From Runella defluvii (lineage in GTDB: Bacteria > Bacteroidota > Bacteroidia > Cytophagales > Spirosomataceae): a DNA stretch of 64,000 nucleotides. A model generated the notes under the pieces. That model had not been told where the DNA came from. It searched no databases and was given only the letters and a program-made list of their open reading frames with translations. Position numbers and translations under genes: made by a program. Location: the NCBI RefSeq assembly GCF_014195535.1, contig NZ_JACIBY010000003.1:376440-440439 (forward strand). The letters run 5' to 3'. This document shows positions 1 through 64,000 of the stretch, one piece after another (position 1 is the stretch's first letter; each line of letters begins with the position of its first letter).

Positions 1-893
1 TTGAACAAAATAATCAATACAGCACCTAGCACCATGACCGACGCCCCTGCTAGTTTTTTCCACAACTGGGTTTCTTGAAAAAAATGAACGCCAAAAAACA
101 CACTTACCAAGGCTGAAATTTGAAACAAAGCTAAGGCGTAACTTACTTGAATGCCTTCAAAAGCAAAGTTGGTCGAAAGTTGCATCAACCCCGTTGAAAT
201 AGCTAAGGCTAAGAAATGCCATTTATAAGCTTTAAACGCTTGAAATTGAGGTAAAAGTGGTTCGTTTTTTTGTAGAAAAAGCAATCCAATTAACGAGAAA
301 AAAAAGCCCCCAATACACCATGAAACATACGCCAACGTGGGGTTGGTAGCGATGATGATTTTCTTCAAAAATAAGGCATCCGTGGCGGAAAGAAACAGGG
401 CGAAAAAACGGTAACGTACTTCGGGTTGTTGGAATAATTTCCAGCTCAGTGCATGTGTAGAACCCGATTGACTCAAGACAAAATAGCTCCCCGCGACAAT
501 CAATAACATTCCTACAACACCCCAACGATTGGGAATTTCTCCCAATAAAAACAATCCAAAAATTAGGCTGACCAACGACTTGTAGGCATTGACTGGGCCC
601 AAAACTGATAAATCGCCGTGTTGGAGGGATTTGACCAAAAAATAATTGCCTCCTACTGCTAACATGTTAAAAATAAGGGAGTTTTTCCAAAAAGAGTTGG
701 GTAGGTTGGAGGGGGGAGCTGCCAATAAGTAACCGAGACAACCCAAACTGAGAACCCCGTAGGTACAAGTGACAATAAACAAAGGATTGGCTTGGCGCTG
801 GGTTAGGTATTTTTGGAAAACGTTGGATAAAGGGTTTACCAAAATCCTAATCCCAATCGCCAAAGTCGTTGTAGTTAGAATGAGTAAGAGCAT
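1..893 (-). CDS. EamA/DMT-family membrane transporter, 3' end missing
   Basis: The reading frame starts at an ATG at 893 and stays open to the left edge, giving about 297 residues with no stop, so the C-terminus lies outside the window. The product is almost entirely hydrophobic, with about ten predicted membrane spans in two similar halves. A conserved stretch near the middle of the first half (SVLGPVNAYKSLVSLIFG) and a LLGEIPNRWGVVGMLLIVAG segment fit the EamA pattern, in which a short loop precedes a helix with a conserved glutamate. The family exports or imports small metabolites; the substrate cannot be told from sequence. The start lies only 3 bases after the stop of the oxidoreductase gene upstream, so the two are probably cotranscribed. 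Confidence 0.8.
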   Translation of the reverse strand, partial: MLLLILTTTTLAIGIRILVNPLSNVFQKYLTQRQANPLFIVTCTYGVLSLGCLGYLLAAPPSNLPNSFWKNSLIFNMLAVGGNYFLVKSLQHGDLSVLGPVNAYKSLVSLIFGLFLLGEIPNRWGVVGMLLIVAGSYFVLSQSGSTHALSWKLFQQPEVRYRFFALFLSATDALFLKKIIIATNPTLAYVSWCIGGFFFSLIGLLFLQKNEPLLPQFQAFKAYKWHFLALAISTGLMQLSTNFAFEGIQVSYALALFQISALVSVFFGVHFFQETQLWKKLAGASVMVLGAVLIILF

Positions 894-896
894 TCG

Positions 897-2246
897 CTAC
901 GGTAAAAGTTTGAGATTTTTGGCATCCCATTTTACCACTTTTTTCTCAAAATAGCTTTTGTTACAGGCCAACACGGGTGCCGCCGCTCGGAAACCAAACA
1001 ACGGCCCTTCGATCACGGGTTTGTTGTCTTTGATGCCTTCAAAAAAGTTAGCAAAGTGGTTTTTATGGGCGTCATCGCCTTGGGGAGCGTCAAATTTTAC
1101 TTCTTTGACGGGCTCAGGTGTGCGCGAATCGGCGGGGTATTTGGCGTCGTAGGCCGCTAAATATTCTTTTTGTTGGGCGTCCGAAAACGTACCGAAGCTT
1201 TCGCCATTGCCATAGCCTGGTGCAGCTGGCAATTTACGTTTTGTAAGCGTGAGCGAATCACCGCCAAACGTAATTTCACCTTCGTTACCAACGATGCGGG
1301 TAACGTTTTTGATGGAACCTGCGTTGGCAAAATTAACCCTTAGTACCATTTGGAAGGCATCAAATTTGCCTTGGGCGGGGTATTCCATGCTTGCGACCAT
1401 CACATCGGGTACGTCGCGGCCGTCTTTCCAGTACGAAAGTTGTCCTGAGGAATAAATTCGACTAGGCCCCAGCGAACCTGTCACGAAGTGAACACCTGTA
1501 ATGAGGTGGACAAACAAATCGCCTGCTACACCCGTGCCGTAGTCGCGGTAGTTGCGCCAGCGAAAAAAGCGAACGGGGTCGAATGCACGTTTGGGGGCGT
1601 CACCTAGAAAGGTTTCCCAGTCGATGGTTTTGGGAGAGGCATCGGTTGGAATGGAATATTGCCACGCGCCAATGGCGTTGAAACGGTCGTTGGTGGATTC
1701 GATAAAGTTAATGTTTCCAATATCGCCCGCTTCCACCAAGCGTTTTGCTTCTTGAAAAGCGGCCCCGCTAATGCGTTGACTACCAACTTGCATGACCTTT
1801 CCTGCGGCTTTTGCGGCGGCAATGACGGCCGCTCCTTCTTCGATGTTTTGCACCATCGGTTTTTCGCAATAAACGTGTTTGCCTTTTTTGAGGGCGGCCA
1901 TCGAAATGCGGTCGTGCCAGTGGTCGGGCGTCACGATGAGAACCGCATCCACGTCTTTTCGTTCAAGTACTTCGCGGTAGTCGCGGGTGGTAAATACGTG
2001 ATTACCAAATGTTTCTTTTACGTGGGCGAGCCGTCCATCGTACAAGTCAGCCGCCGCAACTAGCTCACACATATCGGTGCGTAAGGCGGCTTTGGTGTCC
2101 TGAAAACCCTGAATCCCCATTCCGATGGTAGCAATTCGGATTTTGTTGTCGTTGAGGCTTTTAATGATATTGAAGTGAGGAACAGCGGCCGTAGAAGCCG
2201 ATACAATTCCAAGTTGTTTGACGAAGTCGCGACGGTTGGTTTTCAT
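897..2246 (-). CDS. Gfo/Idh/MocA family oxidoreductase with Tat-like signal
   Basis: A 449-residue NAD(P)-dependent oxidoreductase. The N-terminus has a twin-arginine motif (NRRDFVKQLG, residues 4-13) followed by a weakly hydrophobic stretch, suggesting folded export to the periplasm with cofactor bound. A Rossmann glycine motif (GMGIQG, about residues 42-47) and the family signature CEKPM (about residue 129) are visible, followed by the alpha/beta C-terminal domain. Bacteroidota encode many such secreted paralogs that oxidise or epimerise sugars at C3. Some relatives are GH109 glycosidases, but the motif context here looks like a generic dehydrogenase, so GH109 activity is not claimed. The gene is probably cotranscribed with the downstream transporter. 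Confidence 0.88.
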   Translation of the reverse strand: MKTNRRDFVKQLGIVSASTAAVPHFNIIKSLNDNKIRIATIGMGIQGFQDTKAALRTDMCELVAAADLYDGRLAHVKETFGNHVFTTRDYREVLERKDVDAVLIVTPDHWHDRISMAALKKGKHVYCEKPMVQNIEEGAAVIAAAKAAGKVMQVGSQRISGAAFQEAKRLVEAGDIGNINFIESTNDRFNAIGAWQYSIPTDASPKTIDWETFLGDAPKRAFDPVRFFRWRNYRDYGTGVAGDLFVHLITGVHFVTGSLGPSRIYSSGQLSYWKDGRDVPDVMVASMEYPAQGKFDAFQMVLRVNFANAGSIKNVTRIVGNEGEITFGGDSLTLTKRKLPAAPGYGNGESFGTFSDAQQKEYLAAYDAKYPADSRTPEPVKEVKFDAPQGDDAHKNHFANFFEGIKDNKPVIEGPLFGFRAAAPVLACNKSYFEKKVVKWDAKNLKLLP

Positions 2247-2294
2247 GTTTCTTTTTTTGCAGGCAGAGACGCGTATAAGGCTAAAAGCCTAGAT

Positions 2295-2855
2295 TTAAGT
2301 GGTTTTACTTTTTCGAGCTAGTAACTTTTGTAATAACCAAACGATAAATAAAACGACCAATACAAAAGCGACCACGGGCAACCAAAAGGTAAAAAGTGAA
2401 AAGCCGATGGCGGTGACATTTTCGACGGTAGAGACGACGGGATTGGCCAGCCCCCCGCTGAATTTGGTGGAAGCCAGTCGGACCAGGCTCGTTCCTGCTT
2501 GGATGAAACCTGCCGTTCCTCCGCCCATGATGATTCCTAAGCCCCACTGTAACAATGGGTTGTCAATTTCGATGAAAGAAGTGGTCAATAACGTGCCTGC
2601 GGCTACGGCGGCGGGTGTCGCGATGGTGTCTAGCAAGTTGTCCACCCAAGGAATGTAATAGCCGCCAATTTCGAGCACGGTTGCACTGGCTAGTACTGCG
2701 ATGGCCGCCCACGTTCCCATCCATTCAAAGCCTGTATCGACATTGACGAGGCCAAAATGAATGCCCAAGCTGCTGATGAGCAGGGGCACAAACACCCGAA
2801 AACCTGAACAAGCCGCTAAGCCGACGCCCAAGCAGAGACTGAGGAAAATTTCCAT
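2295..2855 (-). CDS. DUF4126 family integral membrane protein
   Basis: A 186-residue protein with five or so hydrophobic segments. The N-terminal GLAACSGFRVFVPLL stretch, a glycine-rich central loop (IMGGGTAGFIQAGT, about residues 110-123) and a basic C-terminus (KLLARKSKTT) are typical of DUF4126 membrane proteins. Function is unknown. It lies 48 bases upstream of the oxidoreductase gene on the same strand and may be cotranscribed with it. A long perfect inverted repeat sits immediately upstream. Confidence 0.78.
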   Translation of the reverse strand: MEIFLSLCLGVGLAACSGFRVFVPLLISSLGIHFGLVNVDTGFEWMGTWAAIAVLASATVLEIGGYYIPWVDNLLDTIATPAAVAAGTLLTTSFIEIDNPLLQWGLGIIMGGGTAGFIQAGTSLVRLASTKFSGGLANPVVSTVENVTAIGFSLFTFWLPVVAFVLVVLFIVWLLQKLLARKSKTT

Positions 2856-2866
2856 TTTTGGATGTG

Positions 2867-2937
2867 TTGAACCATATAAGACATATAAGGGATTATAAGA
2901 AAACCTTCTATGCTCTTATATGTCTTATATGGTTCAA
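2867..2937. repeat. 23-bp perfect inverted repeat between two minus-strand genes
   Basis: Arms 2867-2889 and 2915-2937 are exact reverse complements over 23 bases, separated by 25 bases. The left arm reads TTGAACCATATAAGACATA and continues TAAG; the subunit ATATAAG recurs within the arm. The element lies between the end of the SMP-30-like gene and the start of the DUF4126 gene. It could fold as a hairpin terminator without a clear U tract, act as an operator, or be one copy of a dispersed palindromic repeat. Only one copy was seen in this window. Confidence 0.7.
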
Positions 2938-2942
2938 AAATA

Positions 2943-3797
2943 CTATTTTATCACGTAAGCAGTCACCGTATTTTTATAAAAGTTAGGGACTAAAACCGTT
3001 TTTTTATTCGGAATAAACCCAAAATCAGCCGTATTCACTTGCGGATTTTTGCTGTCGATGAGTTTCCATACTTTACCATCTGGTTTGACGCAATAAACTT
3101 CACCGTGCCAACACGAAATCAAGTAGTTATCACCATGACGAAGAATCCCATCGGCGGTTTTGTTGGTCATGGCCCATGAACTGAATTTTTTGGTGTCATA
3201 ATCCAATTTCCACAAATTGCCTGTTCCTGCGGAAGCGACAATCAGGTGCTCTTTTTCGGCAAAAACGCCGTTAGGGCCTTGCAAATTAGGGTCATCCAGA
3301 AACAATTCTAATTTTCCATCGGCGTATCGGTACAGTTTATGACCCCGCGAATCACTCACAAAAATTTCTCCTTTGGGACTTACGCTAACGTCATTGAGCA
3401 TCACCGAACCAACGGCCGCATGACGTTTCAGAATAGCTCCTGAGGTTAAGTCGATTTCGACAAGGTCTTTTAAATCAGCCACAAACAACGATTTTTTTAT
3501 AATACCCATGCCCTTGGGGTCATTAAGCCCTGTCGTAAATTTGAGGTTTTTAATTTTCCCATCGGTGCTCAAAATCGAGATAAAGCCGTCACCGTCGGGG
3601 TTATCAACGTTCATTTTGTTGATGTTGGCCACAAACAATTGTTTCCCTTTGGGGTCGTACAAAACCGACTCGGGCGTGCGAAGGAGCGTGTCCGATTTCC
3701 AAAGTTCTTGAAGGCTAATGGGGGCATTATCTTGCGCTTTTATTGAAAAAAAGCTACCAATAATGAGGGCGGAGGTAAGAAAAAATGAGGTTTTCAC
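2943..3797 (-). CDS. Secreted SMP-30/gluconolactonase-like beta-propeller protein
   Basis: A 284-residue protein starting at GTG (3797). A signal peptide (KTSFFLTSALIIGSFFSIKA, residues 2-21) is followed by repeated propeller blades of the form NDVSVSPKGEIFVSD (about residues 133-147) and QGPNGVFAEKEHLIVAS. This matches the SMP-30/gluconolactonase/LRE superfamily, whose members bind a divalent metal and hydrolyse lactones. The exact substrate is not predictable and catalysis is not proven. Its start faces the DUF1080 gene across a 61-bp divergent promoter region. Confidence 0.75.
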   Translation of the reverse strand: MKTSFFLTSALIIGSFFSIKAQDNAPISLQELWKSDTLLRTPESVLYDPKGKQLFVANINKMNVDNPDGDGFISILSTDGKIKNLKFTTGLNDPKGMGIIKKSLFVADLKDLVEIDLTSGAILKRHAAVGSVMLNDVSVSPKGEIFVSDSRGHKLYRYADGKLELFLDDPNLQGPNGVFAEKEHLIVASAGTGNLWKLDYDTKKFSSWAMTNKTADGILRHGDNYLISCWHGEVYCVKPDGKVWKLIDSKNPQVNTADFGFIPNKKTVLVPNFYKNTVTAYVIK

Positions 3798-3858
3798 GTT
3801 AAAAAAGACTTGTTTTGCAATGACAATTATTTACACGAACCGTTTATCCTTTAAAGCA

Positions 3859-4479
3859 ATGTTTCTCTCAAAACTACGCAATCCATTTCTAATTGCTGCC
3901 TGCTCGTTGGCGTTGACAACGGGGGCCATGGCTCAAAAAAAAGAAAATTTATTTAACGGTAAAGACCTCACAGGCTGGAAGGTATATGGTACCGAAAAAT
4001 GGTACGTTCAAGACGGCGAATTGATCTGTGAAAGTGGTCCTGACAAAGGTTATGGGTACTTAGCAACCACCAAAACCTACAAGAACTTTGAACTTTCGGT
4101 CGATTTCAAACAAGGTGCCAACGGCAACAGTGGCGTGTTTATTCGTTCAAATATTCCTGATGGTAGCACTAAGATTAGCGGCTGGCAGGTAGAAGTAGCC
4201 CCTCCAAACCACGATACGGGCGGAATTTACGAATCGTACGGCCGTGGTTGGTTGATTCAGATTCCCGATGAGAAAGAAGGCTTTTTGAAATTTGGCGAAT
4301 GGAATACCCTTAAAATCAGAGCAGAAGGGCCGCGCGTTCGTACGTGGTTGAACGGACACGAAATGGTGGACATCAACGACGAGAAAATTGGCGCTGGAAA
4401 CGGGTCAATTGCTCTTCAAATTCACGACGGTGGAGGCATCAAAGTGAACTGGAAGAATTTAAAAATTAAGTCGTTGTAA
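3859..4479 (+). CDS. DUF1080 / 3-keto-disaccharide hydrolase domain protein, secreted
   Basis: A 206-residue protein starting at the ATG at 3859, which gives a proper signal peptide (about residues 1-25, ending GAMAQ). Longer upstream starts would run into the divergent promoter. The mature part is one concanavalin-like jelly-roll: [15 protein letters not shown] at the start, GNSGVFIRS in the middle, and a closing strand [10 protein letters not shown]. This is the DUF1080 family, some members of which cleave 3-keto-glycosides made by Gfo/Idh/MocA oxidoreductases. The presence of such an oxidoreductase 2 kb away is suggestive of a shared pathway but not proof. Confidence 0.85.
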
Positions 4480-4488
4480 TTATTTACC

Positions 4489-4496
4489 TATCTTTG
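4489..4496 (+). promoter_or_regulatory. Candidate Bacteroidota -7 box for the DEAD-box gene
   Basis: TATCTTTG matches the Bacteroidota -7 consensus TAnnTTTG exactly. It lies 10 bases after the DUF1080 stop and upstream of a terminator-like hairpin in the helicase leader. No convincing -33 TTTG was found at ideal spacing, so this is a candidate only. Confidence 0.4.
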
Positions 4497-4515
4497 CGGT
4501 ATAGTTACCCGATGC

Positions 4516-4549
4516 GCGTGGGAAGTAGCTACTTTCCACGCTTTTTATT
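4516..4549 (+). terminator. Hairpin plus T-run in the leader of the DEAD-box helicase gene
   Basis: Arms 4516-4528 and 4529-4541 pair with one mismatch (GCGTGGGAAGTAG against CTACTTTCCACGC) and are followed by TTTTTATTT. This is a classic intrinsic terminator shape. It may simply end the DUF1080 transcript, but the candidate promoter at 4489 lies upstream of it, so transcription of the helicase would have to read through it, as in an attenuator. Confidence 0.6.
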
Positions 4550-4562
4550 TATACAAGATTAC

Positions 4563-5888
4563 ATGACATTTGACTCACTTCAATTAATTGACCCTATTCG
4601 CCGCGCACTAACGGCCGAGGGATACGAAACTCCAACCCCGATTCAGGCCGAAGCCATTCCGATTGTTTTGAGCGGAAAAGATTTGCTCGGATGCGCCCAA
4701 ACGGGAACGGGAAAAACCGCCGCCTTTGCCATTCCTATACTTCAACTTTTGTCGGAGCGGCAATTGCACCGAAATGCGAAACAACGCGCCATTAAAGCCC
4801 TCATTCTGACGCCAACCCGTGAGTTAGCGATTCAAATTGGGGAAAGTTTGGCCTCTTATGGCCGTTATACGGGTTTGAAACATACTGTTATTTTTGGCGG
4901 GGTAAAACAAGCACGTCAGACGGATGCTCTTCATAATGGTGTGGACATTCTAGTGGCTACGCCTGGGCGTTTGCTGGACTTGATGGCCCAACGCTTTGTG
5001 AGTCTGAAACACCTCGAAATTTTTGTGTTGGACGAAGCCGACCGAATGCTAGACATGGGTTTTGTCCACGATGTTCGGAAAGTGATTGCGGTACTGCCTC
5101 CGCGCCGTCAATCGTTGTTTTTCTCGGCCACGATGCCCCCTGAGATTGTCAAATTGGCCGATACCATTTTGCACGAACCCGAAAAAGTAGAGGTGACGCC
5201 CGTTTCGTCAACGGTGGATTTGATTCAGCAATGGGTGTATTTTGTGGACAAAGAAAACAAAGCAAATTTGTTGATTCATTTGTTGGAAGACCCAAAAATT
5301 GAGAACGCACTGGTTTTTACGCGGACTAAATTTGGGGCCGATAAGGTGATGAAAGTGCTGATGCGTCATAACATTAAAGCGGAGTCAATCCACGGTAATA
5401 AATCCCAAAATGCGCGCCAAAATGCGTTGAGTAACTTTAAAGCAAAAACTACCCGTGTCTTGGTAGCGACGGATATTGCCGCGCGTGGTATCGACGTGGA
5501 CGAATTGGCGCACGTATTCAATTACGAAATACCGAATATTCCCGAAACCTACGTCCACCGTATCGGTCGGACAGGACGCGCGGGAGCTTCGGGAACGGCT
5601 TATTCATTTTGCGAAACGGAAGAACGTAAGTCGTTGAAAGATATTCAAAAATTGATTGATAAGGTTATTCCTGTCGTCGAAGAACATCCGTATCCTCAGA
5701 GTCAGAAGCCTGGAAATGAGGTTGCTAAGCCTAAGCCACAGGCCGCAACTCAAAAATCAAACAATTTCCAAAGATCGAGACCCAAGCCGTCGGGCAATGC
5801 TCCCGAACAAGGAAGTGCTGCCAAAGCAAAGAGTGGACAACGTCCTTGGTATGCCAAACGCAATGAGGGTAAAAAAGGCCCTCGATAG
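4563..5888 (+). CDS. DEAD-box ATP-dependent RNA helicase (RhlE-like)
   Basis: 441 residues from the ATG at 4563. An in-frame upstream start would place the leader hairpin inside the coding region and adds a non-conserved N-terminus. The Q motif ([13 protein letters not shown]), motif I (AQTGTGKT), Ib (PTRELAIQ), II (DEAD in [14 protein letters not shown]), III (SAT) and the C-terminal VHRIGRTGR motif VI are all visible. The last 80 or so residues form a basic, low-complexity tail rich in K, P, Q and N, as in cold-adapted RhlE/CsdA-type helicases that unwind structured RNA or assist ribosome assembly. A hairpin with T-run precedes the gene, hinting at leader-based control. Confidence 0.93.
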
Positions 5889-5897
5889 TCATAAAAG

Positions 5898-5928
5898 AAA
5901 CGCACTCGACAAACTGCCGAGTGCGTTT
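5898..5928. terminator. Bidirectional intrinsic terminator between convergent genes
   Basis: Arms 5898-5908 (AAACGCACTCG) and 5918-5928 are perfect reverse complements with a 9-base loop. The element sits between the end of the helicase gene (+) and the end of the HtrA gene (-), and the A/T ends of the stem supply short U tracts in both directions. Confidence 0.85.
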
Positions 5929-5958
5929 ACTTCTCTTAACACAGCCATGAATTTACGT

Positions 5959-7485
5959 TTAAACGTTAAATCCAAACGTAAAACTGTCGGTAGGCTCGTC
6001 GGAATAAATCCCTTCGATTTGAACCCTTGTTCCTTTTTTACCTTCAATGGCATTTTTGAATTCTTGCACCGAGTGAATCGCTTTGCCGTTCAACTTCGTG
6101 ATGATGAATCCCTCTTGTACGCCTGCTCTTGAAAGCTTTCCTGCTTCGATGTTGCCTACTTTGGCACCTCCTTCAATGCCATTTTCTTTTAAAACTGTTT
6201 TTTCACGAGGCGACAAGTCGTTGAGCTGAACCCCAAGGTCATTTAAGACAACTTCGGCGGCATCGGGTTTCAACAATTGATTACCACCGTCGCGGTTACG
6301 AAGCGTTACGGCTACGTCTTTGACACTGCCGTCGCGGCTAATGGTGAGTTTTGCCGATTCCCCAGGTTGTTTACGACCAATCAATTCTTGCAATTGAGGT
6401 ACAGTATTTACGTTGTTACCATCAACTTTCACAATCACATCCCCAGGTTTTAGACCCGCGTCTTTGGCGGCACTGTTGGGCGAAAACGATTTTACGTACA
6501 CCCCTTCGGTTTCTTTTACGCCGTATTCGTCGGCTTTTTTGCTGTCCAATTCGTCGAGCATAATGCCCAAATAACCACGTTGTACGTTGCCGTACTTAAT
6601 CAAGTCGCCCGCTACTTTTTTGACCAAATTAGAAGGGACGGCAAATGAATAGCCTGCATAACTTCCTGTTGGACTGGCAATTGCGGTGTTGATACCTACC
6701 AATTCACCTTTGAGGTTGACCAACGCCCCTCCCGAATTACCAGGGTTTACGACGGCATCCGTTTGGATGAAGGACTCAAGGGGAGAATCGCCCTTACGCG
6801 CAGGGCCGCTAAATTCGTTTTGTTGCTTTTGACCAATGATTCCTAATCCACGACCTTTGGCGCTAATAATCCCCGTCGTAACGGTCGATTCCAAGTTAAA
6901 TGGATTCCCAACGGCCACGACCCATTCACCAATTTTGGCCGCATCGGAGTTTCCAAAGGTCAATGCCTGCAAGTTTTTGGCAGGAATCTGAATCACCGCC
7001 AAGTCGGTCGAAGGGTCGGTGCCAATCACCTTGGCCTTGTACGTGTGTTTGTTGTTCAACACAACTTCCAGTTCCTCGGCGCCTTCAACCACGTGGTTGT
7101 TGGTGACAATGTAGCCGTCAGGACTAATAATGACGCCCGAACCAGACGCCTGCTGCTTTTGAGGGCCTTGCTGGCTATTGGGAGCGCGGTCGCCAAAAAA
7201 CTCGCGGAAAGCTTCGGGAATCTGAAGTTGTTGGGCACTTTCTCCCCTCGTTTTGATGGTCGAGGTAATGTGTACGACGGCAGGCATCGAAACGTCGGCG
7301 GCGTAGGTAAAATCACCTGGCACGCCAGCGGGGCTTCCTGCGGAAGTGAGCTTGGCCAACGAAGCTAACGGTGCTTCTTTCAATATGACATTTTGATTTG
7401 TTTGGTGGAGCAATTCTAAGGCTCCCACTGAAACTCCCCCTGAGATTAACCCTACCAAGGCGAGCTGTTTCCAATGTTGACTCAT
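5959..7485 (-). CDS. HtrA/Deg-family periplasmic serine protease with two PDZ domains
   Basis: 508 residues. An N-terminal membrane anchor or signal (about residues 6-25) is followed by a trypsin-like domain with the catalytic triad His131 (NNHVVEG), Asp161 (STDLAVI) and Ser251 (GNSGGAL). Two PDZ domains follow, about residues 305-395 (opening RGYLGIMLDEL) and 415-508. Deg proteases degrade or refold misfolded envelope proteins and are usually stress-induced. The length and domain order are standard for DegP/DegQ relatives. A two-component system lies directly upstream on the same strand, but 117 bases separate them. Confidence 0.93.
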   Translation of the reverse strand: MSQHWKQLALVGLISGGVSVGALELLHQTNQNVILKEAPLASLAKLTSAGSPAGVPGDFTYAADVSMPAVVHITSTIKTRGESAQQLQIPEAFREFFGDRAPNSQQGPQKQQASGSGVIISPDGYIVTNNHVVEGAEELEVVLNNKHTYKAKVIGTDPSTDLAVIQIPAKNLQALTFGNSDAAKIGEWVVAVGNPFNLESTVTTGIISAKGRGLGIIGQKQQNEFSGPARKGDSPLESFIQTDAVVNPGNSGGALVNLKGELVGINTAIASPTGSYAGYSFAVPSNLVKKVAGDLIKYGNVQRGYLGIMLDELDSKKADEYGVKETEGVYVKSFSPNSAAKDAGLKPGDVIVKVDGNNVNTVPQLQELIGRKQPGESAKLTISRDGSVKDVAVTLRNRDGGNQLLKPDAAEVVLNDLGVQLNDLSPREKTVLKENGIEGGAKVGNIEAGKLSRAGVQEGFIITKLNGKAIHSVQEFKNAIEGKKGTRVQIEGIYSDEPTDSFTFGFNV

Positions 7486-7602
7486 GGCTTTTTCGTTGTT
7501 TATAGGTTGTAAGAATCGTTTGTCAACGCCTTTGTGGCTGATTGATGCAACAAGATTACGGCGCGATTTTGTAGAGATTCTGTAGAAACGAGGGGCCGAG
7601 TG

Positions 7603-8865
7603 TTAAGAAATGTTAAATGAGAGTTGGACGCGGTGCCAACCGTCTTGGAAGTGGTAAGAAATAGGGAAATGGTAGGTATCAGCAATCTGTTTGACAAGCG
7701 CCAACCCTAACCCAACGGAATCGGTTCGGGAAGAACCTTTGCTGAATCTTTCCCAAAGTTGGTCAACGGGAAGGGTAGGTTGGGGGCCTGTATTGGATAA
7801 AATAAGGGTGTTTTGGGTAAGTTCAACCCGAATGCTACCGTTGGGCTGGTTGTGTTTGAGGGCATTCCCAAGTAGGTTGTTCAACAACACATCCACCAAC
7901 AATTTATGGATGTTGAGGCGAACATTGGGCGCAATCTGCTGGTGAAGGGCCAAGCCTTTGTCATGAATGAGCGGTTCCCAGAGGTCGATTTTTTCGGAAA
8001 GCAACGAACTCAAATCAAGCTCCACGGAGTCGGTAAATTGACCGTTTTCTATTTTGGTTAACAACAACAAACTGTGGTTCATTTTGGATAAATTTCCCAC
8101 CGTTTCAATCAGATTGCCGATGCGTTCGAGTTGTTCTTCGGTCAGGTTGGGGGCTTGAATGAGTAAGTCTAAATTGGACGCAATGACGGCCAACGGCGTT
8201 TGGAGTTCGTGAGAGGCGTTTTCGGTAAACGTTTTAAGGCTTTGATAATCTTGTCGAAGTTGATTGGTCAATTTCGTCAGATTAGACTGGAGCGTTTGAA
8301 ATTCAGTGATGCTCGTTCTCCGAAACTTTAAAGGCTCTTTTTGTGCCAATTGGAACGTTTTGAGGGTATCAAGGGTGCGGTAAAACGGTTTCCACAGGCT
8401 TCTTGAAAGACGGTAATTGATAAAAAACAACAACCCCACCAAGACGAGACTCAACCCAGAAAATGCCAACAAAAGAGCTTGTTTGAGACCTTGGGTTTCG
8501 TACAATGCTTTTCGGATGTTGACTTGGTAATAGCCGTTGAGTGTCGCAATCCCAAAACTAAGTTGACGATACGCTAAGTATTCTTTTTGGACGGTACTAA
8601 ACAAAACGGTGTCACCCATCACCATCGGCAGGGGAGGATGCGTGCGAACGGCCCAAAGGCTGTCGGAAATGGAGAACCAGCGTTTGGGCAAAACCCCAAT
8701 TTCATTGACATACTCTTCCACTTGTTCTTTTTCGTGGAGCAACTGCTCGGAGGCTTCGTTGTCCATGATTTTGTGCAAAAACCAAAAGCAACTCACGCCC
8801 CCCACGGCCAAGGCGACAAGACAGGCAAGTAAAAAAGAGCGAGTGGCTTTGGAGATGAGCGTCAT
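7603..8865 (-). CDS. Two-component sensor histidine kinase
   Basis: 420 residues with two membrane spans (about 10-30 and 130-150) that flank a short periplasmic sensor domain. The H box (SHELQTPLAVIASN) places the phospho-acceptor at His219. The ATPase region shows an N box (LLGNALKHN), a G1-like segment (ILSNTGP) and a G2 motif (GLGLALV). The start codon overlaps the response regulator stop by 4 bases (ATGA), which makes the two genes one translationally coupled operon. The stimulus is unknown. Confidence 0.9.
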   Translation of the reverse strand: MTLISKATRSFLLACLVALAVGGVSCFWFLHKIMDNEASEQLLHEKEQVEEYVNEIGVLPKRWFSISDSLWAVRTHPPLPMVMGDTVLFSTVQKEYLAYRQLSFGIATLNGYYQVNIRKALYETQGLKQALLLAFSGLSLVLVGLLFFINYRLSRSLWKPFYRTLDTLKTFQLAQKEPLKFRRTSITEFQTLQSNLTKLTNQLRQDYQSLKTFTENASHELQTPLAVIASNLDLLIQAPNLTEEQLERIGNLIETVGNLSKMNHSLLLLTKIENGQFTDSVELDLSSLLSEKIDLWEPLIHDKGLALHQQIAPNVRLNIHKLLVDVLLNNLLGNALKHNQPNGSIRVELTQNTLILSNTGPQPTLPVDQLWERFSKGSSRTDSVGLGLALVKQIADTYHFPISYHFQDGWHRVQLSFNIS

Positions 8866-9536
8866 GCGGCCAATTTATAACCTACCCCATACACCGTTTG
8901 AATGTAGTCGGGGCAGCCATGTTCGGATAGTTTTTTTCGGAGATTTTTCATGTGCGAATATAAGAAATCAAAGCTATTGGCTTGGTCAATTTCATCGCCG
9001 TAAAGGTGTTCAGAAATGGCTCCTTTGCTCAGCACGCGGTTGGCATTGGCCACCAGATACATTAATAAATCGTATTCTTTGCGGGTGAGGACAATTTCCG
9101 AATCGTTGACCCACACTTCTTTGGAATCAGGCACCATGCGAATATCGCCAAATTTGATTTCACGGTTGCCTGCAAACTGCCGCCGCCGTTGAATGGACTT
9201 GATTCGGGCGTTCAGTTCGGACAAATGAAAAGGTTTGGTTAAATAATCGTCGGCGCCGAGTTCGAGCCCCAATATTTTATCGTCGAGCGCATTTTTGGCT
9301 GAAATGATGATAATTCCCGCCTGTGACTGCGTTTTTTTGAGCAAATCGACCAAATCGAGCCCTGAGCCGCCAGGAAGCATGATGTCAACCAACACGCAGT
9401 CGTAGTCATACACGCCAATTTTTTCTTCGGCAGCCTGATAAGTAGAAACCCACTCACACACGTGGCCTTCGCTGGCTAGGTATTCGCGCAATGGATGTGC
9501 CAATGATTCTTCGTCTTCAATGATTAAGATTTTCAT
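8862..9536 (-). CDS. OmpR/PhoB-family response regulator
   Basis: 224 residues from the ATG at 9536; a TTG four codons upstream is possible but unlikely. The receiver domain has the acidic pocket (EDEE, residues 7-10), the phospho-acceptor Asp51 (LVDIMLPGGSG) and the conserved Lys (YLTKPFHLSEL). The C-terminal winged helix shows the typical RKEYDLLMYL and VYGVGYKL segments. It pairs with the adjoining kinase. Its promoter and first ten or so codons are duplicated in tandem immediately upstream. Confidence 0.93.
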   Translation of the reverse strand: MKILIIEDEESLAHPLREYLASEGHVCEWVSTYQAAEEKIGVYDYDCVLVDIMLPGGSGLDLVDLLKKTQSQAGIIIISAKNALDDKILGLELGADDYLTKPFHLSELNARIKSIQRRRQFAGNREIKFGDIRMVPDSKEVWVNDSEIVLTRKEYDLLMYLVANANRVLSKGAISEHLYGDEIDQANSFDFLYSHMKNLRKKLSEHGCPDYIQTVYGVGYKLAA

Positions 9537-10110
9537 AATCTCTACCAAATTTTCTTACAAACACATTTACGCATTTTGAGGAGGAAGTGTTGTGTAAGCC
9601 CGTGTTTAAAGTTTTACCCGCAGATAAGCGCAGATGTAGAGCCGCAGAATACCGCAGAAGAATGGGTTGAAAAAGTCTTTTTTCTGCGAAAATCTGCGTT
9701 TGTACTATTCAGCGGCATCTGCGAGTAATTAATAATGAACTGAGATAAAAAAGTGATTAAAACTTAAAAAAATACGGTGAAATGCAGTTTTCTACAGATT
9801 TTCTAAAGATTCTTCGTCTTCAATGATTAAGATTTTCATAATCTCTACCAAATTTTCTTACAAACACATTTACGCATTTTGAGGACGAAGTGTTGTGTAA
9901 GCCCGTGTTTAAAGTTTTACCCGCAGATAAGCGCAGATGTAGAGCCGCAGAATGCCGCAGAAGAATGGGTTGACAAAGTCTTTTTTTAGCGTAAATCTGC
10001 GTTTGTATTATTCAGCGGCATCTGCGGGTAATTAATAATGAACTGAGATAAAAAAGTGATTAAAACTTAAAAAAATACGGTGAAATGCAGTTTTCTACAG
10101 ATTTTCTACA
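9505..10110. repeat. 303-bp tandem duplication spanning the response regulator start and promoter
   Basis: Unit 1 (9505-9807) and unit 2 (9808-10110) align with a constant 303-base offset and about 97 percent identity by eye. Unit 1 contains the start codon and first ten or so codons of the response regulator gene plus its whole upstream region. Unit 2 repeats this as a remnant that ends after those codons. The junction shows only a short match (AGATT-like). The duplication accounts for most of the 628-bp region between the response regulator and the DUF4136 gene. Confidence 0.85.
9614..9728. repeat. REP/MITE-like GCAGAT element (second copy at 9917-10031)
   Basis: A roughly 115-bp stretch starts with TTACCCGCAGAT and ends with its near reverse complement (ATCTGCGAGTAA here, ATCTGCGGGTAA in the second copy, where the 12-bp ends match perfectly). 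Inside are further CGCAGA/TCTGCG words in both orientations. Terminal inverted repeats, high self-complementarity and lack of coding potential suggest a non-autonomous mobile or REP-like element. It is present twice because it lies inside the 303-bp duplication. Confidence 0.55.
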
Positions 10111-10164
10111 GAATTGTGGTATTGTTTTGGTCATGAAAATAACCCAATTAATAGCTAGAAAACA

Positions 10165-10758
10165 ATGAAAAAGTTCGTAAAAATGGGGTCAGTGGTTTTC
10201 GGGATGATAGCCCTGACTGTTTCAGCTGCTTTCGCCCAAGTAAGTGCAGGAATCAACCCCGCTGCTGATTTGGGTAAGTACAAAACCTTTGCTTGGTTAC
10301 GTCCTGACGTCAAAGCGGGGCCTAATCCGATGTATAATAGCGATTTGCTTTCGGCCACCGTCAAGCAGTCAGTGGGGACGGAGTTGCTCACCCGTGGAAT
10401 GAAGGAAGACGAAGAGGCACCTGATGCACTCATTCAGTTTCATACTTACACCCAGCAACAACGCCGCACCAATTACTCAGGTGGTTTTTATCCCTACTTC
10501 GGTGGATGGGGGCGTTGGGGCGGTTTTTACCCTTACGGCATGATGGGCTGGGGGGGAGGAGGTTATCCTTACCAAACCCAATACACCGAAGGAACGCTTG
10601 TCATTGACATTCTGGATGCCAAAACCAAAGAAGTACTTTGGGAAGGGGTGGCTCAGGGCACGTTGAGCGGTAAAATCAACCGCATCCAAAACCAAATCAA
10701 TTCGAGTGTCCGTAAAATGTTTACCAAGTATTATCCATTAAAACAAACTGTGTCATGA
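10165..10758 (+). CDS. DUF4136 domain protein, secreted
   Basis: 197 residues with a clear signal peptide (about residues 1-25, ending AAFAQ). The mature part has the DUF4136 start (DLGKYKTFAWLRP) and end (LVIDILDAKTKEVLWEGVAQG), interrupted by a Gly/Tyr/Trp-rich insert (about residues 112-142). DUF4136 proteins are envelope proteins of unknown function. The stop overlaps the start of the next gene by 4 bases (ATGA), so the two are coupled. Confidence 0.82.
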   Translation: MKKFVKMGSVVFGMIALTVSAAFAQVSAGINPAADLGKYKTFAWLRPDVKAGPNPMYNSDLLSATVKQSVGTELLTRGMKEDEEAPDALIQFHTYTQQQRRTNYSGGFYPYFGGWGRWGGFYPYGMMGWGGGGYPYQTQYTEGTLVIDILDAKTKEVLWEGVAQGTLSGKINRIQNQINSSVRKMFTKYYPLKQTVS

Positions 10759-11405
10759 AAACGCTAAAGCACGCTCCATTTCAAGGGGTACGTCGATTTA
10801 TCGGCATAGGGGTAGTCGCTTTCGTTACCCTTTTTACCCTCGATTCTTGTTCGCCTAATACCTATACAATCGCTTCGGGTACTACTTACCAAAGCTACGT
10901 ACCTCCCACTTGGGCTCCTCAAGGCGCTGCGGTCGCGGGTGTTCAGTACTATTATTTGCCCGATTATGGCATGTATTACGACTTGTCGTCTCAACTATTT
11001 TGGTACAACAATGCGGGTATTTGGGCTTCATCGGCCTTTTTGCCAAGTATGTATGCTGGGATAAACCTTAATTCGGCCTATATCGTCATGCTTAATCAAG
11101 GCATTCGACGTCCTTGGTTAAACAACTCTTTTTACGTGCGTCGTTACCCTGCTGGTTATTACGCTCATCGTTCTGGTTTTTCTCCCGAAAACCGAATTTT
11201 GAACATGCCACGTCCTGCTAGTCCTCGTATGTCGGCTGGAAATATAGGGCGCCAAAACTACCGCAACGAATCAGCGCGGACGTATCAAGCACGACCCCAA
11301 ACTCGTCAGTCGTACCAGTCGTTTTCGGCGCCAAGAAGTTATGGCTATGGAGGTGGAGGATTCCGAGGTGGGTTTAGTGGCGGCGGTCGAGGAGGCCGAC
11401 ACTAA
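10755..11405 (+). CDS. Putative lipoprotein with glycine-rich C-terminus
   Basis: 216 residues of unknown family. A basic N-terminus and hydrophobic stretch end in TLDSC (about residues 28-32), a plausible lipobox. The middle is rich in Tyr, Trp and Pro, and the last 30 or so residues are Gly/Arg/Ser-rich (FRGGFSGGGRGGRH). It is translationally coupled to the DUF4136 gene, which suggests both work together at the outer membrane. No enzymatic motif is seen. Confidence 0.65.
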   Translation: MKTLKHAPFQGVRRFIGIGVVAFVTLFTLDSCSPNTYTIASGTTYQSYVPPTWAPQGAAVAGVQYYYLPDYGMYYDLSSQLFWYNNAGIWASSAFLPSMYAGINLNSAYIVMLNQGIRRPWLNNSFYVRRYPAGYYAHRSGFSPENRILNMPRPASPRMSAGNIGRQNYRNESARTYQARPQTRQSYQSFSAPRSYGYGGGGFRGGFSGGGRGGRH

Positions 11406-11433
11406 CAGGTGAAGTCGGTTTTTAACACGTGAA

Positions 11434-11612
11434 GTCGGTTTCTCAAAACCGACTTGATTGGGCCAAATCTGTCGCGAGAGGTTTCTCAAAACTGATTGAA
11501 ACGAGGTTTTGAGAAACCTCTTTGTCGGTTTTGAGAAACCGACAGCACAACAGCAAAGACCGATTGAAACGAGGTTTTGAGAAACCTCACTTTCGGTTTT
11601 AAGAAACCGAAA
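11434..11612. repeat. Cluster of short GGTTT...AAACC palindromes
   Basis: At least four perfect hairpins occur: 11434-11453 (GTCGGTTTCTCAAAACCGAC), 11503-11520 and 11571-11588 (both GAGGTTTTGAGAAACCTC), and 11524-11543 (GTCGGTTTTGAGAAACCGAC). A fifth, 11591-11612, has TTTCGG arms. A 27-bp direct repeat starting GATTGAAACGAGG occurs at 11494 and 11562. The cluster fills the gap between two convergent genes, so it can serve as a bidirectional terminator. The stems vary while the loop style stays, which argues for a REP-like family and against a CRISPR array. Confidence 0.7.
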
Positions 11613-11625
11613 GCACGGACAGCAC

Positions 11626-12588
11626 TTAATTTTGAATAATAAGCACGTTGAATTTATTGCCATTGAAAAAATATTCCGACTCACGGTCGCCAATAAAAAG
11701 GGCATCCACACAAGCCGCCGTGTTGGTACAGTCGAGTCGGGCGCTGAACCTACCTACCGTGTAGCGTTCGTTGCTGCTTGGTATCAGGTACCAATAGCCG
11801 TTATTGTATTGAACCCCACCGAAGGTTGAGACTTGAGCCGTTACCATCAAGATGGCATTGGCGTTATTGTTGCACATCGGGTGGTCGATTCTGATGGCGT
11901 AACATTTACCCCCAGCGGCCGTAATCAAGGAAGGTGAACCCGAAAATGGGAGTGCGGAATAGGTATTGACTCCTGAGGTTGCTGTTACTACAAACGCCGC
12001 AGGGTTGCTCCCCGAAAAACGAATGCTTCCACCCACATCCAATGTTGCTTGGGGCGAGGGCTGATTGACTCCTACTTTTCCATCATTGGCAATGCTTAGC
12101 CGTTCTTGCATGTTGAAAACGCCCCCTGAAAACGAATAGCCCGTTGAAAAAGCCATGCGGGCTGCCGAATTTGACGTGCCGATGGTAGAGATAATTCCAG
12201 TAGTGTAGTTACTGCCTCCAAATACAATAGAATTGGTTAAACCCGTGCTTAACGCGTTGAGGTGTTGAAGGGATAGGATATTGGAGAAATTATGACGTAT
12301 CGTAAGCTTTGAGGTAGGCGATTCGGTGCCTACGCCCAAGTTGCCCGTATTGGCATTGAAGAGGTTTGTTCCCGAATTGACCCAGCCTGGCGTTGGGCTA
12401 CCTGAGTTACCAATTGGTACATACACCGACCCGTTCCAGAACCGAAGTTCTTTAGCCGAATTATCATAATACAATCGGCCTTCTTGGGGATTGCCATTTG
12501 TATTGGGCGTCAGGGTAATGGACTGAGCATTCAGAGAAAGCACATTCAAAAAAAGAAGTGCTGCGGTTAGCATGGATAACTGTTTCAT
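11626..12588 (-). CDS. Secreted hypothetical protein with tail-fibre-like repeats
   Basis: 320 residues, signal peptide about 1-21 (ending LNAQ). The N-terminal part has a motif common in Bacteroidota surface proteins (EGRLYYDNSAKELRFWNGS, residues about 37-55). Two segments, GNLGVGTESPTSKLTIRHN and VGVNQPSPQATLDVGGSIR, are of the kind seen in phage tail-fibre-like and adhesin repeats. The C-terminal third looks beta-rich with several cysteines. No enzymatic domain is recognised; a cell-surface or adhesive role is an inference. Confidence 0.6.
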   Translation of the reverse strand: MKQLSMLTAALLFLNVLSLNAQSITLTPNTNGNPQEGRLYYDNSAKELRFWNGSVYVPIGNSGSPTPGWVNSGTNLFNANTGNLGVGTESPTSKLTIRHNFSNILSLQHLNALSTGLTNSIVFGGSNYTTGIISTIGTSNSAARMAFSTGYSFSGGVFNMQERLSIANDGKVGVNQPSPQATLDVGGSIRFSGSNPAAFVVTATSGVNTYSALPFSGSPSLITAAGGKCYAIRIDHPMCNNNANAILMVTAQVSTFGGVQYNNGYWYLIPSSNERYTVGRFSARLDCTNTAACVDALFIGDRESEYFFNGNKFNVLIIQN

Positions 12589-12681
12589 TGTCGTATAGAA
12601 ATTTGAAGTGAGGGTATTCTTTACGACAAAAATTGCTGCTAATGCTCAGAAAATCAACTTGTTTTAGTTAACGGTAAAAAG

Positions 12682-13098
12682 TTACTTATTACAAATCGAA
12701 CAAGTACCTTGAATCAATAAATTTACTTCTTTTGATTTGAAACCTGCGGGTAAGGCCAGAGACGGTACGTGAATGTCTTCCAAACAAGTGGTTTTACCGC
12801 ACATTTGGCATTTAAAATGAACGTGGTCGTGGTGATGATTGTGCTCTTGGCAAGCATCTTTGCACAAAGCGTAGCGAAGGCCGTCTTCGTCCAACACTTT
12901 ATGAATAATGCCTTTATCAACGAACGTTTTTAGGGTACGGTAAATGGTAACGCGGTCGTAGCGGTCTTTTAAGCCATTTTCCAAATCTCCGTGCGAAAGC
13001 GCAGAAGCGCGGTTTTGTAAAATTTCTAAAATATCTTCACGGCAGCTTGTATGGCGTAATTCGTGTAATCGCAGGGTATCTTTGGCGAAAGTATTCAT
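12682..13098 (-). CDS. Fur-family metal-responsive transcriptional repressor
   Basis: 138 residues from the ATG at 13098. Longer in-frame extension runs antisense into the mog gene and is rejected. The N-terminal winged helix (REDILEILQNRASALSHGDL, then DRVTIYRTLKTF) is followed by a His-rich metal site (HNHHHDHVHF) and two Cys pairs (CQMCGK and CSICNK) for structural zinc. This is the Fur/Zur/PerR family. The regulated metal (iron, zinc or peroxide sensing through iron) cannot be decided. Its promoter is shared with the divergent mog gene, 97 bases away. Confidence 0.88.
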   Translation of the reverse strand: MNTFAKDTLRLHELRHTSCREDILEILQNRASALSHGDLENGLKDRYDRVTIYRTLKTFVDKGIIHKVLDEDGLRYALCKDACQEHNHHHDHVHFKCQMCGKTTCLEDIHVPSLALPAGFKSKEVNLLIQGTCSICNK

Positions 13099-13195
13099 GA
13101 CCTTGTTATTTTTGCCCAAATTTATCAAGTTAGCTTCGGATTTACCGAACTGAACGGGCTTTCTTTTTAAACGGTTGCTATAAACAAACTGTTCC

Positions 13196-13720
13196 ATGAT
13201 GATTAAAATAGGCATTATTAACGTCTCCGACCGCGCCAGTGCGGGTGTATATGAAGACATTCCAGGGAAGGCGATTGTGTCAACGCTCAACGAATACCTA
13301 ACCAGTTCTTGGGAACCCGTGTATCGGGTCATTCCCGACGAGCAACATTTGATTAGCCAAGCCCTTGTCGAAATGGCCGACAAAGAAGGTTGCTGTTTGG
13401 TTGTTACGTGCGGCGGAACGGGCCCCGCGCCCCGCGATGTGACTCCCGAAGCTACCGAAGCCGTTTGCCATAAAATGATGCCTGGCTTTGGGGAATTGAT
13501 GCGGCAGGTGAGCTTGCAGTACGTGCCCACGGCCATTTTATCCCGCCAAACGGCAGGGATTCGTGGTAAAACGCTGATTGTCAATTTGCCAGGAAAACCT
13601 TCGGCGATTCGTCAATGTTTGGATGCTGTTTTTCCTGCTATTCCGTATTGCATTGATTTAATTGGCGGGCCATTTTTGGAAGCCAACGAAGCCGTGATAA
13701 AGGTGTTTAGACCTAAATAA
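13196..13720 (+). CDS. mog: Molybdopterin adenylyltransferase
   Basis: 174 residues (the start may be the first or second ATG at 13196/13199). MogA/MoaB fold: an N-terminal IGIINVSDRASAG strand and the catalytic VTCGGTGPAPRDVTPEAT motif (about residues 71-88), whose aspartate and Gly-Gly-Thr-Gly loop bind molybdopterin. The length and the C-terminal NLPGKPSAIRQCL segment fit MogA better than the shorter MoaB. The enzyme adenylylates molybdopterin before molybdate insertion. No other molybdenum-cofactor genes lie nearby. Confidence 0.88.
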   Translation: MMIKIGIINVSDRASAGVYEDIPGKAIVSTLNEYLTSSWEPVYRVIPDEQHLISQALVEMADKEGCCLVVTCGGTGPAPRDVTPEATEAVCHKMMPGFGELMRQVSLQYVPTAILSRQTAGIRGKTLIVNLPGKPSAIRQCLDAVFPAIPYCIDLIGGPFLEANEAVIKVFRPK

Positions 13721-13747
13721 CCATTCCAAGGTTGAAACGGGAACTAT

Positions 13748-13822
13748 CAGATTAAACGCATTAAAAAAGTAGCCTCGCTGGAGCAATCAATAGCCACTCC
13801 AAATTTTAATGCGTTTAACCTG
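13748..13822. repeat. Imperfect 19-bp inverted repeat downstream of mog
   Basis: Arms 13748-13766 (CAGATTAAACGCATTAAAA) and 13804-13822 pair in 17-18 of 19 positions, with a 37-base loop. The arms carry A/T runs at the inner side, so it may end mog transcription, or it may be another palindromic repeat. The rest of the 13721-13948 gap is AT-rich and holds the sigma-factor promoter. Confidence 0.5.
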
Positions 13823-13916
13823 ACTAGAAATTAAAATATAATAATATATAGCCTTTGTTTAATAAAATATATTAAATAAAATCGTGCTAGATTGTTTTTT
13901 GATATTGAAAAGATGC

Positions 13917-13924
13917 TACATTTG
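13917..13924 (+). promoter_or_regulatory. Candidate -7 box for the ECF sigma/FecR operon
   Basis: TACATTTG matches TAnnTTTG. TTTG at about 13898-13901 (15-base gap) or TTG at about 13892-13894 (22-base gap) could be the -33 element. The box lies 25 bases before the sigma-factor start. Confidence 0.5.
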
Positions 13925-13948
13925 CTGATAAAAGTACCAAAAGGATAA

Positions 13949-14563
13949 TTGCAGGTGCCTCTTCCTCAAAAAAATACCGAAATCATAAGCGATTTGAAGC
14001 TTTGGAATCAGTTGATTGCTGACGACAAAGCTGCCTTTTCTGCGCTGTTTGAGAAGTATTTGAACCCTTTGGTAAATTATGGAAAGACTTTAATGCCTTC
14101 GCACGAGAAAGTCAAAGATTGTGTTCAGGATGTGTTTGTGGATATTTGGCTGTATCGGCATTCACTCAGTGATGAGGTGGTGGTAAAAGCCTATTTATTT
14201 TCGAGTGTGCGCAAACGCATCGCGCGGTTGTACGAACGAGACCGCATTTTTCGGCAAACGACCCCATTGGAAGACCTTGAATTTTCGCTCAAGTTTTCGA
14301 TTGAACATTCCATGATTAACGATGAAACGTTGGATTTGGAAGTTCGCCAGCTCAATCAACTTCTCAATACGTTGCCACCTCGCCAAAAAGAAACTTTATA
14401 CCTTCGATACCACCAAGGTTTATCGCTGGAGCAAATTGCGGAGGTATTAGAAATCAATCATCAATCAGTCAAAAACCTGCTTCATCGCGCTATTTTACAT
14501 CTTCGTAAGGAGTGGAAAGGCTCGATTTCTCTGCTCCTAATCGGTGGTTACCTTGCTTTGTGA
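13949..14563 (+). CDS. ECF-type RNA polymerase sigma factor of the PUL
   Basis: 204 residues from a TTG start at 13949; GTG at 13955 is an alternative and no ATG is near. Region 2 (VKDCVQDVFVDIWLYRHSL) and region 4 (LPPRQKETLYLRYHQGLSLEQIAE) are clear, the latter with the helix-turn-helix that reads the -35 element. It is followed by a FecR-like anti-sigma factor and a SusC carrying an STN domain, the arrangement in which glycan transport at the outer membrane releases the sigma factor to switch on the locus. Confidence 0.9.
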   Translation: MQVPLPQKNTEIISDLKLWNQLIADDKAAFSALFEKYLNPLVNYGKTLMPSHEKVKDCVQDVFVDIWLYRHSLSDEVVVKAYLFSSVRKRIARLYERDRIFRQTTPLEDLEFSLKFSIEHSMINDETLDLEVRQLNQLLNTLPPRQKETLYLRYHQGLSLEQIAEVLEINHQSVKNLLHRAILHLRKEWKGSISLLLIGGYLAL

Positions 14564-14642
14564 AATTTTTTCAAAAAAAAATCTAAACAAGTGAGTACTC
14601 TTTAAACCTTCTGTCCTCTCTGCATTTGAAATTAATTTTCAG

Positions 14643-15734
14643 ATGCAACCACGCGATTTATACACCAAAGTTGAAGACTTTCTTTCCGACGAATCTTTCC
14701 AGCGATGGGTCAGGTTCAAGGAAAACCATACACATTGGGAAGAATGGACCTTGGAAAGTCCTGAAAGGGCCAAATTAGTTGCCGAAGCTAGGGTATGGGT
14801 TTTGTCAATGAAAATAGAAGAAACGGAGCTTTCGGCCCAAGAAATCCAGCGAAGCTTGCAGGATACTTGGGACGCAATACAGACGCAACAAGTTCAGAAG
14901 CCAATTTGGAGAATGGGTTGGTTTCGAGTAGCTGCGGCGGTGTTGCTTGTTGGGACAGCGGCAATGACTTATTTTTTGGTACAAAAAAATCCAACACAGG
15001 TTGTCATTACCTATAAAGACTTGGTGGAGAAAGATACCGAAGGGTTGATAGAACAAACCAATAATTCCAATAAGCCGCAACTTATTACCCTTGCCGACGC
15101 CAGTTCGGTCTTATTACAGCCCAAAAGTAAACTTAGCTATCCCAAAGAATTTAGTGGCAACGAACGGAAAGTTTACCTTTCGGGAGAGGGCTTTTTTGAA
15201 ATCAGCAAGAACCCCAATAAGCCTTTTTATGTATATGCCAACGAAGTCGTGACGAAAGTTTATGGGACGAGTTTTCGGGTAATAGCTTATCCTTCCCAGC
15301 CCAACGTAGAAGTGGTCGTGCGTACGGGAAAAGTAAAAGTGATGCCCAACGAAGAAATACAAACGGATACCAAAGAAGGAATCATGCTTTTGCCCAACCA
15401 AGCGGCAAGATTTGTACGAAACAACCTTTCGTTTGAAAAAATCTTGGACATTACCCAAGACAAACCGCTTATTGCCTCAACCAACACCATTGAACAATTG
15501 AGCTTTGAGTTTCGTGATATACCTGTACACCAGATATTTACGACCATTGAGCAGGCCTATTTGGTGAAGATAGAATACCCAAAAGAGAAATTGAAAGATT
15601 GCTACATGACGACCTCCCTCAGTGATGAACCCCTTCCCGAAAAGCTAAAAATTATTTGTGAAAGCTTAGGAAGTGATACACGCTACGAAATGAATGGAAA
15701 TCAGGTAACAATTATTTCATCTGGATGTAACTAA
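14643..15734 (+). CDS. FecR-family anti-sigma factor
   Basis: 363 residues. The cytoplasmic N-terminus (about 1-90) binds the sigma factor, a single membrane span follows (about 93-113), then the FecR domain in the periplasm (LADASSVLLQPKSKLSYP, then VKVYGTSFRV-like strands). The last 80 residues match the DUF4974 / secretin-like C-terminal fold (FRDIPVHQIFTTIEQAY). It partners with the preceding sigma factor and the STN domain of the SusC protein. Confidence 0.9.
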   Translation: MQPRDLYTKVEDFLSDESFQRWVRFKENHTHWEEWTLESPERAKLVAEARVWVLSMKIEETELSAQEIQRSLQDTWDAIQTQQVQKPIWRMGWFRVAAAVLLVGTAAMTYFLVQKNPTQVVITYKDLVEKDTEGLIEQTNNSNKPQLITLADASSVLLQPKSKLSYPKEFSGNERKVYLSGEGFFEISKNPNKPFYVYANEVVTKVYGTSFRVIAYPSQPNVEVVVRTGKVKVMPNEEIQTDTKEGIMLLPNQAARFVRNNLSFEKILDITQDKPLIASTNTIEQLSFEFRDIPVHQIFTTIEQAYLVKIEYPKEKLKDCYMTTSLSDEPLPEKLKIICESLGSDTRYEMNGNQVTIISSGCN

Positions 15735-15780
15735 CCACCCCTAAACCCTTGTCTATGCACTAAAAAAAGTAGCAAAAAAA

Positions 15781-15810
15781 AGCGTCGAAATGCTGCAACA
15801 TTCCAACGCT
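15781..15810 (+). terminator. Weak stem-loop between fecR and susC
   Basis: AGCGTCGAAATG (15781-15792) pairs imperfectly (10 of 12) with 15799-15810 around a 6-base loop and is followed by TCTAGTTTTC. It may partly separate regulator and transporter transcription. Confidence 0.35.
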
Positions 15811-15893
15811 TCTAGTTTTCCTTAACCCTCTGCAAAGGGCAGGAACGTCATGTCAATACCAGTCTAATAGTATTAAAATTAACAATCAAAAGT

Positions 15894-18800
15894 ATGGAAA
15901 AAAGTTTTATTCACCAACGGCTCCTTTTTCAGATCGTGAAAATATCGGTGTTTCAAATGATACTTGCTGTTGTTTTTGTGGGAATCGCAATGGCCACGCC
16001 CGCGAAAGGGCAAGAAATGCTTGACTCAAAAGTGACGCTTGTTCTCAACAACGTGAGCCTCGAAAGTGCGTTGTCTGAAATTGAAAAAGCAGCCCACGTC
16101 AAGTTTTCGTACAATTCGCGCACGCTAAATCTCAATCAGAAAGTAAGTGTGATCGAAAAAAACGAATCGCTTTCTACAATACTCACTAAGATGCTCAAAC
16201 CACTGAGTATTAAGTATGTAGTAGTGAGCAAGAAAATTGTGCTGCGCAAAGAAATCGGCCCGAAAACGGGTTTTTTATACGAAAATGAAGAGTCGTCCAA
16301 ACCGCAAGTTCTTGCGAATGTGGATTGGAGCGTAAAAGGAACCGTCACCGACGAAAAAGGCGAAAAATTGCCAGGAGTAAGCATTACAATCAAAGGTACT
16401 ACCCGTGGGACAACCACCAACGCCAACGGCGATTACGAAATAAGCGTTGCCGATGGCAAAGGCGTGTTGGTGTTTTCATACATCGGTTACAAACCCCAAG
16501 AAGTCTTGATTGATAATCGTACAACTATCAAGGTTACACTAGCAACTGACACCAAGGCCCTTGAGGAAGTGATAGTGGTGGGGTATGGCACCATTAAAAA
16601 GGAAAAAAATATTACGTCTGTTTCGACCCTAGAAGCCGAAAAAATCACCAACCTTGGGGCTTCTTCGGTAGGAGAAACCTTGGGAGGGCGCATTCCAGGT
16701 ATTATTGTTACCAACAGCGGAGGTGGGCCAGGGAAGAAACCTTCAATTTCGCTCAGGGGAGGTGGCACGCCCGTTTATGTCATCGACGACATTATTTCTA
16801 CCGAATTTCAGTTTCAGACCCTGGCGGTCAACGACATTGAAAACATATCTTTCCTTAAAGACGGCCCCGCTACGGCGATTTATGGGGTGGCTGCGGGAAA
16901 TGGCTTGGTATTGGTGACGACCAAAAGAGGAAACAACAAAAAACTTTCCATCAACTACAACTTTGGACAAGATTTGTCGCAACCTACGTATTTGCCTCGT
17001 AAAATCAGCTCGTACGAATTGGTGTCGTTGGTAAATCAAGTGGATGTAAAAGAAGGCAATCAGGGGCGTTATGCTGAGAGCGACGTTCAAAAGTACCGCG
17101 ACCAAACCGACCCGCTCAATTTCCCAAACAACGATTGGCAAAAGCTCGTGTTGAAAGAGTTTGCCCCGCAGCAACACCACAATTTGTCGCTCAACGGAGG
17201 CAATGAACAAATCAAATACTATGCTTCATTGGGCTATTTGAACCAAGGAACGTTGTATCAATTTAACACCAACTGGCTGAAAAGATACAATTATCGTCTG
17301 AGCTTAACGGGCGATTTTGCCAAAATTGGCTTGAAAACCAGCATGACCATTTACGGGGTGGACGAAACCCGCCGCGACAATGCAAGCGGCTATGGAAGTG
17401 GCTATTTTGCGGTGTGGAGCCACATCCAAAATGCTCCGCCTACCGACAAAGCGTATGCGGATTTGGAACGTACAAAATACGCCAATAAAGGAGATCACCC
17501 CATTGTCGAAATAGATCCCCGCAGTGGCTACGTTCGTAACCAAGACCGCAATCTTAATGCCTTGCTGAACCTTGACTGGAAAGTGCCAGGCGTAGAAGGC
17601 TTGTCGTTTCGTGCCAACGGAAACTTGAGTCAGGTGCAGGCTTTTGGCAAATCGTGGAACATCACAGCGCCCCAATTTGCCATTGGTAGCTCAACACCCG
17701 CCAGCTCGAACCAGCCTAACTTAGCAGTTTCGACAACAACGGGCTATAATTATGTATTGCAAGGGTTTGGAAACTACGAACGAAAGTTTGGCAGCCATAA
17801 CGTTTCGGCTATGTTCGGCTACGAAGAAGCTTACGGCTACAACGAAAATTTCAGCACGGGGCGTAACTCATACGTGTTTGGGATTGATCAGATTTTTGCG
17901 GGGCCACAGTCAACGGCTACCAACAACGGTTCTAGTTTTGAAAACGTTAGAAATGGTTGGTTAGGACGCGTTCGTTACGATTTCAAAGAGAAATATTTGT
18001 TTGAAGGAAGTTTTCGATACGACGGAAGCGACTTGTTTCCCGCTGGAAAAAGAAAAGGATTTTTTCCTGGTGCTGCCTTGGGTTGGCTCATTTCCCACGA
18101 AAACTTTATGGGAAGTTTGATGGAAAAAAACATCATTAACCTCTTGAAAGCCAGAATATCGTACGGCTCCGTTGGACAAAACTCAGGCGTGAGTAGCTTT
18201 GCCTATGTACCAGGGTACTCCACAGGCGGCGGGTACGTGGTAGGTGGTGTGCTTCAACCAAGCCTCAATGCCCCGAGCATTCCAAGCCCCGACATCAGTT
18301 GGTACGACCAACAATCATTCAACACTGGTTTTGATTTTGGAACGTTGGGAAATAAACTCAGCGGAAGCCTAGATTATTTTTACTTGCGTACCACGGGCTA
18401 CTTGGCATCACCTTCGGGAGTTGGCTACACCGACCCACTTGGAACGGCTTTGCCAACCCGCAAATCAAACGGGGCATTTAGAAGAGCAGGTTTTGACTTT
18501 ACGGTCAAATACAGCGATAAAATCGGGAAGTTGAAATATACGTTAGGCTCAAACTTTGTGAAATTTGACCAACTCTGGGAAGTAAACCCCAACGAGGACA
18601 GCACAACGCTTAAAAACCCCAATACGACATCGTATCACCAAATTGGTTTCTTACAAACGGCTTATTTGTCGGCGGGCTTGTACCAAAACGCTACCGACAT
18701 CATGAATAGCCCCCGCCGAATGGCGTCAATCGTTGCTCCTGGTGATATTATTTACCGTGACGTAAATGGGGATGGAAAAATCGACGGCGATGACTTTAGA

Positions 18801-19310
18801 AGGGTAGGAAAGTCAGCATTTCCACGGGTAACGTACGGTTTTACGGCCGATTTAACGTACGGAGGTTGGTTTATGAACATGCTTTGGCAAGGCAGCGGTA
18901 AGCGAAGTATTTATTTGGGCGACGTCATCCAGAGTAATTATTCAACCAATATTCGCTATGAGTTTCAGACCAAAAACCACTGGGAGCCAGGGGCGGGTAA
19001 TTCGCAATTCCCTCGGTTGATTTCGGGGGCTGCGGTCAACGGTGGCCACAATGCCGTCACTTCCGATTTTTGGGTGATAAACGCGGGCTACTTGCGCTTG
19101 AAAGCCTTGCAGGTAGGTTACAATTTCAAAAATTATCTTTCTAAAGACTTAAAATTCATTTCAGACCTGCGGGTGACGCTGAGTGCTACCAACTTACTCA
19201 CGTTTTCGAAGATAAAGCAATACGGCCTTGACCCCGAAACGGGAAGTAACAACAACTACGACTATCCCTCTCAACGCGTGTATGCCTTATCGGTAAATCT
19301 AGGTTTTTAA
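15894..19310 (+). CDS. SusC/RagA-family TonB-dependent outer-membrane transporter with STN domain
   Basis: 1138 residues. A signal-like N-terminus (to about 35) is followed by an STN (secretin/TonB short N-terminal) domain about residues 45-110 (LESALSEIEKAAHVKFSYN), which contacts FecR. A carboxypeptidase-D regulatory-like domain comes next, about 145-220 (VKGTVTDEKGEKLPGVSITI), then the plug (VVGYGTIKKEKNITSVS onwards) and a 22-strand beta-barrel ending in the typical aromatic VYALSVNLGF. It imports oligosaccharides too large for porins, with SusD as lid. The STN domain and the adjoining sigma/FecR pair indicate substrate-induced expression. Confidence 0.95.
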   Translation: MEKSFIHQRLLFQIVKISVFQMILAVVFVGIAMATPAKGQEMLDSKVTLVLNNVSLESALSEIEKAAHVKFSYNSRTLNLNQKVSVIEKNESLSTILTKMLKPLSIKYVVVSKKIVLRKEIGPKTGFLYENEESSKPQVLANVDWSVKGTVTDEKGEKLPGVSITIKGTTRGTTTNANGDYEISVADGKGVLVFSYIGYKPQEVLIDNRTTIKVTLATDTKALEEVIVVGYGTIKKEKNITSVSTLEAEKITNLGASSVGETLGGRIPGIIVTNSGGGPGKKPSISLRGGGTPVYVIDDIISTEFQFQTLAVNDIENISFLKDGPATAIYGVAAGNGLVLVTTKRGNNKKLSINYNFGQDLSQPTYLPRKISSYELVSLVNQVDVKEGNQGRYAESDVQKYRDQTDPLNFPNNDWQKLVLKEFAPQQHHNLSLNGGNEQIKYYASLGYLNQGTLYQFNTNWLKRYNYRLSLTGDFAKIGLKTSMTIYGVDETRRDNASGYGSGYFAVWSHIQNAPPTDKAYADLERTKYANKGDHPIVEIDPRSGYVRNQDRNLNALLNLDWKVPGVEGLSFRANGNLSQVQAFGKSWNITAPQFAIGSSTPASSNQPNLAVSTTTGYNYVLQGFGNYERKFGSHNVSAMFGYEEAYGYNENFSTGRNSYVFGIDQIFAGPQSTATNNGSSFENVRNGWLGRVRYDFKEKYLFEGSFRYDGSDLFPAGKRKGFFPGAALGWLISHENFMGSLMEKNIINLLKARISYGSVGQNSGVSSFAYVPGYSTGGGYVVGGVLQPSLNAPSIPSPDISWYDQQSFNTGFDFGTLGNKLSGSLDYFYLRTTGYLASPSGVGYTDPLGTALPTRKSNGAFRRAGFDFTVKYSDKIGKLKYTLGSNFVKFDQLWEVNPNEDSTTLKNPNTTSYHQIGFLQTAYLSAGLYQNATDIMNSPRRMASIVAPGDIIYRDVNGDGKIDGDDFRRVGKSAFPRVTYGFTADLTYGGWFMNMLWQGSGKRSIYLGDVIQSNYSTNIRYEFQTKNHWEPGAGNSQFPRLISGAAVNGGHNAVTSDFWVINAGYLRLKALQVGYNFKNYLSKDLKFISDLRVTLSATNLLTFSKIKQYGLDPETGSNNNYDYPSQRVYALSVNLGF

Positions 19311-19329
19311 CTCAAAGCAACTGAAAGCA

Positions 19330-21111
19330 ATGAAACGATATATCACAAAAATAGTTTTGATACTAACAGTCCTTTGTGTTGGTATTTACTCTTGTAAGCA
19401 ATTGGACGACACCCGACCGTTCGACAAATTTGATGAGACAGCGGTGTGGAGCTCGAAGGGCAACGCCATGCTTTTCGTCAACGGCGTATATTCATCAGTG
19501 TTAGGTTTATATACCAATACCGTTGAGGAAGAAGTACGAACTAGCAATATTATTCAAAGCGATGGAAACGCTTTTACAAGAGAGTCAATTACGCGAGACG
19601 ACGATTACGGTTTCAACCAATTTAGCAGAATTCGTAGTTGTAATCTCATCATTGAAAAAGCAGCGGCTTCAACTGCCTTGGGCGACGGAGATAAGGCAGA
19701 ACTGGTAGCGCATGGCAAATTTTTGCGGGCTATGACCTACTATTGGCTTGCGCGTCGTTTTGGAAGGGTAATATGGGTGGAAAAAGTATTGACCGAAAAC
19801 GAAACGAATTACGCGTTGCCTCAAACGGCCAACATCGCCGAAACCTATAACTTGATTATGAAAGATATAGACGACGCGATTGCTGGCCTGCCTGCTTCGT
19901 CGCCAGCGGGGCTTGCGTCTAAGGCTTCGGCTTATGCCTTAAAATCCGAAGCAGCTTTGCAAGCAGCAGCCTACACGGGTGATAACACCTATTACCAAAA
20001 AGCCATTGACGCAGCCAACGCCGTCATTGCAACGGGCAAGCCGTTGGAAGCTGATTATGAAGGAATGTTTAACGAAAAAGCGAGATTTTCGCCCGAAATC
20101 TTGCTCGCTACTTACCGCGACAAGTCAAATACTGTCGTGTCAAACATTGCTGACATGCAAGAAGCTATCCCCAATGTGAACAACGACGATTTGAAATTGC
20201 GGAATGCTACGCCATTGTTCAAATTGGACAAAGTGTTTGAGGATTGGGGAAAATATTCTCCTACCCAAAACATCATCGACGAGTACCTTGTCATTGATGA
20301 AGCCGCTCCGTCTAAGGCGGTAAAATGGGATCAGTCGTCTCAGTTTTTGAAAAATGTAACCAAAAAACAATCGCCATTCCTCGATAGTGCCGTAGTGACG
20401 GGTTCGGGAAGCATCAATGCGATTATTTACAACAACCGCGATAAGCGTTTGGCGGCGTCGATTGTGTATGATTCAACGGCTTGGTACGGCGAATTGGTGA
20501 CAACCAACCGTAACGGCAACCTGAATCGAATGATTAAAGGTAGCCTGAACTCGGGCTGTTGTACCCAAATTACCAATGCCTACTTCCGCAAGGGGATTTA
20601 CAACGTCTCCCCACGGCCATTCTACAATACGCCTGTGGATTATCACTGGGTGATTTTCCGAATGGGACGCGTGTATTTGAACAAAGCGGAGGCGTTGTTG
20701 ATGCAAAACAAAATTACGGAGGCTGTCACCACGCTTAACATCACTCGCCAAGGCCACGGAGGTCTGCCTCCATCGACAGCTACAACCGCCGAAGATGCTT
20801 GGAAAGACTACAAGCGGGAGCGTAGGGTGGAGCTTTTCAAGGAAAAAGACTATTACTGGAGCCTATTGCGCTGGGGCAAATACGGTGGAAGTGCCAACGG
20901 CGGCGCGGCTCCCGGGGCTAAAATCGCCGAATTTTTGGAAAAACCAACGTACATGGAAATCAACGCAACGCGCAAAGGCTACCGCATCGAAGTGATTAAT
21001 TTCCAACTCAATGATCAGCGTTTGTTTGACGAAACGCGACGTTACTTGTTGCCGATTCAAAATTCGCAAATTGTACGTCACGGAGCGATGACGCAAAATC
21101 CTAACTGGTAA
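19330..21111 (+). CDS. SusD/RagB-family surface glycan-binding lipoprotein
   Basis: 593 residues. A hydrophobic N-terminus ends in GIYSC, a good lipobox with Cys at about residue 22. The SusD-like N-terminal region (about 40-250) and the RagB/SusD C-terminal region (with RMGRVYLNKAEALL and KRERRVELFKE) are both present, including the TPR-like helices typical of SusD. It forms the lid of the SusC channel. The gap to susC is 19 bases, so they are cotranscribed. Confidence 0.94.
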   Translation: MKRYITKIVLILTVLCVGIYSCKQLDDTRPFDKFDETAVWSSKGNAMLFVNGVYSSVLGLYTNTVEEEVRTSNIIQSDGNAFTRESITRDDDYGFNQFSRIRSCNLIIEKAAASTALGDGDKAELVAHGKFLRAMTYYWLARRFGRVIWVEKVLTENETNYALPQTANIAETYNLIMKDIDDAIAGLPASSPAGLASKASAYALKSEAALQAAAYTGDNTYYQKAIDAANAVIATGKPLEADYEGMFNEKARFSPEILLATYRDKSNTVVSNIADMQEAIPNVNNDDLKLRNATPLFKLDKVFEDWGKYSPTQNIIDEYLVIDEAAPSKAVKWDQSSQFLKNVTKKQSPFLDSAVVTGSGSINAIIYNNRDKRLAASIVYDSTAWYGELVTTNRNGNLNRMIKGSLNSGCCTQITNAYFRKGIYNVSPRPFYNTPVDYHWVIFRMGRVYLNKAEALLMQNKITEAVTTLNITRQGHGGLPPSTATTAEDAWKDYKRERRVELFKEKDYYWSLLRWGKYGGSANGGAAPGAKIAEFLEKPTYMEINATRKGYRIEVINFQLNDQRLFDETRRYLLPIQNSQIVRHGAMTQNPNW

Positions 21112-21158
21112 ACGTTTACAAATAAATGAGAAAGACAATGCAAACAATACATAAAATG

Positions 21159-21641
21159 AAGTATTTGCTAATTCTTGGAATGGCATTGAGCTTGTCTTCC
21201 TGCCTCAAATATGGACTGGAAGAAAATTTGCCAAAATTTAAGGATGCCCTTATCACGGAGGTTTTTATGGAATACCGCTTCGAGGATTCTAAAGCAACCT
21301 CGGGCGGAAGCCCTTTGGTGCGAAACGTTACGCTGACGCTTACCCAGAAGCAATTTAAGCGAAAAGAAAATACGGCTGGAGCTTCGCTTGATTCGTTGAT
21401 TTTCAACGTTACGGTACCCGCGGCGTCGGGGGCATTTACGGCCGAAGAAAAAGCCAAAGTGTCTAAAAATCGCTTGGTATTGATGACCAATATCTCGCCC
21501 GCTGCCACCATGGAGGCGTTGGAAGGAGCGCCGCAGCCAGGTTTGCCAGGCGATTTTTCACAACCCCGTAAGTACAAAATCACGGCAGCCAATGGCGATA
21601 GCCGCATTTGGGTAGTGAAGATTGGTAATTTTACAAATTAA
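21159..21641 (+). CDS. Small surface lipoprotein of the PUL (DUF5018-like)
   Basis: 160 residues if started at the ATG at 21159; an in-frame ATG at 21126 adds 11 residues and weakens the signal. The N-terminus ends in LSSC, a lipobox, at about residue 15. The mature protein is beta-rich with one repeated strand pattern (RNVTLTLTQKQFK, then LIFNVTVPA) and a C-terminal KYKITAANGDSRIWVVKI that resembles DUF5018-type Ig-like modules in SusE-like proteins. It is probably an accessory glycan-binding protein beside SusD. The family assignment is tentative. Confidence 0.6.
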   Translation, partial: KYLLILGMALSLSSCLKYGLEENLPKFKDALITEVFMEYRFEDSKATSGGSPLVRNVTLTLTQKQFKRKENTAGASLDSLIFNVTVPAASGAFTAEEKAKVSKNRLVLMTNISPAATMEALEGAPQPGLPGDFSQPRKYKITAANGDSRIWVVKIGNFTN

Positions 21642-21677
21642 GGTTCCATAGATTCAGTAACTTTGATTTCACTGAGT

Positions 21678-21705
21678 GGGAGAAGGGGGAATATTTCCTT
21701 CTCCC
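21678..21705 (+). terminator. Stem-loop between the PUL binding genes and the glycosidases
   Basis: GGGAGAAGG (21678-21686) pairs with CCTTCTCCC (21697-21705) and is followed by TTATTTCT. It may be a partial terminator that lowers glycosidase expression relative to SusCD. Confidence 0.5.
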
Positions 21706-21733
21706 TTATTTCTAACCCTTGTTTAGGTTTTCA

Positions 21734-23203
21734 ATGATTACAACGTTCTCTTTTACTCATTTTAAAGTTTTGGCCGTCATTTTGGGGCTCCAATTGGCTG
21801 TTGTGGCGGGTTATGGCCAGCAAAAGGATACGATTCACATCAGCTATCCGACGAATTTGAAAGCCGTAATTCAATCAAAACATCGTTACGACCAAACCTT
21901 GACAATGAAATTGTTTTTGTCGCAAGCCTTGTATGACGGTAAATTTAAACGGAAAGATAACGGAGCCTCCGAGGTGGCACTGACTTTTGCTCAGGCACTG
22001 GAGGTTATCAAAAAAATGGATAAGTTGACCCTCGGGATACCTAAAATTGTCTATCTCGTGGGTTGGCAATACAACGGTCATGATTCAAAATACCCCGCAT
22101 GGTTTGAGGTCAATGAGCGACTAAAACGTCCCGAAGACAAAACAGCCTTGGAAAGTTTAAAATGGTTGATGAAGGAGGCTTCTAAGCACCATACCGTGGT
22201 GAGCCTCCACATCAATATGTTTGATGCGTACGAAGACAGTCCTTTGTGGGAGACGTACGTAAAAAATAACATTATTGCCCGTAACGCCGACGGAACGCTG
22301 CGGGCCTGCGAATGGGGGTATCCGATTAGTTTAGCGCGTGAATGGGAAACGGGTTTTGCCCAAAAACGCATTGATCAACTGTGTCAAATGTTGCCACTTC
22401 AAAATGCCAAAACCATTCACATTGACGCCTTTCATACGTGGCCGCCAGTGCCTCAGCTGGTCGATGGAAAATACAAAATAACGCTCGAAAAGGGGCCAAT
22501 TAGTCCGTTTTTAGGCAATACGGTGCAAGATGAAACGGCCGCCCAGCGCAAGATTTTTCTTTACTGGGCTTCCAAAGGCATTGATGTTACCTGCGAGGGC
22601 GTCGATTTTTTACGAGAGTCGTCGTTTGAGGGGTATCAGCCAATGGCTTGGTGGTTTACGGGCTTGGATAAATACCTCAAGTGGCCTGCAAATTATTACT
22701 GTGGTGGACAAGATAATTCCGAGTGGGGGAAATTGTTTGGAACAAGTATGCACGGGGAAGATGTGGTGGCAAAAGATTCGCGTCAATTGGCGGGATTCTT
22801 ACCACAATTTTGCACAAAAACCTTGATTTGGTATTATTTGAACCGCCTCGAAAGAAGGTATGTCATCAATAATGTTTCCCAAAAATCGGTTCATTTTTCT
22901 CAAAATACCACCGCAACGCTCAAACAAAACGCCTATTCGCTGGTAGCAGGAGAGGTTGTTTTGGCCGAAAATGAGGATGTTTTTGTGCCTGCGTTGTGGC
23001 TAAAAAAGCCTTCAGTGATTGCTTACAGTAAAAATGGCTACCAAAACCGCGCGTGGAAACTTCCCCCTTCTTTTCGGGGAAAAAATCAACTTTCGGTGTC
23101 TATTCTAACGACGGAAGGGCTAAGACTATCCCAAATGGTAAAGATAGAAGCCAATTCGGTTACGTTGTCCCTTGGCGCTGGAGAAGCAGTTTTGATTGAC
23201 TGA
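21734..23203 (+). CDS. GH101-like endo-alpha-N-acetylgalactosaminidase-family protein
   Basis: 489 residues from the ATG at 21734 (a TTG five codons upstream is in frame), with a signal peptide to about residue 29. The catalytic part resembles GH101: GWQYNGHDSKYP (about 110-121, GH101 has a GHDSG motif), a LHINMFDAYEDSP strand and loop, NADGTLRACEWGYP, and IHIDAF with Asp231 in the place of the GH101 nucleophile. VTCEGVDF supplies Glu288 as candidate acid/base. GH101 enzymes release the Gal-beta-1,3-GalNAc disaccharide from mucin-type O-glycans. At under 500 residues it lacks the carbohydrate-binding and extra domains of the streptococcal enzymes. Specificity is inferred. Confidence 0.72.
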   Translation: MITTFSFTHFKVLAVILGLQLAVVAGYGQQKDTIHISYPTNLKAVIQSKHRYDQTLTMKLFLSQALYDGKFKRKDNGASEVALTFAQALEVIKKMDKLTLGIPKIVYLVGWQYNGHDSKYPAWFEVNERLKRPEDKTALESLKWLMKEASKHHTVVSLHINMFDAYEDSPLWETYVKNNIIARNADGTLRACEWGYPISLAREWETGFAQKRIDQLCQMLPLQNAKTIHIDAFHTWPPVPQLVDGKYKITLEKGPISPFLGNTVQDETAAQRKIFLYWASKGIDVTCEGVDFLRESSFEGYQPMAWWFTGLDKYLKWPANYYCGGQDNSEWGKLFGTSMHGEDVVAKDSRQLAGFLPQFCTKTLIWYYLNRLERRYVINNVSQKSVHFSQNTTATLKQNAYSLVAGEVVLAENEDVFVPALWLKKPSVIAYSKNGYQNRAWKLPPSFRGKNQLSVSILTTEGLRLSQMVKIEANSVTLSLGAGEAVLID

Positions 23204-23243
23204 GTACTTATGGGCAGTTTCAGACCTGATTGGTGTTATTTTC

Positions 23244-24980
23244 ATGCGTTCAACTTTATTTCTTATGGCTTTCCGACGAAGCGTTATACTAATTACAGTT
23301 TTCTTTATTCACACATTTCTTTCATTTAGCCAAGTTTCAGTGACGAAATTTGGAGCCTTACCCGACGATACCCTCAACGACCGCGAAGCCATTCAAAAGG
23401 CCGTGGATTATTGTAAGGTAAATCGGGTGAAAAAACTGGTATTTCCCGCTGGGAAGTACTTAATCAGCGAGCCCAAGGCCATTCAGCTAATGAATGATGT
23501 GATGGATGGCAAAATGGGGCGCAATCCGCAAGACGTGGTATTTACTCCGTATTACCCGTACAGCCGAGGCATTCATTTTGAGGGAATTAACTCCCTCGAA
23601 GTGGATGCCAACGGTGCGAGTTTGGCCGTCAGCGGGTGGATGGAACCAGTATCAATCGAAAATTGTAAAAACCTCACCATTAAAGGGTTGACCATTGATT
23701 ACGAAACCATGCCTCATAGCGAAGGAGTGGTGGTAAACGAAGGGGATGGCTATTTTGACGTACGATTTTCCAAGGAATTTCCGATTAGAAACAACCTGCT
23801 GATGCTGCGGTTGATGTTTTGGGATTTGAGTAAAAACCGACTTTTAGGTAAAAGCATTTATTTTCCAAAAAAGAACGAACTGATTGATGCCGAAACGGTT
23901 CGAATTTGGGCTTCGTATTCCCAAAAACTCCTTGGACATGTAGCGTTGATAAACCACATGTTTCATTTTCGGCCTGCGATTCTTATCAATGAATCCATTA
24001 ACACGGTTTTGAATCAAGTCACGATTCATTCCCAGCCTGGTATGGGAATTGTAGGGCATCGTTCCGAAAATATTTTGATGAATGGCCTGCGCATTGTCCC
24101 GCGTCCAGGTTTGTACCAATCGACCAACACGGACGCTACCCACTTTACATCTTGCAAAGGTACGATTCGTTTTGATGGCTGTACGTTTGAAGGCCAAGGT
24201 GACGATGCCACCAACGTACATGGTTATTATCAGTTGATTAAAAAGAAGTTAGCTTCGCAAAAGTACGTCATCGAAATGGAAAAAGCGTGGGGTACGCACG
24301 CCATGGTGCTCGATTATCCCGATAAAGGCGACGTGCTCGAACTTGTTTCGCGGAAGACGTTGGCCGTGGTCGGAAAATACACCGTTACCCAATCAGAACC
24401 CAAGCCCAAGGAGTGGAACACAACTATTACGCTTCACAAACCTTTGCCCGACGACTTAGAAAATTATTACCTCATCGACGTCACTCGGCTGCCGCGTTTG
24501 GAGTTTGTCAATTCGTACGTGGGCAGTCATTTGGCGCGGGCGGTATTAGTCAAAACCCGTCAGGTGTTGATTGAAAATTGCACCTTCAAAGAAAGCACAG
24601 GTACGGCCATTCATATTGGTGCCGAGGGAGATTGGCGAGAAGGCGCGGGGTCCGAAAATGTGATTGTGCGCAACAACCGAATCCTACGTTGCGGGCGCGG
24701 CGACGGAACCAACGACGGGGCATCGGCCATTGCTATCAACGTCAAAGCTCCTGATATTTCGGTTGCGGGCATTCACAAAAACATCCTCATTGAAGGCAAC
24801 CTAATAGAAGGTGAAAATGCAGAATGCGGTATTTCGGTGGCGGGTGCCTCGGGTGTTACGATTCAAAACAATGTTTTTTGGGGCTGTAAAAAGCCCATTG
24901 TCACCAAAGCATCTGAACATTTGAAGATGTTTCAAAACTATATTGGAAAAACGAAAATCCTTCCTGAAATCCATGAATAA
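23244..24980 (+). CDS. GH110-like alpha-1,3-galactosidase, secreted
   Basis: 578 residues from the ATG at 23244; ATG at 23265 also gives a good signal peptide (ending FLSFSQ). The mature protein is a right-handed parallel beta-helix. The GH110 active-site pattern is visible: Asp297 in NTDATHF, and the Asp320-Asp321 pair in GQGDDATNVHG. The 23/24-residue spacing equals that of the three catalytic aspartates I recall for a characterised GH110 enzyme. GH110 removes alpha-1,3-linked galactose from blood-group B and linear alpha-Gal chains. It overlaps the next, related gene by 8 bases. Confidence 0.8.
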   Translation: MRSTLFLMAFRRSVILITVFFIHTFLSFSQVSVTKFGALPDDTLNDREAIQKAVDYCKVNRVKKLVFPAGKYLISEPKAIQLMNDVMDGKMGRNPQDVVFTPYYPYSRGIHFEGINSLEVDANGASLAVSGWMEPVSIENCKNLTIKGLTIDYETMPHSEGVVVNEGDGYFDVRFSKEFPIRNNLLMLRLMFWDLSKNRLLGKSIYFPKKNELIDAETVRIWASYSQKLLGHVALINHMFHFRPAILINESINTVLNQVTIHSQPGMGIVGHRSENILMNGLRIVPRPGLYQSTNTDATHFTSCKGTIRFDGCTFEGQGDDATNVHGYYQLIKKKLASQKYVIEMEKAWGTHAMVLDYPDKGDVLELVSRKTLAVVGKYTVTQSEPKPKEWNTTITLHKPLPDDLENYYLIDVTRLPRLEFVNSYVGSHLARAVLVKTRQVLIENCTFKESTGTAIHIGAEGDWREGAGSENVIVRNNRILRCGRGDGTNDGASAIAINVKAPDISVAGIHKNILIEGNLIEGENAECGISVAGASGVTIQNNVFWGCKKPIVTKASEHLKMFQNYIGKTKILPEIHE

Positions 24981-26778
24981 AAATAAAATAATAGGCTGCT
25001 GCTTGCTTTTAATGCTGTGCTTTTGCAAAATGGCCATTGCCCAACAACGCATACTTTTGAGCAATTTTGGAGCCAAGCCCGACAGTTACGAAAACGCAAG
25101 CCCCGCACTCGTCAGGGCCATTGAACAGTGTCGAAAATTCCCCAACGCCACGCTTGTATTGCCAGGTGGGCGCTTGGATTTGTGGCCCGATGGCGCCTAT
25201 AAACAAGAAATCTACATTTCAAACAGTACCGAAAATGACACCTTGCCAAAGGTTAAAAACGTCGCTTTTTTGTTGAAAGAGTTTAAAAACCTAACTATTG
25301 AAGGCAACGGAACGCAGGTATTTTTACACGGTAAAATGGTGGCGTTTGCCCTTTTTAAGTCCTCAAACATCACGATTCGTAACCTCTCATTTGACTACGA
25401 ACGACCCACGATGAGTGAATTGATGTTGACGTCGGTATCGCCCACCAAAGTCGAAGCCAAGCTGCATCCCGACACGCGTTATTTTATCAAAAATGGCAAA
25501 TTGGGTTTTTACGGAGAAGGTTGGAAAAGCAGCAATCACCACACCATTGTTTTCAATGAAATCGACGAAACCCTAAAATACAGCTCGTTTAAGGTGTTTT
25601 TGGAAAGCAAAGCCGAAGAAAAACAAAAAGGAGAGGTCGTATTTACGGGAGATTTTTCCAAAACGAAACTGAAAGCAGGGGAGAAGCTGTCGATTCGTGA
25701 CCCGTACCGCGACAATTGCGGCGGATTTATTAGCTTGAGTCAGAATGTGTTACTCCAAAATCTCCATTTGCACTTTATGCACGGATTGGGGGTAGTCTCG
25801 CAGTTTTCTGAGAATATCACCATCCGAAAAGTCAACGTAGCTCCTCGTCCCGAATCAGGTCGCATTATCAGTGCCTTCGCCGATTGTTTTCATTTTTCGG
25901 GATGTAAGGGCAAAGTATTGGTTGACAGTTGTACTACTTCAGGTGCGCACGATGACCCCATCAATGTGCACGGAACGCATCTACAAATCGTAGCTAAAAC
26001 GGGCTCCACCAAACTCACGGTGCGGTTTATGCACCACCAAACGTACGGTTTCGAGGCATTTTTTAAAGGCGATAGCATTGCTTTTGTTAATCCAAAAACG
26101 TTGCAACCCATTGCTTATGCCAAACTTAAAAATGCCGTCTTGAAAAACAAACGTGAGATGGAAATAGAAACCGACAAGCCTTTTGCTGCCAATGTAGCCG
26201 TGGGGCAGTGTATCGAAAATCTGACTTGGACGCCCGAAGTGACCATCCGTAACTGTCGCTTTGAACGGACAAATACGCGCGGGATTTTGATGACAACGCG
26301 CCGTAAAGTGGTGATTGAAAACAACCACTTTTACAAAACAGGAATGCACGCCATTCTCATTGCCGACGATGCCGCCAGTTGGTTTGAATCAGGACCTGTG
26401 CAAGATGTAGTGATTCGTAACAATGTGTTTGAAGAGTGTGGATATAATTCAACACCAGGCAGTTATGTGATTGCAATTGCGCCCGAAAACCACGATTTAG
26501 TCAATGGTTTTTACGTTCACAGAAACATTCTCATTGAAAATAATACCTTCAAAACCTCGGTAGCACCCTTGCTGACGGCAAAAAGTGTGGATGGGCTGGT
26601 GTTTCGCCAAAACAAAATCATTTCGTCAAAAACCGTAAATGTTACAGCCGATAAGACCACGTTCCACATCGAAGCCTGTAAAAATGTAACCCTCACCGAT
26701 AATTCTTTTCCCGCCGACAACAAGCCTATGCTGACTACGTCCCACATGGAAAAGTCGGAAGTGAAAATGGATTGGTGA
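24973..26778 (+). CDS. Second GH110-like parallel beta-helix enzyme
   Basis: 601 residues from the ATG at 24973, whose first bases overlap the previous stop (ATGAATAA). Signal peptide to about residue 24. It is a diverged tandem paralog of the preceding protein: Asp304 in FADCFHF and the Asp327-Asp328 pair in GAHDDPINVHG keep the GH110 positions and spacing, while flanking residues differ (Cys-Phe for Ala-Thr, Pro-Ile for Ala-Thr). It may therefore accept another linkage or aglycone. The close overlap indicates cotranscription and coupling. Confidence 0.72.
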   Translation: MNKNKIIGCCLLLMLCFCKMAIAQQRILLSNFGAKPDSYENASPALVRAIEQCRKFPNATLVLPGGRLDLWPDGAYKQEIYISNSTENDTLPKVKNVAFLLKEFKNLTIEGNGTQVFLHGKMVAFALFKSSNITIRNLSFDYERPTMSELMLTSVSPTKVEAKLHPDTRYFIKNGKLGFYGEGWKSSNHHTIVFNEIDETLKYSSFKVFLESKAEEKQKGEVVFTGDFSKTKLKAGEKLSIRDPYRDNCGGFISLSQNVLLQNLHLHFMHGLGVVSQFSENITIRKVNVAPRPESGRIISAFADCFHFSGCKGKVLVDSCTTSGAHDDPINVHGTHLQIVAKTGSTKLTVRFMHHQTYGFEAFFKGDSIAFVNPKTLQPIAYAKLKNAVLKNKREMEIETDKPFAANVAVGQCIENLTWTPEVTIRNCRFERTNTRGILMTTRRKVVIENNHFYKTGMHAILIADDAASWFESGPVQDVVIRNNVFEECGYNSTPGSYVIAIAPENHDLVNGFYVHRNILIENNTFKTSVAPLLTAKSVDGLVFRQNKIISSKTVNVTADKTTFHIEACKNVTLTDNSFPADNKPMLTTSHMEKSEVKMDW

Positions 26779-26781
26779 TAC

Positions 26782-26875
26782 CCCTTCCAAGGTTCTAAAC
26801 CTTGGAAGGGATGCGCAGCCGAAAAGGTTCTAAACCTTTCATAGACCTTCCAAGTTTCTAAAATTTGGAAGGTCT
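26782..26875. repeat. Three adjoining palindromes with TTCTAAA loops
   Basis: Hairpins at 26782-26810 (11-bp perfect arms, CCCTTCCAAGG) and 26843-26875 (11-bp arms, AGACCTTCCAA) flank a shorter one at about 26821-26840. All have a TTCTAAA or TTTCTAAAA centre. They fill most of the gap between the second GH110-like gene and the next hydrolase, and are probably copies of the dispersed palindrome family seen at 35888, 37924 and 41728. Confidence 0.65.
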
Positions 26876-26906
26876 TCCCTAGCCGATACGTTAACCCCGC
26901 ACCTTC

Positions 26907-29834
26907 ATGAAATCAATCATACCTTTTTTCGCTTTTTTGTGTTTCGCTATCGGAACACTGCACGCCCAAATACCCCCCTATGCCGTAGCCACCACGCCTT
27001 GGGTGGAAGAACAGGGCAATCATCGTGCGGTCATCACCGTGGCGCAACCAGCCGAGGCGGTTTATACAAAAATCCATTGGCGTCGTCGTGACGTAAATCC
27101 CCACGAAAAACGGCTTTTAATTACCGATGAGAAGGGGGTAGAAGTGGCAAATATTCATCGTATTAACATTGATAATGAAGTTGGAGAGTTTGTGTTTGAA
27201 CCGAAGCACGCAGGCGTTTTTTACGTGTATTACATGCCTTTTGCGGGGAAAAAGAACATCGGTTGGTGGGAAGGAAAGTACTTGACTCCTGAAAACAAAC
27301 CCCATCAAGCTTGGCTCGAAAAGCATCGACTTGTGGCCAACGATTTTGAGGCAAAATTACTTCCGCAAGCCTCCGTGCTGAAAATAGAATCGCGGACGGC
27401 TTTTGATAGTTTTTATCCGATGGAAGTAGGCGCGACGCAGGCGGAAAGAAAGACATTAATCGAAAGTACAAACAAAAATTTCCTGCTTTTTCCAGAAGAT
27501 AGAACGTTCCCTGTGCGAATGACGGAAAATATTCCTTATCGATGGATTGAGCAAAAACCTGCTAACGTGTTTCTTGGGAAAGCATTGCGCAATGAATATT
27601 ATGCGTTTCAAATTGCGGTTTTTGCGGCCAAAAAGGAGCTAAAAAACCTCAAAGTGACGTTTTTGGGAAACAAAAAAGTAACCTGCTTTAACACAGGAGG
27701 CATCGACGCCGACGGTCGCCCGTTTGAAAAAAAAGTGGACGTAGCCCAAGGAAAGGTACAAACGCTTTGGTTTGGGGTGGACATTGCTCCCAATGAAAAA
27801 CCAGGAAAAAATTCGTTTGACGTAACCATTTCCGCCGAAAACGAGACACCACAAACGGTAAAAGTAACCCTCGACGTACTCAACGAGTTGCTTCCCGACC
27901 GAGGTGATAGCGAGCCGTGGCGACATTCCCGATTGCGTTGGCTAAACTCGACCTTGGGCATGGACGACCAACCCGTTGCGCCTTACACGGCTTTGAAAAG
28001 AAATGGGAAACAGATTTCGTACCTCATGGGAGAAGTGTCGCTCAACGAGTCGGGCTTTCCAGCGTCGATGAAGGTCAATCAACAAAATTTGCTACGTAAC
28101 CCCGTTGTGTTTGTGGTCGAAACGGAGGCGGGAGTGGAAAAAATCACTCCTTCCTCCCTTCGATTTACCAAAAACAGCGCGGGCGTAATTGCGTGGGTAG
28201 CCGAGGGAAAAGGCCGTGGATTTAGCCTTCGTTGCGACGGAAGCATGGAGTTTGACGGGACATTGATGTACAAAATTCGCTTAAAAACGGAAAAACCCCT
28301 GAACATAAAAGATGCTCGGTTGGAGATTCCCGTGGAGAAAGCCAATGCAACCTATTGTATGGGCATGGGGTTGCCTGGGGGATTTTGTCCCACGGAATAC
28401 CAATGGAAATGGAAAGGCCCGCAGGACTCGTACTGGATTGGCTCTGTGAAGGCAGGTTTACAATGCGAGATGCTGGGTGCCGATTACACAGGACCCTTAT
28501 TGAACCTCTATCATCCTGCTCCACCGTCGTCTTGGTACAATACTAACAAAGGAGGGTTTAGGATTTTGAGCAATGACGCGCAAACGCTCGCTACAACGTA
28601 CTCAGGAGAACGGACGATGAACGCAGGGGAAAGCCTTGATTTTTCGTTCCGTTTATTACTCACACCCGTCAAGAAACAAGATACCTACGACCAGTTTACC
28701 AACCGCTATTACCACGACGGAAATAAGCCTGCTCCGTCGCTGAAAGATTTGGCATCGGGCATTAAAATTACCAACGTACACCACGCAAATCCAATTAATC
28801 CATACATCAATTACCCCTTTATCGCGGTCGATAGCATGAAAAATTTTGTGGACTATTGGCACAGTAAAGGCTTGAAAGTCAAAATTTATTACACAATTCG
28901 CGAACTGACAAATCAGGTTCCTGAGCTGTGGGCGTTGCGGAGCTTGGGCGATGAGATTTTTGCCGTTGGGAAAGGCGGCGGCTTTCCGTGGTTACGTGAA
29001 CATTTGGTGGAGCATTACGATGTGCAATGGTTCAACAAAATCAACGGTTACGAAGAATGCGACGCGGCGATTCGGACGGGTGGCAAATCCCGTTGGTACA
29101 ATTATTACATCAATGGCCTCCAATGGCTGGTCAAAAACGTTGACATCGACGGGCTTTACCTCGACGACGTGGCCTTTGACCGTACCATGCTGAAACGAAT
29201 GCGGAAAGTGATGAACGCCGTCAAACCAGGCTGCTTGCTTGATTTACATTCCAACACAGGCTTTTCCAAAGGCCCCGCCAACCAATACACCGAGTATTTT
29301 CCGTATCTCAATAAACTGTGGTTTGGCGAGAGTTTTAACTACGACAAAATGCCGCCCGAAAACTGGATGGTCGAAGTGTCAGGTATTCCGTTTGGGCACA
29401 TGGGCGATATGCTACACAGCGGCGGCAATCCGTGGCGAGGAATGGTTTATGGCATGACGGTTCGCTATCCGTGGTTTACGGAAGGGGTGAGTTGCGACCC
29501 GCGTGATATTTGGAAAATTTGGGATGAGTTCGACATTGCCCATGCTAAAATGAGCGGTTATTGGGAGGAAAACTGTCCCGTCAAAACAGATAACGAAAAA
29601 GTGCTGGCAACGGCTTATGTTCACCAAGGAAAAGCCCTTATTTCGGTGGCATCGTGGGCGTCCGAAACCGTAAAAGTGAAACTGAATATCGACTGGAAAG
29701 CCATCGGTATCGACCCTTCTAAGGCAAAATTTACCATTCCTGCCGTCAAAAACTTCCAACAAGGCCAGCCTTTTTCCAAAGAGGGTGCTTTGGAAATCGC
29801 CCCAACGAAGGGGTTTTTATTGATTGTTGACTAA
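26907..29834 (+). CDS. Large secreted glycoside hydrolase-like protein (DUF6067 type)
   Basis: 975 residues with a signal peptide (to about 20). An N-terminal beta-sandwich region (1-370) precedes a probable TIM barrel of about 400-900, where VDIDGLYLDDVAFDR carries a cluster of aspartates in a glycosidase-like position, followed by LLDLHSNTGFSKGP and LWFGESFNYD with a candidate Glu. A C-terminal beta-domain closes the protein. The organisation resembles the DUF6067/GH123-related group; GH123 enzymes are beta-N-acetylgalactosaminidases, which would suit this locus, but the assignment is tentative. The short gap of 18 bases to the next gene indicates one operon. Confidence 0.6.
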   Translation: MKSIIPFFAFLCFAIGTLHAQIPPYAVATTPWVEEQGNHRAVITVAQPAEAVYTKIHWRRRDVNPHEKRLLITDEKGVEVANIHRINIDNEVGEFVFEPKHAGVFYVYYMPFAGKKNIGWWEGKYLTPENKPHQAWLEKHRLVANDFEAKLLPQASVLKIESRTAFDSFYPMEVGATQAERKTLIESTNKNFLLFPEDRTFPVRMTENIPYRWIEQKPANVFLGKALRNEYYAFQIAVFAAKKELKNLKVTFLGNKKVTCFNTGGIDADGRPFEKKVDVAQGKVQTLWFGVDIAPNEKPGKNSFDVTISAENETPQTVKVTLDVLNELLPDRGDSEPWRHSRLRWLNSTLGMDDQPVAPYTALKRNGKQISYLMGEVSLNESGFPASMKVNQQNLLRNPVVFVVETEAGVEKITPSSLRFTKNSAGVIAWVAEGKGRGFSLRCDGSMEFDGTLMYKIRLKTEKPLNIKDARLEIPVEKANATYCMGMGLPGGFCPTEYQWKWKGPQDSYWIGSVKAGLQCEMLGADYTGPLLNLYHPAPPSSWYNTNKGGFRILSNDAQTLATTYSGERTMNAGESLDFSFRLLLTPVKKQDTYDQFTNRYYHDGNKPAPSLKDLASGIKITNVHHANPINPYINYPFIAVDSMKNFVDYWHSKGLKVKIYYTIRELTNQVPELWALRSLGDEIFAVGKGGGFPWLREHLVEHYDVQWFNKINGYEECDAAIRTGGKSRWYNYYINGLQWLVKNVDIDGLYLDDVAFDRTMLKRMRKVMNAVKPGCLLDLHSNTGFSKGPANQYTEYFPYLNKLWFGESFNYDKMPPENWMVEVSGIPFGHMGDMLHSGGNPWRGMVYGMTVRYPWFTEGVSCDPRDIWKIWDEFDIAHAKMSGYWEENCPVKTDNEKVLATAYVHQGKALISVASWASETVKVKLNIDWKAIGIDPSKAKFTIPAVKNFQQGQPFSKEGALEIAPTKGFLLIVD

Positions 29835-29852
29835 AAAGAAAAACTGCATTTT

Positions 29853-32107
29853 ATGAACGTCCTAAAAAAAATAGGTTTGACCTTGACCTTTATGGCAGGG
29901 TTTTCCTCGACGTATGCCCAAGAACGAGCCGTTTTGGATATGACAAAAGTGCAAAATGCAACTCCAACGCGGTTGCCAATGCAAGGGAGCAATCCATCGG
30001 GTAATAGGTTGGCGGCTAATAACCAGTATTTTATCAAAAATGGTGAACCGTGGTACCCCCTGATGGGCGAAATTCATTACAATCGGGTACATCCCCAAGA
30101 TTGGGAAGAAGCACTTCTGAAAATGAAAAGTGGTGGTTTGGGTATTGTGGCCACTTACGTATTTTGGAACGAACATGAAGCGCCAAAAGGGACATGGGAT
30201 TGGGAAAATGGACGGAACCTACGGCGGTTTGTCGAACTGTGCGGAAAACATGGACTTTACGTTTGGCTACGAATTGGACCGTGGTCTCACGGGGAGCAAT
30301 TGTACGGCGGACACCCCGATTGGATAAATTCAATGAAGGGCAAGCGCTCCAATGATTCGGCATATTTGGCGGAATCTTCTCGGTTTTTCCAACAGATTGG
30401 TACACAAACAAGTGGCTTGTACTTCAAAAATGGCGGGCCAATCATTGGGGTGCAGTTAGAAAACGAATATGCGTCAGGGCAAGCGGAACATATCTCAACG
30501 CTTAAAAAAATGGCGCTTTCCAGCAAAATTGAACCTGTTTTTTGGTCGGTGACGGCCAATACAGTCTTTGACGATACCAAGGAAGAAGTGATTCCGCTCC
30601 AAGGTGGGTATCCATACCGTGGTTGGGAAAAAGACGGAGGGAAGGCTACCAAAGATTTCCTCTACGGCAACGACCAATGGATTATGACCGATGCTCTTGG
30701 TAAGGTATTTTATGATACCAATCGTTTTCCAAAAGGCATGTGCGAACAGGGCTGTGGGAGTCAGGTGACCTACGCCAACCGTTTTGTGGTGGAACCTCAC
30801 ATCGTAGAAGCACACCTTCAAAATCAAATGGGGCGAGGGATGAACATGATGGGGTATTATATGTTTCACGGTGGTACCCAATCACCTGGACTCAAAGAGC
30901 CTGGCTGTCCCGAAAATTATGATTTTCAGGCGCCTATCAGTGAATTTGGCTACTTGCGACCTTCGTACAAATACCTCAAAATTTTACATCATTTTGCCAA
31001 TGATTTCGGAAAAGAGCTAGTACAAATGCGTGTTGTAGAAGCCCACAATCCACTCCGCGATGAGTTGAATACGGAGAAACTCAGGTACATAGGTCGGGTC
31101 AAAGACAACCACGGATTTGTGTTTTTGTGTAATGCCCAAGTACGGGTGCCGATGCCTGATAAACAGGTGTCTTTGCAAATAAAACTCCCCAATGAAACGA
31201 TTAACTTTCCGACGTTTACCCTGAAAGGAGAAACCTCGCCGATTTTGCCTTTTAATCTGAATTTAAACGGAATTTTGGTTAAATATGCCCTCGCTCAACC
31301 ATTTGCTAAGGTTGAAAATGAGGGGAATCTGATGGTGTTTTTTCAAAAACTCAATGGCGTTGAGCCGCAAGTGGCACTTGATAAAACAACCATACAAGAG
31401 ATGAAATCTGCTGGTTGGGCACTTCGTAGCGAAGGTGGTTTGGATGTTGTTTCTTCTTCCAAATCAACTGCCATTGAACTTAAAAATGAACAAGGAAAGC
31501 GGGTGACGTTGGTGTTTTTGACACGTACCGAAGCCGAGAATGCGTGGCGTGTAAATCTAAACGAGAAGCAGGTGTTGGTGCTTTCAGAGGCTGATATTTT
31601 CCTAAAAAACAGTCAGTTAGAGATGCGTCAATTGAATAAGAATACGTTTGATTTGAAGGTGTATCCAGCCAATGCACTCACTTTGGCAGTGCCCCATAAA
31701 AAGTCACTTTCGTCGATTTGGGACAATTATACGGTGAATGTTTCCCAAAAGAAGCCCGCATTGCGCATAAAAAACTGGCAACAAATGAAGTAGAAATCGG
31801 TAGCGCAGAGGCGATTCCTGCTTATATTAACGATGTGTTTGTGAAGGTGGATTATCGCGGCGGACAAGCAGAACTATGGCAAGGCGAAAAACTGAAAAAC
31901 GATCACCTTTTTAATGGGGTGCCTTGGTTGTTGGGGGTGAAAAATTACCTCCCGTACGGGCAAATCAGGGTACGTTTGGCGGCTTGGAATGACAACATTA
32001 CTGGAATTTCGTCGGAGGTGGTAGAACGTATGAAGGCTACTGGCCCATCCTTTAACGCCTTAGAGGTAATTCCCCAATACAAAATATCGGTAAAAATAGA
32101 ACCCTAA
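29853..32107 (+). CDS. GH35 beta-galactosidase, interrupted by a -1 frameshift near the C-terminus
   Basis: Frame 0 runs from 29853 to a stop at 31793 (646 residues). The rest of the protein, about 105 residues starting LATNEVEIGSAEAIPAYI, continues in the -1 frame to 32107, giving about 751 residues if joined. Signal peptide to about 22. GH35 motifs: GVQLENEY with candidate acid/base Glu205, GMCEQG with candidate nucleophile Glu298, and YMFHGGTQ. The family removes terminal beta-galactose. The shift point is an A6 run (31769-31774) that with the next C forms A AAA AAC in the correct zero frame for -1 slippage; frame 0 stops five codons later. Recoding, a real indel or an assembly error all fit. 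Confidence 0.85.
31769..31775 (+). other. Slippery heptamer A AAA AAC at the GH35 frame junction
   Basis: Zero-frame codons are ATA AAA AAC, so the heptamer is phased as X XXY YYZ. After a -1 slip the next codon is CTG and the reading continues into the conserved C-terminal domain. No strong downstream pseudoknot or stem was found by eye. Confidence 0.6.
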
Positions 32108-32119
32108 ACACCCCTTTCT

Positions 32120-34501
32120 ATGAATAAAATACTTGTAAAAATCGGCTTTTGCCTCGTCATTGTTGGAACTGTTTTTGGTCAAAAGCAGCCGTTGAAACTT
32201 TGGTACAAACAACCTGCTTCGGCCACCACGCCCGACAGTAAAGAAGGTTGGAAAGACGACCAAGAATGGCTCAAAGCGTTGCCAATTGGGAACGGAAACA
32301 TCGGAGCGATGGTGTTTGGGGATGTCAATAAAGAACGCATTCAGCTTAACGAAAAAACACTCTGGAGCGGTAGTCCGTTTGATAATGACAATCCCGATGC
32401 ACCCAAGTATTTGGACGAAATACGTAACTTACTTTTTGCAGGGAAATTTAAAGAAGCAACGGCTTTGACCAACAAAACGCAGATTTGTAACGGCAAAGGT
32501 TCGGGGCAGGGAAATGGAGCCAATGTGCCTTTTGGCTGCTTTCAAACGTTGGGTGATTTGTGGTTAGATTTTGGTAAACAGGTTGATTATCAGTCGTATT
32601 ATCGAGATTTGAACTTGAACGAAGCCATTGCCAATGTCAGCTATACCCAAGACGGCGTGACCTACAAACGTGAGTATTTTGTCAGTGGGCCTTTGAACGC
32701 GTTGGTCGTGCGTCTAACGGCCAACAAAGCAGGTGCAATCAGCTTTACGGCCACGCTCAATCGTCCAGAACGTTTTACGACCGAAGCCGCTGAGGGCGAA
32801 TTGCGCATGTTTGGCGCGCTTCACAATGGCCAGGGCAGCGACGGTATGCAGTACATGACGCGACTCAAAGCCAAATTGAGCGGAGGAACGCAGTCGTTTT
32901 TGGACAATAAATTGGTGGTTAAAAATGCCAATGAAGTGATTTTATACCTCACGGCTTCAACCGATTATTTGCCCAATTATCCCATTTACAAAGGCCGTGA
33001 TTACAAAGGGATTACGGCGGCCAATTTGAAAAAAGCGTTTGCGCAGCCTTTTACCCAAACCAAAAAAGAACATTTTGCCGATTACCAAAAATATTTTAAT
33101 CGAGTGGCGTTGACGTTGAGCGAAACAGCCGATAATACCCCTACTGACGAACGTTTGGCGGCGATTAAAACGGGTGAAAACGACAACCATTTATCGCAGC
33201 TGTACTTTCAATTTGGGCGCTATTTGTTGATTTCTTCAACCCGCGAAAACACCCTTCCTGCCAACTTACAAGGCATTTGGGCAAACAAAATTCAGACGCC
33301 TTGGAACGGCGATTACCATACCAATATCAATATTCAGATGAATTATTGGCCTGCTGAGGTTACCAACCTTAGCGAGTTGCACTTGTCGATGACGCAGTTT
33401 ATCAAGGACATCGAAAAACCAGCTACCAAATCGGCTTCCGTACAGTTTGGGCTGCCAGGATGGAGTGTTAATCCGATTGTGAACGTGTGGGGTTTTACTT
33501 CGCCAGGTGAACACCCTTCGTGGGGCTTGACGTCGGGGGCGAGTGGTTGGATTTGCCAACATTTGTGGGAGCATTATGCTTTTACAAAAGATAAAAACTA
33601 TTTGCAGTCGGTGTATGGCACGTTGAAAAATGCCGCCCGTTTTTACAAAGCTTGGTTGGTCGTTGACCGCGAATCGGGGCTGCTGGTGTCGGGGCCTGCG
33701 TCCTCACCCGAAAACGCCTTTGTCGCACCCGATGGCAGCCGAGGTTCGATAAGCATGGGGCCTGCGCACGACCAAGAAATTATCGACGAGCTTTTTGGCA
33801 ATGTCATCAGTGCCGCCGAGATTTTGAACGACAAAGACGCTTTTATCGAAGAGTTAAAAACAGCCCGCAAAAAGCTACAACCCGTAAAAATTGGTTCGGA
33901 CGGGCGTGTGATGGAGTGGGCCAAAGAATACAAAGAAGTGGAGCCAGGGCACCGCCACATGTCGCATTTGTACGCGCTTTACCCTGGCAATGCGTTTAAC
34001 TACAGCCAAACCCCGCAGTTGGTGGAAGCGGCCAAAAAATCGCTGGAATATCGCTTAGCCAACGGAGGCGGAGCGAGCCAAACGGGCTGGAGCGCAGCGT
34101 GGGTGACCAACTTCTGGGCAAGGCTAAGAAATGGTGATGAAGGGCTGAAAAACTTCAACATTATTTTGAAACAAAAATCGGCGCCTAATTTCTTTAATCT
34201 TCACCCACCTTTTCAAATTGATGGGAATTTTGGCGCAACGGCAGGTTTGGCCGAAATGCTTCTTCAAAGCCACGACGGAAGCATCGAACTTTTACCAGCG
34301 CTCCCCTCGGCTTGGAAAGAAGGTGAAGTCAAGGGGCTTTGTGCCAGAGGCGGTTATGTCGTAGATATGAAATGGAAAGACGGGAAGTTGACCCACGCGC
34401 AAGTATTTTCTAAAATGGGGGGAACGGTCCTTGTTAAATACGGCAAGAACTCGAAAACGCTCACGGTTCCAAAGGGAAAACCAGCGACTGTGGTACTTTA
34501 G
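32120..34501 (+). CDS. GH95 alpha-L-fucosidase
   Basis: 793 residues, signal peptide to about 20. The N-terminal GH95 signature (ALPIGNGNIGAMVFGDV, then RIQLNEKTLWSGSP) and the barrel motifs DYHTNINIQMNYWPAE (Asn pair of the catalytic centre) and PFQIDGNFGATAGLAEMLL (general-base region) are visible. The protein is an (alpha/alpha)6 barrel between beta domains. GH95 members mainly hydrolyse alpha-1,2-fucosyl linkages of fucosylated glycans, though some act on alpha-L-galactosides. It starts 12 bases after the restored end of the GH35 gene. Confidence 0.92.
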   Translation: MNKILVKIGFCLVIVGTVFGQKQPLKLWYKQPASATTPDSKEGWKDDQEWLKALPIGNGNIGAMVFGDVNKERIQLNEKTLWSGSPFDNDNPDAPKYLDEIRNLLFAGKFKEATALTNKTQICNGKGSGQGNGANVPFGCFQTLGDLWLDFGKQVDYQSYYRDLNLNEAIANVSYTQDGVTYKREYFVSGPLNALVVRLTANKAGAISFTATLNRPERFTTEAAEGELRMFGALHNGQGSDGMQYMTRLKAKLSGGTQSFLDNKLVVKNANEVILYLTASTDYLPNYPIYKGRDYKGITAANLKKAFAQPFTQTKKEHFADYQKYFNRVALTLSETADNTPTDERLAAIKTGENDNHLSQLYFQFGRYLLISSTRENTLPANLQGIWANKIQTPWNGDYHTNINIQMNYWPAEVTNLSELHLSMTQFIKDIEKPATKSASVQFGLPGWSVNPIVNVWGFTSPGEHPSWGLTSGASGWICQHLWEHYAFTKDKNYLQSVYGTLKNAARFYKAWLVVDRESGLLVSGPASSPENAFVAPDGSRGSISMGPAHDQEIIDELFGNVISAAEILNDKDAFIEELKTARKKLQPVKIGSDGRVMEWAKEYKEVEPGHRHMSHLYALYPGNAFNYSQTPQLVEAAKKSLEYRLANGGGASQTGWSAAWVTNFWARLRNGDEGLKNFNIILKQKSAPNFFNLHPPFQIDGNFGATAGLAEMLLQSHDGSIELLPALPSAWKEGEVKGLCARGGYVVDMKWKDGKLTHAQVFSKMGGTVLVKYGKNSKTLTVPKGKPATVVL

Positions 34502-34590
34502 AGTTGCTGATACCATGAAATAGCCCAAATCGGCACACTTTAAGTAGTTATTACACACGTTTGTGTTTTTATGAAAAAAAACGCTTCACT

Positions 34591-35862
34591 ATGACTTCTG
34601 AAAAAATTGCATCCTTGCGTCAGGAAATTGAGACGTATCTTAACAATGGACTATTGCCTTTTTGGGTAAAGCGTACTGTCGATAAAGAAAATGGCGGCTT
34701 TTTAACGCATTTTGACCAGTTTGGAAATGATTCGGGCGAAGATGAAAAATCGCTGATTGCTCAATCTCGGTCGGTATTTACCTATTCGTCGGTGCACCGT
34801 GCGGGATATGGTAACGGTGAATTTGCCGAAATGGCTCGCCACGGGGTTGATTACCTCATCAACAACATGTGGGACGAGGAATTTGGTGGATTTTACTGGA
34901 TGACCAACCGCAAAGGGGAAGTTACCAACGACCAAAAAATCATCTACGGCCTCAGTTTTTGTATTTATTCATTGAGTGAATATACCCTCGCCACGGGAGA
35001 TTCGCGCGGTCGGGAGTACGCTGAGAAATGTTTTGACCTCCTCCAAAAATACGGCGCAGATACGCATTTTGGGGGGTATTTCGAGATGTTCCACCGCGAT
35101 TGGACCCTCAAAGGGCCAGGTGCAGCAGGTGGTGATCGTAAAACGCTTGATGCGCACATGCACTTAATGGAAGCCTTCACGACCTTGTACGAATGTACAG
35201 GATTGGAGGTGCATCGCCGTAAGTTGTTAGAAATCATTGAGTTGTTGGTGACTAAAATCATGCACCCAGAATACGGCACGGGTATCCCGCAGTTTTGGGC
35301 AGATTGGTCGGTAGCACCACAAATCAAATTTGATATTGTATGGGGTTGGGATCGCTTCTCCGAAGACGGAATGAAAGCAGCCGCAGAAGACAATACCAGC
35401 TACGGACACAATTCGGAGTTTGCGTGGTTGTTGATGCACGCCCTCGACGTGCTAGGTTTACCTTATGATACGTACGGCGAGCAAATCAAAAAATCGTACA
35501 GCCATTCATTACAATACGGCGTTGACTGGGAATTTGGCGGTGTATTTGTTGAAGGTTCGCACGCGGGCGAGGTGTACGACCGCGAGAAAGAGTTCTGGCA
35601 ACAAGCCGAAATGTTGATTGGGATGTTGGATGCGTATCGTTACCTCAAAGACGAAAAGTATTTGGAGGCGTACGAAAACATCCACCGTTTTGTGTTTGAC
35701 AAAATGATTAATCACGAACTAGGAGAGTGGTGGCCGCTGATGACGCGCCAAGGGGTGCCAATTTGGAAACACATGAGTCACTCTTGGAAAATCAATTACC
35801 ACGACGTTCGCTCGATGGTGCAGTCGATTGTTCGTTTGGATAAAATCGCGAAAGGCGTTTAG
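34591..35862 (+). CDS. AGE-family epimerase (cellobiose/mannobiose 2-epimerase-like)
   Basis: 423 residues from the ATG at 34591; a TTG 10 codons upstream is in frame but adds no conserved sequence. No signal peptide, so cytoplasmic. The (alpha/alpha)6 barrel shows the histidines of this family in DAHMHLMEA, GHNSEFAWLL and MSHSWKINYHDVRSM. Length and motifs fit cellobiose 2-epimerase-type enzymes better than N-acylglucosamine 2-epimerase. In this locus it may epimerise a released disaccharide or sugar. It closes the PUL and is followed by a palindromic terminator-like element. Confidence 0.85.
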   Translation: MTSEKIASLRQEIETYLNNGLLPFWVKRTVDKENGGFLTHFDQFGNDSGEDEKSLIAQSRSVFTYSSVHRAGYGNGEFAEMARHGVDYLINNMWDEEFGGFYWMTNRKGEVTNDQKIIYGLSFCIYSLSEYTLATGDSRGREYAEKCFDLLQKYGADTHFGGYFEMFHRDWTLKGPGAAGGDRKTLDAHMHLMEAFTTLYECTGLEVHRRKLLEIIELLVTKIMHPEYGTGIPQFWADWSVAPQIKFDIVWGWDRFSEDGMKAAAEDNTSYGHNSEFAWLLMHALDVLGLPYDTYGEQIKKSYSHSLQYGVDWEFGGVFVEGSHAGEVYDREKEFWQQAEMLIGMLDAYRYLKDEKYLEAYENIHRFVFDKMINHELGEWWPLMTRQGVPIWKHMSHSWKINYHDVRSMVQSIVRLDKIAKGV

Positions 35863-35887
35863 GAACCTTATCTTCCCGAAAGTTTTT

Positions 35888-35920
35888 ATCTTCCCGAAAG
35901 TTTTGAACTTTCGGGAAGAT
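35888..35920. repeat. CTTCCCGAAAG palindrome, probable bidirectional terminator
   Basis: Perfect 13-bp arms (ATCTTCCCGAAAG at 35888-35900 and its complement at 35908-35920) with a TTTTGAA loop. An extra half-site, TCTTCCCGAAAG at 35871-35882, precedes it. It sits between the convergent epimerase and DUF5829-like genes and belongs to the same family as the hairpin at 37924. Confidence 0.75.
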
Positions 35921-35923
35921 GTT

Positions 35924-36733
35924 TTACCAAAACTTCCAAACGGCATTTTGGTCGTTGAAAAATCGAAGTTCAGAGTTGCCCAATTTCCAATCTGCCTGAC
36001 TCGGTTGGCCCATCACCTCAAAAACTACTTCCGAAATTCCATAGTGCTCATTCTCTGAGAGCTGAATGTGGTATGTTACATCTTCAACATCGGTAAAGAA
36101 AAAACCGCTAGACGTGGCTTTTTTGGCATACCCAAATTGGTGGGTAAAATGATCAACGGCCTGATAGACCTCTGCGGGTAATCCAATGGTCAGGCCACTT
36201 ATATTTTTGAAATAGGGGTGAGCAACTTCACCAATTCGGGATTTGTAACGTTCTAAAACCTCTTGGCGCGCCAATGTAGGGGCCGCAGTGACCGTTGGAA
36301 ACCAACTTGTAAGAAAAGTAGGGTGGTATTCCATCGTCCAGAAGGTCAGAGGGTGTTCAAGCGTGAATCCTTTTGGAATAAGCATCTCAAACCAAGGTAT
36401 TTGTTCGGTATCCGTAGGGCGAGTAATGCTGAGTCGGTGCGAATCAGGCCAATGACTTTCTAAAAGAGTGGTATCTCCTTCGTTTTCAAGGGCAAACGCA
36501 ATGGCCGAATCACCGATGTGTCGGTGTGTTTCTGTCGTGACGTCAAAAAATTCAAAATACGTTCTTTCCCCGTAAAAATAGAGCCCAGTATAACTTCGGT
36601 CGGTACGATGGGTGGTTCTGATTTCGTTTGGGGCAAACTGATGGCGTAAAAACTCACATTGGGCTATTGCCTGAAATGTTTCGCGGTCGAGGGTCAGGTA
36701 AAAATGATTTAAAAGAACGGTGGGAGTTGTCAT
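35924..36733 (-). CDS. DUF5829-like hypothetical protein
   Basis: 269 residues without signal peptide. The start (LLNHFYLTLDRETFQAIAQC) and the middle (TGLYFYGERTYFEFFD) resemble glyoxalase/VOC-like DUF5829 proteins, in which two similar halves pair; a similar strand pattern recurs near residue 215 (SSGFFFTDVEDVTYHIQLSE). No metal-binding triad is obvious. It is probably cotranscribed with the PQQ-type dehydrogenase gene upstream. Function is unknown. Confidence 0.55.
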   Translation of the reverse strand: MTTPTVLLNHFYLTLDRETFQAIAQCEFLRHQFAPNEIRTTHRTDRSYTGLYFYGERTYFEFFDVTTETHRHIGDSAIAFALENEGDTTLLESHWPDSHRLSITRPTDTEQIPWFEMLIPKGFTLEHPLTFWTMEYHPTFLTSWFPTVTAAPTLARQEVLERYKSRIGEVAHPYFKNISGLTIGLPAEVYQAVDHFTHQFGYAKKATSSGFFFTDVEDVTYHIQLSENEHYGISEVVFEVMGQPSQADWKLGNSELRFFNDQNAVWKFW

Positions 36734-36751
36734 ACGTTGGGTGTTTTTGGG

Positions 36752-37902
36752 TTAGTTTGATGGAGAAAATCGGTTGATTTTGCCGCTAGAATGATCCAAA
36801 AGATAAAGCTCTCCTTGGGCATCTTCGCCAAAGGCAGAAACCGCCCCACCTCCTTGGTAAGAAGTTGAACCTCCATTTTTTGATTTCCTTGAAAACGAAG
36901 TGCCCATACCTTGCCGTTGCTATAATCAGCAAAAAGGTATTTTCCCCGCAGGGAAGGCGCACGCGAACCTCGATACACAAACCCTCCCGTTACCGAAACG
37001 CCGTCGGAACGAGGGTAATGGTGAATGGGGTCGATGAGTTGTTGGGCAGGGTCACAATCTTTTCGAGGGTTGTAACAACGCACGGCTTCTTTGAGTCGCC
37101 AGCCGTAATTCCCTCCTTTGGTCACGATATTTATTTCTTCAAATTCATTTTGACCCACATCGCCCACCCAAAGTTGTTTAGTAGCGGTATCGAAGCTGAA
37201 TCTCCACGGGTTTCGCAGTCCATACGCATAAATTTCTTCCCGAAAACTTTCCTTCGAGCCCACGTAGGGATTGTCGGCTGGAATGCCGTAAGCGCCTCGG
37301 GTTGTTTGGTTGACGTCAATTCGTAAGATTTTTCCCAGTAACGAACTTCGATTTTGGGCATAATTATGCTGGTCGCCCCACGCACCACCGTCTCCCGTTC
37401 CAATGTAGAGGTATCCGTCGGGGCCAAAGGCAATTTTGCCGCCGTTGTGGTTGTCGTATGGCTGGTCAAACCGCAGTAAAATAGTTTCCGTCGAAACATC
37501 CACTTTGTTGGAAACCACTTGGTAGCGAGCAATGATGGATTCCAACGGTTTACGTTTGGTATAATAGACGTAAAAATAGCCGTTTTGCTTAAAATTGGGG
37601 TGAAAAGCAAGCCCCAGTAATCCCATTTCACCTTCCGAGGAAACTTTGTTTTTAAGGTCTAAAAAAACGTCGGCTGACTTTGTCGAAGGGCTATTTTCAA
37701 ACACCCGTATCCGTCCTTCTTGCTCAATCACATACAAACGATTGCTGCCGTCGCCCGCGTGGGTAAACTCAACAGGACGCTCAAACGTGAGCTGAGGGAA
37801 GGCATTTTCTAGGTTCAAAGTTTGTTGGGAATTGGACAAGAAACCCAACAGCCCCAATGAGAAGATAATAGAAAAAAGGCGAGTTAAAATCTTTATATTC
37901 AT
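36752..37902 (-). CDS. PQQ-dependent sugar dehydrogenase-like protein, frameshifted near its C-terminus
   Basis: A soluble glucose/sorbosone dehydrogenase-type six-bladed propeller, started at the ATG at 37902 (signal to about residue 25). GEMGLLGLAFHPNFKQNGYFYVYYT, GPDGYLYIGTGDGGAWGD and RNPWRFSFD are typical. Frame 0 leaves the conserved path after GNQK and runs on to 36730. The expected C-terminus, GGAVSAFGEDAQGELY followed by LLDHSSGKINRF, is intact in the -1 frame and ends at 36752. The offset lies at an A6 run (36881-36876 on this strand); one more A restores the reading. Without the last blade segment the frame-0 product is probably inactive. Confidence 0.8.
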
Positions 37903-37923
37903 GGGGTTGGTGTATCTTTTTTG

Positions 37924-37954
37924 CCTTCCCGAAAGTCTTGAACTTTCGGGAAGG
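37924..37954. repeat. CCTTCCCGAAAG palindrome between two minus-strand genes
   Basis: 12-bp perfect arms (37924-37935 and 37943-37954) and a TCTTGAA loop. Arms match the element at 35888-35920. It follows the stop of the debranching-like lipoprotein gene and may act as its terminator. Confidence 0.75.
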
Positions 37955-37974
37955 TGCAAGGGAGTTATATGCCA

Positions 37975-40386
37975 TTAAAAGGCTTCGAGCACCACTTTCT
38001 CCCCATTGCTTCCCGACACATCTAGCGCCCCTTCCTGCGTCGCCGTTACTTTTTTGCCGTTTACCTCCCACGATTTATACTTTCCTTTTGGCAAGGCAAA
38101 AACAATTTTCCAATCAGGTTTGGTTTGAGTGAGGCGAATGGTCTGTTTGTTGTCACTTTTTTCAAAATGAACCGTGAGCTGATTGTCGCCAATGGTTAAT
38201 TTTTCTAGGCTTGCTTTGTCCCACGAGGAAGGAAATTGAGGTTGAATCCGAATGATTTTGTGGGCGGCATTGGGTTGAACACCAAAGAATTGGCGAATAA
38301 TCGGTACGCCAAAACTATAAAGTGTCCATGCTTGGGCAAACATGCCAAAATCGGGAGAAACCTCGTACATCGACCCAGGGAGCGCAAAGCTAAACGCCCG
38401 CGTCATGCGCTTGAGGTAATCGAGGGCTTGGTCGGGACGACCGTAGTTGTTTTCAGAAATGGCCTGAACACCCGTTGGGAGGGTCATCACGGCACCCGTA
38501 TAGGTAAATGTTTTCTTGCCCTTCGCTGCCGAACTCACGTCTTTGCCCGCCGATTCGTCGCGGTCGATGCCCGTGACAAACATCCCAAAAGGATTGACAA
38601 ACTTGTGCCCCGTTTCAAGGGCTTTTAAGGCTTTGTCCGAATCGGCGATGCCCATTTCCATCGGCGTATTTACGACCCAATTGTGGTGGAGGACAAAGCC
38701 TTTTTTCGTTCCTGCGGGCAAAGATTTGACCTTTGCCTTCAAAGCTTTTATTTCGGCGACGGCCCAAGGTTTTTTGAGCGTATCGGCCCTTACGATGGCG
38801 TCGTCAATTAGGTGGAGGGTTTGCTCTTTTGTACCAATAAAATCGGCATACGACTGACTTTCAGGTACCCAAAACTCCGTATTGATTTTGTCTTTGATTT
38901 TTTGAGCAATGTTTTGGTACTTAGCTACCAGCGTTACATCCCCCATTTCTTTGGCCATTTGTGCCGCGTCTGCAAATGCTTTTTGGCTGTAGGCCGCCAC
39001 GTCAATCATTTCGCTGTTCAGCCCGTGAATTTCCATCATGCCAAAGCCGTCGGGGAGGAGATTGCCGTCTTTGTCGTTTTCTTTCATCAACCAATCCAAG
39101 CCTTTCACCACCACAGGGTAGTACTTGGCCAAAAACTCCTTATCGCCTGTCCATTGATAAACGGTCCAAATAAGCGTCGCAAATTGGGGCGTTTCGTTGA
39201 TGTTGCCTTCGTTAAAAACCTGCCCGTTGGTGGACATTTCGTGGAGAATCCGCCCGCTGTTTTTATTGACCCGATTCGACTCTTTAACGAGCAACTCAAT
39301 GGTTTTATAGACAATATCAAAGCGGCCGATGAGCAAAGCACCTTGCAATGAATACTCATTGTCCACCCCAAACCACCAGGGATAATCGGGCAGACCTGCG
39401 GCAAGCCCACGACCCACCGCAGGTACGTCGCGTACGAGCCAATCGGTGCTGTATTTGAGCCAGTTAAAGGCTTGTTGGACGTCTTTGTCGGGAATCGAAA
39501 TCTGCGTTTGTGACGCTAATTCGGCATATCGTTTCTTTTTGGCACGGAACAATTCCGCCGTTTTTCCCTGAACTTCTTCCAACGTAGCCTGTGCCTGGGC
39601 TTTCGACTCGTACGACCCCGCCACGGTGAACGGTAGCACAAGCGAACCGTTGGCAGGAAGCGTGAGCTCATAGATCAGCGAAGTATTGGTGCCTTTGCCT
39701 ACTGATTTTAAGGTACAATCGTTGGCTTCCGTTGCGTGTTTGACGGGCGCAAGCGTTGACCCAAACGTAACGAACCATTCATTGAGGCTATCTTTTACGA
39801 CCCAAGCGTTAGAGCCCGCATCAAACGTTGCTTGGTCGTTTCCGTCTTGGGTGTTGGTGCGTTCCGAAAGCCAAGTAGGCCGTAAATCCGATTTTCCGTT
39901 GAACTGAAACGTGATTTTTTTCTCTTTGGCGTCGGAGTTATGAAACGCATACTGAACCACAATGGCTTCTTTCCCATCAGGCACAAACTGCAAACGTTCT
40001 ACCCGCATTCCTTCTTTGGGGAGAAGGTAAACGTGTTGATTGGCAAAGGGATAATTGTAAAACGTGTCGGCTTTGGTAAGGCAAAGGGTAGAATTGTTGA
40101 GGGTTAATTGGGCCGAAAATCCATCCATCAATTTAATCGGATGGTCCCAAATTCCTCCCATTTCGCCCGTAATGTGCCACCCCAAATCGGGAAAAGAACC
40201 GTCTTGGTGACCCACCATATAGACGCGGTCGCCCGCTGTTACGTAGGGTGACTCAATGTATTCGGTACGGCCTTTGATTTTTTCAACATCGGCCAGGGTT
40301 TCTTGCAAATTTTGGGGAGGAGTTGAGGCTGTTTTGCATTGGACGGCCAACAGCGCAAGTAATAGATAAGGTGCTATTTTCATCAT
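37975..40386 (-). CDS. Glycogen-debranching-like (alpha/alpha)6 glycosidase, lipoprotein
   Basis: 803 residues from the ATG at 40386. The N-terminus ends in LAVQC, a lipobox. An N-terminal beta-sandwich (about 40-290) precedes an (alpha/alpha)6 barrel (about 310-700) with LPDYPWWFGVDNEYSLQGAL, containing an Asp-Glu pair, and a GFGMMEIHGLNSEMIDVAAYSQKAF-type stretch with a Glu. A C-terminal beta domain (FALPKGKYKSWEVNGKKV) closes it. This fits amylo-alpha-1,6-glucosidase/GH63-like clan GH-G or GH-L enzymes. The real substrate is not clear. The first codons are present again, truncated, in the 71-bp repeat at 41777-41847. Confidence 0.72.
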   Translation of the reverse strand: MMKIAPYLLLALLAVQCKTASTPPQNLQETLADVEKIKGRTEYIESPYVTAGDRVYMVGHQDGSFPDLGWHITGEMGGIWDHPIKLMDGFSAQLTLNNSTLCLTKADTFYNYPFANQHVYLLPKEGMRVERLQFVPDGKEAIVVQYAFHNSDAKEKKITFQFNGKSDLRPTWLSERTNTQDGNDQATFDAGSNAWVVKDSLNEWFVTFGSTLAPVKHATEANDCTLKSVGKGTNTSLIYELTLPANGSLVLPFTVAGSYESKAQAQATLEEVQGKTAELFRAKKKRYAELASQTQISIPDKDVQQAFNWLKYSTDWLVRDVPAVGRGLAAGLPDYPWWFGVDNEYSLQGALLIGRFDIVYKTIELLVKESNRVNKNSGRILHEMSTNGQVFNEGNINETPQFATLIWTVYQWTGDKEFLAKYYPVVVKGLDWLMKENDKDGNLLPDGFGMMEIHGLNSEMIDVAAYSQKAFADAAQMAKEMGDVTLVAKYQNIAQKIKDKINTEFWVPESQSYADFIGTKEQTLHLIDDAIVRADTLKKPWAVAEIKALKAKVKSLPAGTKKGFVLHHNWVVNTPMEMGIADSDKALKALETGHKFVNPFGMFVTGIDRDESAGKDVSSAAKGKKTFTYTGAVMTLPTGVQAISENNYGRPDQALDYLKRMTRAFSFALPGSMYEVSPDFGMFAQAWTLYSFGVPIIRQFFGVQPNAAHKIIRIQPQFPSSWDKASLEKLTIGDNQLTVHFEKSDNKQTIRLTQTKPDWKIVFALPKGKYKSWEVNGKKVTATQEGALDVSGSNGEKVVLEAF

Positions 40387-40431
40387 CAATAGGTTAAATG
40401 GAACACAAGATTGCAAGTTACAAGAAACTTT
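40361..40431. repeat. 71-bp direct repeat, copy A (covers the 5' end of the debranching-like gene)
   Basis: Matches 41777-41847 in the same orientation at 69 of 71 positions. This copy contains the start codons and first eight codons of the debranching-like lipoprotein gene and 45 bases of its leader. The ATPase gene lies between the two copies. Confidence 0.8.
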
Positions 40432-40444
40432 AACCAGTCTGTTA

Positions 40445-41602
40445 TTAAGATGATGTTCCTATGAACAATTGCTCCAGATGGTTTACGCCCAGTACTGTGG
40501 CTTCACTACGCTTTTGATAGTCGTCACCACCATACACCAAATGTAGTTGGGCATCGGGTGCTATCTTTTTGAAGTAGGTTAATCCTTTAAAAAACTCGCC
40601 GTTAATTGTTTTGCCCGCTTTAATTTCAATTGCGTGAAGTTTTAGCCCATCTTGCATCAGCAAATCTACTTCGTTTTGATTGCTGTCGCGCCAGTAATAC
40701 AATTGTGGACGACGGCCTTGGTTGTAGTGCATTTTCATCACCTCCAGAATCACCAAATTCTCAAAAATAGCGCCTTTGGCAAAATGTAACTGGATTTCGG
40801 CTTCGGTACGTATTCCCAACAGATAACATAGTAACCCTGTGTCGTAAAAATAGACTTTAGGCGCTTTGGTGATGCGTTTGTTGAAATTCTTGTAGTAAGG
40901 CGGCAACCGAAATAAAATGTACGATGCTTCCAAAACCGATGTCCATGCTTCTACGGTCTGACTGTTTACGCCCAAATCATTGGCAATACTTGAGGCGTTA
41001 AATACTTGTCCTGCTCGCCCAGCCATCAAATACAGGAAATTTTGAAAAAGGGAAAGGTTTTGAACCTGAATCAATTGCCGTACATCTCGCTCAATGTACG
41101 TTTGAATGTAGGTTGGAAAAAAGTCGTCAGGAGATATTTCTTTTTGAATGAGCCTTGGATAACCTCCTTTAAAGATAAACTCGTCAATGGATGGTTTTTC
41201 AAGTAGCTCAAAATATGAAAATGGCAAAAGGGTTAATAAGGCAACTCTTCCCGCCAACGACTGCGTGATTTTTTGCATGAGCAAAAAGTTCTGTGAGCCC
41301 GTCAAAACATACTCTCCTGTTCGGTTACGCTCATCAGTGAACACTTGTAAGTACGAGAATAAATCGGGGACATTCTGTACTTCATCCAAGATAACGCGGT
41401 TTTGGTACCGCTCCAAGAAACTACGCGGGTCATTTTGAGCCAAGGCTCTATTGTCAAGCAGCTCCAGGTTGACATACTGATAATCGGAAGCAAACAATTT
41501 AGAAAACGTGGTTTTTCCCGATTGTCTCGGCCCAGAGATAGATACCATCGGAAACTTAGTCAGCAGCAATTGTGCTTTATCAGTCAGTGCTCTTGGAATC
41601 AT
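40445..41602 (-). CDS. AAA-type ATPase with DUF4143 C-terminal domain
   Basis: 385 residues. N-terminal ATPase with Walker A GPRQSGKT (residues 24-31) and Walker B RVILDEVQNVPDL (about 69-81), then LTGSQNFLLM (sensor-like). The C-terminal DUF4143 domain (about 200-385) ends with the nuclease-like signature ALEIKAGKT-type strand (HAIEIKAGKTINGEFFKGL), as in the restriction-endonuclease-like fold. Such genes are very numerous and mobile in Bacteroidota and their role is unknown. This one stands alone between 71-bp direct repeats inside a run of carbohydrate genes, which points to insertion. Confidence 0.88.
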   Translation of the reverse strand: MIPRALTDKAQLLLTKFPMVSISGPRQSGKTTFSKLFASDYQYVNLELLDNRALAQNDPRSFLERYQNRVILDEVQNVPDLFSYLQVFTDERNRTGEYVLTGSQNFLLMQKITQSLAGRVALLTLLPFSYFELLEKPSIDEFIFKGGYPRLIQKEISPDDFFPTYIQTYIERDVRQLIQVQNLSLFQNFLYLMAGRAGQVFNASSIANDLGVNSQTVEAWTSVLEASYILFRLPPYYKNFNKRITKAPKVYFYDTGLLCYLLGIRTEAEIQLHFAKGAIFENLVILEVMKMHYNQGRRPQLYYWRDSNQNEVDLLMQDGLKLHAIEIKAGKTINGEFFKGLTYFKKIAPDAQLHLVYGGDDYQKRSEATVLGVNHLEQLFIGTSS

Positions 41603-41727
41603 TTATGTAAATTTAAAATACGATTGTAAATTTACATAAAATTCTATAAAGTTCAAATAATCAATATCTTAACTCTCGATTTATATTCTACTGGAAACGG
41701 ATTGGCGCAGCAGTAAGGTTGTTGCAA

Positions 41728-41758
41728 GTCCTTCCAAGTTTCAAAAACTTGGAAGGAC
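41728..41758. repeat. GTCCTTCCAAGTTT palindrome
   Basis: 14-bp perfect arms (41728-41741 and 41745-41758) around a 3-base loop. It belongs to the CTTCCAAG palindrome type also found at 26782-26875. It lies upstream of the ATPase gene, inside the segment flanked by the 71-bp repeats. Confidence 0.75.
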
Positions 41759-41776
41759 TATCTTTATCCTTATTTC

Positions 41777-41847
41777 AATAGATAGGGTGCTATTTTCATC
41801 ATCAATAGGTTAAATGGAACACAAGATGGCAAGTTACAAGAAACTTT
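41777..41847. repeat. 71-bp direct repeat, copy B (truncated 5' end of the debranching-like gene)
   Basis: Differs from copy A at two positions. It encodes MMKIAPYL in the minus frame and then leaves the homology. It lies 21 bases beyond the end of the GH31 gene, where the debranching-like gene would begin if the ATPase segment were absent. Confidence 0.8.
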
Positions 41848-41868
41848 GTAATGATGTTAAAAGCGGTC

Positions 41869-43629
41869 TTAATAGTCAATTTGATAGTTCCCGACTGAGT
41901 AAGTATCCGTTTTGAGATAAAGCTTTTGTTTATGTGCCTCAAAGCGAAAAGTGATGATTTTTCCGTCGAGGGTTACCGTTTTTGGGGCTTTGGCAGCATG
42001 AATGGCAAGGATGTGAGGCACGTGTTTTCCTGTCAACGAAAGGGTGAGACAAGTGGCATGTTGTGCTACTCGAAGTGTTGTAGGGGTTTGATTTTGAGGG
42101 TCATAGATACTAAACTCATTACTTCCTGCGGGATAAACCAACCACGTGAGGTAATTGCGGGAGGTAGAATCACCAATCCCCGTATATGCGCGTTCGATTC
42201 GTAACGGAATAATGCTGCCTTCTTTGATGTAAACGGGAAACTCCTCTAGGGGAAACCGTTTGGCAAACTTTGTATTGCCTTCCAACAGTTCATGGTCGTT
42301 AAACCAATACCGCCATTTACCAGCGGGCAAGGTTACTTCGTTGTCGAGTTGGTCTTGGTAAATGGGCGCTACCAACAAATGGTCGCCAAACATATAATGA
42401 TACTTGCCTTCTGTAGGTTGTTGTAAGCGCGTACCTCCTCGGTGGGCCGATACGACATAGCTGTACATGTAGGGAACCAATTCGGTATGCAGCCACGAAA
42501 AACGCCGAATGATTTCTAATTCTTGGGCACTTCGTTTCCAAAGGGCTCGTTCGCCGTGGCCACCGTTGAGAAACAAGCCGCAAAAAGTCGAAAATTGAGC
42601 CCATCGAATGTACAGTCGCGGAGGGATAGAGTCGCCCGAAAAGCCCGCGATGTCAGAGCCAATGACGTTATAGCCCCTTTTGGCACTTCGTAAAATGCTT
42701 TGAATCGCCGACTCAAATCCTTGTACTCCGTCCAAAGCGATGTCTTTTTCTTTGCCGTTACTTGAAAGTGCTTCTGGACTTCTCCAATGGTGTTTTTGGT
42801 CGCCTACCCAGTTGACGGGGGAGGCGTCGATGGGGGCGAAGCCTTCGGGGTGAAACCAACGATCCATGGCGCGGCCCAACGTCACAAATTCAGGGTTGTG
42901 GCGGAGGCCATTGGCATATTCCTCCCGATAGTACCAGTCCATGTATTGGCGTGTACTCATCCAACCTGAGTGCGTTTTTTGGTACAAAAAAGGCAAAAAA
43001 CCTATTTGTTGCCGAAACAAAGTAGCTGTTCCGTCCAATTTCCAGCCGTCTATTCCGTACTGAAGCACGTTTTTTTGCAACCCTTGCCACCAGTTCCGAG
43101 CGTCGGGGTTAGCGTAGTCGATAAAACCTCCTTTGCCCTTCCACCATTTGATTTCGTTGCCGTTTCCGACCAAATAACCGCGTTGTTTTGCGTTTTGGTA
43201 AAAATCTTGCGATGTCGAGAGGCGGGTGTCTTTGCTATAACTGTCCACCATCGAAGTCATCCAAAGTACCACACGGTAACCTTTCTCCTCTAAGCCCTTG
43301 AACCATTGGGCGGGTTTGGGATAACGCAGCGTATCGACCTCAAAATCATTGTATCTCAAACTCCACGGACTGTCAATCAACAGCGTCCGTACGGGAATGT
43401 CGTGCTGCGCGTAGCCTGCCAGCAACGAATCTTCGTAGGCGGCAGTGTTTTTATCGTCTTCCCAAAGCCAACATTCCAACGCCCAAGCGGGCGTAAGGGG
43501 AGGGTTGCCGTGACGTTGGGCATTAAAAGGGATTCCCCAAAAAGGAAGCACGAACAAAAAATAGGCAAGAATAAGCAGCACAACGGTACTGTATCCTACG
43601 ATTTTGAGCAATTTTTTGACAAAAACCAT
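41869..43629 (-). CDS. GH31-family glycosidase, membrane-anchored
   Basis: 586 residues. An N-terminal membrane helix (about 9-30) probably anchors the enzyme. The (beta/alpha)8 barrel shows the GH31 nucleophile Asp199 in GIDGWKLDG, a candidate acid/base Asp277 in NWVGDQKHHW, and the conserved GSDIAGF loop (about 325-331). A proximal C-terminal beta domain with LLVAPIYQ and LPAGKWRYWF follows. It is shorter than most GH31 proteins because the N-terminal beta-sandwich is missing. GH31 enzymes are usually alpha-glucosidases or alpha-xylosidases, and some are alpha-galactosidases. It is separated from the CPBP gene by 3 bases. Confidence 0.88.
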   Translation of the reverse strand: MVFVKKLLKIVGYSTVVLLILAYFLFVLPFWGIPFNAQRHGNPPLTPAWALECWLWEDDKNTAAYEDSLLAGYAQHDIPVRTLLIDSPWSLRYNDFEVDTLRYPKPAQWFKGLEEKGYRVVLWMTSMVDSYSKDTRLSTSQDFYQNAKQRGYLVGNGNEIKWWKGKGGFIDYANPDARNWWQGLQKNVLQYGIDGWKLDGTATLFRQQIGFLPFLYQKTHSGWMSTRQYMDWYYREEYANGLRHNPEFVTLGRAMDRWFHPEGFAPIDASPVNWVGDQKHHWRSPEALSSNGKEKDIALDGVQGFESAIQSILRSAKRGYNVIGSDIAGFSGDSIPPRLYIRWAQFSTFCGLFLNGGHGERALWKRSAQELEIIRRFSWLHTELVPYMYSYVVSAHRGGTRLQQPTEGKYHYMFGDHLLVAPIYQDQLDNEVTLPAGKWRYWFNDHELLEGNTKFAKRFPLEEFPVYIKEGSIIPLRIERAYTGIGDSTSRNYLTWLVYPAGSNEFSIYDPQNQTPTTLRVAQHATCLTLSLTGKHVPHILAIHAAKAPKTVTLDGKIITFRFEAHKQKLYLKTDTYSVGNYQIDY

Positions 43630-43632
43630 CTT

Positions 43633-44799
43633 CTAAATGTGAAACAAAAACTCCGACGAATTGACAAGCGTATGGACAAGGGCTGCGTAAAATACGTTTT
43701 GGGTTTTGAGGTAGGTATAGCCATACGCCCAACCCGCCACACTGGCAAGCCCCACAAAAAGCATAGAACCCGCGTGAAAATGCACAAGTCCGAAAAACAC
43801 ACTGGTGATAGCAAGGGCAGTATAGGTGCCTAATTTTTCAAACTTCTGTCTTTCTATCAAATACGCCGCGCCAAACAGCAAGGCGGTGGTGAGCATGGGA
43901 AACCAAGTAAGTTTGGGCTCGACCAAATAGCCTGTGACAAACGATAGCACAAAAAAGAAGATAAAACCCCATTTCAAATAGGCATTCCAGCGGGGGCTGT
44001 CGGTGACTTTGCGGGTGATTAAGTTTTGCAAAATTCCCCGTAAAAATAATTCTTCAAAAAGCGCCGTTCCGCAAAAGATTCGCACAAAATCCTTGAGGTA
44101 TTCGTACATGAAAGTGGAAGAAAGAATATCGTGCCCCGTTAGGTTTAAGAATTTGCCAAAATAGCCAAGCACGGCCACCAATAGCAAAAACGATAACCAA
44201 GCACCGAGGGCAATGAAGAGGTAGTTCCACCGAAAAGTGAGGTAAAAGCCGACGTTGGGCAAGCGACGAACGTACGAAAAGCCATATACGGCCGAAATCA
44301 TAATCACCAACCGCATGGCGTTGCTAAAACCTGATCCTTTGAAGGGCAACGACGTCCCGACGCCAAACGAAATACTGGTGGCGGGAATCACAATCAGCAG
44401 CAAAAAAATGACATCCGACCAAGCTACGGGGGCATCAACGCGTTGTAAGGCAATAAAGCCAAGCGTTGGGAATACCAAAAAAAAGATAAACAACCCCGCC
44501 GAACCTTGAAAAGGACTGTGACCGTGGACGATGAGATAAGCATACAAAATACCAATCAGCAAAGCAGGAAAAAGCAGCGCCCGTTGTCCCGAAGCGGTAA
44601 GCCGAGGTTGCCAGCGTGCCACCACCGCAGGATGCCCAACGGTAAAAAGTAGAAAGAAAAGTACAACAAAAAAGGGACTGTCTAGGGCAAGTTCTGTGGC
44701 TGAGAGTTGACGGTTGAAAGTGAGGCAAAGCCCTAAAAATAAAGCAGTCAACAAGCCACTTTTGACCAAGGTAGGTGAGTAGGAGGTAGTAGGATTCAT
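43633..44799 (-). CDS. CPBP-family intramembrane metalloprotease
   Basis: 388 residues and about ten hydrophobic segments. The CPBP (CAAX protease and bacteriocin-processing) motifs are visible in the C-terminal half: FEELFLRG (EExxxR), FGLVHF (FxxxH) and HTLVNS (HxxxN). The family cleaves membrane peptides or acts in bacteriocin immunity. The product may instead have a protein-maturation role for the neighbouring membrane-anchored GH31 enzyme, but this is speculative. Confidence 0.87.
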   Translation of the reverse strand: MNPTTSYSPTLVKSGLLTALFLGLCLTFNRQLSATELALDSPFFVVLFFLLFTVGHPAVVARWQPRLTASGQRALLFPALLIGILYAYLIVHGHSPFQGSAGLFIFFLVFPTLGFIALQRVDAPVAWSDVIFLLLIVIPATSISFGVGTSLPFKGSGFSNAMRLVIMISAVYGFSYVRRLPNVGFYLTFRWNYLFIALGAWLSFLLLVAVLGYFGKFLNLTGHDILSSTFMYEYLKDFVRIFCGTALFEELFLRGILQNLITRKVTDSPRWNAYLKWGFIFFFVLSFVTGYLVEPKLTWFPMLTTALLFGAAYLIERQKFEKLGTYTALAITSVFFGLVHFHAGSMLFVGLASVAGWAYGYTYLKTQNVFYAALVHTLVNSSEFLFHI

Positions 44800-44804
44800 A
44801 ATGA

Positions 44805-44841
44805 TTCAATACTTTGAATGTACTACTTTCAAAGTATTGAA
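44805..44841. repeat. 14-bp inverted repeat upstream of the CPBP gene
   Basis: TTCAATACTTTGAA (44805-44818) and its exact reverse complement (44828-44841) around a 9-base loop. It is 6 bases upstream of the CPBP start, so in the minus-strand leader it could form a hairpin that hides the ribosome site, or be an operator. Confidence 0.6.
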
Positions 44842-44978
44842 AAGACTATTCTACCGAGGCATATTTTGAGGGAAGACCGTAAAATAAGTTTTTTGATAAA
44901 ACAGGTATTTTTACGCTAAATCATTTCAAGAAAAGTCCGCTATTTTGTAGCCTGAAAACTCTTAAACTTTGCCACATT

Positions 44979-45134
44979 ATGAAACCAGTAAAAAGCTACC
45001 GCATCATGGAAGAGAAACGAACCCCGTTGGTGTTGGACCAAACGATTTGGCTAGCTGGCTTAACTCTCTTGATTTTTGGTTACATCGTATTTCACTACTT
45101 GTACCCAATGATTAGCAAAGGGCTATTTTTCTAG
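44979..45134 (+). CDS. 51-residue single-span membrane protein
   Basis: An ATG at 44979 opens a 51-codon frame ending at TAG 45132-45134. The charged N-terminus (MKPVKSYRIMEEKRTPLV) is followed by one hydrophobic helix (about residues 22-43, IWLAGLTLLIFGYIVFHYLY) and a short tail. It is flanked by its own upstream AT-rich region and a strong intrinsic terminator just downstream, which supports a genuine gene. No family is recognised; it resembles small membrane peptides that attach to larger complexes. Confidence 0.6.
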   Translation: MKPVKSYRIMEEKRTPLVLDQTIWLAGLTLLIFGYIVFHYLYPMISKGLFF

Positions 45135-45164
45135 CTTTTAGCAGCCAAGACAAACATTTTCCAT

Positions 45165-45193
45165 AAAAAAAGCGAGCCTAGGCTCGCTTTTTT
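45165..45193. terminator. Strong intrinsic terminator after the small membrane protein gene
   Basis: The 16-base perfect palindrome GCGAGCCTAGGCTCGC, flanked by A runs on the left and T runs on the right, serves the + strand small gene and, reading the other way, the minus-strand FG-GAP gene. Confidence 0.88.
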
Positions 45194-45239
45194 GTTTTGT
45201 GATTCAACAAAGGTTCTGCTTCTCCGAAGCTGTAAAATT

Positions 45240-46481
45240 TTATTTTTTGCCTTTCGTAAGGTAATTCTCAAACAAATACACTCCGTTTTTATTGGCAATG
45301 ACGATGTCTAAGGTTTTGTCATTGTTCATGTCCTTTACCGTAACGTTCAGTCCCGACCCCGAATCGTTGTCAATCAGGTGTTCTTTCCAGTAGGGGGCTT
45401 TCCCTGGGGTAAACGCTAGCCAAAATAAAATAGAAGCGTCGGCGTCGCCTGGGTCGCGGCCGTGGTGGGCCAAAAAGCGTTTGCCCGTGATGTATTCTTT
45501 TTTGCCGTCGCCGTTTATGTCGGCCATGATGGAAGAGTGCGTTTGGGCGGTGGTAGTACTGATGAGGTGGGTTTTAAAGTTGAGGTTGCCTTGGGCATCC
45601 GTGATTTGTTGGTGCCACCATACCCCCAATGCGTGGGCGGAGGCGCTTACCACGTCATTTTTACCGTCGCCATCCACGTCCAAAATCTGCATGTGCGAGC
45701 AAGGGTCGCCGAGGTTGGCAGGGTGAAATTTCCAGTTGCTCGAACCAAGGTCTTTGGTTCCTTCAAACCATCCTTCCCGTACCACAATGTCGTTCAAGCC
45801 GTCTTTGTTGAGGTCGCCGTAGCCAATTCCGTGCGAAAAATTTTCGGTTCCAGCTACTTTTTCGCCCGTTAGAGGAAATCGTTGCCATTTGGTTTCGCCT
45901 TTTTTGGTGGGGGCTTTAAGCCAAACAATTTGTTTTTTGGCGGGGTCGCCGCACAAAATATCAAGCCGTCCGTCTTTATCGATGTCCACAAACGCGGGCG
46001 ATTCGTTGGATACACCCATCGAATCGGCGATGATGTGTTTCGTCCAAGCTTTTACAGCCTTGTTCTTAGGGTTTTCAAACCAAAAAGCGGGTTTTCCTGG
46101 AAAGTCAATGATGACCACATCATCCCAGCCGTCCAGATTAACGTCCATTCCTAAATTCAGAAACGAATTGCTGTATTCTTTTCGGGGGTTAAACACATTG
46201 GAAAACATCCCGAAGCCCACGGCGGGCGACTCAGTTTGTTTCGCGTCGGCGGGGTGCATTTGGTGGACTTTCCAAGTGGGAGCTTCAAACCAATAATACC
46301 CCGCCACAATGTCCATTTTACCGTCGCGGTTTAAGTCGGCGACGGTCGCCCCCTCCGAAATAAATTCGCGGGTGAGGGTGGTCTTCTTAAAACCCGAAGG
46401 CAGCATGGTGGTGACGGGTTGTTGTGCCCAACTACCAAAACTGACGATGAAAAGAAACAGTATAAAAGCCCTGAAAATCAT
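45240..46481 (-). CDS. Secreted FG-GAP/VCBS-repeat protein
   Basis: 413 residues, signal peptide to about 19. It has at least five repeats carrying calcium-binding DxDxDG-like loops (DLNRDGKMDIV, DVNLDGWDDVV, DIDKDGRLDIL, DLNKDGLNDIV, DVDGDGKNDVV, DINGDGKKEYI), which form a beta-propeller like integrin alpha chains. Such proteins in Bacteroidota are often placed in operons with sugar-metabolic enzymes; a binding or enzyme-accessory role is likely. No catalytic site is seen. Confidence 0.85.
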   Translation of the reverse strand: MIFRAFILFLFIVSFGSWAQQPVTTMLPSGFKKTTLTREFISEGATVADLNRDGKMDIVAGYYWFEAPTWKVHQMHPADAKQTESPAVGFGMFSNVFNPRKEYSNSFLNLGMDVNLDGWDDVVIIDFPGKPAFWFENPKNKAVKAWTKHIIADSMGVSNESPAFVDIDKDGRLDILCGDPAKKQIVWLKAPTKKGETKWQRFPLTGEKVAGTENFSHGIGYGDLNKDGLNDIVVREGWFEGTKDLGSSNWKFHPANLGDPCSHMQILDVDGDGKNDVVSASAHALGVWWHQQITDAQGNLNFKTHLISTTTAQTHSSIMADINGDGKKEYITGKRFLAHHGRDPGDADASILFWLAFTPGKAPYWKEHLIDNDSGSGLNVTVKDMNNDKTLDIVIANKNGVYLFENYLTKGKK

Positions 46482-46570
46482 GTTTTTAGAGAGGGTAAGG
46501 GTTTGTAAATAAAAGGTTGATTCTAAAAGTGAACCCCAGCCTGCTTTTACTTTATTGTCTCCGCGTGCCC

Positions 46571-47773
46571 CTAGGTTTTATGGCCTTTAAGTACAATTTC
46601 GTGGTCGCCCGCCCACTGAGCCATGTCTTGTTTACTGATGGCGGCGGCCATCATGTCTGGAAAAAGGTCGGGGGTACAGGCAAATACGGGAACACCCAGC
46701 GAAGCTAAAAATTTGGCGTTTCCTTTTTCATAGGAAGGTGTTCCATTGTCGTCTAAAGCAAGCAAAACGATTAACTGAACGCCATCGGCCACCAATTCTG
46801 TCATCCGCATTCGCATTTGCTTTTCGGGCTCTCCACCCCCTTCGTACAAATCACTTATCAAAACGAGGATGGTTTCGTCGGGTTTGGTAATTATTTTTTT
46901 GCAATAGGTTAATGCTTTATTTGTGTCATTACCGCCTCCCAATTGGACTCCAAAAAGTAAGTCTATGGGATCTTTCAAATCCTCGGTTAAATCAACCACT
47001 TGCGTGTCGTAGGCTACTAATTGGGTTTTTATCTGGGGCAAAGAAGCCATTACCGCGCCAAAAATCCCTGTATAAACAACAGAAGTTCCCATCGAACCAC
47101 TTTGGTCGAGGCAAAGAACCACGTCTTTGAGTGAGCGTTTGCTTTTGCGCCCATACCCAATGCGGGTTTCGGGGATAATCGTTCGGTACTCGGGTAGATA
47201 ATGTTTTAAATTTTTACGAATGGTCGTGTTCCAGTCGATTTCGTTATAACGTGGCCTTTTGTTACGGCTGCTGCGATTCAACGCCCCCGTGATGGCCTGA
47301 ACCGTTTTTTGTTCCAACTTTTGAATAAGCTCCTCTACGACTTTCTGAACTACCCGACGGGCGGTATCTTTGGTTTTTGAGGGAATAAGTTTGCCCAATT
47401 CCATTAAACTCGCCACGAGCGCCACGTTTGGAGTAGCTTGTTCTAAAATTTCGGGTTCGAGCATCAGTTTTTGTTGTAGAACGGGCTGCTTGAGGGCATC
47501 TCCTTGCATTACTTGGACCACCGACTGCGGGAAATAATTGCGGATGTCGCCCAGCCAACGAGCAATATCGGGTTGCGATTGTCCACGCCCTACTTTTGAA
47601 TTATCCTTTTCAATGTATTCAAACCGTTGCTTTCGTTCAAATTCATAGAGTGCCGAAAGGGAAGCATCAATTTGTGCATCCATCCCGCTGAGTTGACAGT
47701 CGGTTCCGTCGGCCTCGTCACCGCCTAAAATAAGCCGCCAACGGCGTAAGTTTTGAGAATCAGTGTTTGACAT
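46571..47773 (-). CDS. VWA (CoxE-like) domain protein of the MoxR operon
   Basis: 400 residues from the ATG at 47773, whose first codons overlap the end of the upstream gene. An N-terminal helical part of about 200 residues precedes a von Willebrand A domain with an intact MIDAS: DQSGS (Asp223, Ser225, Ser227), Thr284 in GNDTNKAL, and Asp308 in LISDLYEGGG. MoxR ATPases typically act with VWA proteins as a metal-dependent partner that recognises the substrate. It is the last gene of the operon and resembles YehP of E. coli. Confidence 0.88.
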   Translation of the reverse strand: MSNTDSQNLRRWRLILGGDEADGTDCQLSGMDAQIDASLSALYEFERKQRFEYIEKDNSKVGRGQSQPDIARWLGDIRNYFPQSVVQVMQGDALKQPVLQQKLMLEPEILEQATPNVALVASLMELGKLIPSKTKDTARRVVQKVVEELIQKLEQKTVQAITGALNRSSRNKRPRYNEIDWNTTIRKNLKHYLPEYRTIIPETRIGYGRKSKRSLKDVVLCLDQSGSMGTSVVYTGIFGAVMASLPQIKTQLVAYDTQVVDLTEDLKDPIDLLFGVQLGGGNDTNKALTYCKKIITKPDETILVLISDLYEGGGEPEKQMRMRMTELVADGVQLIVLLALDDNGTPSYEKGNAKFLASLGVPVFACTPDLFPDMMAAAISKQDMAQWAGDHEIVLKGHKT

Positions 47774-50732
47774 TGGCTTTTTCGTTGGATTGGCGTGCGT
47801 CATTTTCTTTAAAAAATTGCATATCAGACATTACTTCTGAATAAACGATAGGGGGAACTTTTTCAAACGAGATAAGTCGTGTATCGTTTTTGTTGGAAGG
47901 CTCATCGTAAACGTAGCTACCAAACTGTACGCTTTTTTTGCTCACAAACATAAGTCCACCAATTTCGGCATTGTCGTCTAAATAACCGACCCCAATACTT
48001 CCTTCCTGCATCAGAATGGCCGTAATTCCAAGTTCTGAAAAGTCTTTGTAATAACTTGAAATGCCGCCGCCGTCCACAACGGATCCTCTAAACCAACCCG
48101 ATTTTTCGAGTCTTGCTACAAAAGCGTAGCCTCCCATTTGGATGCCCTGAAATTGTAGCGAGAGGGTAATCCCCATATCTTTTTCGTCAAATGGGATGAT
48201 AGCTCGTTGAAGTTGAGGGAAAATCGGTGATAAGTCAGCGTCATAGAGGGCTTCCGTCCAGTACGCTAGTTGGTCTGGGCGCAACTGAAGGGGATGAACC
48301 ATGCCAATAAAAAGGTCTTCGGCTAGGTCAATTTCGTCGCCTTCTTCGTTGATAAGGGTTTGGTCTTCATCGACTTTGAAGGTAAAAAGCAATTGCTGGT
48401 TTTCGTCGTACGCTCCCCAAATCAACCGAATCGCATAGACAAACATGACGGGGTTGGTCATAAAAAACGCCTGCCATTTTTCAGAAGCCCATTTTCGTTG
48501 AATAACCAAATACTGTTCAAGACGGCTCGATTGGGATTTGACAATGTCCCGAATCTCTTTCCCAATTTCTTTGAATTCGTCTTGCACTTCTTTAGTGGTG
48601 CCTTTGGGGAGTGATTTGAAAACTTTGTTGTCTTCGTTTAAAAAAGCAAGTTTGAAATCGTTGCCGATGAAAGCCCGAAAAGTATCTCCCTGTACGTCAA
48701 ACGTTTTGAAAAGTCCGTCAAAGCCAAAATCAGGGATGATGGCATCGGCAAGGTCATAAGGCGATACGCCAAGTTCTTCGGCCACCAGACCAAAGGATTC
48801 GTTGGCCGCCGCTCCGATGTTTTTGTTCTTGTTTTTGTACTTTCGGGAGAAAAACTCCACGCCTCGGAGGGCTTTGGTACTACCGTTGAGGGCAAGGGCT
48901 TTGACGGCATATTCGGCCATTTTTCCCCGACCTGCTTCGGCCCATTCGTTTACTTTTCGTTTGAGGAGGTCTATTTCATGATCGCCGCCTAAGATACTGC
49001 CGATGGTTAGGCAAAACTTTTGTTTGGAGTCGGCACCCCCAAGGGAGAAATAGTTATGAAGAATTGCTTTGGCAAAAGGCTGGGCTTGGGTTTTATCAAG
49101 GAAGTCCAAAAGTGCCTTGGCTTCGAGGTCGATACGAATTTCTTTGGCTCGACTCATGCGATAAAGCAAAAACCGCTTCGCGTCTTGCTCCAGCAACGTG
49201 CCATCGAGGTAGCTTAGGGCAGGAAGTTGGGCATCATCAAGCCACGTTTCCAAGGGGCTGTCGATTTTACCTCTCTCCTTGGCTTTTTGGATTTTTTCCT
49301 GAATCTGCTTTTTAGTGGGAGGGGCCGATAATAACCCTTTTAAGCCTTCGAGCATTAGGTCGCGGGCATCGTCATTTTTTTCGGTTTCGAGCGCATTATT
49401 GAGAATGGCGATAGCTTCATCGGTTTTAATAAGTGATAAAATCAAAGCCCCCACTTGTCGAACATCGGCTTTTTTGTGTTGAAGTAAAACCGTCGCTTTG
49501 GAAATGGAGCTGTTACCTAGTTTGCTGAGGGTTACTGCGGCCAATTCGCGTATTTTCTTGGTTTTATGCGCGCTAAGTGCCCATACTTCCTCTTCGTATT
49601 TGCTAAAATCGAGGGTGCCTAGAAGCTTAAAATATTCTTTAAAAGAATGCGTGTTTTCCCAATTTAGGTTTTGAATATTCATTCTTAACCCTTCCATGAT
49701 GAGGTCTAGGCCGTTTTGGCCTAAATGCAAGGCAATTACCTTGGTGACTTCAATGGGTATCCGATAACATTTTTTGAGAACGTTGTGAATAATCGCTTCG
49801 GCACCCTCAATGTTGTTTTTGAGAAGGTAGTCAATGCTCGTTTCAAGAAAAGTGACATGTCGTCCAAGTGATTGATGGTAGGTGCTGCTTGGATTGTAAT
49901 GGAGGCCTGCCGATTGCATGATATGATGCTCTTTAGACAATACGTTGAACATCAATTCAGTTGTGCGAGGTTGGTATTTTTCGGGAAAATGAGCCAGCAG
50001 TAGGTTATTAATGGCGATTAAATTTTCCGACTTTTTGACCGTTTCTACCCGTTTTTCGATGAAAGGTTCGTAGAGTTCAGCATTGAATGCAAGTAATTTT
50101 TCAAAAACAGGAATTTGGTTCTCGAATTGTAGAAATGTACTAACGTGCCCGTGGACAAAGTCGGGTTGGGTCGCTAAAAGTAATGTTAGAAACGGCAGAA
50201 AGTCAGGTTGAAAAGCTTGAAAGTAAACTTGTTTTTTCTCCGTTAAATTTTCTAAAATAAATTGACCTAAACCAGTGGGCTTGGCCGAAGTATCTAATAG
50301 CTTAGCGTACCCAAACACGAGTCCATTGATGAAGAAAGGCAAGGTGATTTGGTATTTTTGGGCGTGGGTTTCGAGTTGTTTTACTAAATATAATTGATTA
50401 TCGCCTTCAAGTTGACGAACCATCCAGCGTACAAAATAATAGTAACAACCATAATGGTAGTCTTTAATAGATTTTGGAGCCTCCCAGATGGTTGGATGGG
50501 TCGCAATATCCATCACGCGGTCATGTAACTCGTTCCAATCGGTTAGTTTGGAAGGAAGAAGGGTAAGTAACTCAGAAAAATACCAATAACTGGTACTGCC
50601 TAAGTGGGGTTTTCGGTCGGTTTCGCCGTTTAGGTAGGCAAAAACCTGGTCAAAGGTCGCTTGGTTATAGCTATAGGAATAGCCTTCTTTGACAGAGTTG
50701 ATGTAGTTTTGAAGCTGAACGTCTTGATTCAT
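47760..50732 (-). CDS. DUF4132 (MolR-like) protein, paralog 1
   Basis: 990 residues, HEAT-like helical repeats through the middle (IRELAAVTLSKLGNSSISKA, then VRQVGALILSLIKTDEA), and a C-terminal DUF4132 domain (about 730-960), with SSRLEQYLVIQRKWASEKW and FVYAIRLIWGAY. This domain is the YehI/MolR type. No enzymatic site is recognised. It is a clear paralog of the gene at 53053, sharing many segments (for instance the Arg-Glu-Ile-Arg/EIEKEIRD-type stretch and RLEQYL/RLEKYM). It overlaps the VWA gene by 14 bases. Confidence 0.87.
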   Translation of the reverse strand: MNQDVQLQNYINSVKEGYSYSYNQATFDQVFAYLNGETDRKPHLGSTSYWYFSELLTLLPSKLTDWNELHDRVMDIATHPTIWEAPKSIKDYHYGCYYYFVRWMVRQLEGDNQLYLVKQLETHAQKYQITLPFFINGLVFGYAKLLDTSAKPTGLGQFILENLTEKKQVYFQAFQPDFLPFLTLLLATQPDFVHGHVSTFLQFENQIPVFEKLLAFNAELYEPFIEKRVETVKKSENLIAINNLLLAHFPEKYQPRTTELMFNVLSKEHHIMQSAGLHYNPSSTYHQSLGRHVTFLETSIDYLLKNNIEGAEAIIHNVLKKCYRIPIEVTKVIALHLGQNGLDLIMEGLRMNIQNLNWENTHSFKEYFKLLGTLDFSKYEEEVWALSAHKTKKIRELAAVTLSKLGNSSISKATVLLQHKKADVRQVGALILSLIKTDEAIAILNNALETEKNDDARDLMLEGLKGLLSAPPTKKQIQEKIQKAKERGKIDSPLETWLDDAQLPALSYLDGTLLEQDAKRFLLYRMSRAKEIRIDLEAKALLDFLDKTQAQPFAKAILHNYFSLGGADSKQKFCLTIGSILGGDHEIDLLKRKVNEWAEAGRGKMAEYAVKALALNGSTKALRGVEFFSRKYKNKNKNIGAAANESFGLVAEELGVSPYDLADAIIPDFGFDGLFKTFDVQGDTFRAFIGNDFKLAFLNEDNKVFKSLPKGTTKEVQDEFKEIGKEIRDIVKSQSSRLEQYLVIQRKWASEKWQAFFMTNPVMFVYAIRLIWGAYDENQQLLFTFKVDEDQTLINEEGDEIDLAEDLFIGMVHPLQLRPDQLAYWTEALYDADLSPIFPQLQRAIIPFDEKDMGITLSLQFQGIQMGGYAFVARLEKSGWFRGSVVDGGGISSYYKDFSELGITAILMQEGSIGVGYLDDNAEIGGLMFVSKKSVQFGSYVYDEPSNKNDTRLISFEKVPPIVYSEVMSDMQFFKENDARQSNEKANVKH

Positions 50733-50743
50733 AGCTGTTTGTT

Positions 50744-53005
50744 TTAATTTAATCCCAATAATAACTGCAACATGGGCAAAACTTCCTCGGCGCGTTGGTG
50801 ATCGAAATCGGCTGTATCGGTGGGTTCAAGAACTATTGTTTGTTCTACATTAGCTCCTTTTTTGGCTTTTTCACCCAGTTGTTTGCGCTCCGAGTGTTCA
50901 AATTTGGAAAAGGTTCGGCGGAGGATTGGAAGTAATTCAATAAAATAGTCTTCTGAAAGTTCAAAAACCCAACGGTAGAGCAGGTTCCAAAGCACGTTAT
51001 CGTACAGCAGAATCATGCCACTTCCTTTGAGAAAACCTTCAACCCATCCTGCGGAGTAAATAGGGTCATTTCCCTTGGACAAGGCCAGTTCAAACCGTTG
51101 GGCAGTTTGTGCTTCGTTCAATTCGCTGGCATCAAACAAGAGTCGGCAGGTACAACCCAAAATGAGCGAATTGACACCCTCTTTGTCGAGTAAAAGGTGT
51201 AATGTACTCCGCCATTGTTGGGTAAGTGTTTCATTTTCAATGAGACGTGTGGCTTCATTGACGCTTTTGATGTAATCAAAAACCTTTCTTGAATTTTCGT
51301 CGTCGAGGCCGTAGCAAGCATTGGGCAATCCGATACAAATTCGGGTGAGAAGACCTTCTACCAATTGATTGATAGCCGACAAATCCGTTTTCCGAACGTT
51401 CCCGTAGCGACTCACTTCGACCAAAGGAGGAAGCGCCGTCATCAGTTCAATAATGTCGGATGAAACCGTGGCAACCTCGCTGATTTTACGCAATAGTTGC
51501 TCTATGGCTCCAAACAATTCGGCGGGAATGGCCTGCTGAATCAGGTCGGCAAGGTCTTTGATATCGTTGGTCTTTTGACTTTTGTCCACCAAAAACTTGG
51601 TACAGGCGTCTTCCACCGTATTTCCCCATATTCCTTTTTCGATTAGGTGGATAAACATTTCGGGCTGCCAACGAAGCGTCCAAGCCTCCTTGAATGTTCC
51701 TTTGGTGCGAGCGGCCAACTGCGTGCCCCATTTGATGTCCAAAATGGCAAGTCGGTAGATGAGCTTACTCCGATTTAAGTCAGTTTCTTTGCGCAGGTCA
51801 AGTTCATAGTCTTTCTTTTCAGCCGTGATGGGCAATCGGTAGCTTTTGGCTAACTTTTCAAAATTTTCTTGCAGGGGTAATTTGGGTAGTTCGTCGGGGA
51901 CTTTTCCAATTCGTTGGGCAACAATCAACTCTTTTTTGACCAATTCGAGTAAGATTCCGTCGCCCATGCACATGACAGTTTGGGTGGCTTCGTTGAGTTC
52001 GTGAAGTCCCACCCGCGACAGCGCCCGCAGACTCGCCAGCGTCTCCGCCAACCGAAAGGCTTCGATGACGTGTGCGGTAGAAATGTCCATTTTTTTCTGC
52101 CTAAACAGCCGAGCTACTTTGGTGAGCCAGCGCGAGCCATCGTCGTTTTGGCCGTATTTCCAAAGGTGTTCGTACCAGCCTGGCGAGGTAATTCCCGCAC
52201 CGTAGCCCGAAAACATCGAAAGGCGGTCGTTGGTCCAAGGAATCCACGTACAGCCCACTTTAATTTTTGTTTTGGGCAAGGCTTTCAACAGTTTGGCGTC
52301 CTGCTTCGCCGTGGTTTCGACATCGAGGAGGGCAGGGGCGTGCCAAGCACCACACACCACGACAATGTTGGTATAGAGTTCGTTTTGTGCTTTACGAATT
52401 AGTTCTCGCATGTACGCTTCGCGGGCCACGTTTTCTTGGTCTAATGCAGATTTTACCTGGGCGGCACGAAGTTCGCTCATCATCAACAACACCGCTTCAA
52501 AATGTTCTTGCGCGTTGTTAGGGATGTATTTTTGCTCAAAGTGATGTTCCCACCAAAGTTCCGAATTTTCGTAACCTGCCACGTCGGCAAAGTAAGAAAT
52601 GGGGTCTTTGAAGGGAAGCAGAAACTCCTGTTCTTCAGCTTGCTCCTCAACTGGTTGCTCTTTTTTGACCTCTCGTAGGTTGATTTGTTCTTGAAAAGAG
52701 ATGGCCATAGGCAAGTCTGCCATGCGAACGGGAAGCTGTTGGGCATGGGCGTACGAAATAGCTTGCCATTCGGGAGAAAATTCGGCAAAAGGATAAAACG
52801 TAGCTTGCTGAAGGTCGTCGAGATTATACCCCAGCACGGCCACGGGCGGTTTTAAACCACTTTTTCCCACCCACTGAACGATGGAGTCGAGTTCGGGCGG
52901 GCCTTCCACCAAAATAATATCAGGCTGTATCTGCGCCAATCGCTCAACGACATTCTTGGCCGAACCCACCCCGTGATGACGTATTCCTAAAATATGAAGC
53001 GGCAT
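50744..53005 (-). CDS. DUF5682 protein with TraB/TIKI-like motifs
   Basis: 753 residues. The N-terminal 230 residues have a pattern like TraB/TIKI-type proteins: RHHGVGSAKNVV (His10, His11, Ser15), DIILVEGPPE (Glu34, Glu38), an RMADLP strand near 95, and REAYMRELIRKAQNELYTNI leading to VVVCGAWHAPAL (His222). In TraB/TIKI proteins the corresponding H-x-x-S, E and GxxH groups are proposed metal ligands or active-site residues. The remaining 500 residues are mostly helical. It is the family found in E. coli YehM. The function is unknown; the relation to TIKI is my inference. Confidence 0.82.
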   Translation of the reverse strand: MPLHILGIRHHGVGSAKNVVERLAQIQPDIILVEGPPELDSIVQWVGKSGLKPPVAVLGYNLDDLQQATFYPFAEFSPEWQAISYAHAQQLPVRMADLPMAISFQEQINLREVKKEQPVEEQAEEQEFLLPFKDPISYFADVAGYENSELWWEHHFEQKYIPNNAQEHFEAVLLMMSELRAAQVKSALDQENVAREAYMRELIRKAQNELYTNIVVVCGAWHAPALLDVETTAKQDAKLLKALPKTKIKVGCTWIPWTNDRLSMFSGYGAGITSPGWYEHLWKYGQNDDGSRWLTKVARLFRQKKMDISTAHVIEAFRLAETLASLRALSRVGLHELNEATQTVMCMGDGILLELVKKELIVAQRIGKVPDELPKLPLQENFEKLAKSYRLPITAEKKDYELDLRKETDLNRSKLIYRLAILDIKWGTQLAARTKGTFKEAWTLRWQPEMFIHLIEKGIWGNTVEDACTKFLVDKSQKTNDIKDLADLIQQAIPAELFGAIEQLLRKISEVATVSSDIIELMTALPPLVEVSRYGNVRKTDLSAINQLVEGLLTRICIGLPNACYGLDDENSRKVFDYIKSVNEATRLIENETLTQQWRSTLHLLLDKEGVNSLILGCTCRLLFDASELNEAQTAQRFELALSKGNDPIYSAGWVEGFLKGSGMILLYDNVLWNLLYRWVFELSEDYFIELLPILRRTFSKFEHSERKQLGEKAKKGANVEQTIVLEPTDTADFDHQRAEEVLPMLQLLLGLN

Positions 53006-53052
53006 TTCGTAAGTTTATTAATTTCCCGTTTTGAGTAGTTAAAAGGTAATTT

Positions 53053-56022
53053 CTAAACGGCATTTATTAATCGGTAAATATCAAATAACACTTCTGAAAA
53101 GAAAACTGGGGGTATATCTTTCAATGATAACGTATCATTCCACGATTTTCCTCTAAATGAAATATTATTCACAGTGGCTTTGGCATTCCCACCTTGATAC
53201 CAAGCATAGACACCTTCTATTTCGGCATTTGCCTGAATTGAAGCGGTTTGATGTTTTTTAATGAGTTCAAGATGTCCACCATCACCCGTACTTTTAATCC
53301 ATCCATATTTTTCAATGGTACTGCTTGCATAATCAGCTCCTTTGGGAATATCCTGATTCTGGAAAATACGCGTATAGCTCAGTTCGAGTTCGTCCGTAGA
53401 TGGAGTAAAAGTTTTTCTTTCTAATTGACTAAAAACTGGTAGAATACTGAGCTCGTAAACTTTGCTCTGCCAAGCTTTGATTTGTTCTTGAGTTAGATAG
53501 ATAGGGTGTAAAATAGAAATATAATCACCCTCTTCAAATTCTATTTCGTCGTCATCAAGGTTCAATAATGAAGTGTCTTCTTGGCAGTAAAACACCTCTT
53601 TAAATTCTTTCTCTTTGTTAAAAATGCCCCAAAGTAGCTTCATCGCATAAACAAACATGATAGGGCTTTCCAAAAAAGCAGCTTGCCATTGACCAATAGA
53701 CCATTGACGTTCTTCAATCATGTATTTTTCAAGACGGCCACTTTGGGTTTTTATGACGTCTCTAATTTCTTTTTCAATTTCTTTAAATTCCTTTTTGAGG
53801 TCTGACGAAGCTGATTTTGGAAGAGATTTTCGCATTTTATTGTCTTCATCAAAATAGCAAAGTGTAAAGTCTGAATTGACAAATGCTCTGTATTCATCTC
53901 CATCAACCTCAAACGATTTAAAGAGCCCTTCAAATTCAAAATTTGGAATGATTCGGTCCGCTAGTTCGTCGGTTGTTATGTTTAATTCAAGAGCAGCAGC
54001 GTCCAAGGCTTTAATGGCGCGGTCACTAACTGTGGGTCTTTTACTTACATATTTTCTTGAAATTACCTCAATACTCCGAAGAGCCTTGTTGGTTCCGACT
54101 TGCATCATGGCATCAATGGCGTATTCGGCCATTTTATACCTTTTTTCATCCATGTTATATTTGAAAATACCTTTTAAGGTTGTCAAGGCTTCATCACCGC
54201 CCAACATTCCTCCAGTTGTTAAGTAGTACTTGAATTTTGAATTGGAACCAGAGTCAGCAAACGCTTTGAGTAGCGCTTTGGCAAACCCTCCTGATTGATT
54301 TCGGTCAATTAAAGGTAATAATTGTCTAAGTTCGATGTCAGAATTTAAACCCTTACCTCGGGGCATTCGATAGAATAAAAACCTTACCTCTTCTTTGGAA
54401 AATGTCCCCTGATTGTTTTTCCAATAAATAGGCGGGAGCTGAGACTCATCGATCCATTTTTCGGAAAATTTGGAAAGTTTGCCCCGTTTTGAAGCATTTT
54501 GAATAATGGTTTTTGCTTGAGTTAGAGAAAGTGGATTCGCGAAAAGAGTTTCTTCTAGTGCCTCAAGGATAACATCACGAGTATCATCATTTTTCTCAAC
54601 TTCTAATACCGCATTTAAAACTCGCTCAGCATCTTCTGTCTTTAATTTTGACAGTACAAGCGCTGCTACAATTCTTGTATCGGCGGTTTTAGCTTGTAAA
54701 AAGTTTTTGGCTGTTTCAAACGATTCGTCACCCAATTTTGCAAGGGTACTCGCCGCTAAGTTTCGGGTGTTTTTGGTTGCATTATGAATTGCATACTCCC
54801 AAATTTTAGGGGCAATCGACGAAAAATTATATTGATCAATTAATGAAAAAACGACGTCGTGGAAGTTTTTTTTGAGGTATTTTGGATTTTTGGTTAAAGC
54901 AATAACAAGAAATTCAAGCGAATCACTTCCAAAATGTTCACTTAAAAATCGAGGGAATTCTGGGTAAAAAAAGTCACTGACTTCGAGGTAATTTCGTATC
55001 CGTTCTTTAGCTGTATTTTCGTCTTTTTTTAACAGCCATTTCGCGATAGCCACACTGGAAGGTTGTCCATTTGCATAGGATTCAATTAAATAACTGGAAT
55101 AAACTTGCCCTTCTGCAATGCATTGTTGAGTATAATATTCATTTATAAACTGCTCAATTTTATCATTGTATTTATTAGGTATATATTCGTCCATTTTAAT
55201 ATACACACTAAATCGGTTATATGGCTCCGTGTGTATATCTTTCATAACCTCTACTACATCTTGCTCAAAATTAACTGCATTTTTATCAATGAGATACAAG
55301 ATATTTTCTATATCTAATTTTTTACAAGGTAGATATGCAGAAATTGAATTGTCATAAACACTATCCATTCTATACATAAATTTAACGTATTGATTTTCAA
55401 GTGCTTCTTGATGATAGGTGAACAAAAAATCTAAAATATGAGATTTTAAATTACGGTAACCTCCAAAAGCATTTTGAAAGACAATCTCTAAAAGTTGTTG
55501 TGATTCTTCTGTTTTTGTCGTTTTTAATTGTTCGAGAAGGTATTTTCCGTATAAAGAAAGTTGTTTTATTCTATCTTGAAAATAAAATAAAACTGAGTGA
55601 TTACCGTTAGAGAATAAAATTTGACATATATCAGTATCTTTAAATCCTTGTTTCTTAAAAAAGTTGAGATATTTGTTGAACTCTTCTTCAATTAGTTCAC
55701 TGTAACTTGTCAATTTAGACCTTATAAAATTCCATATAATCCTCTTATAAATAGAATTGTCAGAGACAGGTCTGATGAGTTGATGAATCACAATATCCTC
55801 TATTGTCCAAAGCTCATTTTTTTTAATAATGGCCCAGTCTAAAAAATCTACACCTCTATATTCGACCGATTCAAGAATAGAAATGTCATTTTTTTGTAAT
55901 AAAAAATCTAGGACTAAGCTGATTTGTTGGCTATACCTAAGGGCGTAATTTGGTTCACGTTTTTCTACATTTTCAATTCGCCCTTGAGCAGCATTAATTA
56001 AAATATTTGTTCTTGAATCCAT
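53053..56022 (-). CDS. DUF4132 (MolR-like) protein, paralog 2, AT-rich 5' half
   Basis: 989 residues from the ATG at 56022 (a TTG 20 codons upstream is in frame but outside the conserved start). HEAT-like repeats (NLAASTLAKLGDESFETAKN) and a C-terminal DUF4132 domain (GRLEKYMIEERQWSIGQW, FVYAMKLLWGIF) match the other paralog over the last 550 residues. The first 350 residues are more diverged and their DNA (about 55.0-56.0 kb) is visibly AT-rich compared with all neighbours, with many AAA, ATT and TTT codons. This suggests a separate origin or rapid change. A 13-bp inverted repeat precedes the gene. Confidence 0.85.
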   Translation of the reverse strand: MDSRTNILINAAQGRIENVEKREPNYALRYSQQISLVLDFLLQKNDISILESVEYRGVDFLDWAIIKKNELWTIEDIVIHQLIRPVSDNSIYKRIIWNFIRSKLTSYSELIEEEFNKYLNFFKKQGFKDTDICQILFSNGNHSVLFYFQDRIKQLSLYGKYLLEQLKTTKTEESQQLLEIVFQNAFGGYRNLKSHILDFLFTYHQEALENQYVKFMYRMDSVYDNSISAYLPCKKLDIENILYLIDKNAVNFEQDVVEVMKDIHTEPYNRFSVYIKMDEYIPNKYNDKIEQFINEYYTQQCIAEGQVYSSYLIESYANGQPSSVAIAKWLLKKDENTAKERIRNYLEVSDFFYPEFPRFLSEHFGSDSLEFLVIALTKNPKYLKKNFHDVVFSLIDQYNFSSIAPKIWEYAIHNATKNTRNLAASTLAKLGDESFETAKNFLQAKTADTRIVAALVLSKLKTEDAERVLNAVLEVEKNDDTRDVILEALEETLFANPLSLTQAKTIIQNASKRGKLSKFSEKWIDESQLPPIYWKNNQGTFSKEEVRFLFYRMPRGKGLNSDIELRQLLPLIDRNQSGGFAKALLKAFADSGSNSKFKYYLTTGGMLGGDEALTTLKGIFKYNMDEKRYKMAEYAIDAMMQVGTNKALRSIEVISRKYVSKRPTVSDRAIKALDAAALELNITTDELADRIIPNFEFEGLFKSFEVDGDEYRAFVNSDFTLCYFDEDNKMRKSLPKSASSDLKKEFKEIEKEIRDVIKTQSGRLEKYMIEERQWSIGQWQAAFLESPIMFVYAMKLLWGIFNKEKEFKEVFYCQEDTSLLNLDDDEIEFEEGDYISILHPIYLTQEQIKAWQSKVYELSILPVFSQLERKTFTPSTDELELSYTRIFQNQDIPKGADYASSTIEKYGWIKSTGDGGHLELIKKHQTASIQANAEIEGVYAWYQGGNAKATVNNISFRGKSWNDTLSLKDIPPVFFSEVLFDIYRLINAV

Positions 56023-56052
56023 GTCTTTATTAAGGTTTTTGTGTTTTAATAT

Positions 56053-56089
56053 TAGTGTTTTGTTAATTTCTATGACTAACAAAACACTA
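56053..56089. repeat. 13-bp inverted repeat inside the MoxR operon
   Basis: TAGTGTTTTGTTA (56053-56065) and its complement (56077-56089) with an 11-base loop, in the 82-bp gap between the MoxR and paralog 2 genes. No T-run follows on the transcribed strand, so RNA processing or stabilisation is as likely as termination. It lies at the edge of the AT-rich segment. Confidence 0.6.
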
Positions 56090-56104
56090 GTTGATTGTCG
56101 GTAG

Positions 56105-57184
56105 TTACAAAGTGATTTCCTTACAAGCCCGATACACGTCTTTCCATTCGGCGCGAGGTTTGACGACGGTTTCGAGGTATTCGTTCCAGACTACTTTGTC
56201 CTGAACAGGGTCTTTGACAACCGCACCTACCAAACCTGCGGCAACGTCTTGGGCATTTAGGCGACCGTCGCCAAAATGAGCAGCCAGGGCAAGTCCATTG
56301 TTGACGACTGATATGGCTTCGGCGGTGCTCATGGTACTGGTGGGTACTTTGATTTTGGTTTTCCCGTCGGCTGTCACTCCCGCGCGTAATTCGCGGAAAA
56401 TGGTCACAATGCGTTGAATTTCTTTCAAAGAAGGTGCTTCTGCGGGAAGTTCAAGGGCTTTTTGTAAACTAGAAACACGGTGCTGTACGATCGAAATTTC
56501 TTCTTCCATTGAATCAGGTACGGGAAGAATGACGGTATTAAAACGTCGTTTCAACGCCCCCGAAAGCTCATTTACTCCTTTGTCGCGGTTGTTGGCCGTC
56601 GCAATGACGTTGAAACCCGAAACAGCCTGCACTTCCATGTTGAGTTCAGGAATGGGTAAGGTTTTCTCGGACAAAATCGTGATGAGCGTGTCTTGGACGT
56701 CGGCGGTGATACGCGTCAACTCCTCGATGCGGGCAATTTGCCCCGTCCGCATCGCATACATCATGGGAGTGGTTACGAGGGCGTTTTCGGTGGGGCCTTC
56801 GGCCAATAGGCGAGCATAGTTCCAACCGTATCTTATGGCTTCTTCGCTCGTTCCTGCCGTCCCTTGAATAAGTAAGGTCGAATTTCCTGAAACGGCCGCC
56901 GCTAAGTGTTCTGCCACCCACGACTTGGCCGTGCCAGGAAGCCCATAAAGCAACAACGCGCGGTCGGTCGTAAGGGTAGCCACGGCAATTTCCATCAATC
57001 GTCGGCTTCCGATATACTTGGGGGAAATTTCAAACCCGTTTTTCAATTTTCCGCCCATTAAGTATTGCACCACGGCTTGGGGCGACAATTTCCAGTTGGT
57101 AGGGCGTTTGTGGGCATCTTGTTTGCCAATTTCTTCCAATTCAAGCGCAAACTGTTGTTCGGCATGTTGTCTTAGTACGTTCAT
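56105..57184 (-). CDS. MoxR-type AAA+ ATPase
   Basis: 359 residues. Walker A GLPGTAKS (81-88), a Walker B position IARIEELTR (about 150-158) with Glu-Glu in place of the usual Asp-Glu, sensor 1 ATANNRDKG (about 196-203) and arginine finger candidates in ALKRRFN (Arg213/214) are visible, followed by a helical lid. MoxR ATPases remodel or assemble partner complexes together with VWA proteins. It overlaps the DUF5691 gene by 4 bases. Family length and motifs match YehL of E. coli. Confidence 0.9.
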   Translation of the reverse strand: MNVLRQHAEQQFALELEEIGKQDAHKRPTNWKLSPQAVVQYLMGGKLKNGFEISPKYIGSRRLMEIAVATLTTDRALLLYGLPGTAKSWVAEHLAAAVSGNSTLLIQGTAGTSEEAIRYGWNYARLLAEGPTENALVTTPMMYAMRTGQIARIEELTRITADVQDTLITILSEKTLPIPELNMEVQAVSGFNVIATANNRDKGVNELSGALKRRFNTVILPVPDSMEEEISIVQHRVSSLQKALELPAEAPSLKEIQRIVTIFRELRAGVTADGKTKIKVPTSTMSTAEAISVVNNGLALAAHFGDGRLNAQDVAAGLVGAVVKDPVQDKVVWNEYLETVVKPRAEWKDVYRACKEITL

Positions 57185-58752
57185 AGTGCTGTTATTTGTT
57201 CTATTTCTTCTTTTATTTCTAGGTGTTTAAAGAGAATGTCGGCAACGTGGGTGTTCCAATAGTTTCGTTGCCAATCTTGGGATAATTCATTTTGAAGTGA
57301 GTAAAGCAGGTCTTTGGAACTGACGTGCAATTTCCGCCCCAACTGATTTAAAAAATTTCGGTCGGAAAAAACGTAGTAATAGTTTGAACCATCAAGCTCT
57401 TTTACCAACGCGGACAACGCCTTTTTTGAAAATTGAGATGACCAATTTTGCGGCGGACCTTCCGTTGTGATGGCTTTTACCAACGCAAACGAAAGTTGGG
57501 AATGATGTAACAACAGTTCTTCTTGGTCGGGCCAAGGCAAACGTTGAAGTAGGTCTGTTTTTTGTACTTCTAAGTGGGCAGTTACTTTCAAAAAAGCATT
57601 GATTTCATCGGGCGACGCAAACGCCATTGCTTCACTGAAGGCGTATAAATACGCCGCTGTATTTTTGCTTTGAGTGTTGATAAAAAACTCGACCAATCGT
57701 GACAGGTTTCCTTCAAAAAAAGTGATTAAATGACTTGGATGTAGCCATCGAAGCAACGATTGTAGCCAGTATTCGGCGTCCGAAACGCCTTTTTGAGAGC
57801 TTAATTTGTCGAATCCAAAGCATTGGTTCATTTCGTCCCCGTTCCAAAAATCCACCTCTGACTCAGGAAGTTGAAGCTGATAATTGGCTGATGAAAAGCC
57901 AATTGCGGAAAATAAACCCTTCTTTTTTGTGATACACTTGGTAATTTGCTCGGCTACCACTTTGCCGAATCGACTCCCTTGAATGGAAAGCCGTAATTCG
58001 TTGATGTGGTGAATAGTCTCAAGGGTAACGGGTTTGGGCGAAGTCAGATTTTTGGTCAGTTCCTCATGAATTTGTTCTAAAAAGGGCTCATCGTCGGCCG
58101 ACAAACCAATTTTTAACGTGGACAATAGATTTTTTCGGTCTTTGGCCGATTCGTTGGGCCAAGCCTGAGCCAAAAGTGACAACGCCTCGGCTGGATTTTG
58201 GCGTCGAAGTTCGCTCAAAAATGCCTTTCGTTCGGTAGATTTTCCTTCTTCCCACTGCGTAATGCTCAGCGAAGCGTCCGCGATTTGCCAAGATTCATTG
58301 AACTTTGCCAGCCATTTTCCACGCACACCAAGGAGAAGGTGGAGCTGAGGAAGGAGTTGCTTGGGGGTATTGCTCAATGCGTTCACAAGCAAGTCATCGG
58401 TCAAAACCCACTGTTTTTGGTGGCATTTTTGAAGTAGCAATTCCAGTAAATAGGGGTTCGCTGGCGATAAATCCAACACTTTTTTCCAAAGGGCAACCGT
58501 TTTTGGCGGACAGAAATTCGAGGTCTCAGTGTCCTCCAAAGCCAAATTGGGGAGGGTAATTTTGGTCGGATTTTGCCCAGCACGACTGTAATTATATAGA
58601 ACTGCCGCCGCTTTTAGGAAATAACCTTCAGTATCATTTTTATTGCTTTTTGCTAAGATTTCTTGAATGGAGGCGGGGAGTGCTTCGGTCGGTAAGGGGT
58701 GCCTTTCGGTACCCAACAGGGCGGTTTTTTTTAATAATTCCCAATGAAACAT
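57181..58752 (-). CDS. DUF5691 protein
   Basis: 523 residues, starting MFHWELLKKTALLGTER, the typical DUF5691 opening. The rest is helical, HEAT-like, with segments such as LLQKCHQKQWVLTDDLLVNA and RNLLSTLKIGLSADDEP. No catalytic motif is seen. DUF5691 is known mainly from clusters with SWIM, MoxR and VWA genes, as here. It is translationally coupled to the MoxR gene and 30 bases from the SWIM gene, so it probably forms part of the same complex. Confidence 0.82.
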   Translation of the reverse strand: MFHWELLKKTALLGTERHPLPTEALPASIQEILAKSNKNDTEGYFLKAAAVLYNYSRAGQNPTKITLPNLALEDTETSNFCPPKTVALWKKVLDLSPANPYLLELLLQKCHQKQWVLTDDLLVNALSNTPKQLLPQLHLLLGVRGKWLAKFNESWQIADASLSITQWEEGKSTERKAFLSELRRQNPAEALSLLAQAWPNESAKDRKNLLSTLKIGLSADDEPFLEQIHEELTKNLTSPKPVTLETIHHINELRLSIQGSRFGKVVAEQITKCITKKKGLFSAIGFSSANYQLQLPESEVDFWNGDEMNQCFGFDKLSSQKGVSDAEYWLQSLLRWLHPSHLITFFEGNLSRLVEFFINTQSKNTAAYLYAFSEAMAFASPDEINAFLKVTAHLEVQKTDLLQRLPWPDQEELLLHHSQLSFALVKAITTEGPPQNWSSQFSKKALSALVKELDGSNYYYVFSDRNFLNQLGRKLHVSSKDLLYSLQNELSQDWQRNYWNTHVADILFKHLEIKEEIEQITAL

Positions 58753-58782
58753 CTGATAATGAATGGAAAAGGCTGTTAATGT

Positions 58783-60138
58783 TTATAATAGCTGATACGA
58801 AAAATTTTGAACGATGCCCAAAGGCCAAACCGACGTGGATTGCCGCAACAGAAAAAGAGGAGTAGGTTGTCCAGCGGTAAAAGCCAATAATTTCCAAATG
58901 ATGGCTTCTTCAAACGAGTCATGGATACGCATCACTGCTCCTGTGGTGTCTTGAAGGTACCAATGAGTTTGGTATTTGGTGATTTGAAGATGTTCGACCA
59001 ATTGAGGGATGTCATCAGCCCAGGGGTTTTGGGCAATGGCACGGGTGTATTCTAGTTGCGAATGGTGCCAGCTTTCAAGTCCTTCCAGCGAGGTAGGAAG
59101 AAATGATTTACTTTCTAAGTGATGCTTTACCAATGCACGAAAGGGACTGTGGCTTGGATAAAACACCAAACGAGCTTTGGAGGTATTGCCAGGCACAAGC
59201 GGGGTTTCAATGGCAGCGGTTTTGTAAGCAAAATTGAGCACCAACGCGAAACGCTTGGAGTTACACCCGTACAGCCAATTTCGTTGGAGGACAATGTCCT
59301 CTTCTTGGGTGCTACGTCTGCCAATCACAACCCATTCATCGTCAATGGTTTCGGCTTCTTTGTTTTCGATTAGTTCTTTTTGCTGCACATTCCATCCCAC
59401 CCGACTTTTCACTTCCTCTTGTACAAGCGGTGGGAGCTGGTCGAGGTTTCTAAATGCCTCAATTTGTAAGTGTATTTTTGCCGCAATTTCGAGGGCTTGG
59501 GGTTGCCACGAATCGCCTTTGTAATAGTTGATTTTGGTAAATTCTTTGACCAACGAGGCAAAACCCGTCGCTTGGGCATCCACCATGCGGGCGGCCATTT
59601 TTTCAAAGTAAGCGCTACCTTTTTCGGGAAGTGCCAACAACCCACCCCTCACCATGTCTCGAAGCCAAAGGTCAAGCTCGGCAATGCCTGCTTCAACTTT
59701 CAGCAAACGGTCGTTTTGGCGCTTTTCCTTGTCTTTGGCTTGTTTGTCTGTTTTTTCGGAATCCTGTTCCTCACTTATTGGCGGCTGTATTTTGGCTTCG
59801 GCTTTTTCGGAACGTTTGTTGATCCATTCGCTGACCCAACTAGGCTCGGTCGTGAGTTGAGGAATTTCACCGTTGCGGCGTGCAACCAAAAACAACAGTC
59901 CTAAACCGTGTTTGCACGGAAATTTTCGGCTAGGGCAAGAGCATTTAAAGGCGGTATTTTGGAGGTCGATTTGGGTTCGGTAGGGGTCTTTTCCGCTTCC
60001 TTGCACTTCTCCCCACAGTACCCGCTCGTTGGATTGGTAATTCAACCATTTGCGTTCATTGGCTAAGTCTTTTCCCGCTTTAAGCGATGAAGCATCGGGC
60101 GCAAGCTGGTTTACCTGGTCCTCGTTTAGAAAATTCAT
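58783..60138 (-). CDS. SWIM zinc-finger protein, first gene of the MoxR operon
   Basis: 451 residues. A SWIM zinc finger (CxCx(n)CxH) is present at residues 66-77: CSCPSRKFPCKH (Cys66, Cys68, Cys75, His77). A Lys/Glu/Gln-rich linker (about 100-140) precedes a helical C-terminal region. SWIM fingers bind DNA or proteins. It resembles YehQ of E. coli and starts the transcript; 225 bases upstream are AT-rich and hold only the terminator of the next gene upstream. Confidence 0.87.
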   Translation of the reverse strand: MNFLNEDQVNQLAPDASSLKAGKDLANERKWLNYQSNERVLWGEVQGSGKDPYRTQIDLQNTAFKCSCPSRKFPCKHGLGLLFLVARRNGEIPQLTTEPSWVSEWINKRSEKAEAKIQPPISEEQDSEKTDKQAKDKEKRQNDRLLKVEAGIAELDLWLRDMVRGGLLALPEKGSAYFEKMAARMVDAQATGFASLVKEFTKINYYKGDSWQPQALEIAAKIHLQIEAFRNLDQLPPLVQEEVKSRVGWNVQQKELIENKEAETIDDEWVVIGRRSTQEEDIVLQRNWLYGCNSKRFALVLNFAYKTAAIETPLVPGNTSKARLVFYPSHSPFRALVKHHLESKSFLPTSLEGLESWHHSQLEYTRAIAQNPWADDIPQLVEHLQITKYQTHWYLQDTTGAVMRIHDSFEEAIIWKLLAFTAGQPTPLFLLRQSTSVWPLGIVQNFSYQLL

Positions 60139-60290
60139 AGAAAACCTGATTTTTTAGGAGATGCAATTAACGAAAAAATAGGTTTATGTGAAATAAAAAT
60201 AGATAATCTATCGGAAAAATTTTATTATTCGGTTTCTCTGTCATCATTCAAATCACGAAATTCAGCCGAATAAATTGTGGGAAACAAAAA

Positions 60291-60328
60291 AAACGTAGTT
60301 GTTAAAATCAATTTTAACAACTACGTTT
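60291..60328 (-). terminator. Intrinsic terminator of the PQQ/cupredoxin gene
   Basis: Perfect 18-bp arms (AAACGTAGTTGTTAAAAT, 60291-60308, and complement 60311-60328) with a 2-base loop. On the minus strand a T-rich tract follows, so it ends transcription of the gene that stops at 60364. Confidence 0.88.
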
Positions 60329-60363
60329 TACTTCCTCTAAAGGAAAATCAGGAAAAAGAGAAC

Positions 60364-63210
60364 CTATTTTTTCATGCTCTTCATACTTTCATCAATCGCC
60401 ATAATGACTTCGTGGGATTGGTGGTTGTGCTCTTTTTCGAGGCGGCTCTTCAAGTTGGTTAGTAGCGAGCGACTTTCATCGGTATTTAAGGCCGAAACTC
60501 TCCGTACCATAAACTCTAAGTGCTTGTCCATCACCGATTTTTCGGCAAGTGCTAGGGCGCGTTTGGCGTCAAGAGCGGCCAACGGCTCGACCGCATACCA
60601 CAACATAAGGGGCATATTATGGTCGCCTTTGTCGCTGGTTTTTTGAACAAGGGCATCCACTGCTTCCCAGCGCTGAGCGGGAGAAATTCGTAACAAAGCA
60701 GAGGTCAAGTACAACCGAACCAGTGGAGAATTATCGTTTTGGGCTATGCTTACAAACTGTTTGAGGGTTTCGTCCGAAATGGTTTTGCCTTCCGTCATCA
60801 ATTGTAAAGCCCAGCTGCGTACGTACTCACTTTCGTGGTTGAGTAAGGCATTCATTTCTGCTTGGGTCAATCCCTTGGTTACGTGCAATGCCCACAACGC
60901 CCGAAGTTTGCGGGTGACGTCAGGGTTGTTAGTAAGAATTTCTTTCAATGCTTTGTGGACTTTTTTGTTTGGCCCGCGCTCTTGTAACAATGTTCTTGCC
61001 TGACGTACGTACCATTCGTTGGGGTGTAATTGGTAATTGACCAGTTCTTTATCCGAGGCTTTCGATAAGTCAACTTGCACCCATTTGTCGTTTTCGTGGG
61101 TGATTTTGAAAATTCGCCCCATTGTTTTATCGTGCACGTCGGGGTTAGAACTGTGGCATTGGTTTTTGTCGTACCAGTCAATGGCAAAGACTGAACCGCT
61201 GGCGTCGTATTTGAAGTTCAACCACTGCGACCAGGTATCGTTCATGGCCATAAAATCGTCGCGGTGGCGCACTACGTAGCCTGAGCCAGCGCGTTCGGGA
61301 TGGTCACGGTTGAAGCGCGCACCGTTGATGTTGTTCATAAAAATATCGTTGCGGTACTCGCTAGGCCAGGTGTGTCCCAAATACACCATGGCTCCCGCGT
61401 GGGCGTGTCCGCCTCCCTTTGGTCCCGACCGAAAGTTACCCGCGTGCGGGCCGCGTTCGCCAATCCAGTGTACGTGGTCGCCCGCCGTTTTAATGTCGTC
61501 GTAGGTATATGGGTTAAAATGTTTTCCCGCTTGGCGCTGATAGCGGGCATTGTGAATGATGTGGTACATGTGCGGAATCACGCAAGCTGTGATAAAGGCG
61601 TGGCCATAATCGTTGAAGTCGATACCCCACGGGTTGCTTGTGCCTTCGGCAAACACCTCAAACGTGTGCGCTGTGGGGTGATACCGCCACACGCCCGCGT
61701 TGATTTTGGTACGTTCTGAGTCGGGAGCGCCTGGTTTTCCTACGTTTGAATGCGTAAAAACACCGTGCGTTCCGTAGAGCCAGCCATCAGGCCCCCAGCG
61801 GAGGCTGTTGAGGGTTTCGTGGGTATCTTGAGTACCCCAGCCGTCTAATAATTTTTGAATAGGGCCTGCAGGTTTGTCGTTTTTAAAATCGGCGGGAACA
61901 AATAGCAAATAAGGGGCTGCACCCAACCAAACTCCCCCCATGCCTACCTCAATACCGCTGACGAGGTTGAGCCCATCCATAAACACTTTGCGGCTATCGA
62001 GTGTGCCGTCGCCGTTGGTGTCTTCTAAAATAAGGATTCGGTCGCGACCTTGTCCTTCGGGAGCAGGAACGGGATAGGTATGGCCTTCCACGACCCACAA
62101 ACGGCCACGGTAATCAATTGTAAAACAAATCGGACGAACCACGTCGGGCTCGGCAGCGGCCAACGAAACTTTAAAACCTTTGGGTGGCGTCATGGCAGCG
62201 GCGGCTTTTGCCCCCGACAAACCCGCGTTGATAACGGGGTCGAGTGGCGGTAAAATCACAATGTCGCTTTGTTTCAATTCATTGGGAAACTCGGGGCGGG
62301 TGCTGTGGAATAAAAAATCGTCAAAATTGAGGTGAGCCCATTTGTCGTGGGGTATGTACGGAATCTGTGAAATACCCGTCTCGTTATCAATGAGTTTGAT
62401 ATAAATTTCTTTGTTGAGGTACGCCTGCAAATCCACTACCACGGGTTGCAACGTAGCCCGCCCCTGTCCTGTGATGGAGAAAATAACCACATCGCTGCCC
62501 GTTTGACGAATCTCGACGCGGGTATCCTGCAACGCACCACCCGAAACTTTAAAGGAAGCAAAAGGCTGAGTAACTGTAAATGGAACGGAAGTAAGGGTGC
62601 CGATTTGCTTGGCATTGGTAATCCCACCACTAGAAACGAAAAACATGCCATCGAACCCAATGCGCATTTCTTTTTCGTGCAGGGGAGAAGGGTCGGCTGA
62701 GATGAGGCCGTTTGCGAAAGCATCGCCCGTGGCAGTCCAGTCTTGGAGGGTGCCCGTTTCGAAGTTTAGGTTAAGGGATTGGCCGTTTTTCTGGGGGATT
62801 TGTCCCGTAATAACCTTGGCAGTAACGTCATTTTCCGATACTTCCAATTGCCCCACCATGCCAGCCGCGCGGTGACCAGGCACGGAACAGTAGTAAATAT
62901 CGTTTTCTTGGGCAACGAAAACCAGCGTAGCACTGGCTCCTTTTTCGAGAATGGTTTTACTTTTAAGTGCCAATTTCTCAAGGGCAATGTCGTGGGTCAT
63001 TAACTCCCCATTGACAATTTTGAGGCGAATCCGTTCGCCTTTTTTGGCACGAAGCGTTGGGTTTTTAGCACCATCGGGCGCAAAGTACCCAAGCATGGTC
63101 GCTTCGAGGGTAAATTCACGGTCGATTTTTTCGGAATCTTGAGAAAAACTGGGGAGAGAGAGGCAAAAGAATGCGCAGTAAATAAATATCAAGAGGCGTG
63201 AGGCGTACAT
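60364..63210 (-). CDS. PVC-type dehydrogenase with N-terminal cupredoxin and C-terminal HEAT repeats
   Basis: 948 residues, signal peptide to about 24. The N-terminal cupredoxin domain (about 32-127) has a complete type 1 copper site: His73 (MTHDI), Cys108 (YYCSVPGH), His113 and Met118. A carbohydrate-binding-like beta-sandwich follows (about 145-310), then a membrane-bound-dehydrogenase-type propeller (about 345-720) with PEPTIDE-like PEDs such as GHTYPVPAPEGQGRDR, TLNSLRWGPDGWLYGTHG and NSTNPWGID-type motifs. HEAT repeats end the protein. No CxxCH heme site was found, so the copper domain may be the electron acceptor. Substrate is unknown, probably a sugar or sugar alcohol. Confidence 0.82.
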   Translation of the reverse strand: MYASRLLIFIYCAFFCLSLPSFSQDSEKIDREFTLEATMLGYFAPDGAKNPTLRAKKGERIRLKIVNGELMTHDIALEKLALKSKTILEKGASATLVFVAQENDIYYCSVPGHRAAGMVGQLEVSENDVTAKVITGQIPQKNGQSLNLNFETGTLQDWTATGDAFANGLISADPSPLHEKEMRIGFDGMFFVSSGGITNAKQIGTLTSVPFTVTQPFASFKVSGGALQDTRVEIRQTGSDVVIFSITGQGRATLQPVVVDLQAYLNKEIYIKLIDNETGISQIPYIPHDKWAHLNFDDFLFHSTRPEFPNELKQSDIVILPPLDPVINAGLSGAKAAAAMTPPKGFKVSLAAAEPDVVRPICFTIDYRGRLWVVEGHTYPVPAPEGQGRDRILILEDTNGDGTLDSRKVFMDGLNLVSGIEVGMGGVWLGAAPYLLFVPADFKNDKPAGPIQKLLDGWGTQDTHETLNSLRWGPDGWLYGTHGVFTHSNVGKPGAPDSERTKINAGVWRYHPTAHTFEVFAEGTSNPWGIDFNDYGHAFITACVIPHMYHIIHNARYQRQAGKHFNPYTYDDIKTAGDHVHWIGERGPHAGNFRSGPKGGGHAHAGAMVYLGHTWPSEYRNDIFMNNINGARFNRDHPERAGSGYVVRHRDDFMAMNDTWSQWLNFKYDASGSVFAIDWYDKNQCHSSNPDVHDKTMGRIFKITHENDKWVQVDLSKASDKELVNYQLHPNEWYVRQARTLLQERGPNKKVHKALKEILTNNPDVTRKLRALWALHVTKGLTQAEMNALLNHESEYVRSWALQLMTEGKTISDETLKQFVSIAQNDNSPLVRLYLTSALLRISPAQRWEAVDALVQKTSDKGDHNMPLMLWYAVEPLAALDAKRALALAEKSVMDKHLEFMVRRVSALNTDESRSLLTNLKSRLEKEHNHQSHEVIMAIDESMKSMKK

Positions 63211-63290
63211 GAGGAAAGGAAACAGTTAGGTTTTATTTTATCTTTTCTAAAAATAATATAAAAAACAACTGTTCCCTAAAAATTACTCAT

Positions 63291-64000
63291 TTATTGCTTT
63301 TCTATTCTTGTGCCTTCGTCGATGTAGATAATGTAAGGGATACCACCCTCGCTTTTAATGGCTTCGGCAACCGCTTCAGGATTTTCGGGGGCGTACATAA
63401 ACATGCAGCCTCCTCCGCCAGAACCGTTGATTTTGCCACCCAATGCCCCCGCTTTCATGGAAGCTTCTACCATGCGGTTTATTTTATCGGTGGAAGTGCG
63501 CTTGTGGTCGCGCAAATTGGCAAAGTGGCGGTACAATAATTGTCCAAATTGTTGGTCGAAGTGGGGGGCTGTACCGTTTTGGGATGCCAACATCAATTGT
63601 TTTCCCTCAATCAAAATATCACGGTCTTCGAGGTTTGCCTTCAACAACCCCAATTCATCCAAACTCAAATGTGCTTTATAGTCATCGGCTTGGGCAAGGG
63701 GAGTGGTGAAGATGGAAAACGTCGGGTCAACTTGCTTTACTTTGGCAATAATGGCTTCCATTCCATACCGACAGCGGGCAAGGATGCCGAGGGTATCTTT
63801 GGGCTGCAACGAATCGCCAAGAACAAAAGCACCTAATTTGGGCTGAAGACCTTCAACGTGGATTTTTGGAACAGATTCTAAATAAATCACATTTCCGATT
63901 GCGGTCGAATAATGATCCATCATGCCACCAGGCTCGCCAAATTCGAGTACTTCGGCTTCGTTGGCAATTTCTCCCAGTTCTTTTGAGCTTAATTCTTTGG
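63291..64000 (-). CDS. GHMP kinase, galactokinase-like, 5' end missing
   Basis: The frame is open to the right edge, so the start lies outside the window; at least 236 residues are present. Visible are GEPGGMMDHYSTAIGN, the GHMP motif around the substrate/phosphate region, and the C-terminal motif III GKINGSGGGGCMF. This is the galactokinase/GHMP group; galactokinase would suit the nearby galactose-releasing enzymes, but other GHMP sugar kinases cannot be excluded without the N-terminal motif. Confidence 0.78.
   Translation of the reverse strand, partial: KELSSKELGEIANEAEVLEFGEPGGMMDHYSTAIGNVIYLESVPKIHVEGLQPKLGAFVLGDSLQPKDTLGILARCRYGMEAIIAKVKQVDPTFSIFTTPLAQADDYKAHLSLDELGLLKANLEDRDILIEGKQLMLASQNGTAPHFDQQFGQLLYRHFANLRDHKRTSTDKINRMVEASMKAGALGGKINGSGGGGCMFMYAPENPEAVAEAIKSEGGIPYIIYIDEGTRIEKQ

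Follow-up and report, generated by a model that had tools for sequence, protein, structure and literature searches.

The window, i.e. the whole stretch of 64,000 nucleotides of Runella defluvii DNA that was analysed, carries an operon of seven genes on the minus strand and, beside it, a hairpin. The features were as follows.

58783..60138, minus strand: SWIM zinc-finger protein (451 aa), core gene 1; motif C66-x-C68-x6-C75-x-H77
57181..58752, minus strand: DUF5691 protein (523 aa), core gene 2; Pfam match of 217 bits; ARM/HEAT-like solenoid by model
56105..57184, minus strand: MoxR AAA+ ATPase, YehL-like (359 aa), core gene 3; AAA_5
53053..56022, minus strand: DUF4132a, accessory gene in slot 1; ATG at 56022, ORF opening with TTG at 56082
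50744..53005, minus strand: DUF5682 protein (753 aa), core gene 4; candidate TIKI-like hydrolase
47760..50732, minus strand: DUF4132b, accessory gene in slot 2; Pfam DUF4132
46571..47803, minus strand: VWA_CoxE protein, core gene 5; MIDAS residues D233-x-S235-x-S237 and D318
60290..60329, minus strand: 18-pair hairpin with T-run, probable terminator of the upstream gene

An earlier note, made from the sequence alone, had named the families of the seven genes, and all of them were recovered by Pfam with matches above the cut-off: SWIM with 22 bits (cut-off 19.6), DUF5691 with 217 bits, AAA_5 with 121 bits, DUF4132 with 116 and 122 bits (cut-off 27), DUF5682 with 827 bits and VWA_CoxE with 156 bits. 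HEAT_2 matched both DUF4132 proteins under its cut-off. The ends of the seven ORFs and their small gaps or overlaps also agreed with the earlier note. The distances along the operon were 30, -4, 22, 47, 11 and -44 bp, and the 22-bp spacer becomes 82 bp if DUF4132a begins at the ATG at 56022. By comparison with the congener locus L018, the likely start codon of the VWA gene is the ATG at 47773. The GC content of DUF4132a was 34%, compared with 43-51% in the six other genes. With a probable terminator of the upstream gene in front of it, the operon would depend on a promoter of its own. Terminator-like sites showed no excess as a class (19 vs 21 in shuffles), and a sigma-70 promoter scan gave no more matches than shuffles.

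The ATPase, the MIDAS protein and the zinc finger of the earlier description have their key motif residues intact. In MoxR, the Walker A motif GLPGTAKS, E154-E155, N198 and R213/R214 were invariant in 13 aligned sequences, apart from the two leading variable positions within Walker A; we take the E-E pair to be Walker B and the others to be sensor and arginine residues. The MIDAS residues of the VWA protein were invariant in 26 aligned sequences, and the four metal ligands of the SWIM motif in 26 of 26. With phmmer, MoxR matched E. coli YehL with 218 bits, and it was 38-43% identical to the MoxR proteins of the Allorhizobium, E. coli, Iodobacter and Streptomyces loci. The only PDB matches of MoxR at E<=0.001 were midasin and NorQ (24-49 bits, NorQ 24); RavA, for which a structure is present in the PDB, was not among them. 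GvpN gave 34.6 bits (cut-off 267) and MadB 49 bits, far under the cut-off. A sequence search of the PDB gave no match for the VWA protein at E<=0.1 and no useful match for DUF5682 and DUF5691. The AlphaFold model of DUF5691 (pLDDT 88) was almost entirely helical. Its single Foldseek match at E<=0.001 was an engineered protein (7e-4), followed by designed armadillo repeats with low TM-scores, so that DUF5691 looks like an ARM/HEAT-like helical solenoid in the model. A profile comparison of DUF5691 with DUF4132 gave a weak match (E 0.0028, probability 11%).

The conservation of the gene set was determined at the best 80 of at least 575 confirmed loci with DUF5682 relatives, which were scanned with profiles from the window and related genes. 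Since only the best 80 were taken, the sample leans to window-like DUF5682. Judged by their record titles, the loci included Bacteroidota, cyanobacteria, Planctomycetota, Chloroflexi, Verrucomicrobia, Proteobacteria, actinomycetes and the Deinococcus group. Fifty-eight were counted, in which the sequence extended 4.5 kb or more upstream of DUF5682 and 1.5 kb or more downstream of it, and the other 22 were dropped for short flanks. SWIM, DUF5691, MoxR, DUF5682 and VWA were all present in 53 of the 58 loci, in the same order in 52. SWIM and DUF5691 were missing from one locus, and in four DUF5682 stood without the other four core genes in reach, so that DUF5682 can work without MoxR. DUF4132 was found in only 7 of the 58 loci and was absent from 46 of the 53 full operons. 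Five core genes together with two DUF4132 genes did not occur at any of the 80 genome loci beyond the window. SWIM, DUF5691, MoxR, DUF5682 and VWA are thus a co-inherited core of fixed order, while DUF4132 genes enter and leave the operon at defined slots. The co-occurrence that the earlier note proposed to score was seen for the core and not for the exact set of seven. Its view of all seven genes as one machine found no support, and an obligate machine was rejected on these counts, on those in Bacteroidota genomes given below and on congeners with a single or no DUF4132 gene at the same site.

A second count was made in 198 Bacteroidota genomes. DUF5682 was present in seven, all of which had a DUF5691 match at E<=0.001. 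Eight genomes had such a DUF5691 match; the six above the Pfam cut-off all had DUF5682, and one genome without DUF5682 had a match of 20 bits. The association, like the five-gene core, was beyond chance (Fisher p 4e-12, kinship ignored). DUF5691 was on a different contig in two of the seven DUF5682 genomes and under the cut-off in a third (G218). DUF4132 occurred in six of the 198 genomes, together with DUF5682 only in that of the window (Fisher p 0.2). Natural fusions were also found. SWIM and DUF5691 were encoded in one ORF in L002, L062, L072 and L087, of which one is a Hymenobacter plasmid and the others belong to the 80 loci, and a 1257-aa protein on a Streptomyces plasmid combined DUF5682 with VWA (676 and 217 bits).

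Within the genus, DUF5682 was present in 5 of 13 genomes, including that of the window. The operon is flanked in the window by genes at 60364-63210 and 45240-46481, and this site could be placed in 10 of the 13 genomes and not in the other three. The operon lay between the same flank genes in the window genome, G003 and G010. In seven congeners (G005-G009, G011 and G012) the two flank genes were adjacent, with 31-177 bp between the match ends; G005 and G008 carry the operon at another place and have this site empty. These sites mark the operon as mobile. A phage origin was rejected, as none of 35 pattern matches on viral contigs was confirmed. Of the two congeners with the operon at this site, G010 (L018) carries the core genes alone, without any DUF4132, and in G003 (L020) DUF4132b is the only DUF4132 gene. 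Because L018 and L020 share an 11-base spacer between MoxR and DUF5682, the window lineage probably acquired DUF4132a. The DUF5682-VWA junction of L018 retains the bases that end DUF4132b in the window, from which DUF4132b was probably lost in L018. Between the window and L020, dS was raised for DUF4132b and VWA (1.5-2.0), compared with 0.33-0.58 for the other four genes.

The two DUF4132 proteins of the window were 38% identical across the last ~680 alignment positions. In a tree of the C-terminal part, DUF4132a grouped with the proteins of L025 and L028 at 100/100. Both of these lie directly before DUF5682, that of L025 after a MoxR fragment, and the L028 contig begins within its DUF4132 gene. 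DUF4132b joined three slot-2 proteins of the genus, and slots 2 and 3 did not form single clades. By this phylogeny DUF4132a and DUF4132b are separate lineages, and because of the 100/100 clade with two pre-DUF5682 proteins from elsewhere, an origin of DUF4132a by tandem duplication of DUF4132b was rejected.

A sharp replacement was seen when the loci of the congeners G008 (L021) and G005 (L022) were compared. Their five other operon proteins were 91-99% identical. In 100-column blocks of the DUF4132 alignment the first five blocks were 15-47% and the last six 93-100% identical. Codons ~22-432 had been replaced, and the remainder was 91-100% alike. At the DNA level the match broke off some 60 bases inside the DUF4132 gene (L021:10348) and restarted at 11582, with no match over L021:10349-11581. 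The replaced parts had a GC content of 0.27-0.38, and the shared part, with a short final bin omitted, one of 0.41-0.51. As the swapped part aligned poorly, dS was not used for it. Of 13 genomes of the genus one had the N-terminus of the L021 protein, and of 121 family genomes one had that of DUF4132a, in each case the genome of origin, with no homologue of these private N-termini in the other genomes of the two sets. Other pairs showed no swap: the window and L020 DUF4132 proteins were 71 and 79% identical in the N- and C-terminal parts, and three Chitinophaga pairs 51-62 and 63-68%. Eight pairs with a C-terminal identity of 60-68% had N-termini that were either 51-62% or else 15-23% alike.

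A similar pattern was present in one E. coli gene. The gene after metG encodes WGR (65 bits) and DUF4132; it has no name in the records, and from its domain and place it was taken as molR/yehH, following the accessible part of PMC5541211. WGR was not found in YehI. The WGR-DUF4132 proteins of L007 and L109 were 47-78% identical to residue ~700 and 94-100% beyond; L007 and L107 differed by a dip to 50-53% only at ~500-700. YehI was 93-96% alike overall, with one pair dipping locally to 77%. In 5426 E. coli genomes, presence being counted as coverage to at least 80%, the N-terminal allele was of the L007 type in 4003 and of the L109 type in 681; partial matches to the two types occurred in 5369 and 5339 genomes, respectively. 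The C-terminal block was present in 5274, yehM in 5161 and the complete 15-kb yeh cluster in 3963. Five E. coli chromosomes had two or three DUF4132 genes each, compared with two in the window. The outright N-terminal exchange in the one congener pair, together with the similar pattern in one E. coli gene, is a new and surprising observation.

The DUF5682 protein contains the motif set GIRH (7-10), E34, R195 and GAWH (219-222). H10, E34, R195, G219 and H222 were invariant in 80 DUF5682 sequences, with G7 at 90% or more, and all six residues were invariant in 29 members including that of E. coli. In the confident model (pLDDT 92.7) the N-terminal part was alpha/beta, and the long rest of the protein was mostly helical. 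Sanchez-Pulido and Ponting reportedly described the TIKI motif in 2013 as two GX2H plus a conserved Glu and Arg. DUF5682 resembles the TIKI/TraB/PrgY/ChaN/EreA superfamily in having two GxxH motifs, a Glu just past strand 2 and an Arg before the second GxxH, in the same order as in TraB relatives and with roughly the same spacing; it differs in its large helical C-terminal part. According to the available part of PMC6254334, a His-Glu mechanism has been proposed for TIKI/TraB-type folds. The hhalign comparison with TraB gave E 0.11 with the second motif aligned, and unrelated controls gave 0.16 and 0.35. Foldseek found nothing at E<=0.001 for the whole model, and helical repeats dominated its matches. 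Among the 29 members, one matched DUF5694 (3e-4), one ChaN (0.024) and one TraB (0.11). As the profile and fold comparisons were not significant, the assignment as a candidate TIKI/TraB-like hydrolase is based on the motifs. The possible TraB-like enzyme of the earlier note thus keeps its motif set and lacks a significant profile or fold match.

Our tentative reading, to which we give somewhat less than an even chance, is that the operon moves horizontally and encodes a YehL-type MoxR-VWA motor that works on a TIKI-like hydrolase, and that DUF4132 proteins serve as its exchangeable recognition arms. The MoxR ring would dock via the VWA/MIDAS protein and would then remodel or activate DUF5682, the putative hydrolase, probably a protease. 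SWIM-DUF5691, a zinc finger and a solenoid, may form a constant targeting arm, and the DUF4132 proteins optional ones. The constant C-terminal ~550-580 aa of DUF4132 would dock onto the machine, and its variable N-terminal solenoid would read a changing target. Because DUF4132 is missing from 46 of the 53 full operons, the arm model fits a minority of them.

The machine would probably be used under DNA damage or invasion, because E. coli molR, which we identify with the first of the yeh DUF4132 genes, is listed as LexA-regulated in the accessible portions of PMC4576408 and PMC11039860. Using a consensus entered by hand, a LexA-like 16-mer with 3 mismatches was found in L107 that ends nine bases before the annotated WGR-DUF4132 start (expected 0.05). 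Neither L107 nor L007 contained an exact CTGTN8ACAG, and the 20-base LexA consensus gave no site in L107 with 3 mismatches allowed. In D. radiodurans, a WGR gene and, separately, an operon with DUF4132 rise on DdrO depletion, and moeA and moeB were unchanged in the experiment, as far as the available text of PMC8533742 goes. The old name MolR refers to molybdate regulation. The bolder proposal that DUF4132/MolR/YehI proteins are exchangeable recognition subunits of a damage-induced MoxR-VWA machine, unleashing a TIKI-like protease on invader- or damage-associated complexes, is improbable, a little more so than the defence reading considered below.

As an alternative to the motor with recognition arms, the operon may encode a maturation chaperone. 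MoxR-VWA would then load metal into DUF5682 or a cellular enzyme or complete its folding, as CoxD, NorQ and further MoxR proteins do with their partners, and SWIM and the solenoids would be assembly factors without a role in conflict. We consider this rather unlikely, if the least so of the rivals. The CoxE type of the VWA gene, the MoxR matches to GvpN and NorQ and the DUF5682-VWA fusion, which suits a dedicated client, all agree with it, as do the near-universal yehM of E. coli and the commonest Pfam families among the neighbours, which are metabolic or regulatory and each reach at most 3 of 99 ORFs. It leaves unexplained the patchy insertion and loss within one genus and the replacement of the DUF4132 N-terminus. 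A mobile operon at a fixed site that is empty in congeners, and private, low-GC DUF4132 N-termini, speak for anti-phage or anti-plasmid defence, in which the N-termini would sense an invader, MoxR-VWA would relay the signal and DUF5682 would be the effector hydrolase; MoxR, VWA and a third part also occur together in the ternary conflict systems (PMC7159879, available part). A defence role for the operon is possible, but this particular scheme is unlikely. The best PADLOC match in the seven genes was 1.5e-4 over 33 residues of MoxR, no viral-contig relative was confirmed, yehM is almost fixed in E. coli, and most full operons do without the presumed sensor. The neighbour scan covered 99 of 194 listed ORFs, called by a simple script with ORFs >900 aa left out. 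In these nearest neighbours 34 PADLOC families matched at least one ORF (raw counts, no background), and no single family occurred in more than 2 of the 99 at E<=1e-10, so that a defence island was rejected on counts that have no background. The defence-like machine suggested in the earlier note therefore found no convincing match in the operon and no support from the neighbours.

A last explanation would see in the divergent DUF4132 N-termini a relaxed constraint on a scaffold, and in the accessory pattern the ordinary decay of a dispensable operon. Signs of decay were indeed found: DUF5682 is split into two ORFs in G051, VWA is in pieces in Methylosinus, a DUF4132 stop and a yehP frameshift occur in two E. 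coli, and the L018 junction resembles a deletion scar. However, the DNA divergence between L021 and L022 is abrupt at both ends and lies between blocks 92-95% identical, relaxed constraint would not wipe out synonymous similarity across 1.2 kb, and the same range of C-terminal identity goes with two separate classes of N-termini. We therefore regard this explanation as very improbable.

A literature search that included few subscription papers revealed no described function for the yeh set, in agreement with the earlier note; it gave no paper on DUF5682 or DUF5691 and 3 on DUF4132. Here a five-gene core is set apart from exchangeable DUF4132 genes, two pairs of core proteins are tied by natural fusions, and candidate catalytic residues are named. 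The N-terminal exchange makes a recognition role of DUF4132 testable, and a gene set without a function is now open to direct laboratory tests of residues, stress and the partner of the variable arm. If the proposal of a damage-induced machine were true, an overlooked immunity or quality-control system would exist with a core gene, yehM, in about 95% of E. coli and kin in many phyla.

The operon may be compared with three known groups of systems. The MoxR-vWA ternary conflict systems, as described in the part of PMC7159879 that was available, are like the window in combining MoxR and VWA with a further component, in being mobile and in having variable parts. Their third components VMAP, iSTAND, FtsH and beta-propeller were not found in the seven proteins by Pfam, the bpMoxR profile stayed under its cut-off (24 vs 27 bits), and the VWA protein of the window carries no Pfam effector domain, unlike theirs. 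The terms 'yeh', 'TraB' and 'DUF4132' do not occur in the main text of that paper.

The yeh cluster of E. coli shares the MoxR, DUF5682, VWA, SWIM and DUF4132 families with the window, but it has no DUF5691, which was missing from the E. coli control of the genome count as well, and its order is DUF4132s-MoxR-DUF5682-VWA-SWIM. Both DUF4132 proteins of the window have the domain of the DUF4132/MolR family, but by Pfam neither has the WGR domain of the first E. coli DUF4132 gene. The SWIM protein resembles YehQ in the motif only (E 0.077), with no similarity detected elsewhere. The kinship with the yeh genes assumed in the earlier note thus holds for yehL, yehM and yehP, and for YehQ by motif alone.

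YehL is one of seven subfamilies of MoxR ATPases, according to the consulted section of PMC3893208. By bit score the window MoxR is nearest to YehL, and it is linked to VWA (yehP), DUF5682 (yehM) and SWIM (yehQ). The operon differs from this subfamily by DUF5691 and by two DUF4132 lineages in two slots. Judged by its sequence, it is a system of the YehL kind, in a variant with DUF5691 in the core and with accessory DUF4132 genes.

Synonymous divergence between the window operon and L020, the locus of the congener genome G003 with the operon at the same site, was higher in the second DUF4132 gene (DUF4132b) and the VWA gene (window positions 46571-50732) than in the other operon genes. This pattern looks as if DUF4132b and VWA had been replaced jointly.

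A single 1257-aa Streptomyces protein comprised both DUF5682 and VWA_CoxE (L009:11455-15228). In the operon on the Methylosinus plasmid, the VWA gene was present as three ORF pieces (L005:14220-15388), and the remaining core genes of this locus were matched as whole ORFs or annotated whole. At about positions 8719-11095 of locus L024 (genome G051, contig C70), two adjacent ORFs together made up DUF5682; the surrounding operon also contained DUF4132, SWIM, VWA and MoxR genes, and the split DUF5682 is probably a broken copy.

Near the DUF5682 genes of loci L023, L029, L044, L054, L061 and L133, other core genes were looked for and none was found; the neighbours tested there included capsule, HPPK and phosphoesterase genes. 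At L132:4654-7249, a DUF5691 relative adjoins a WD40 beta-propeller protein, and DUF5682 is located on a different contig; DUF5691 may be part of another system.
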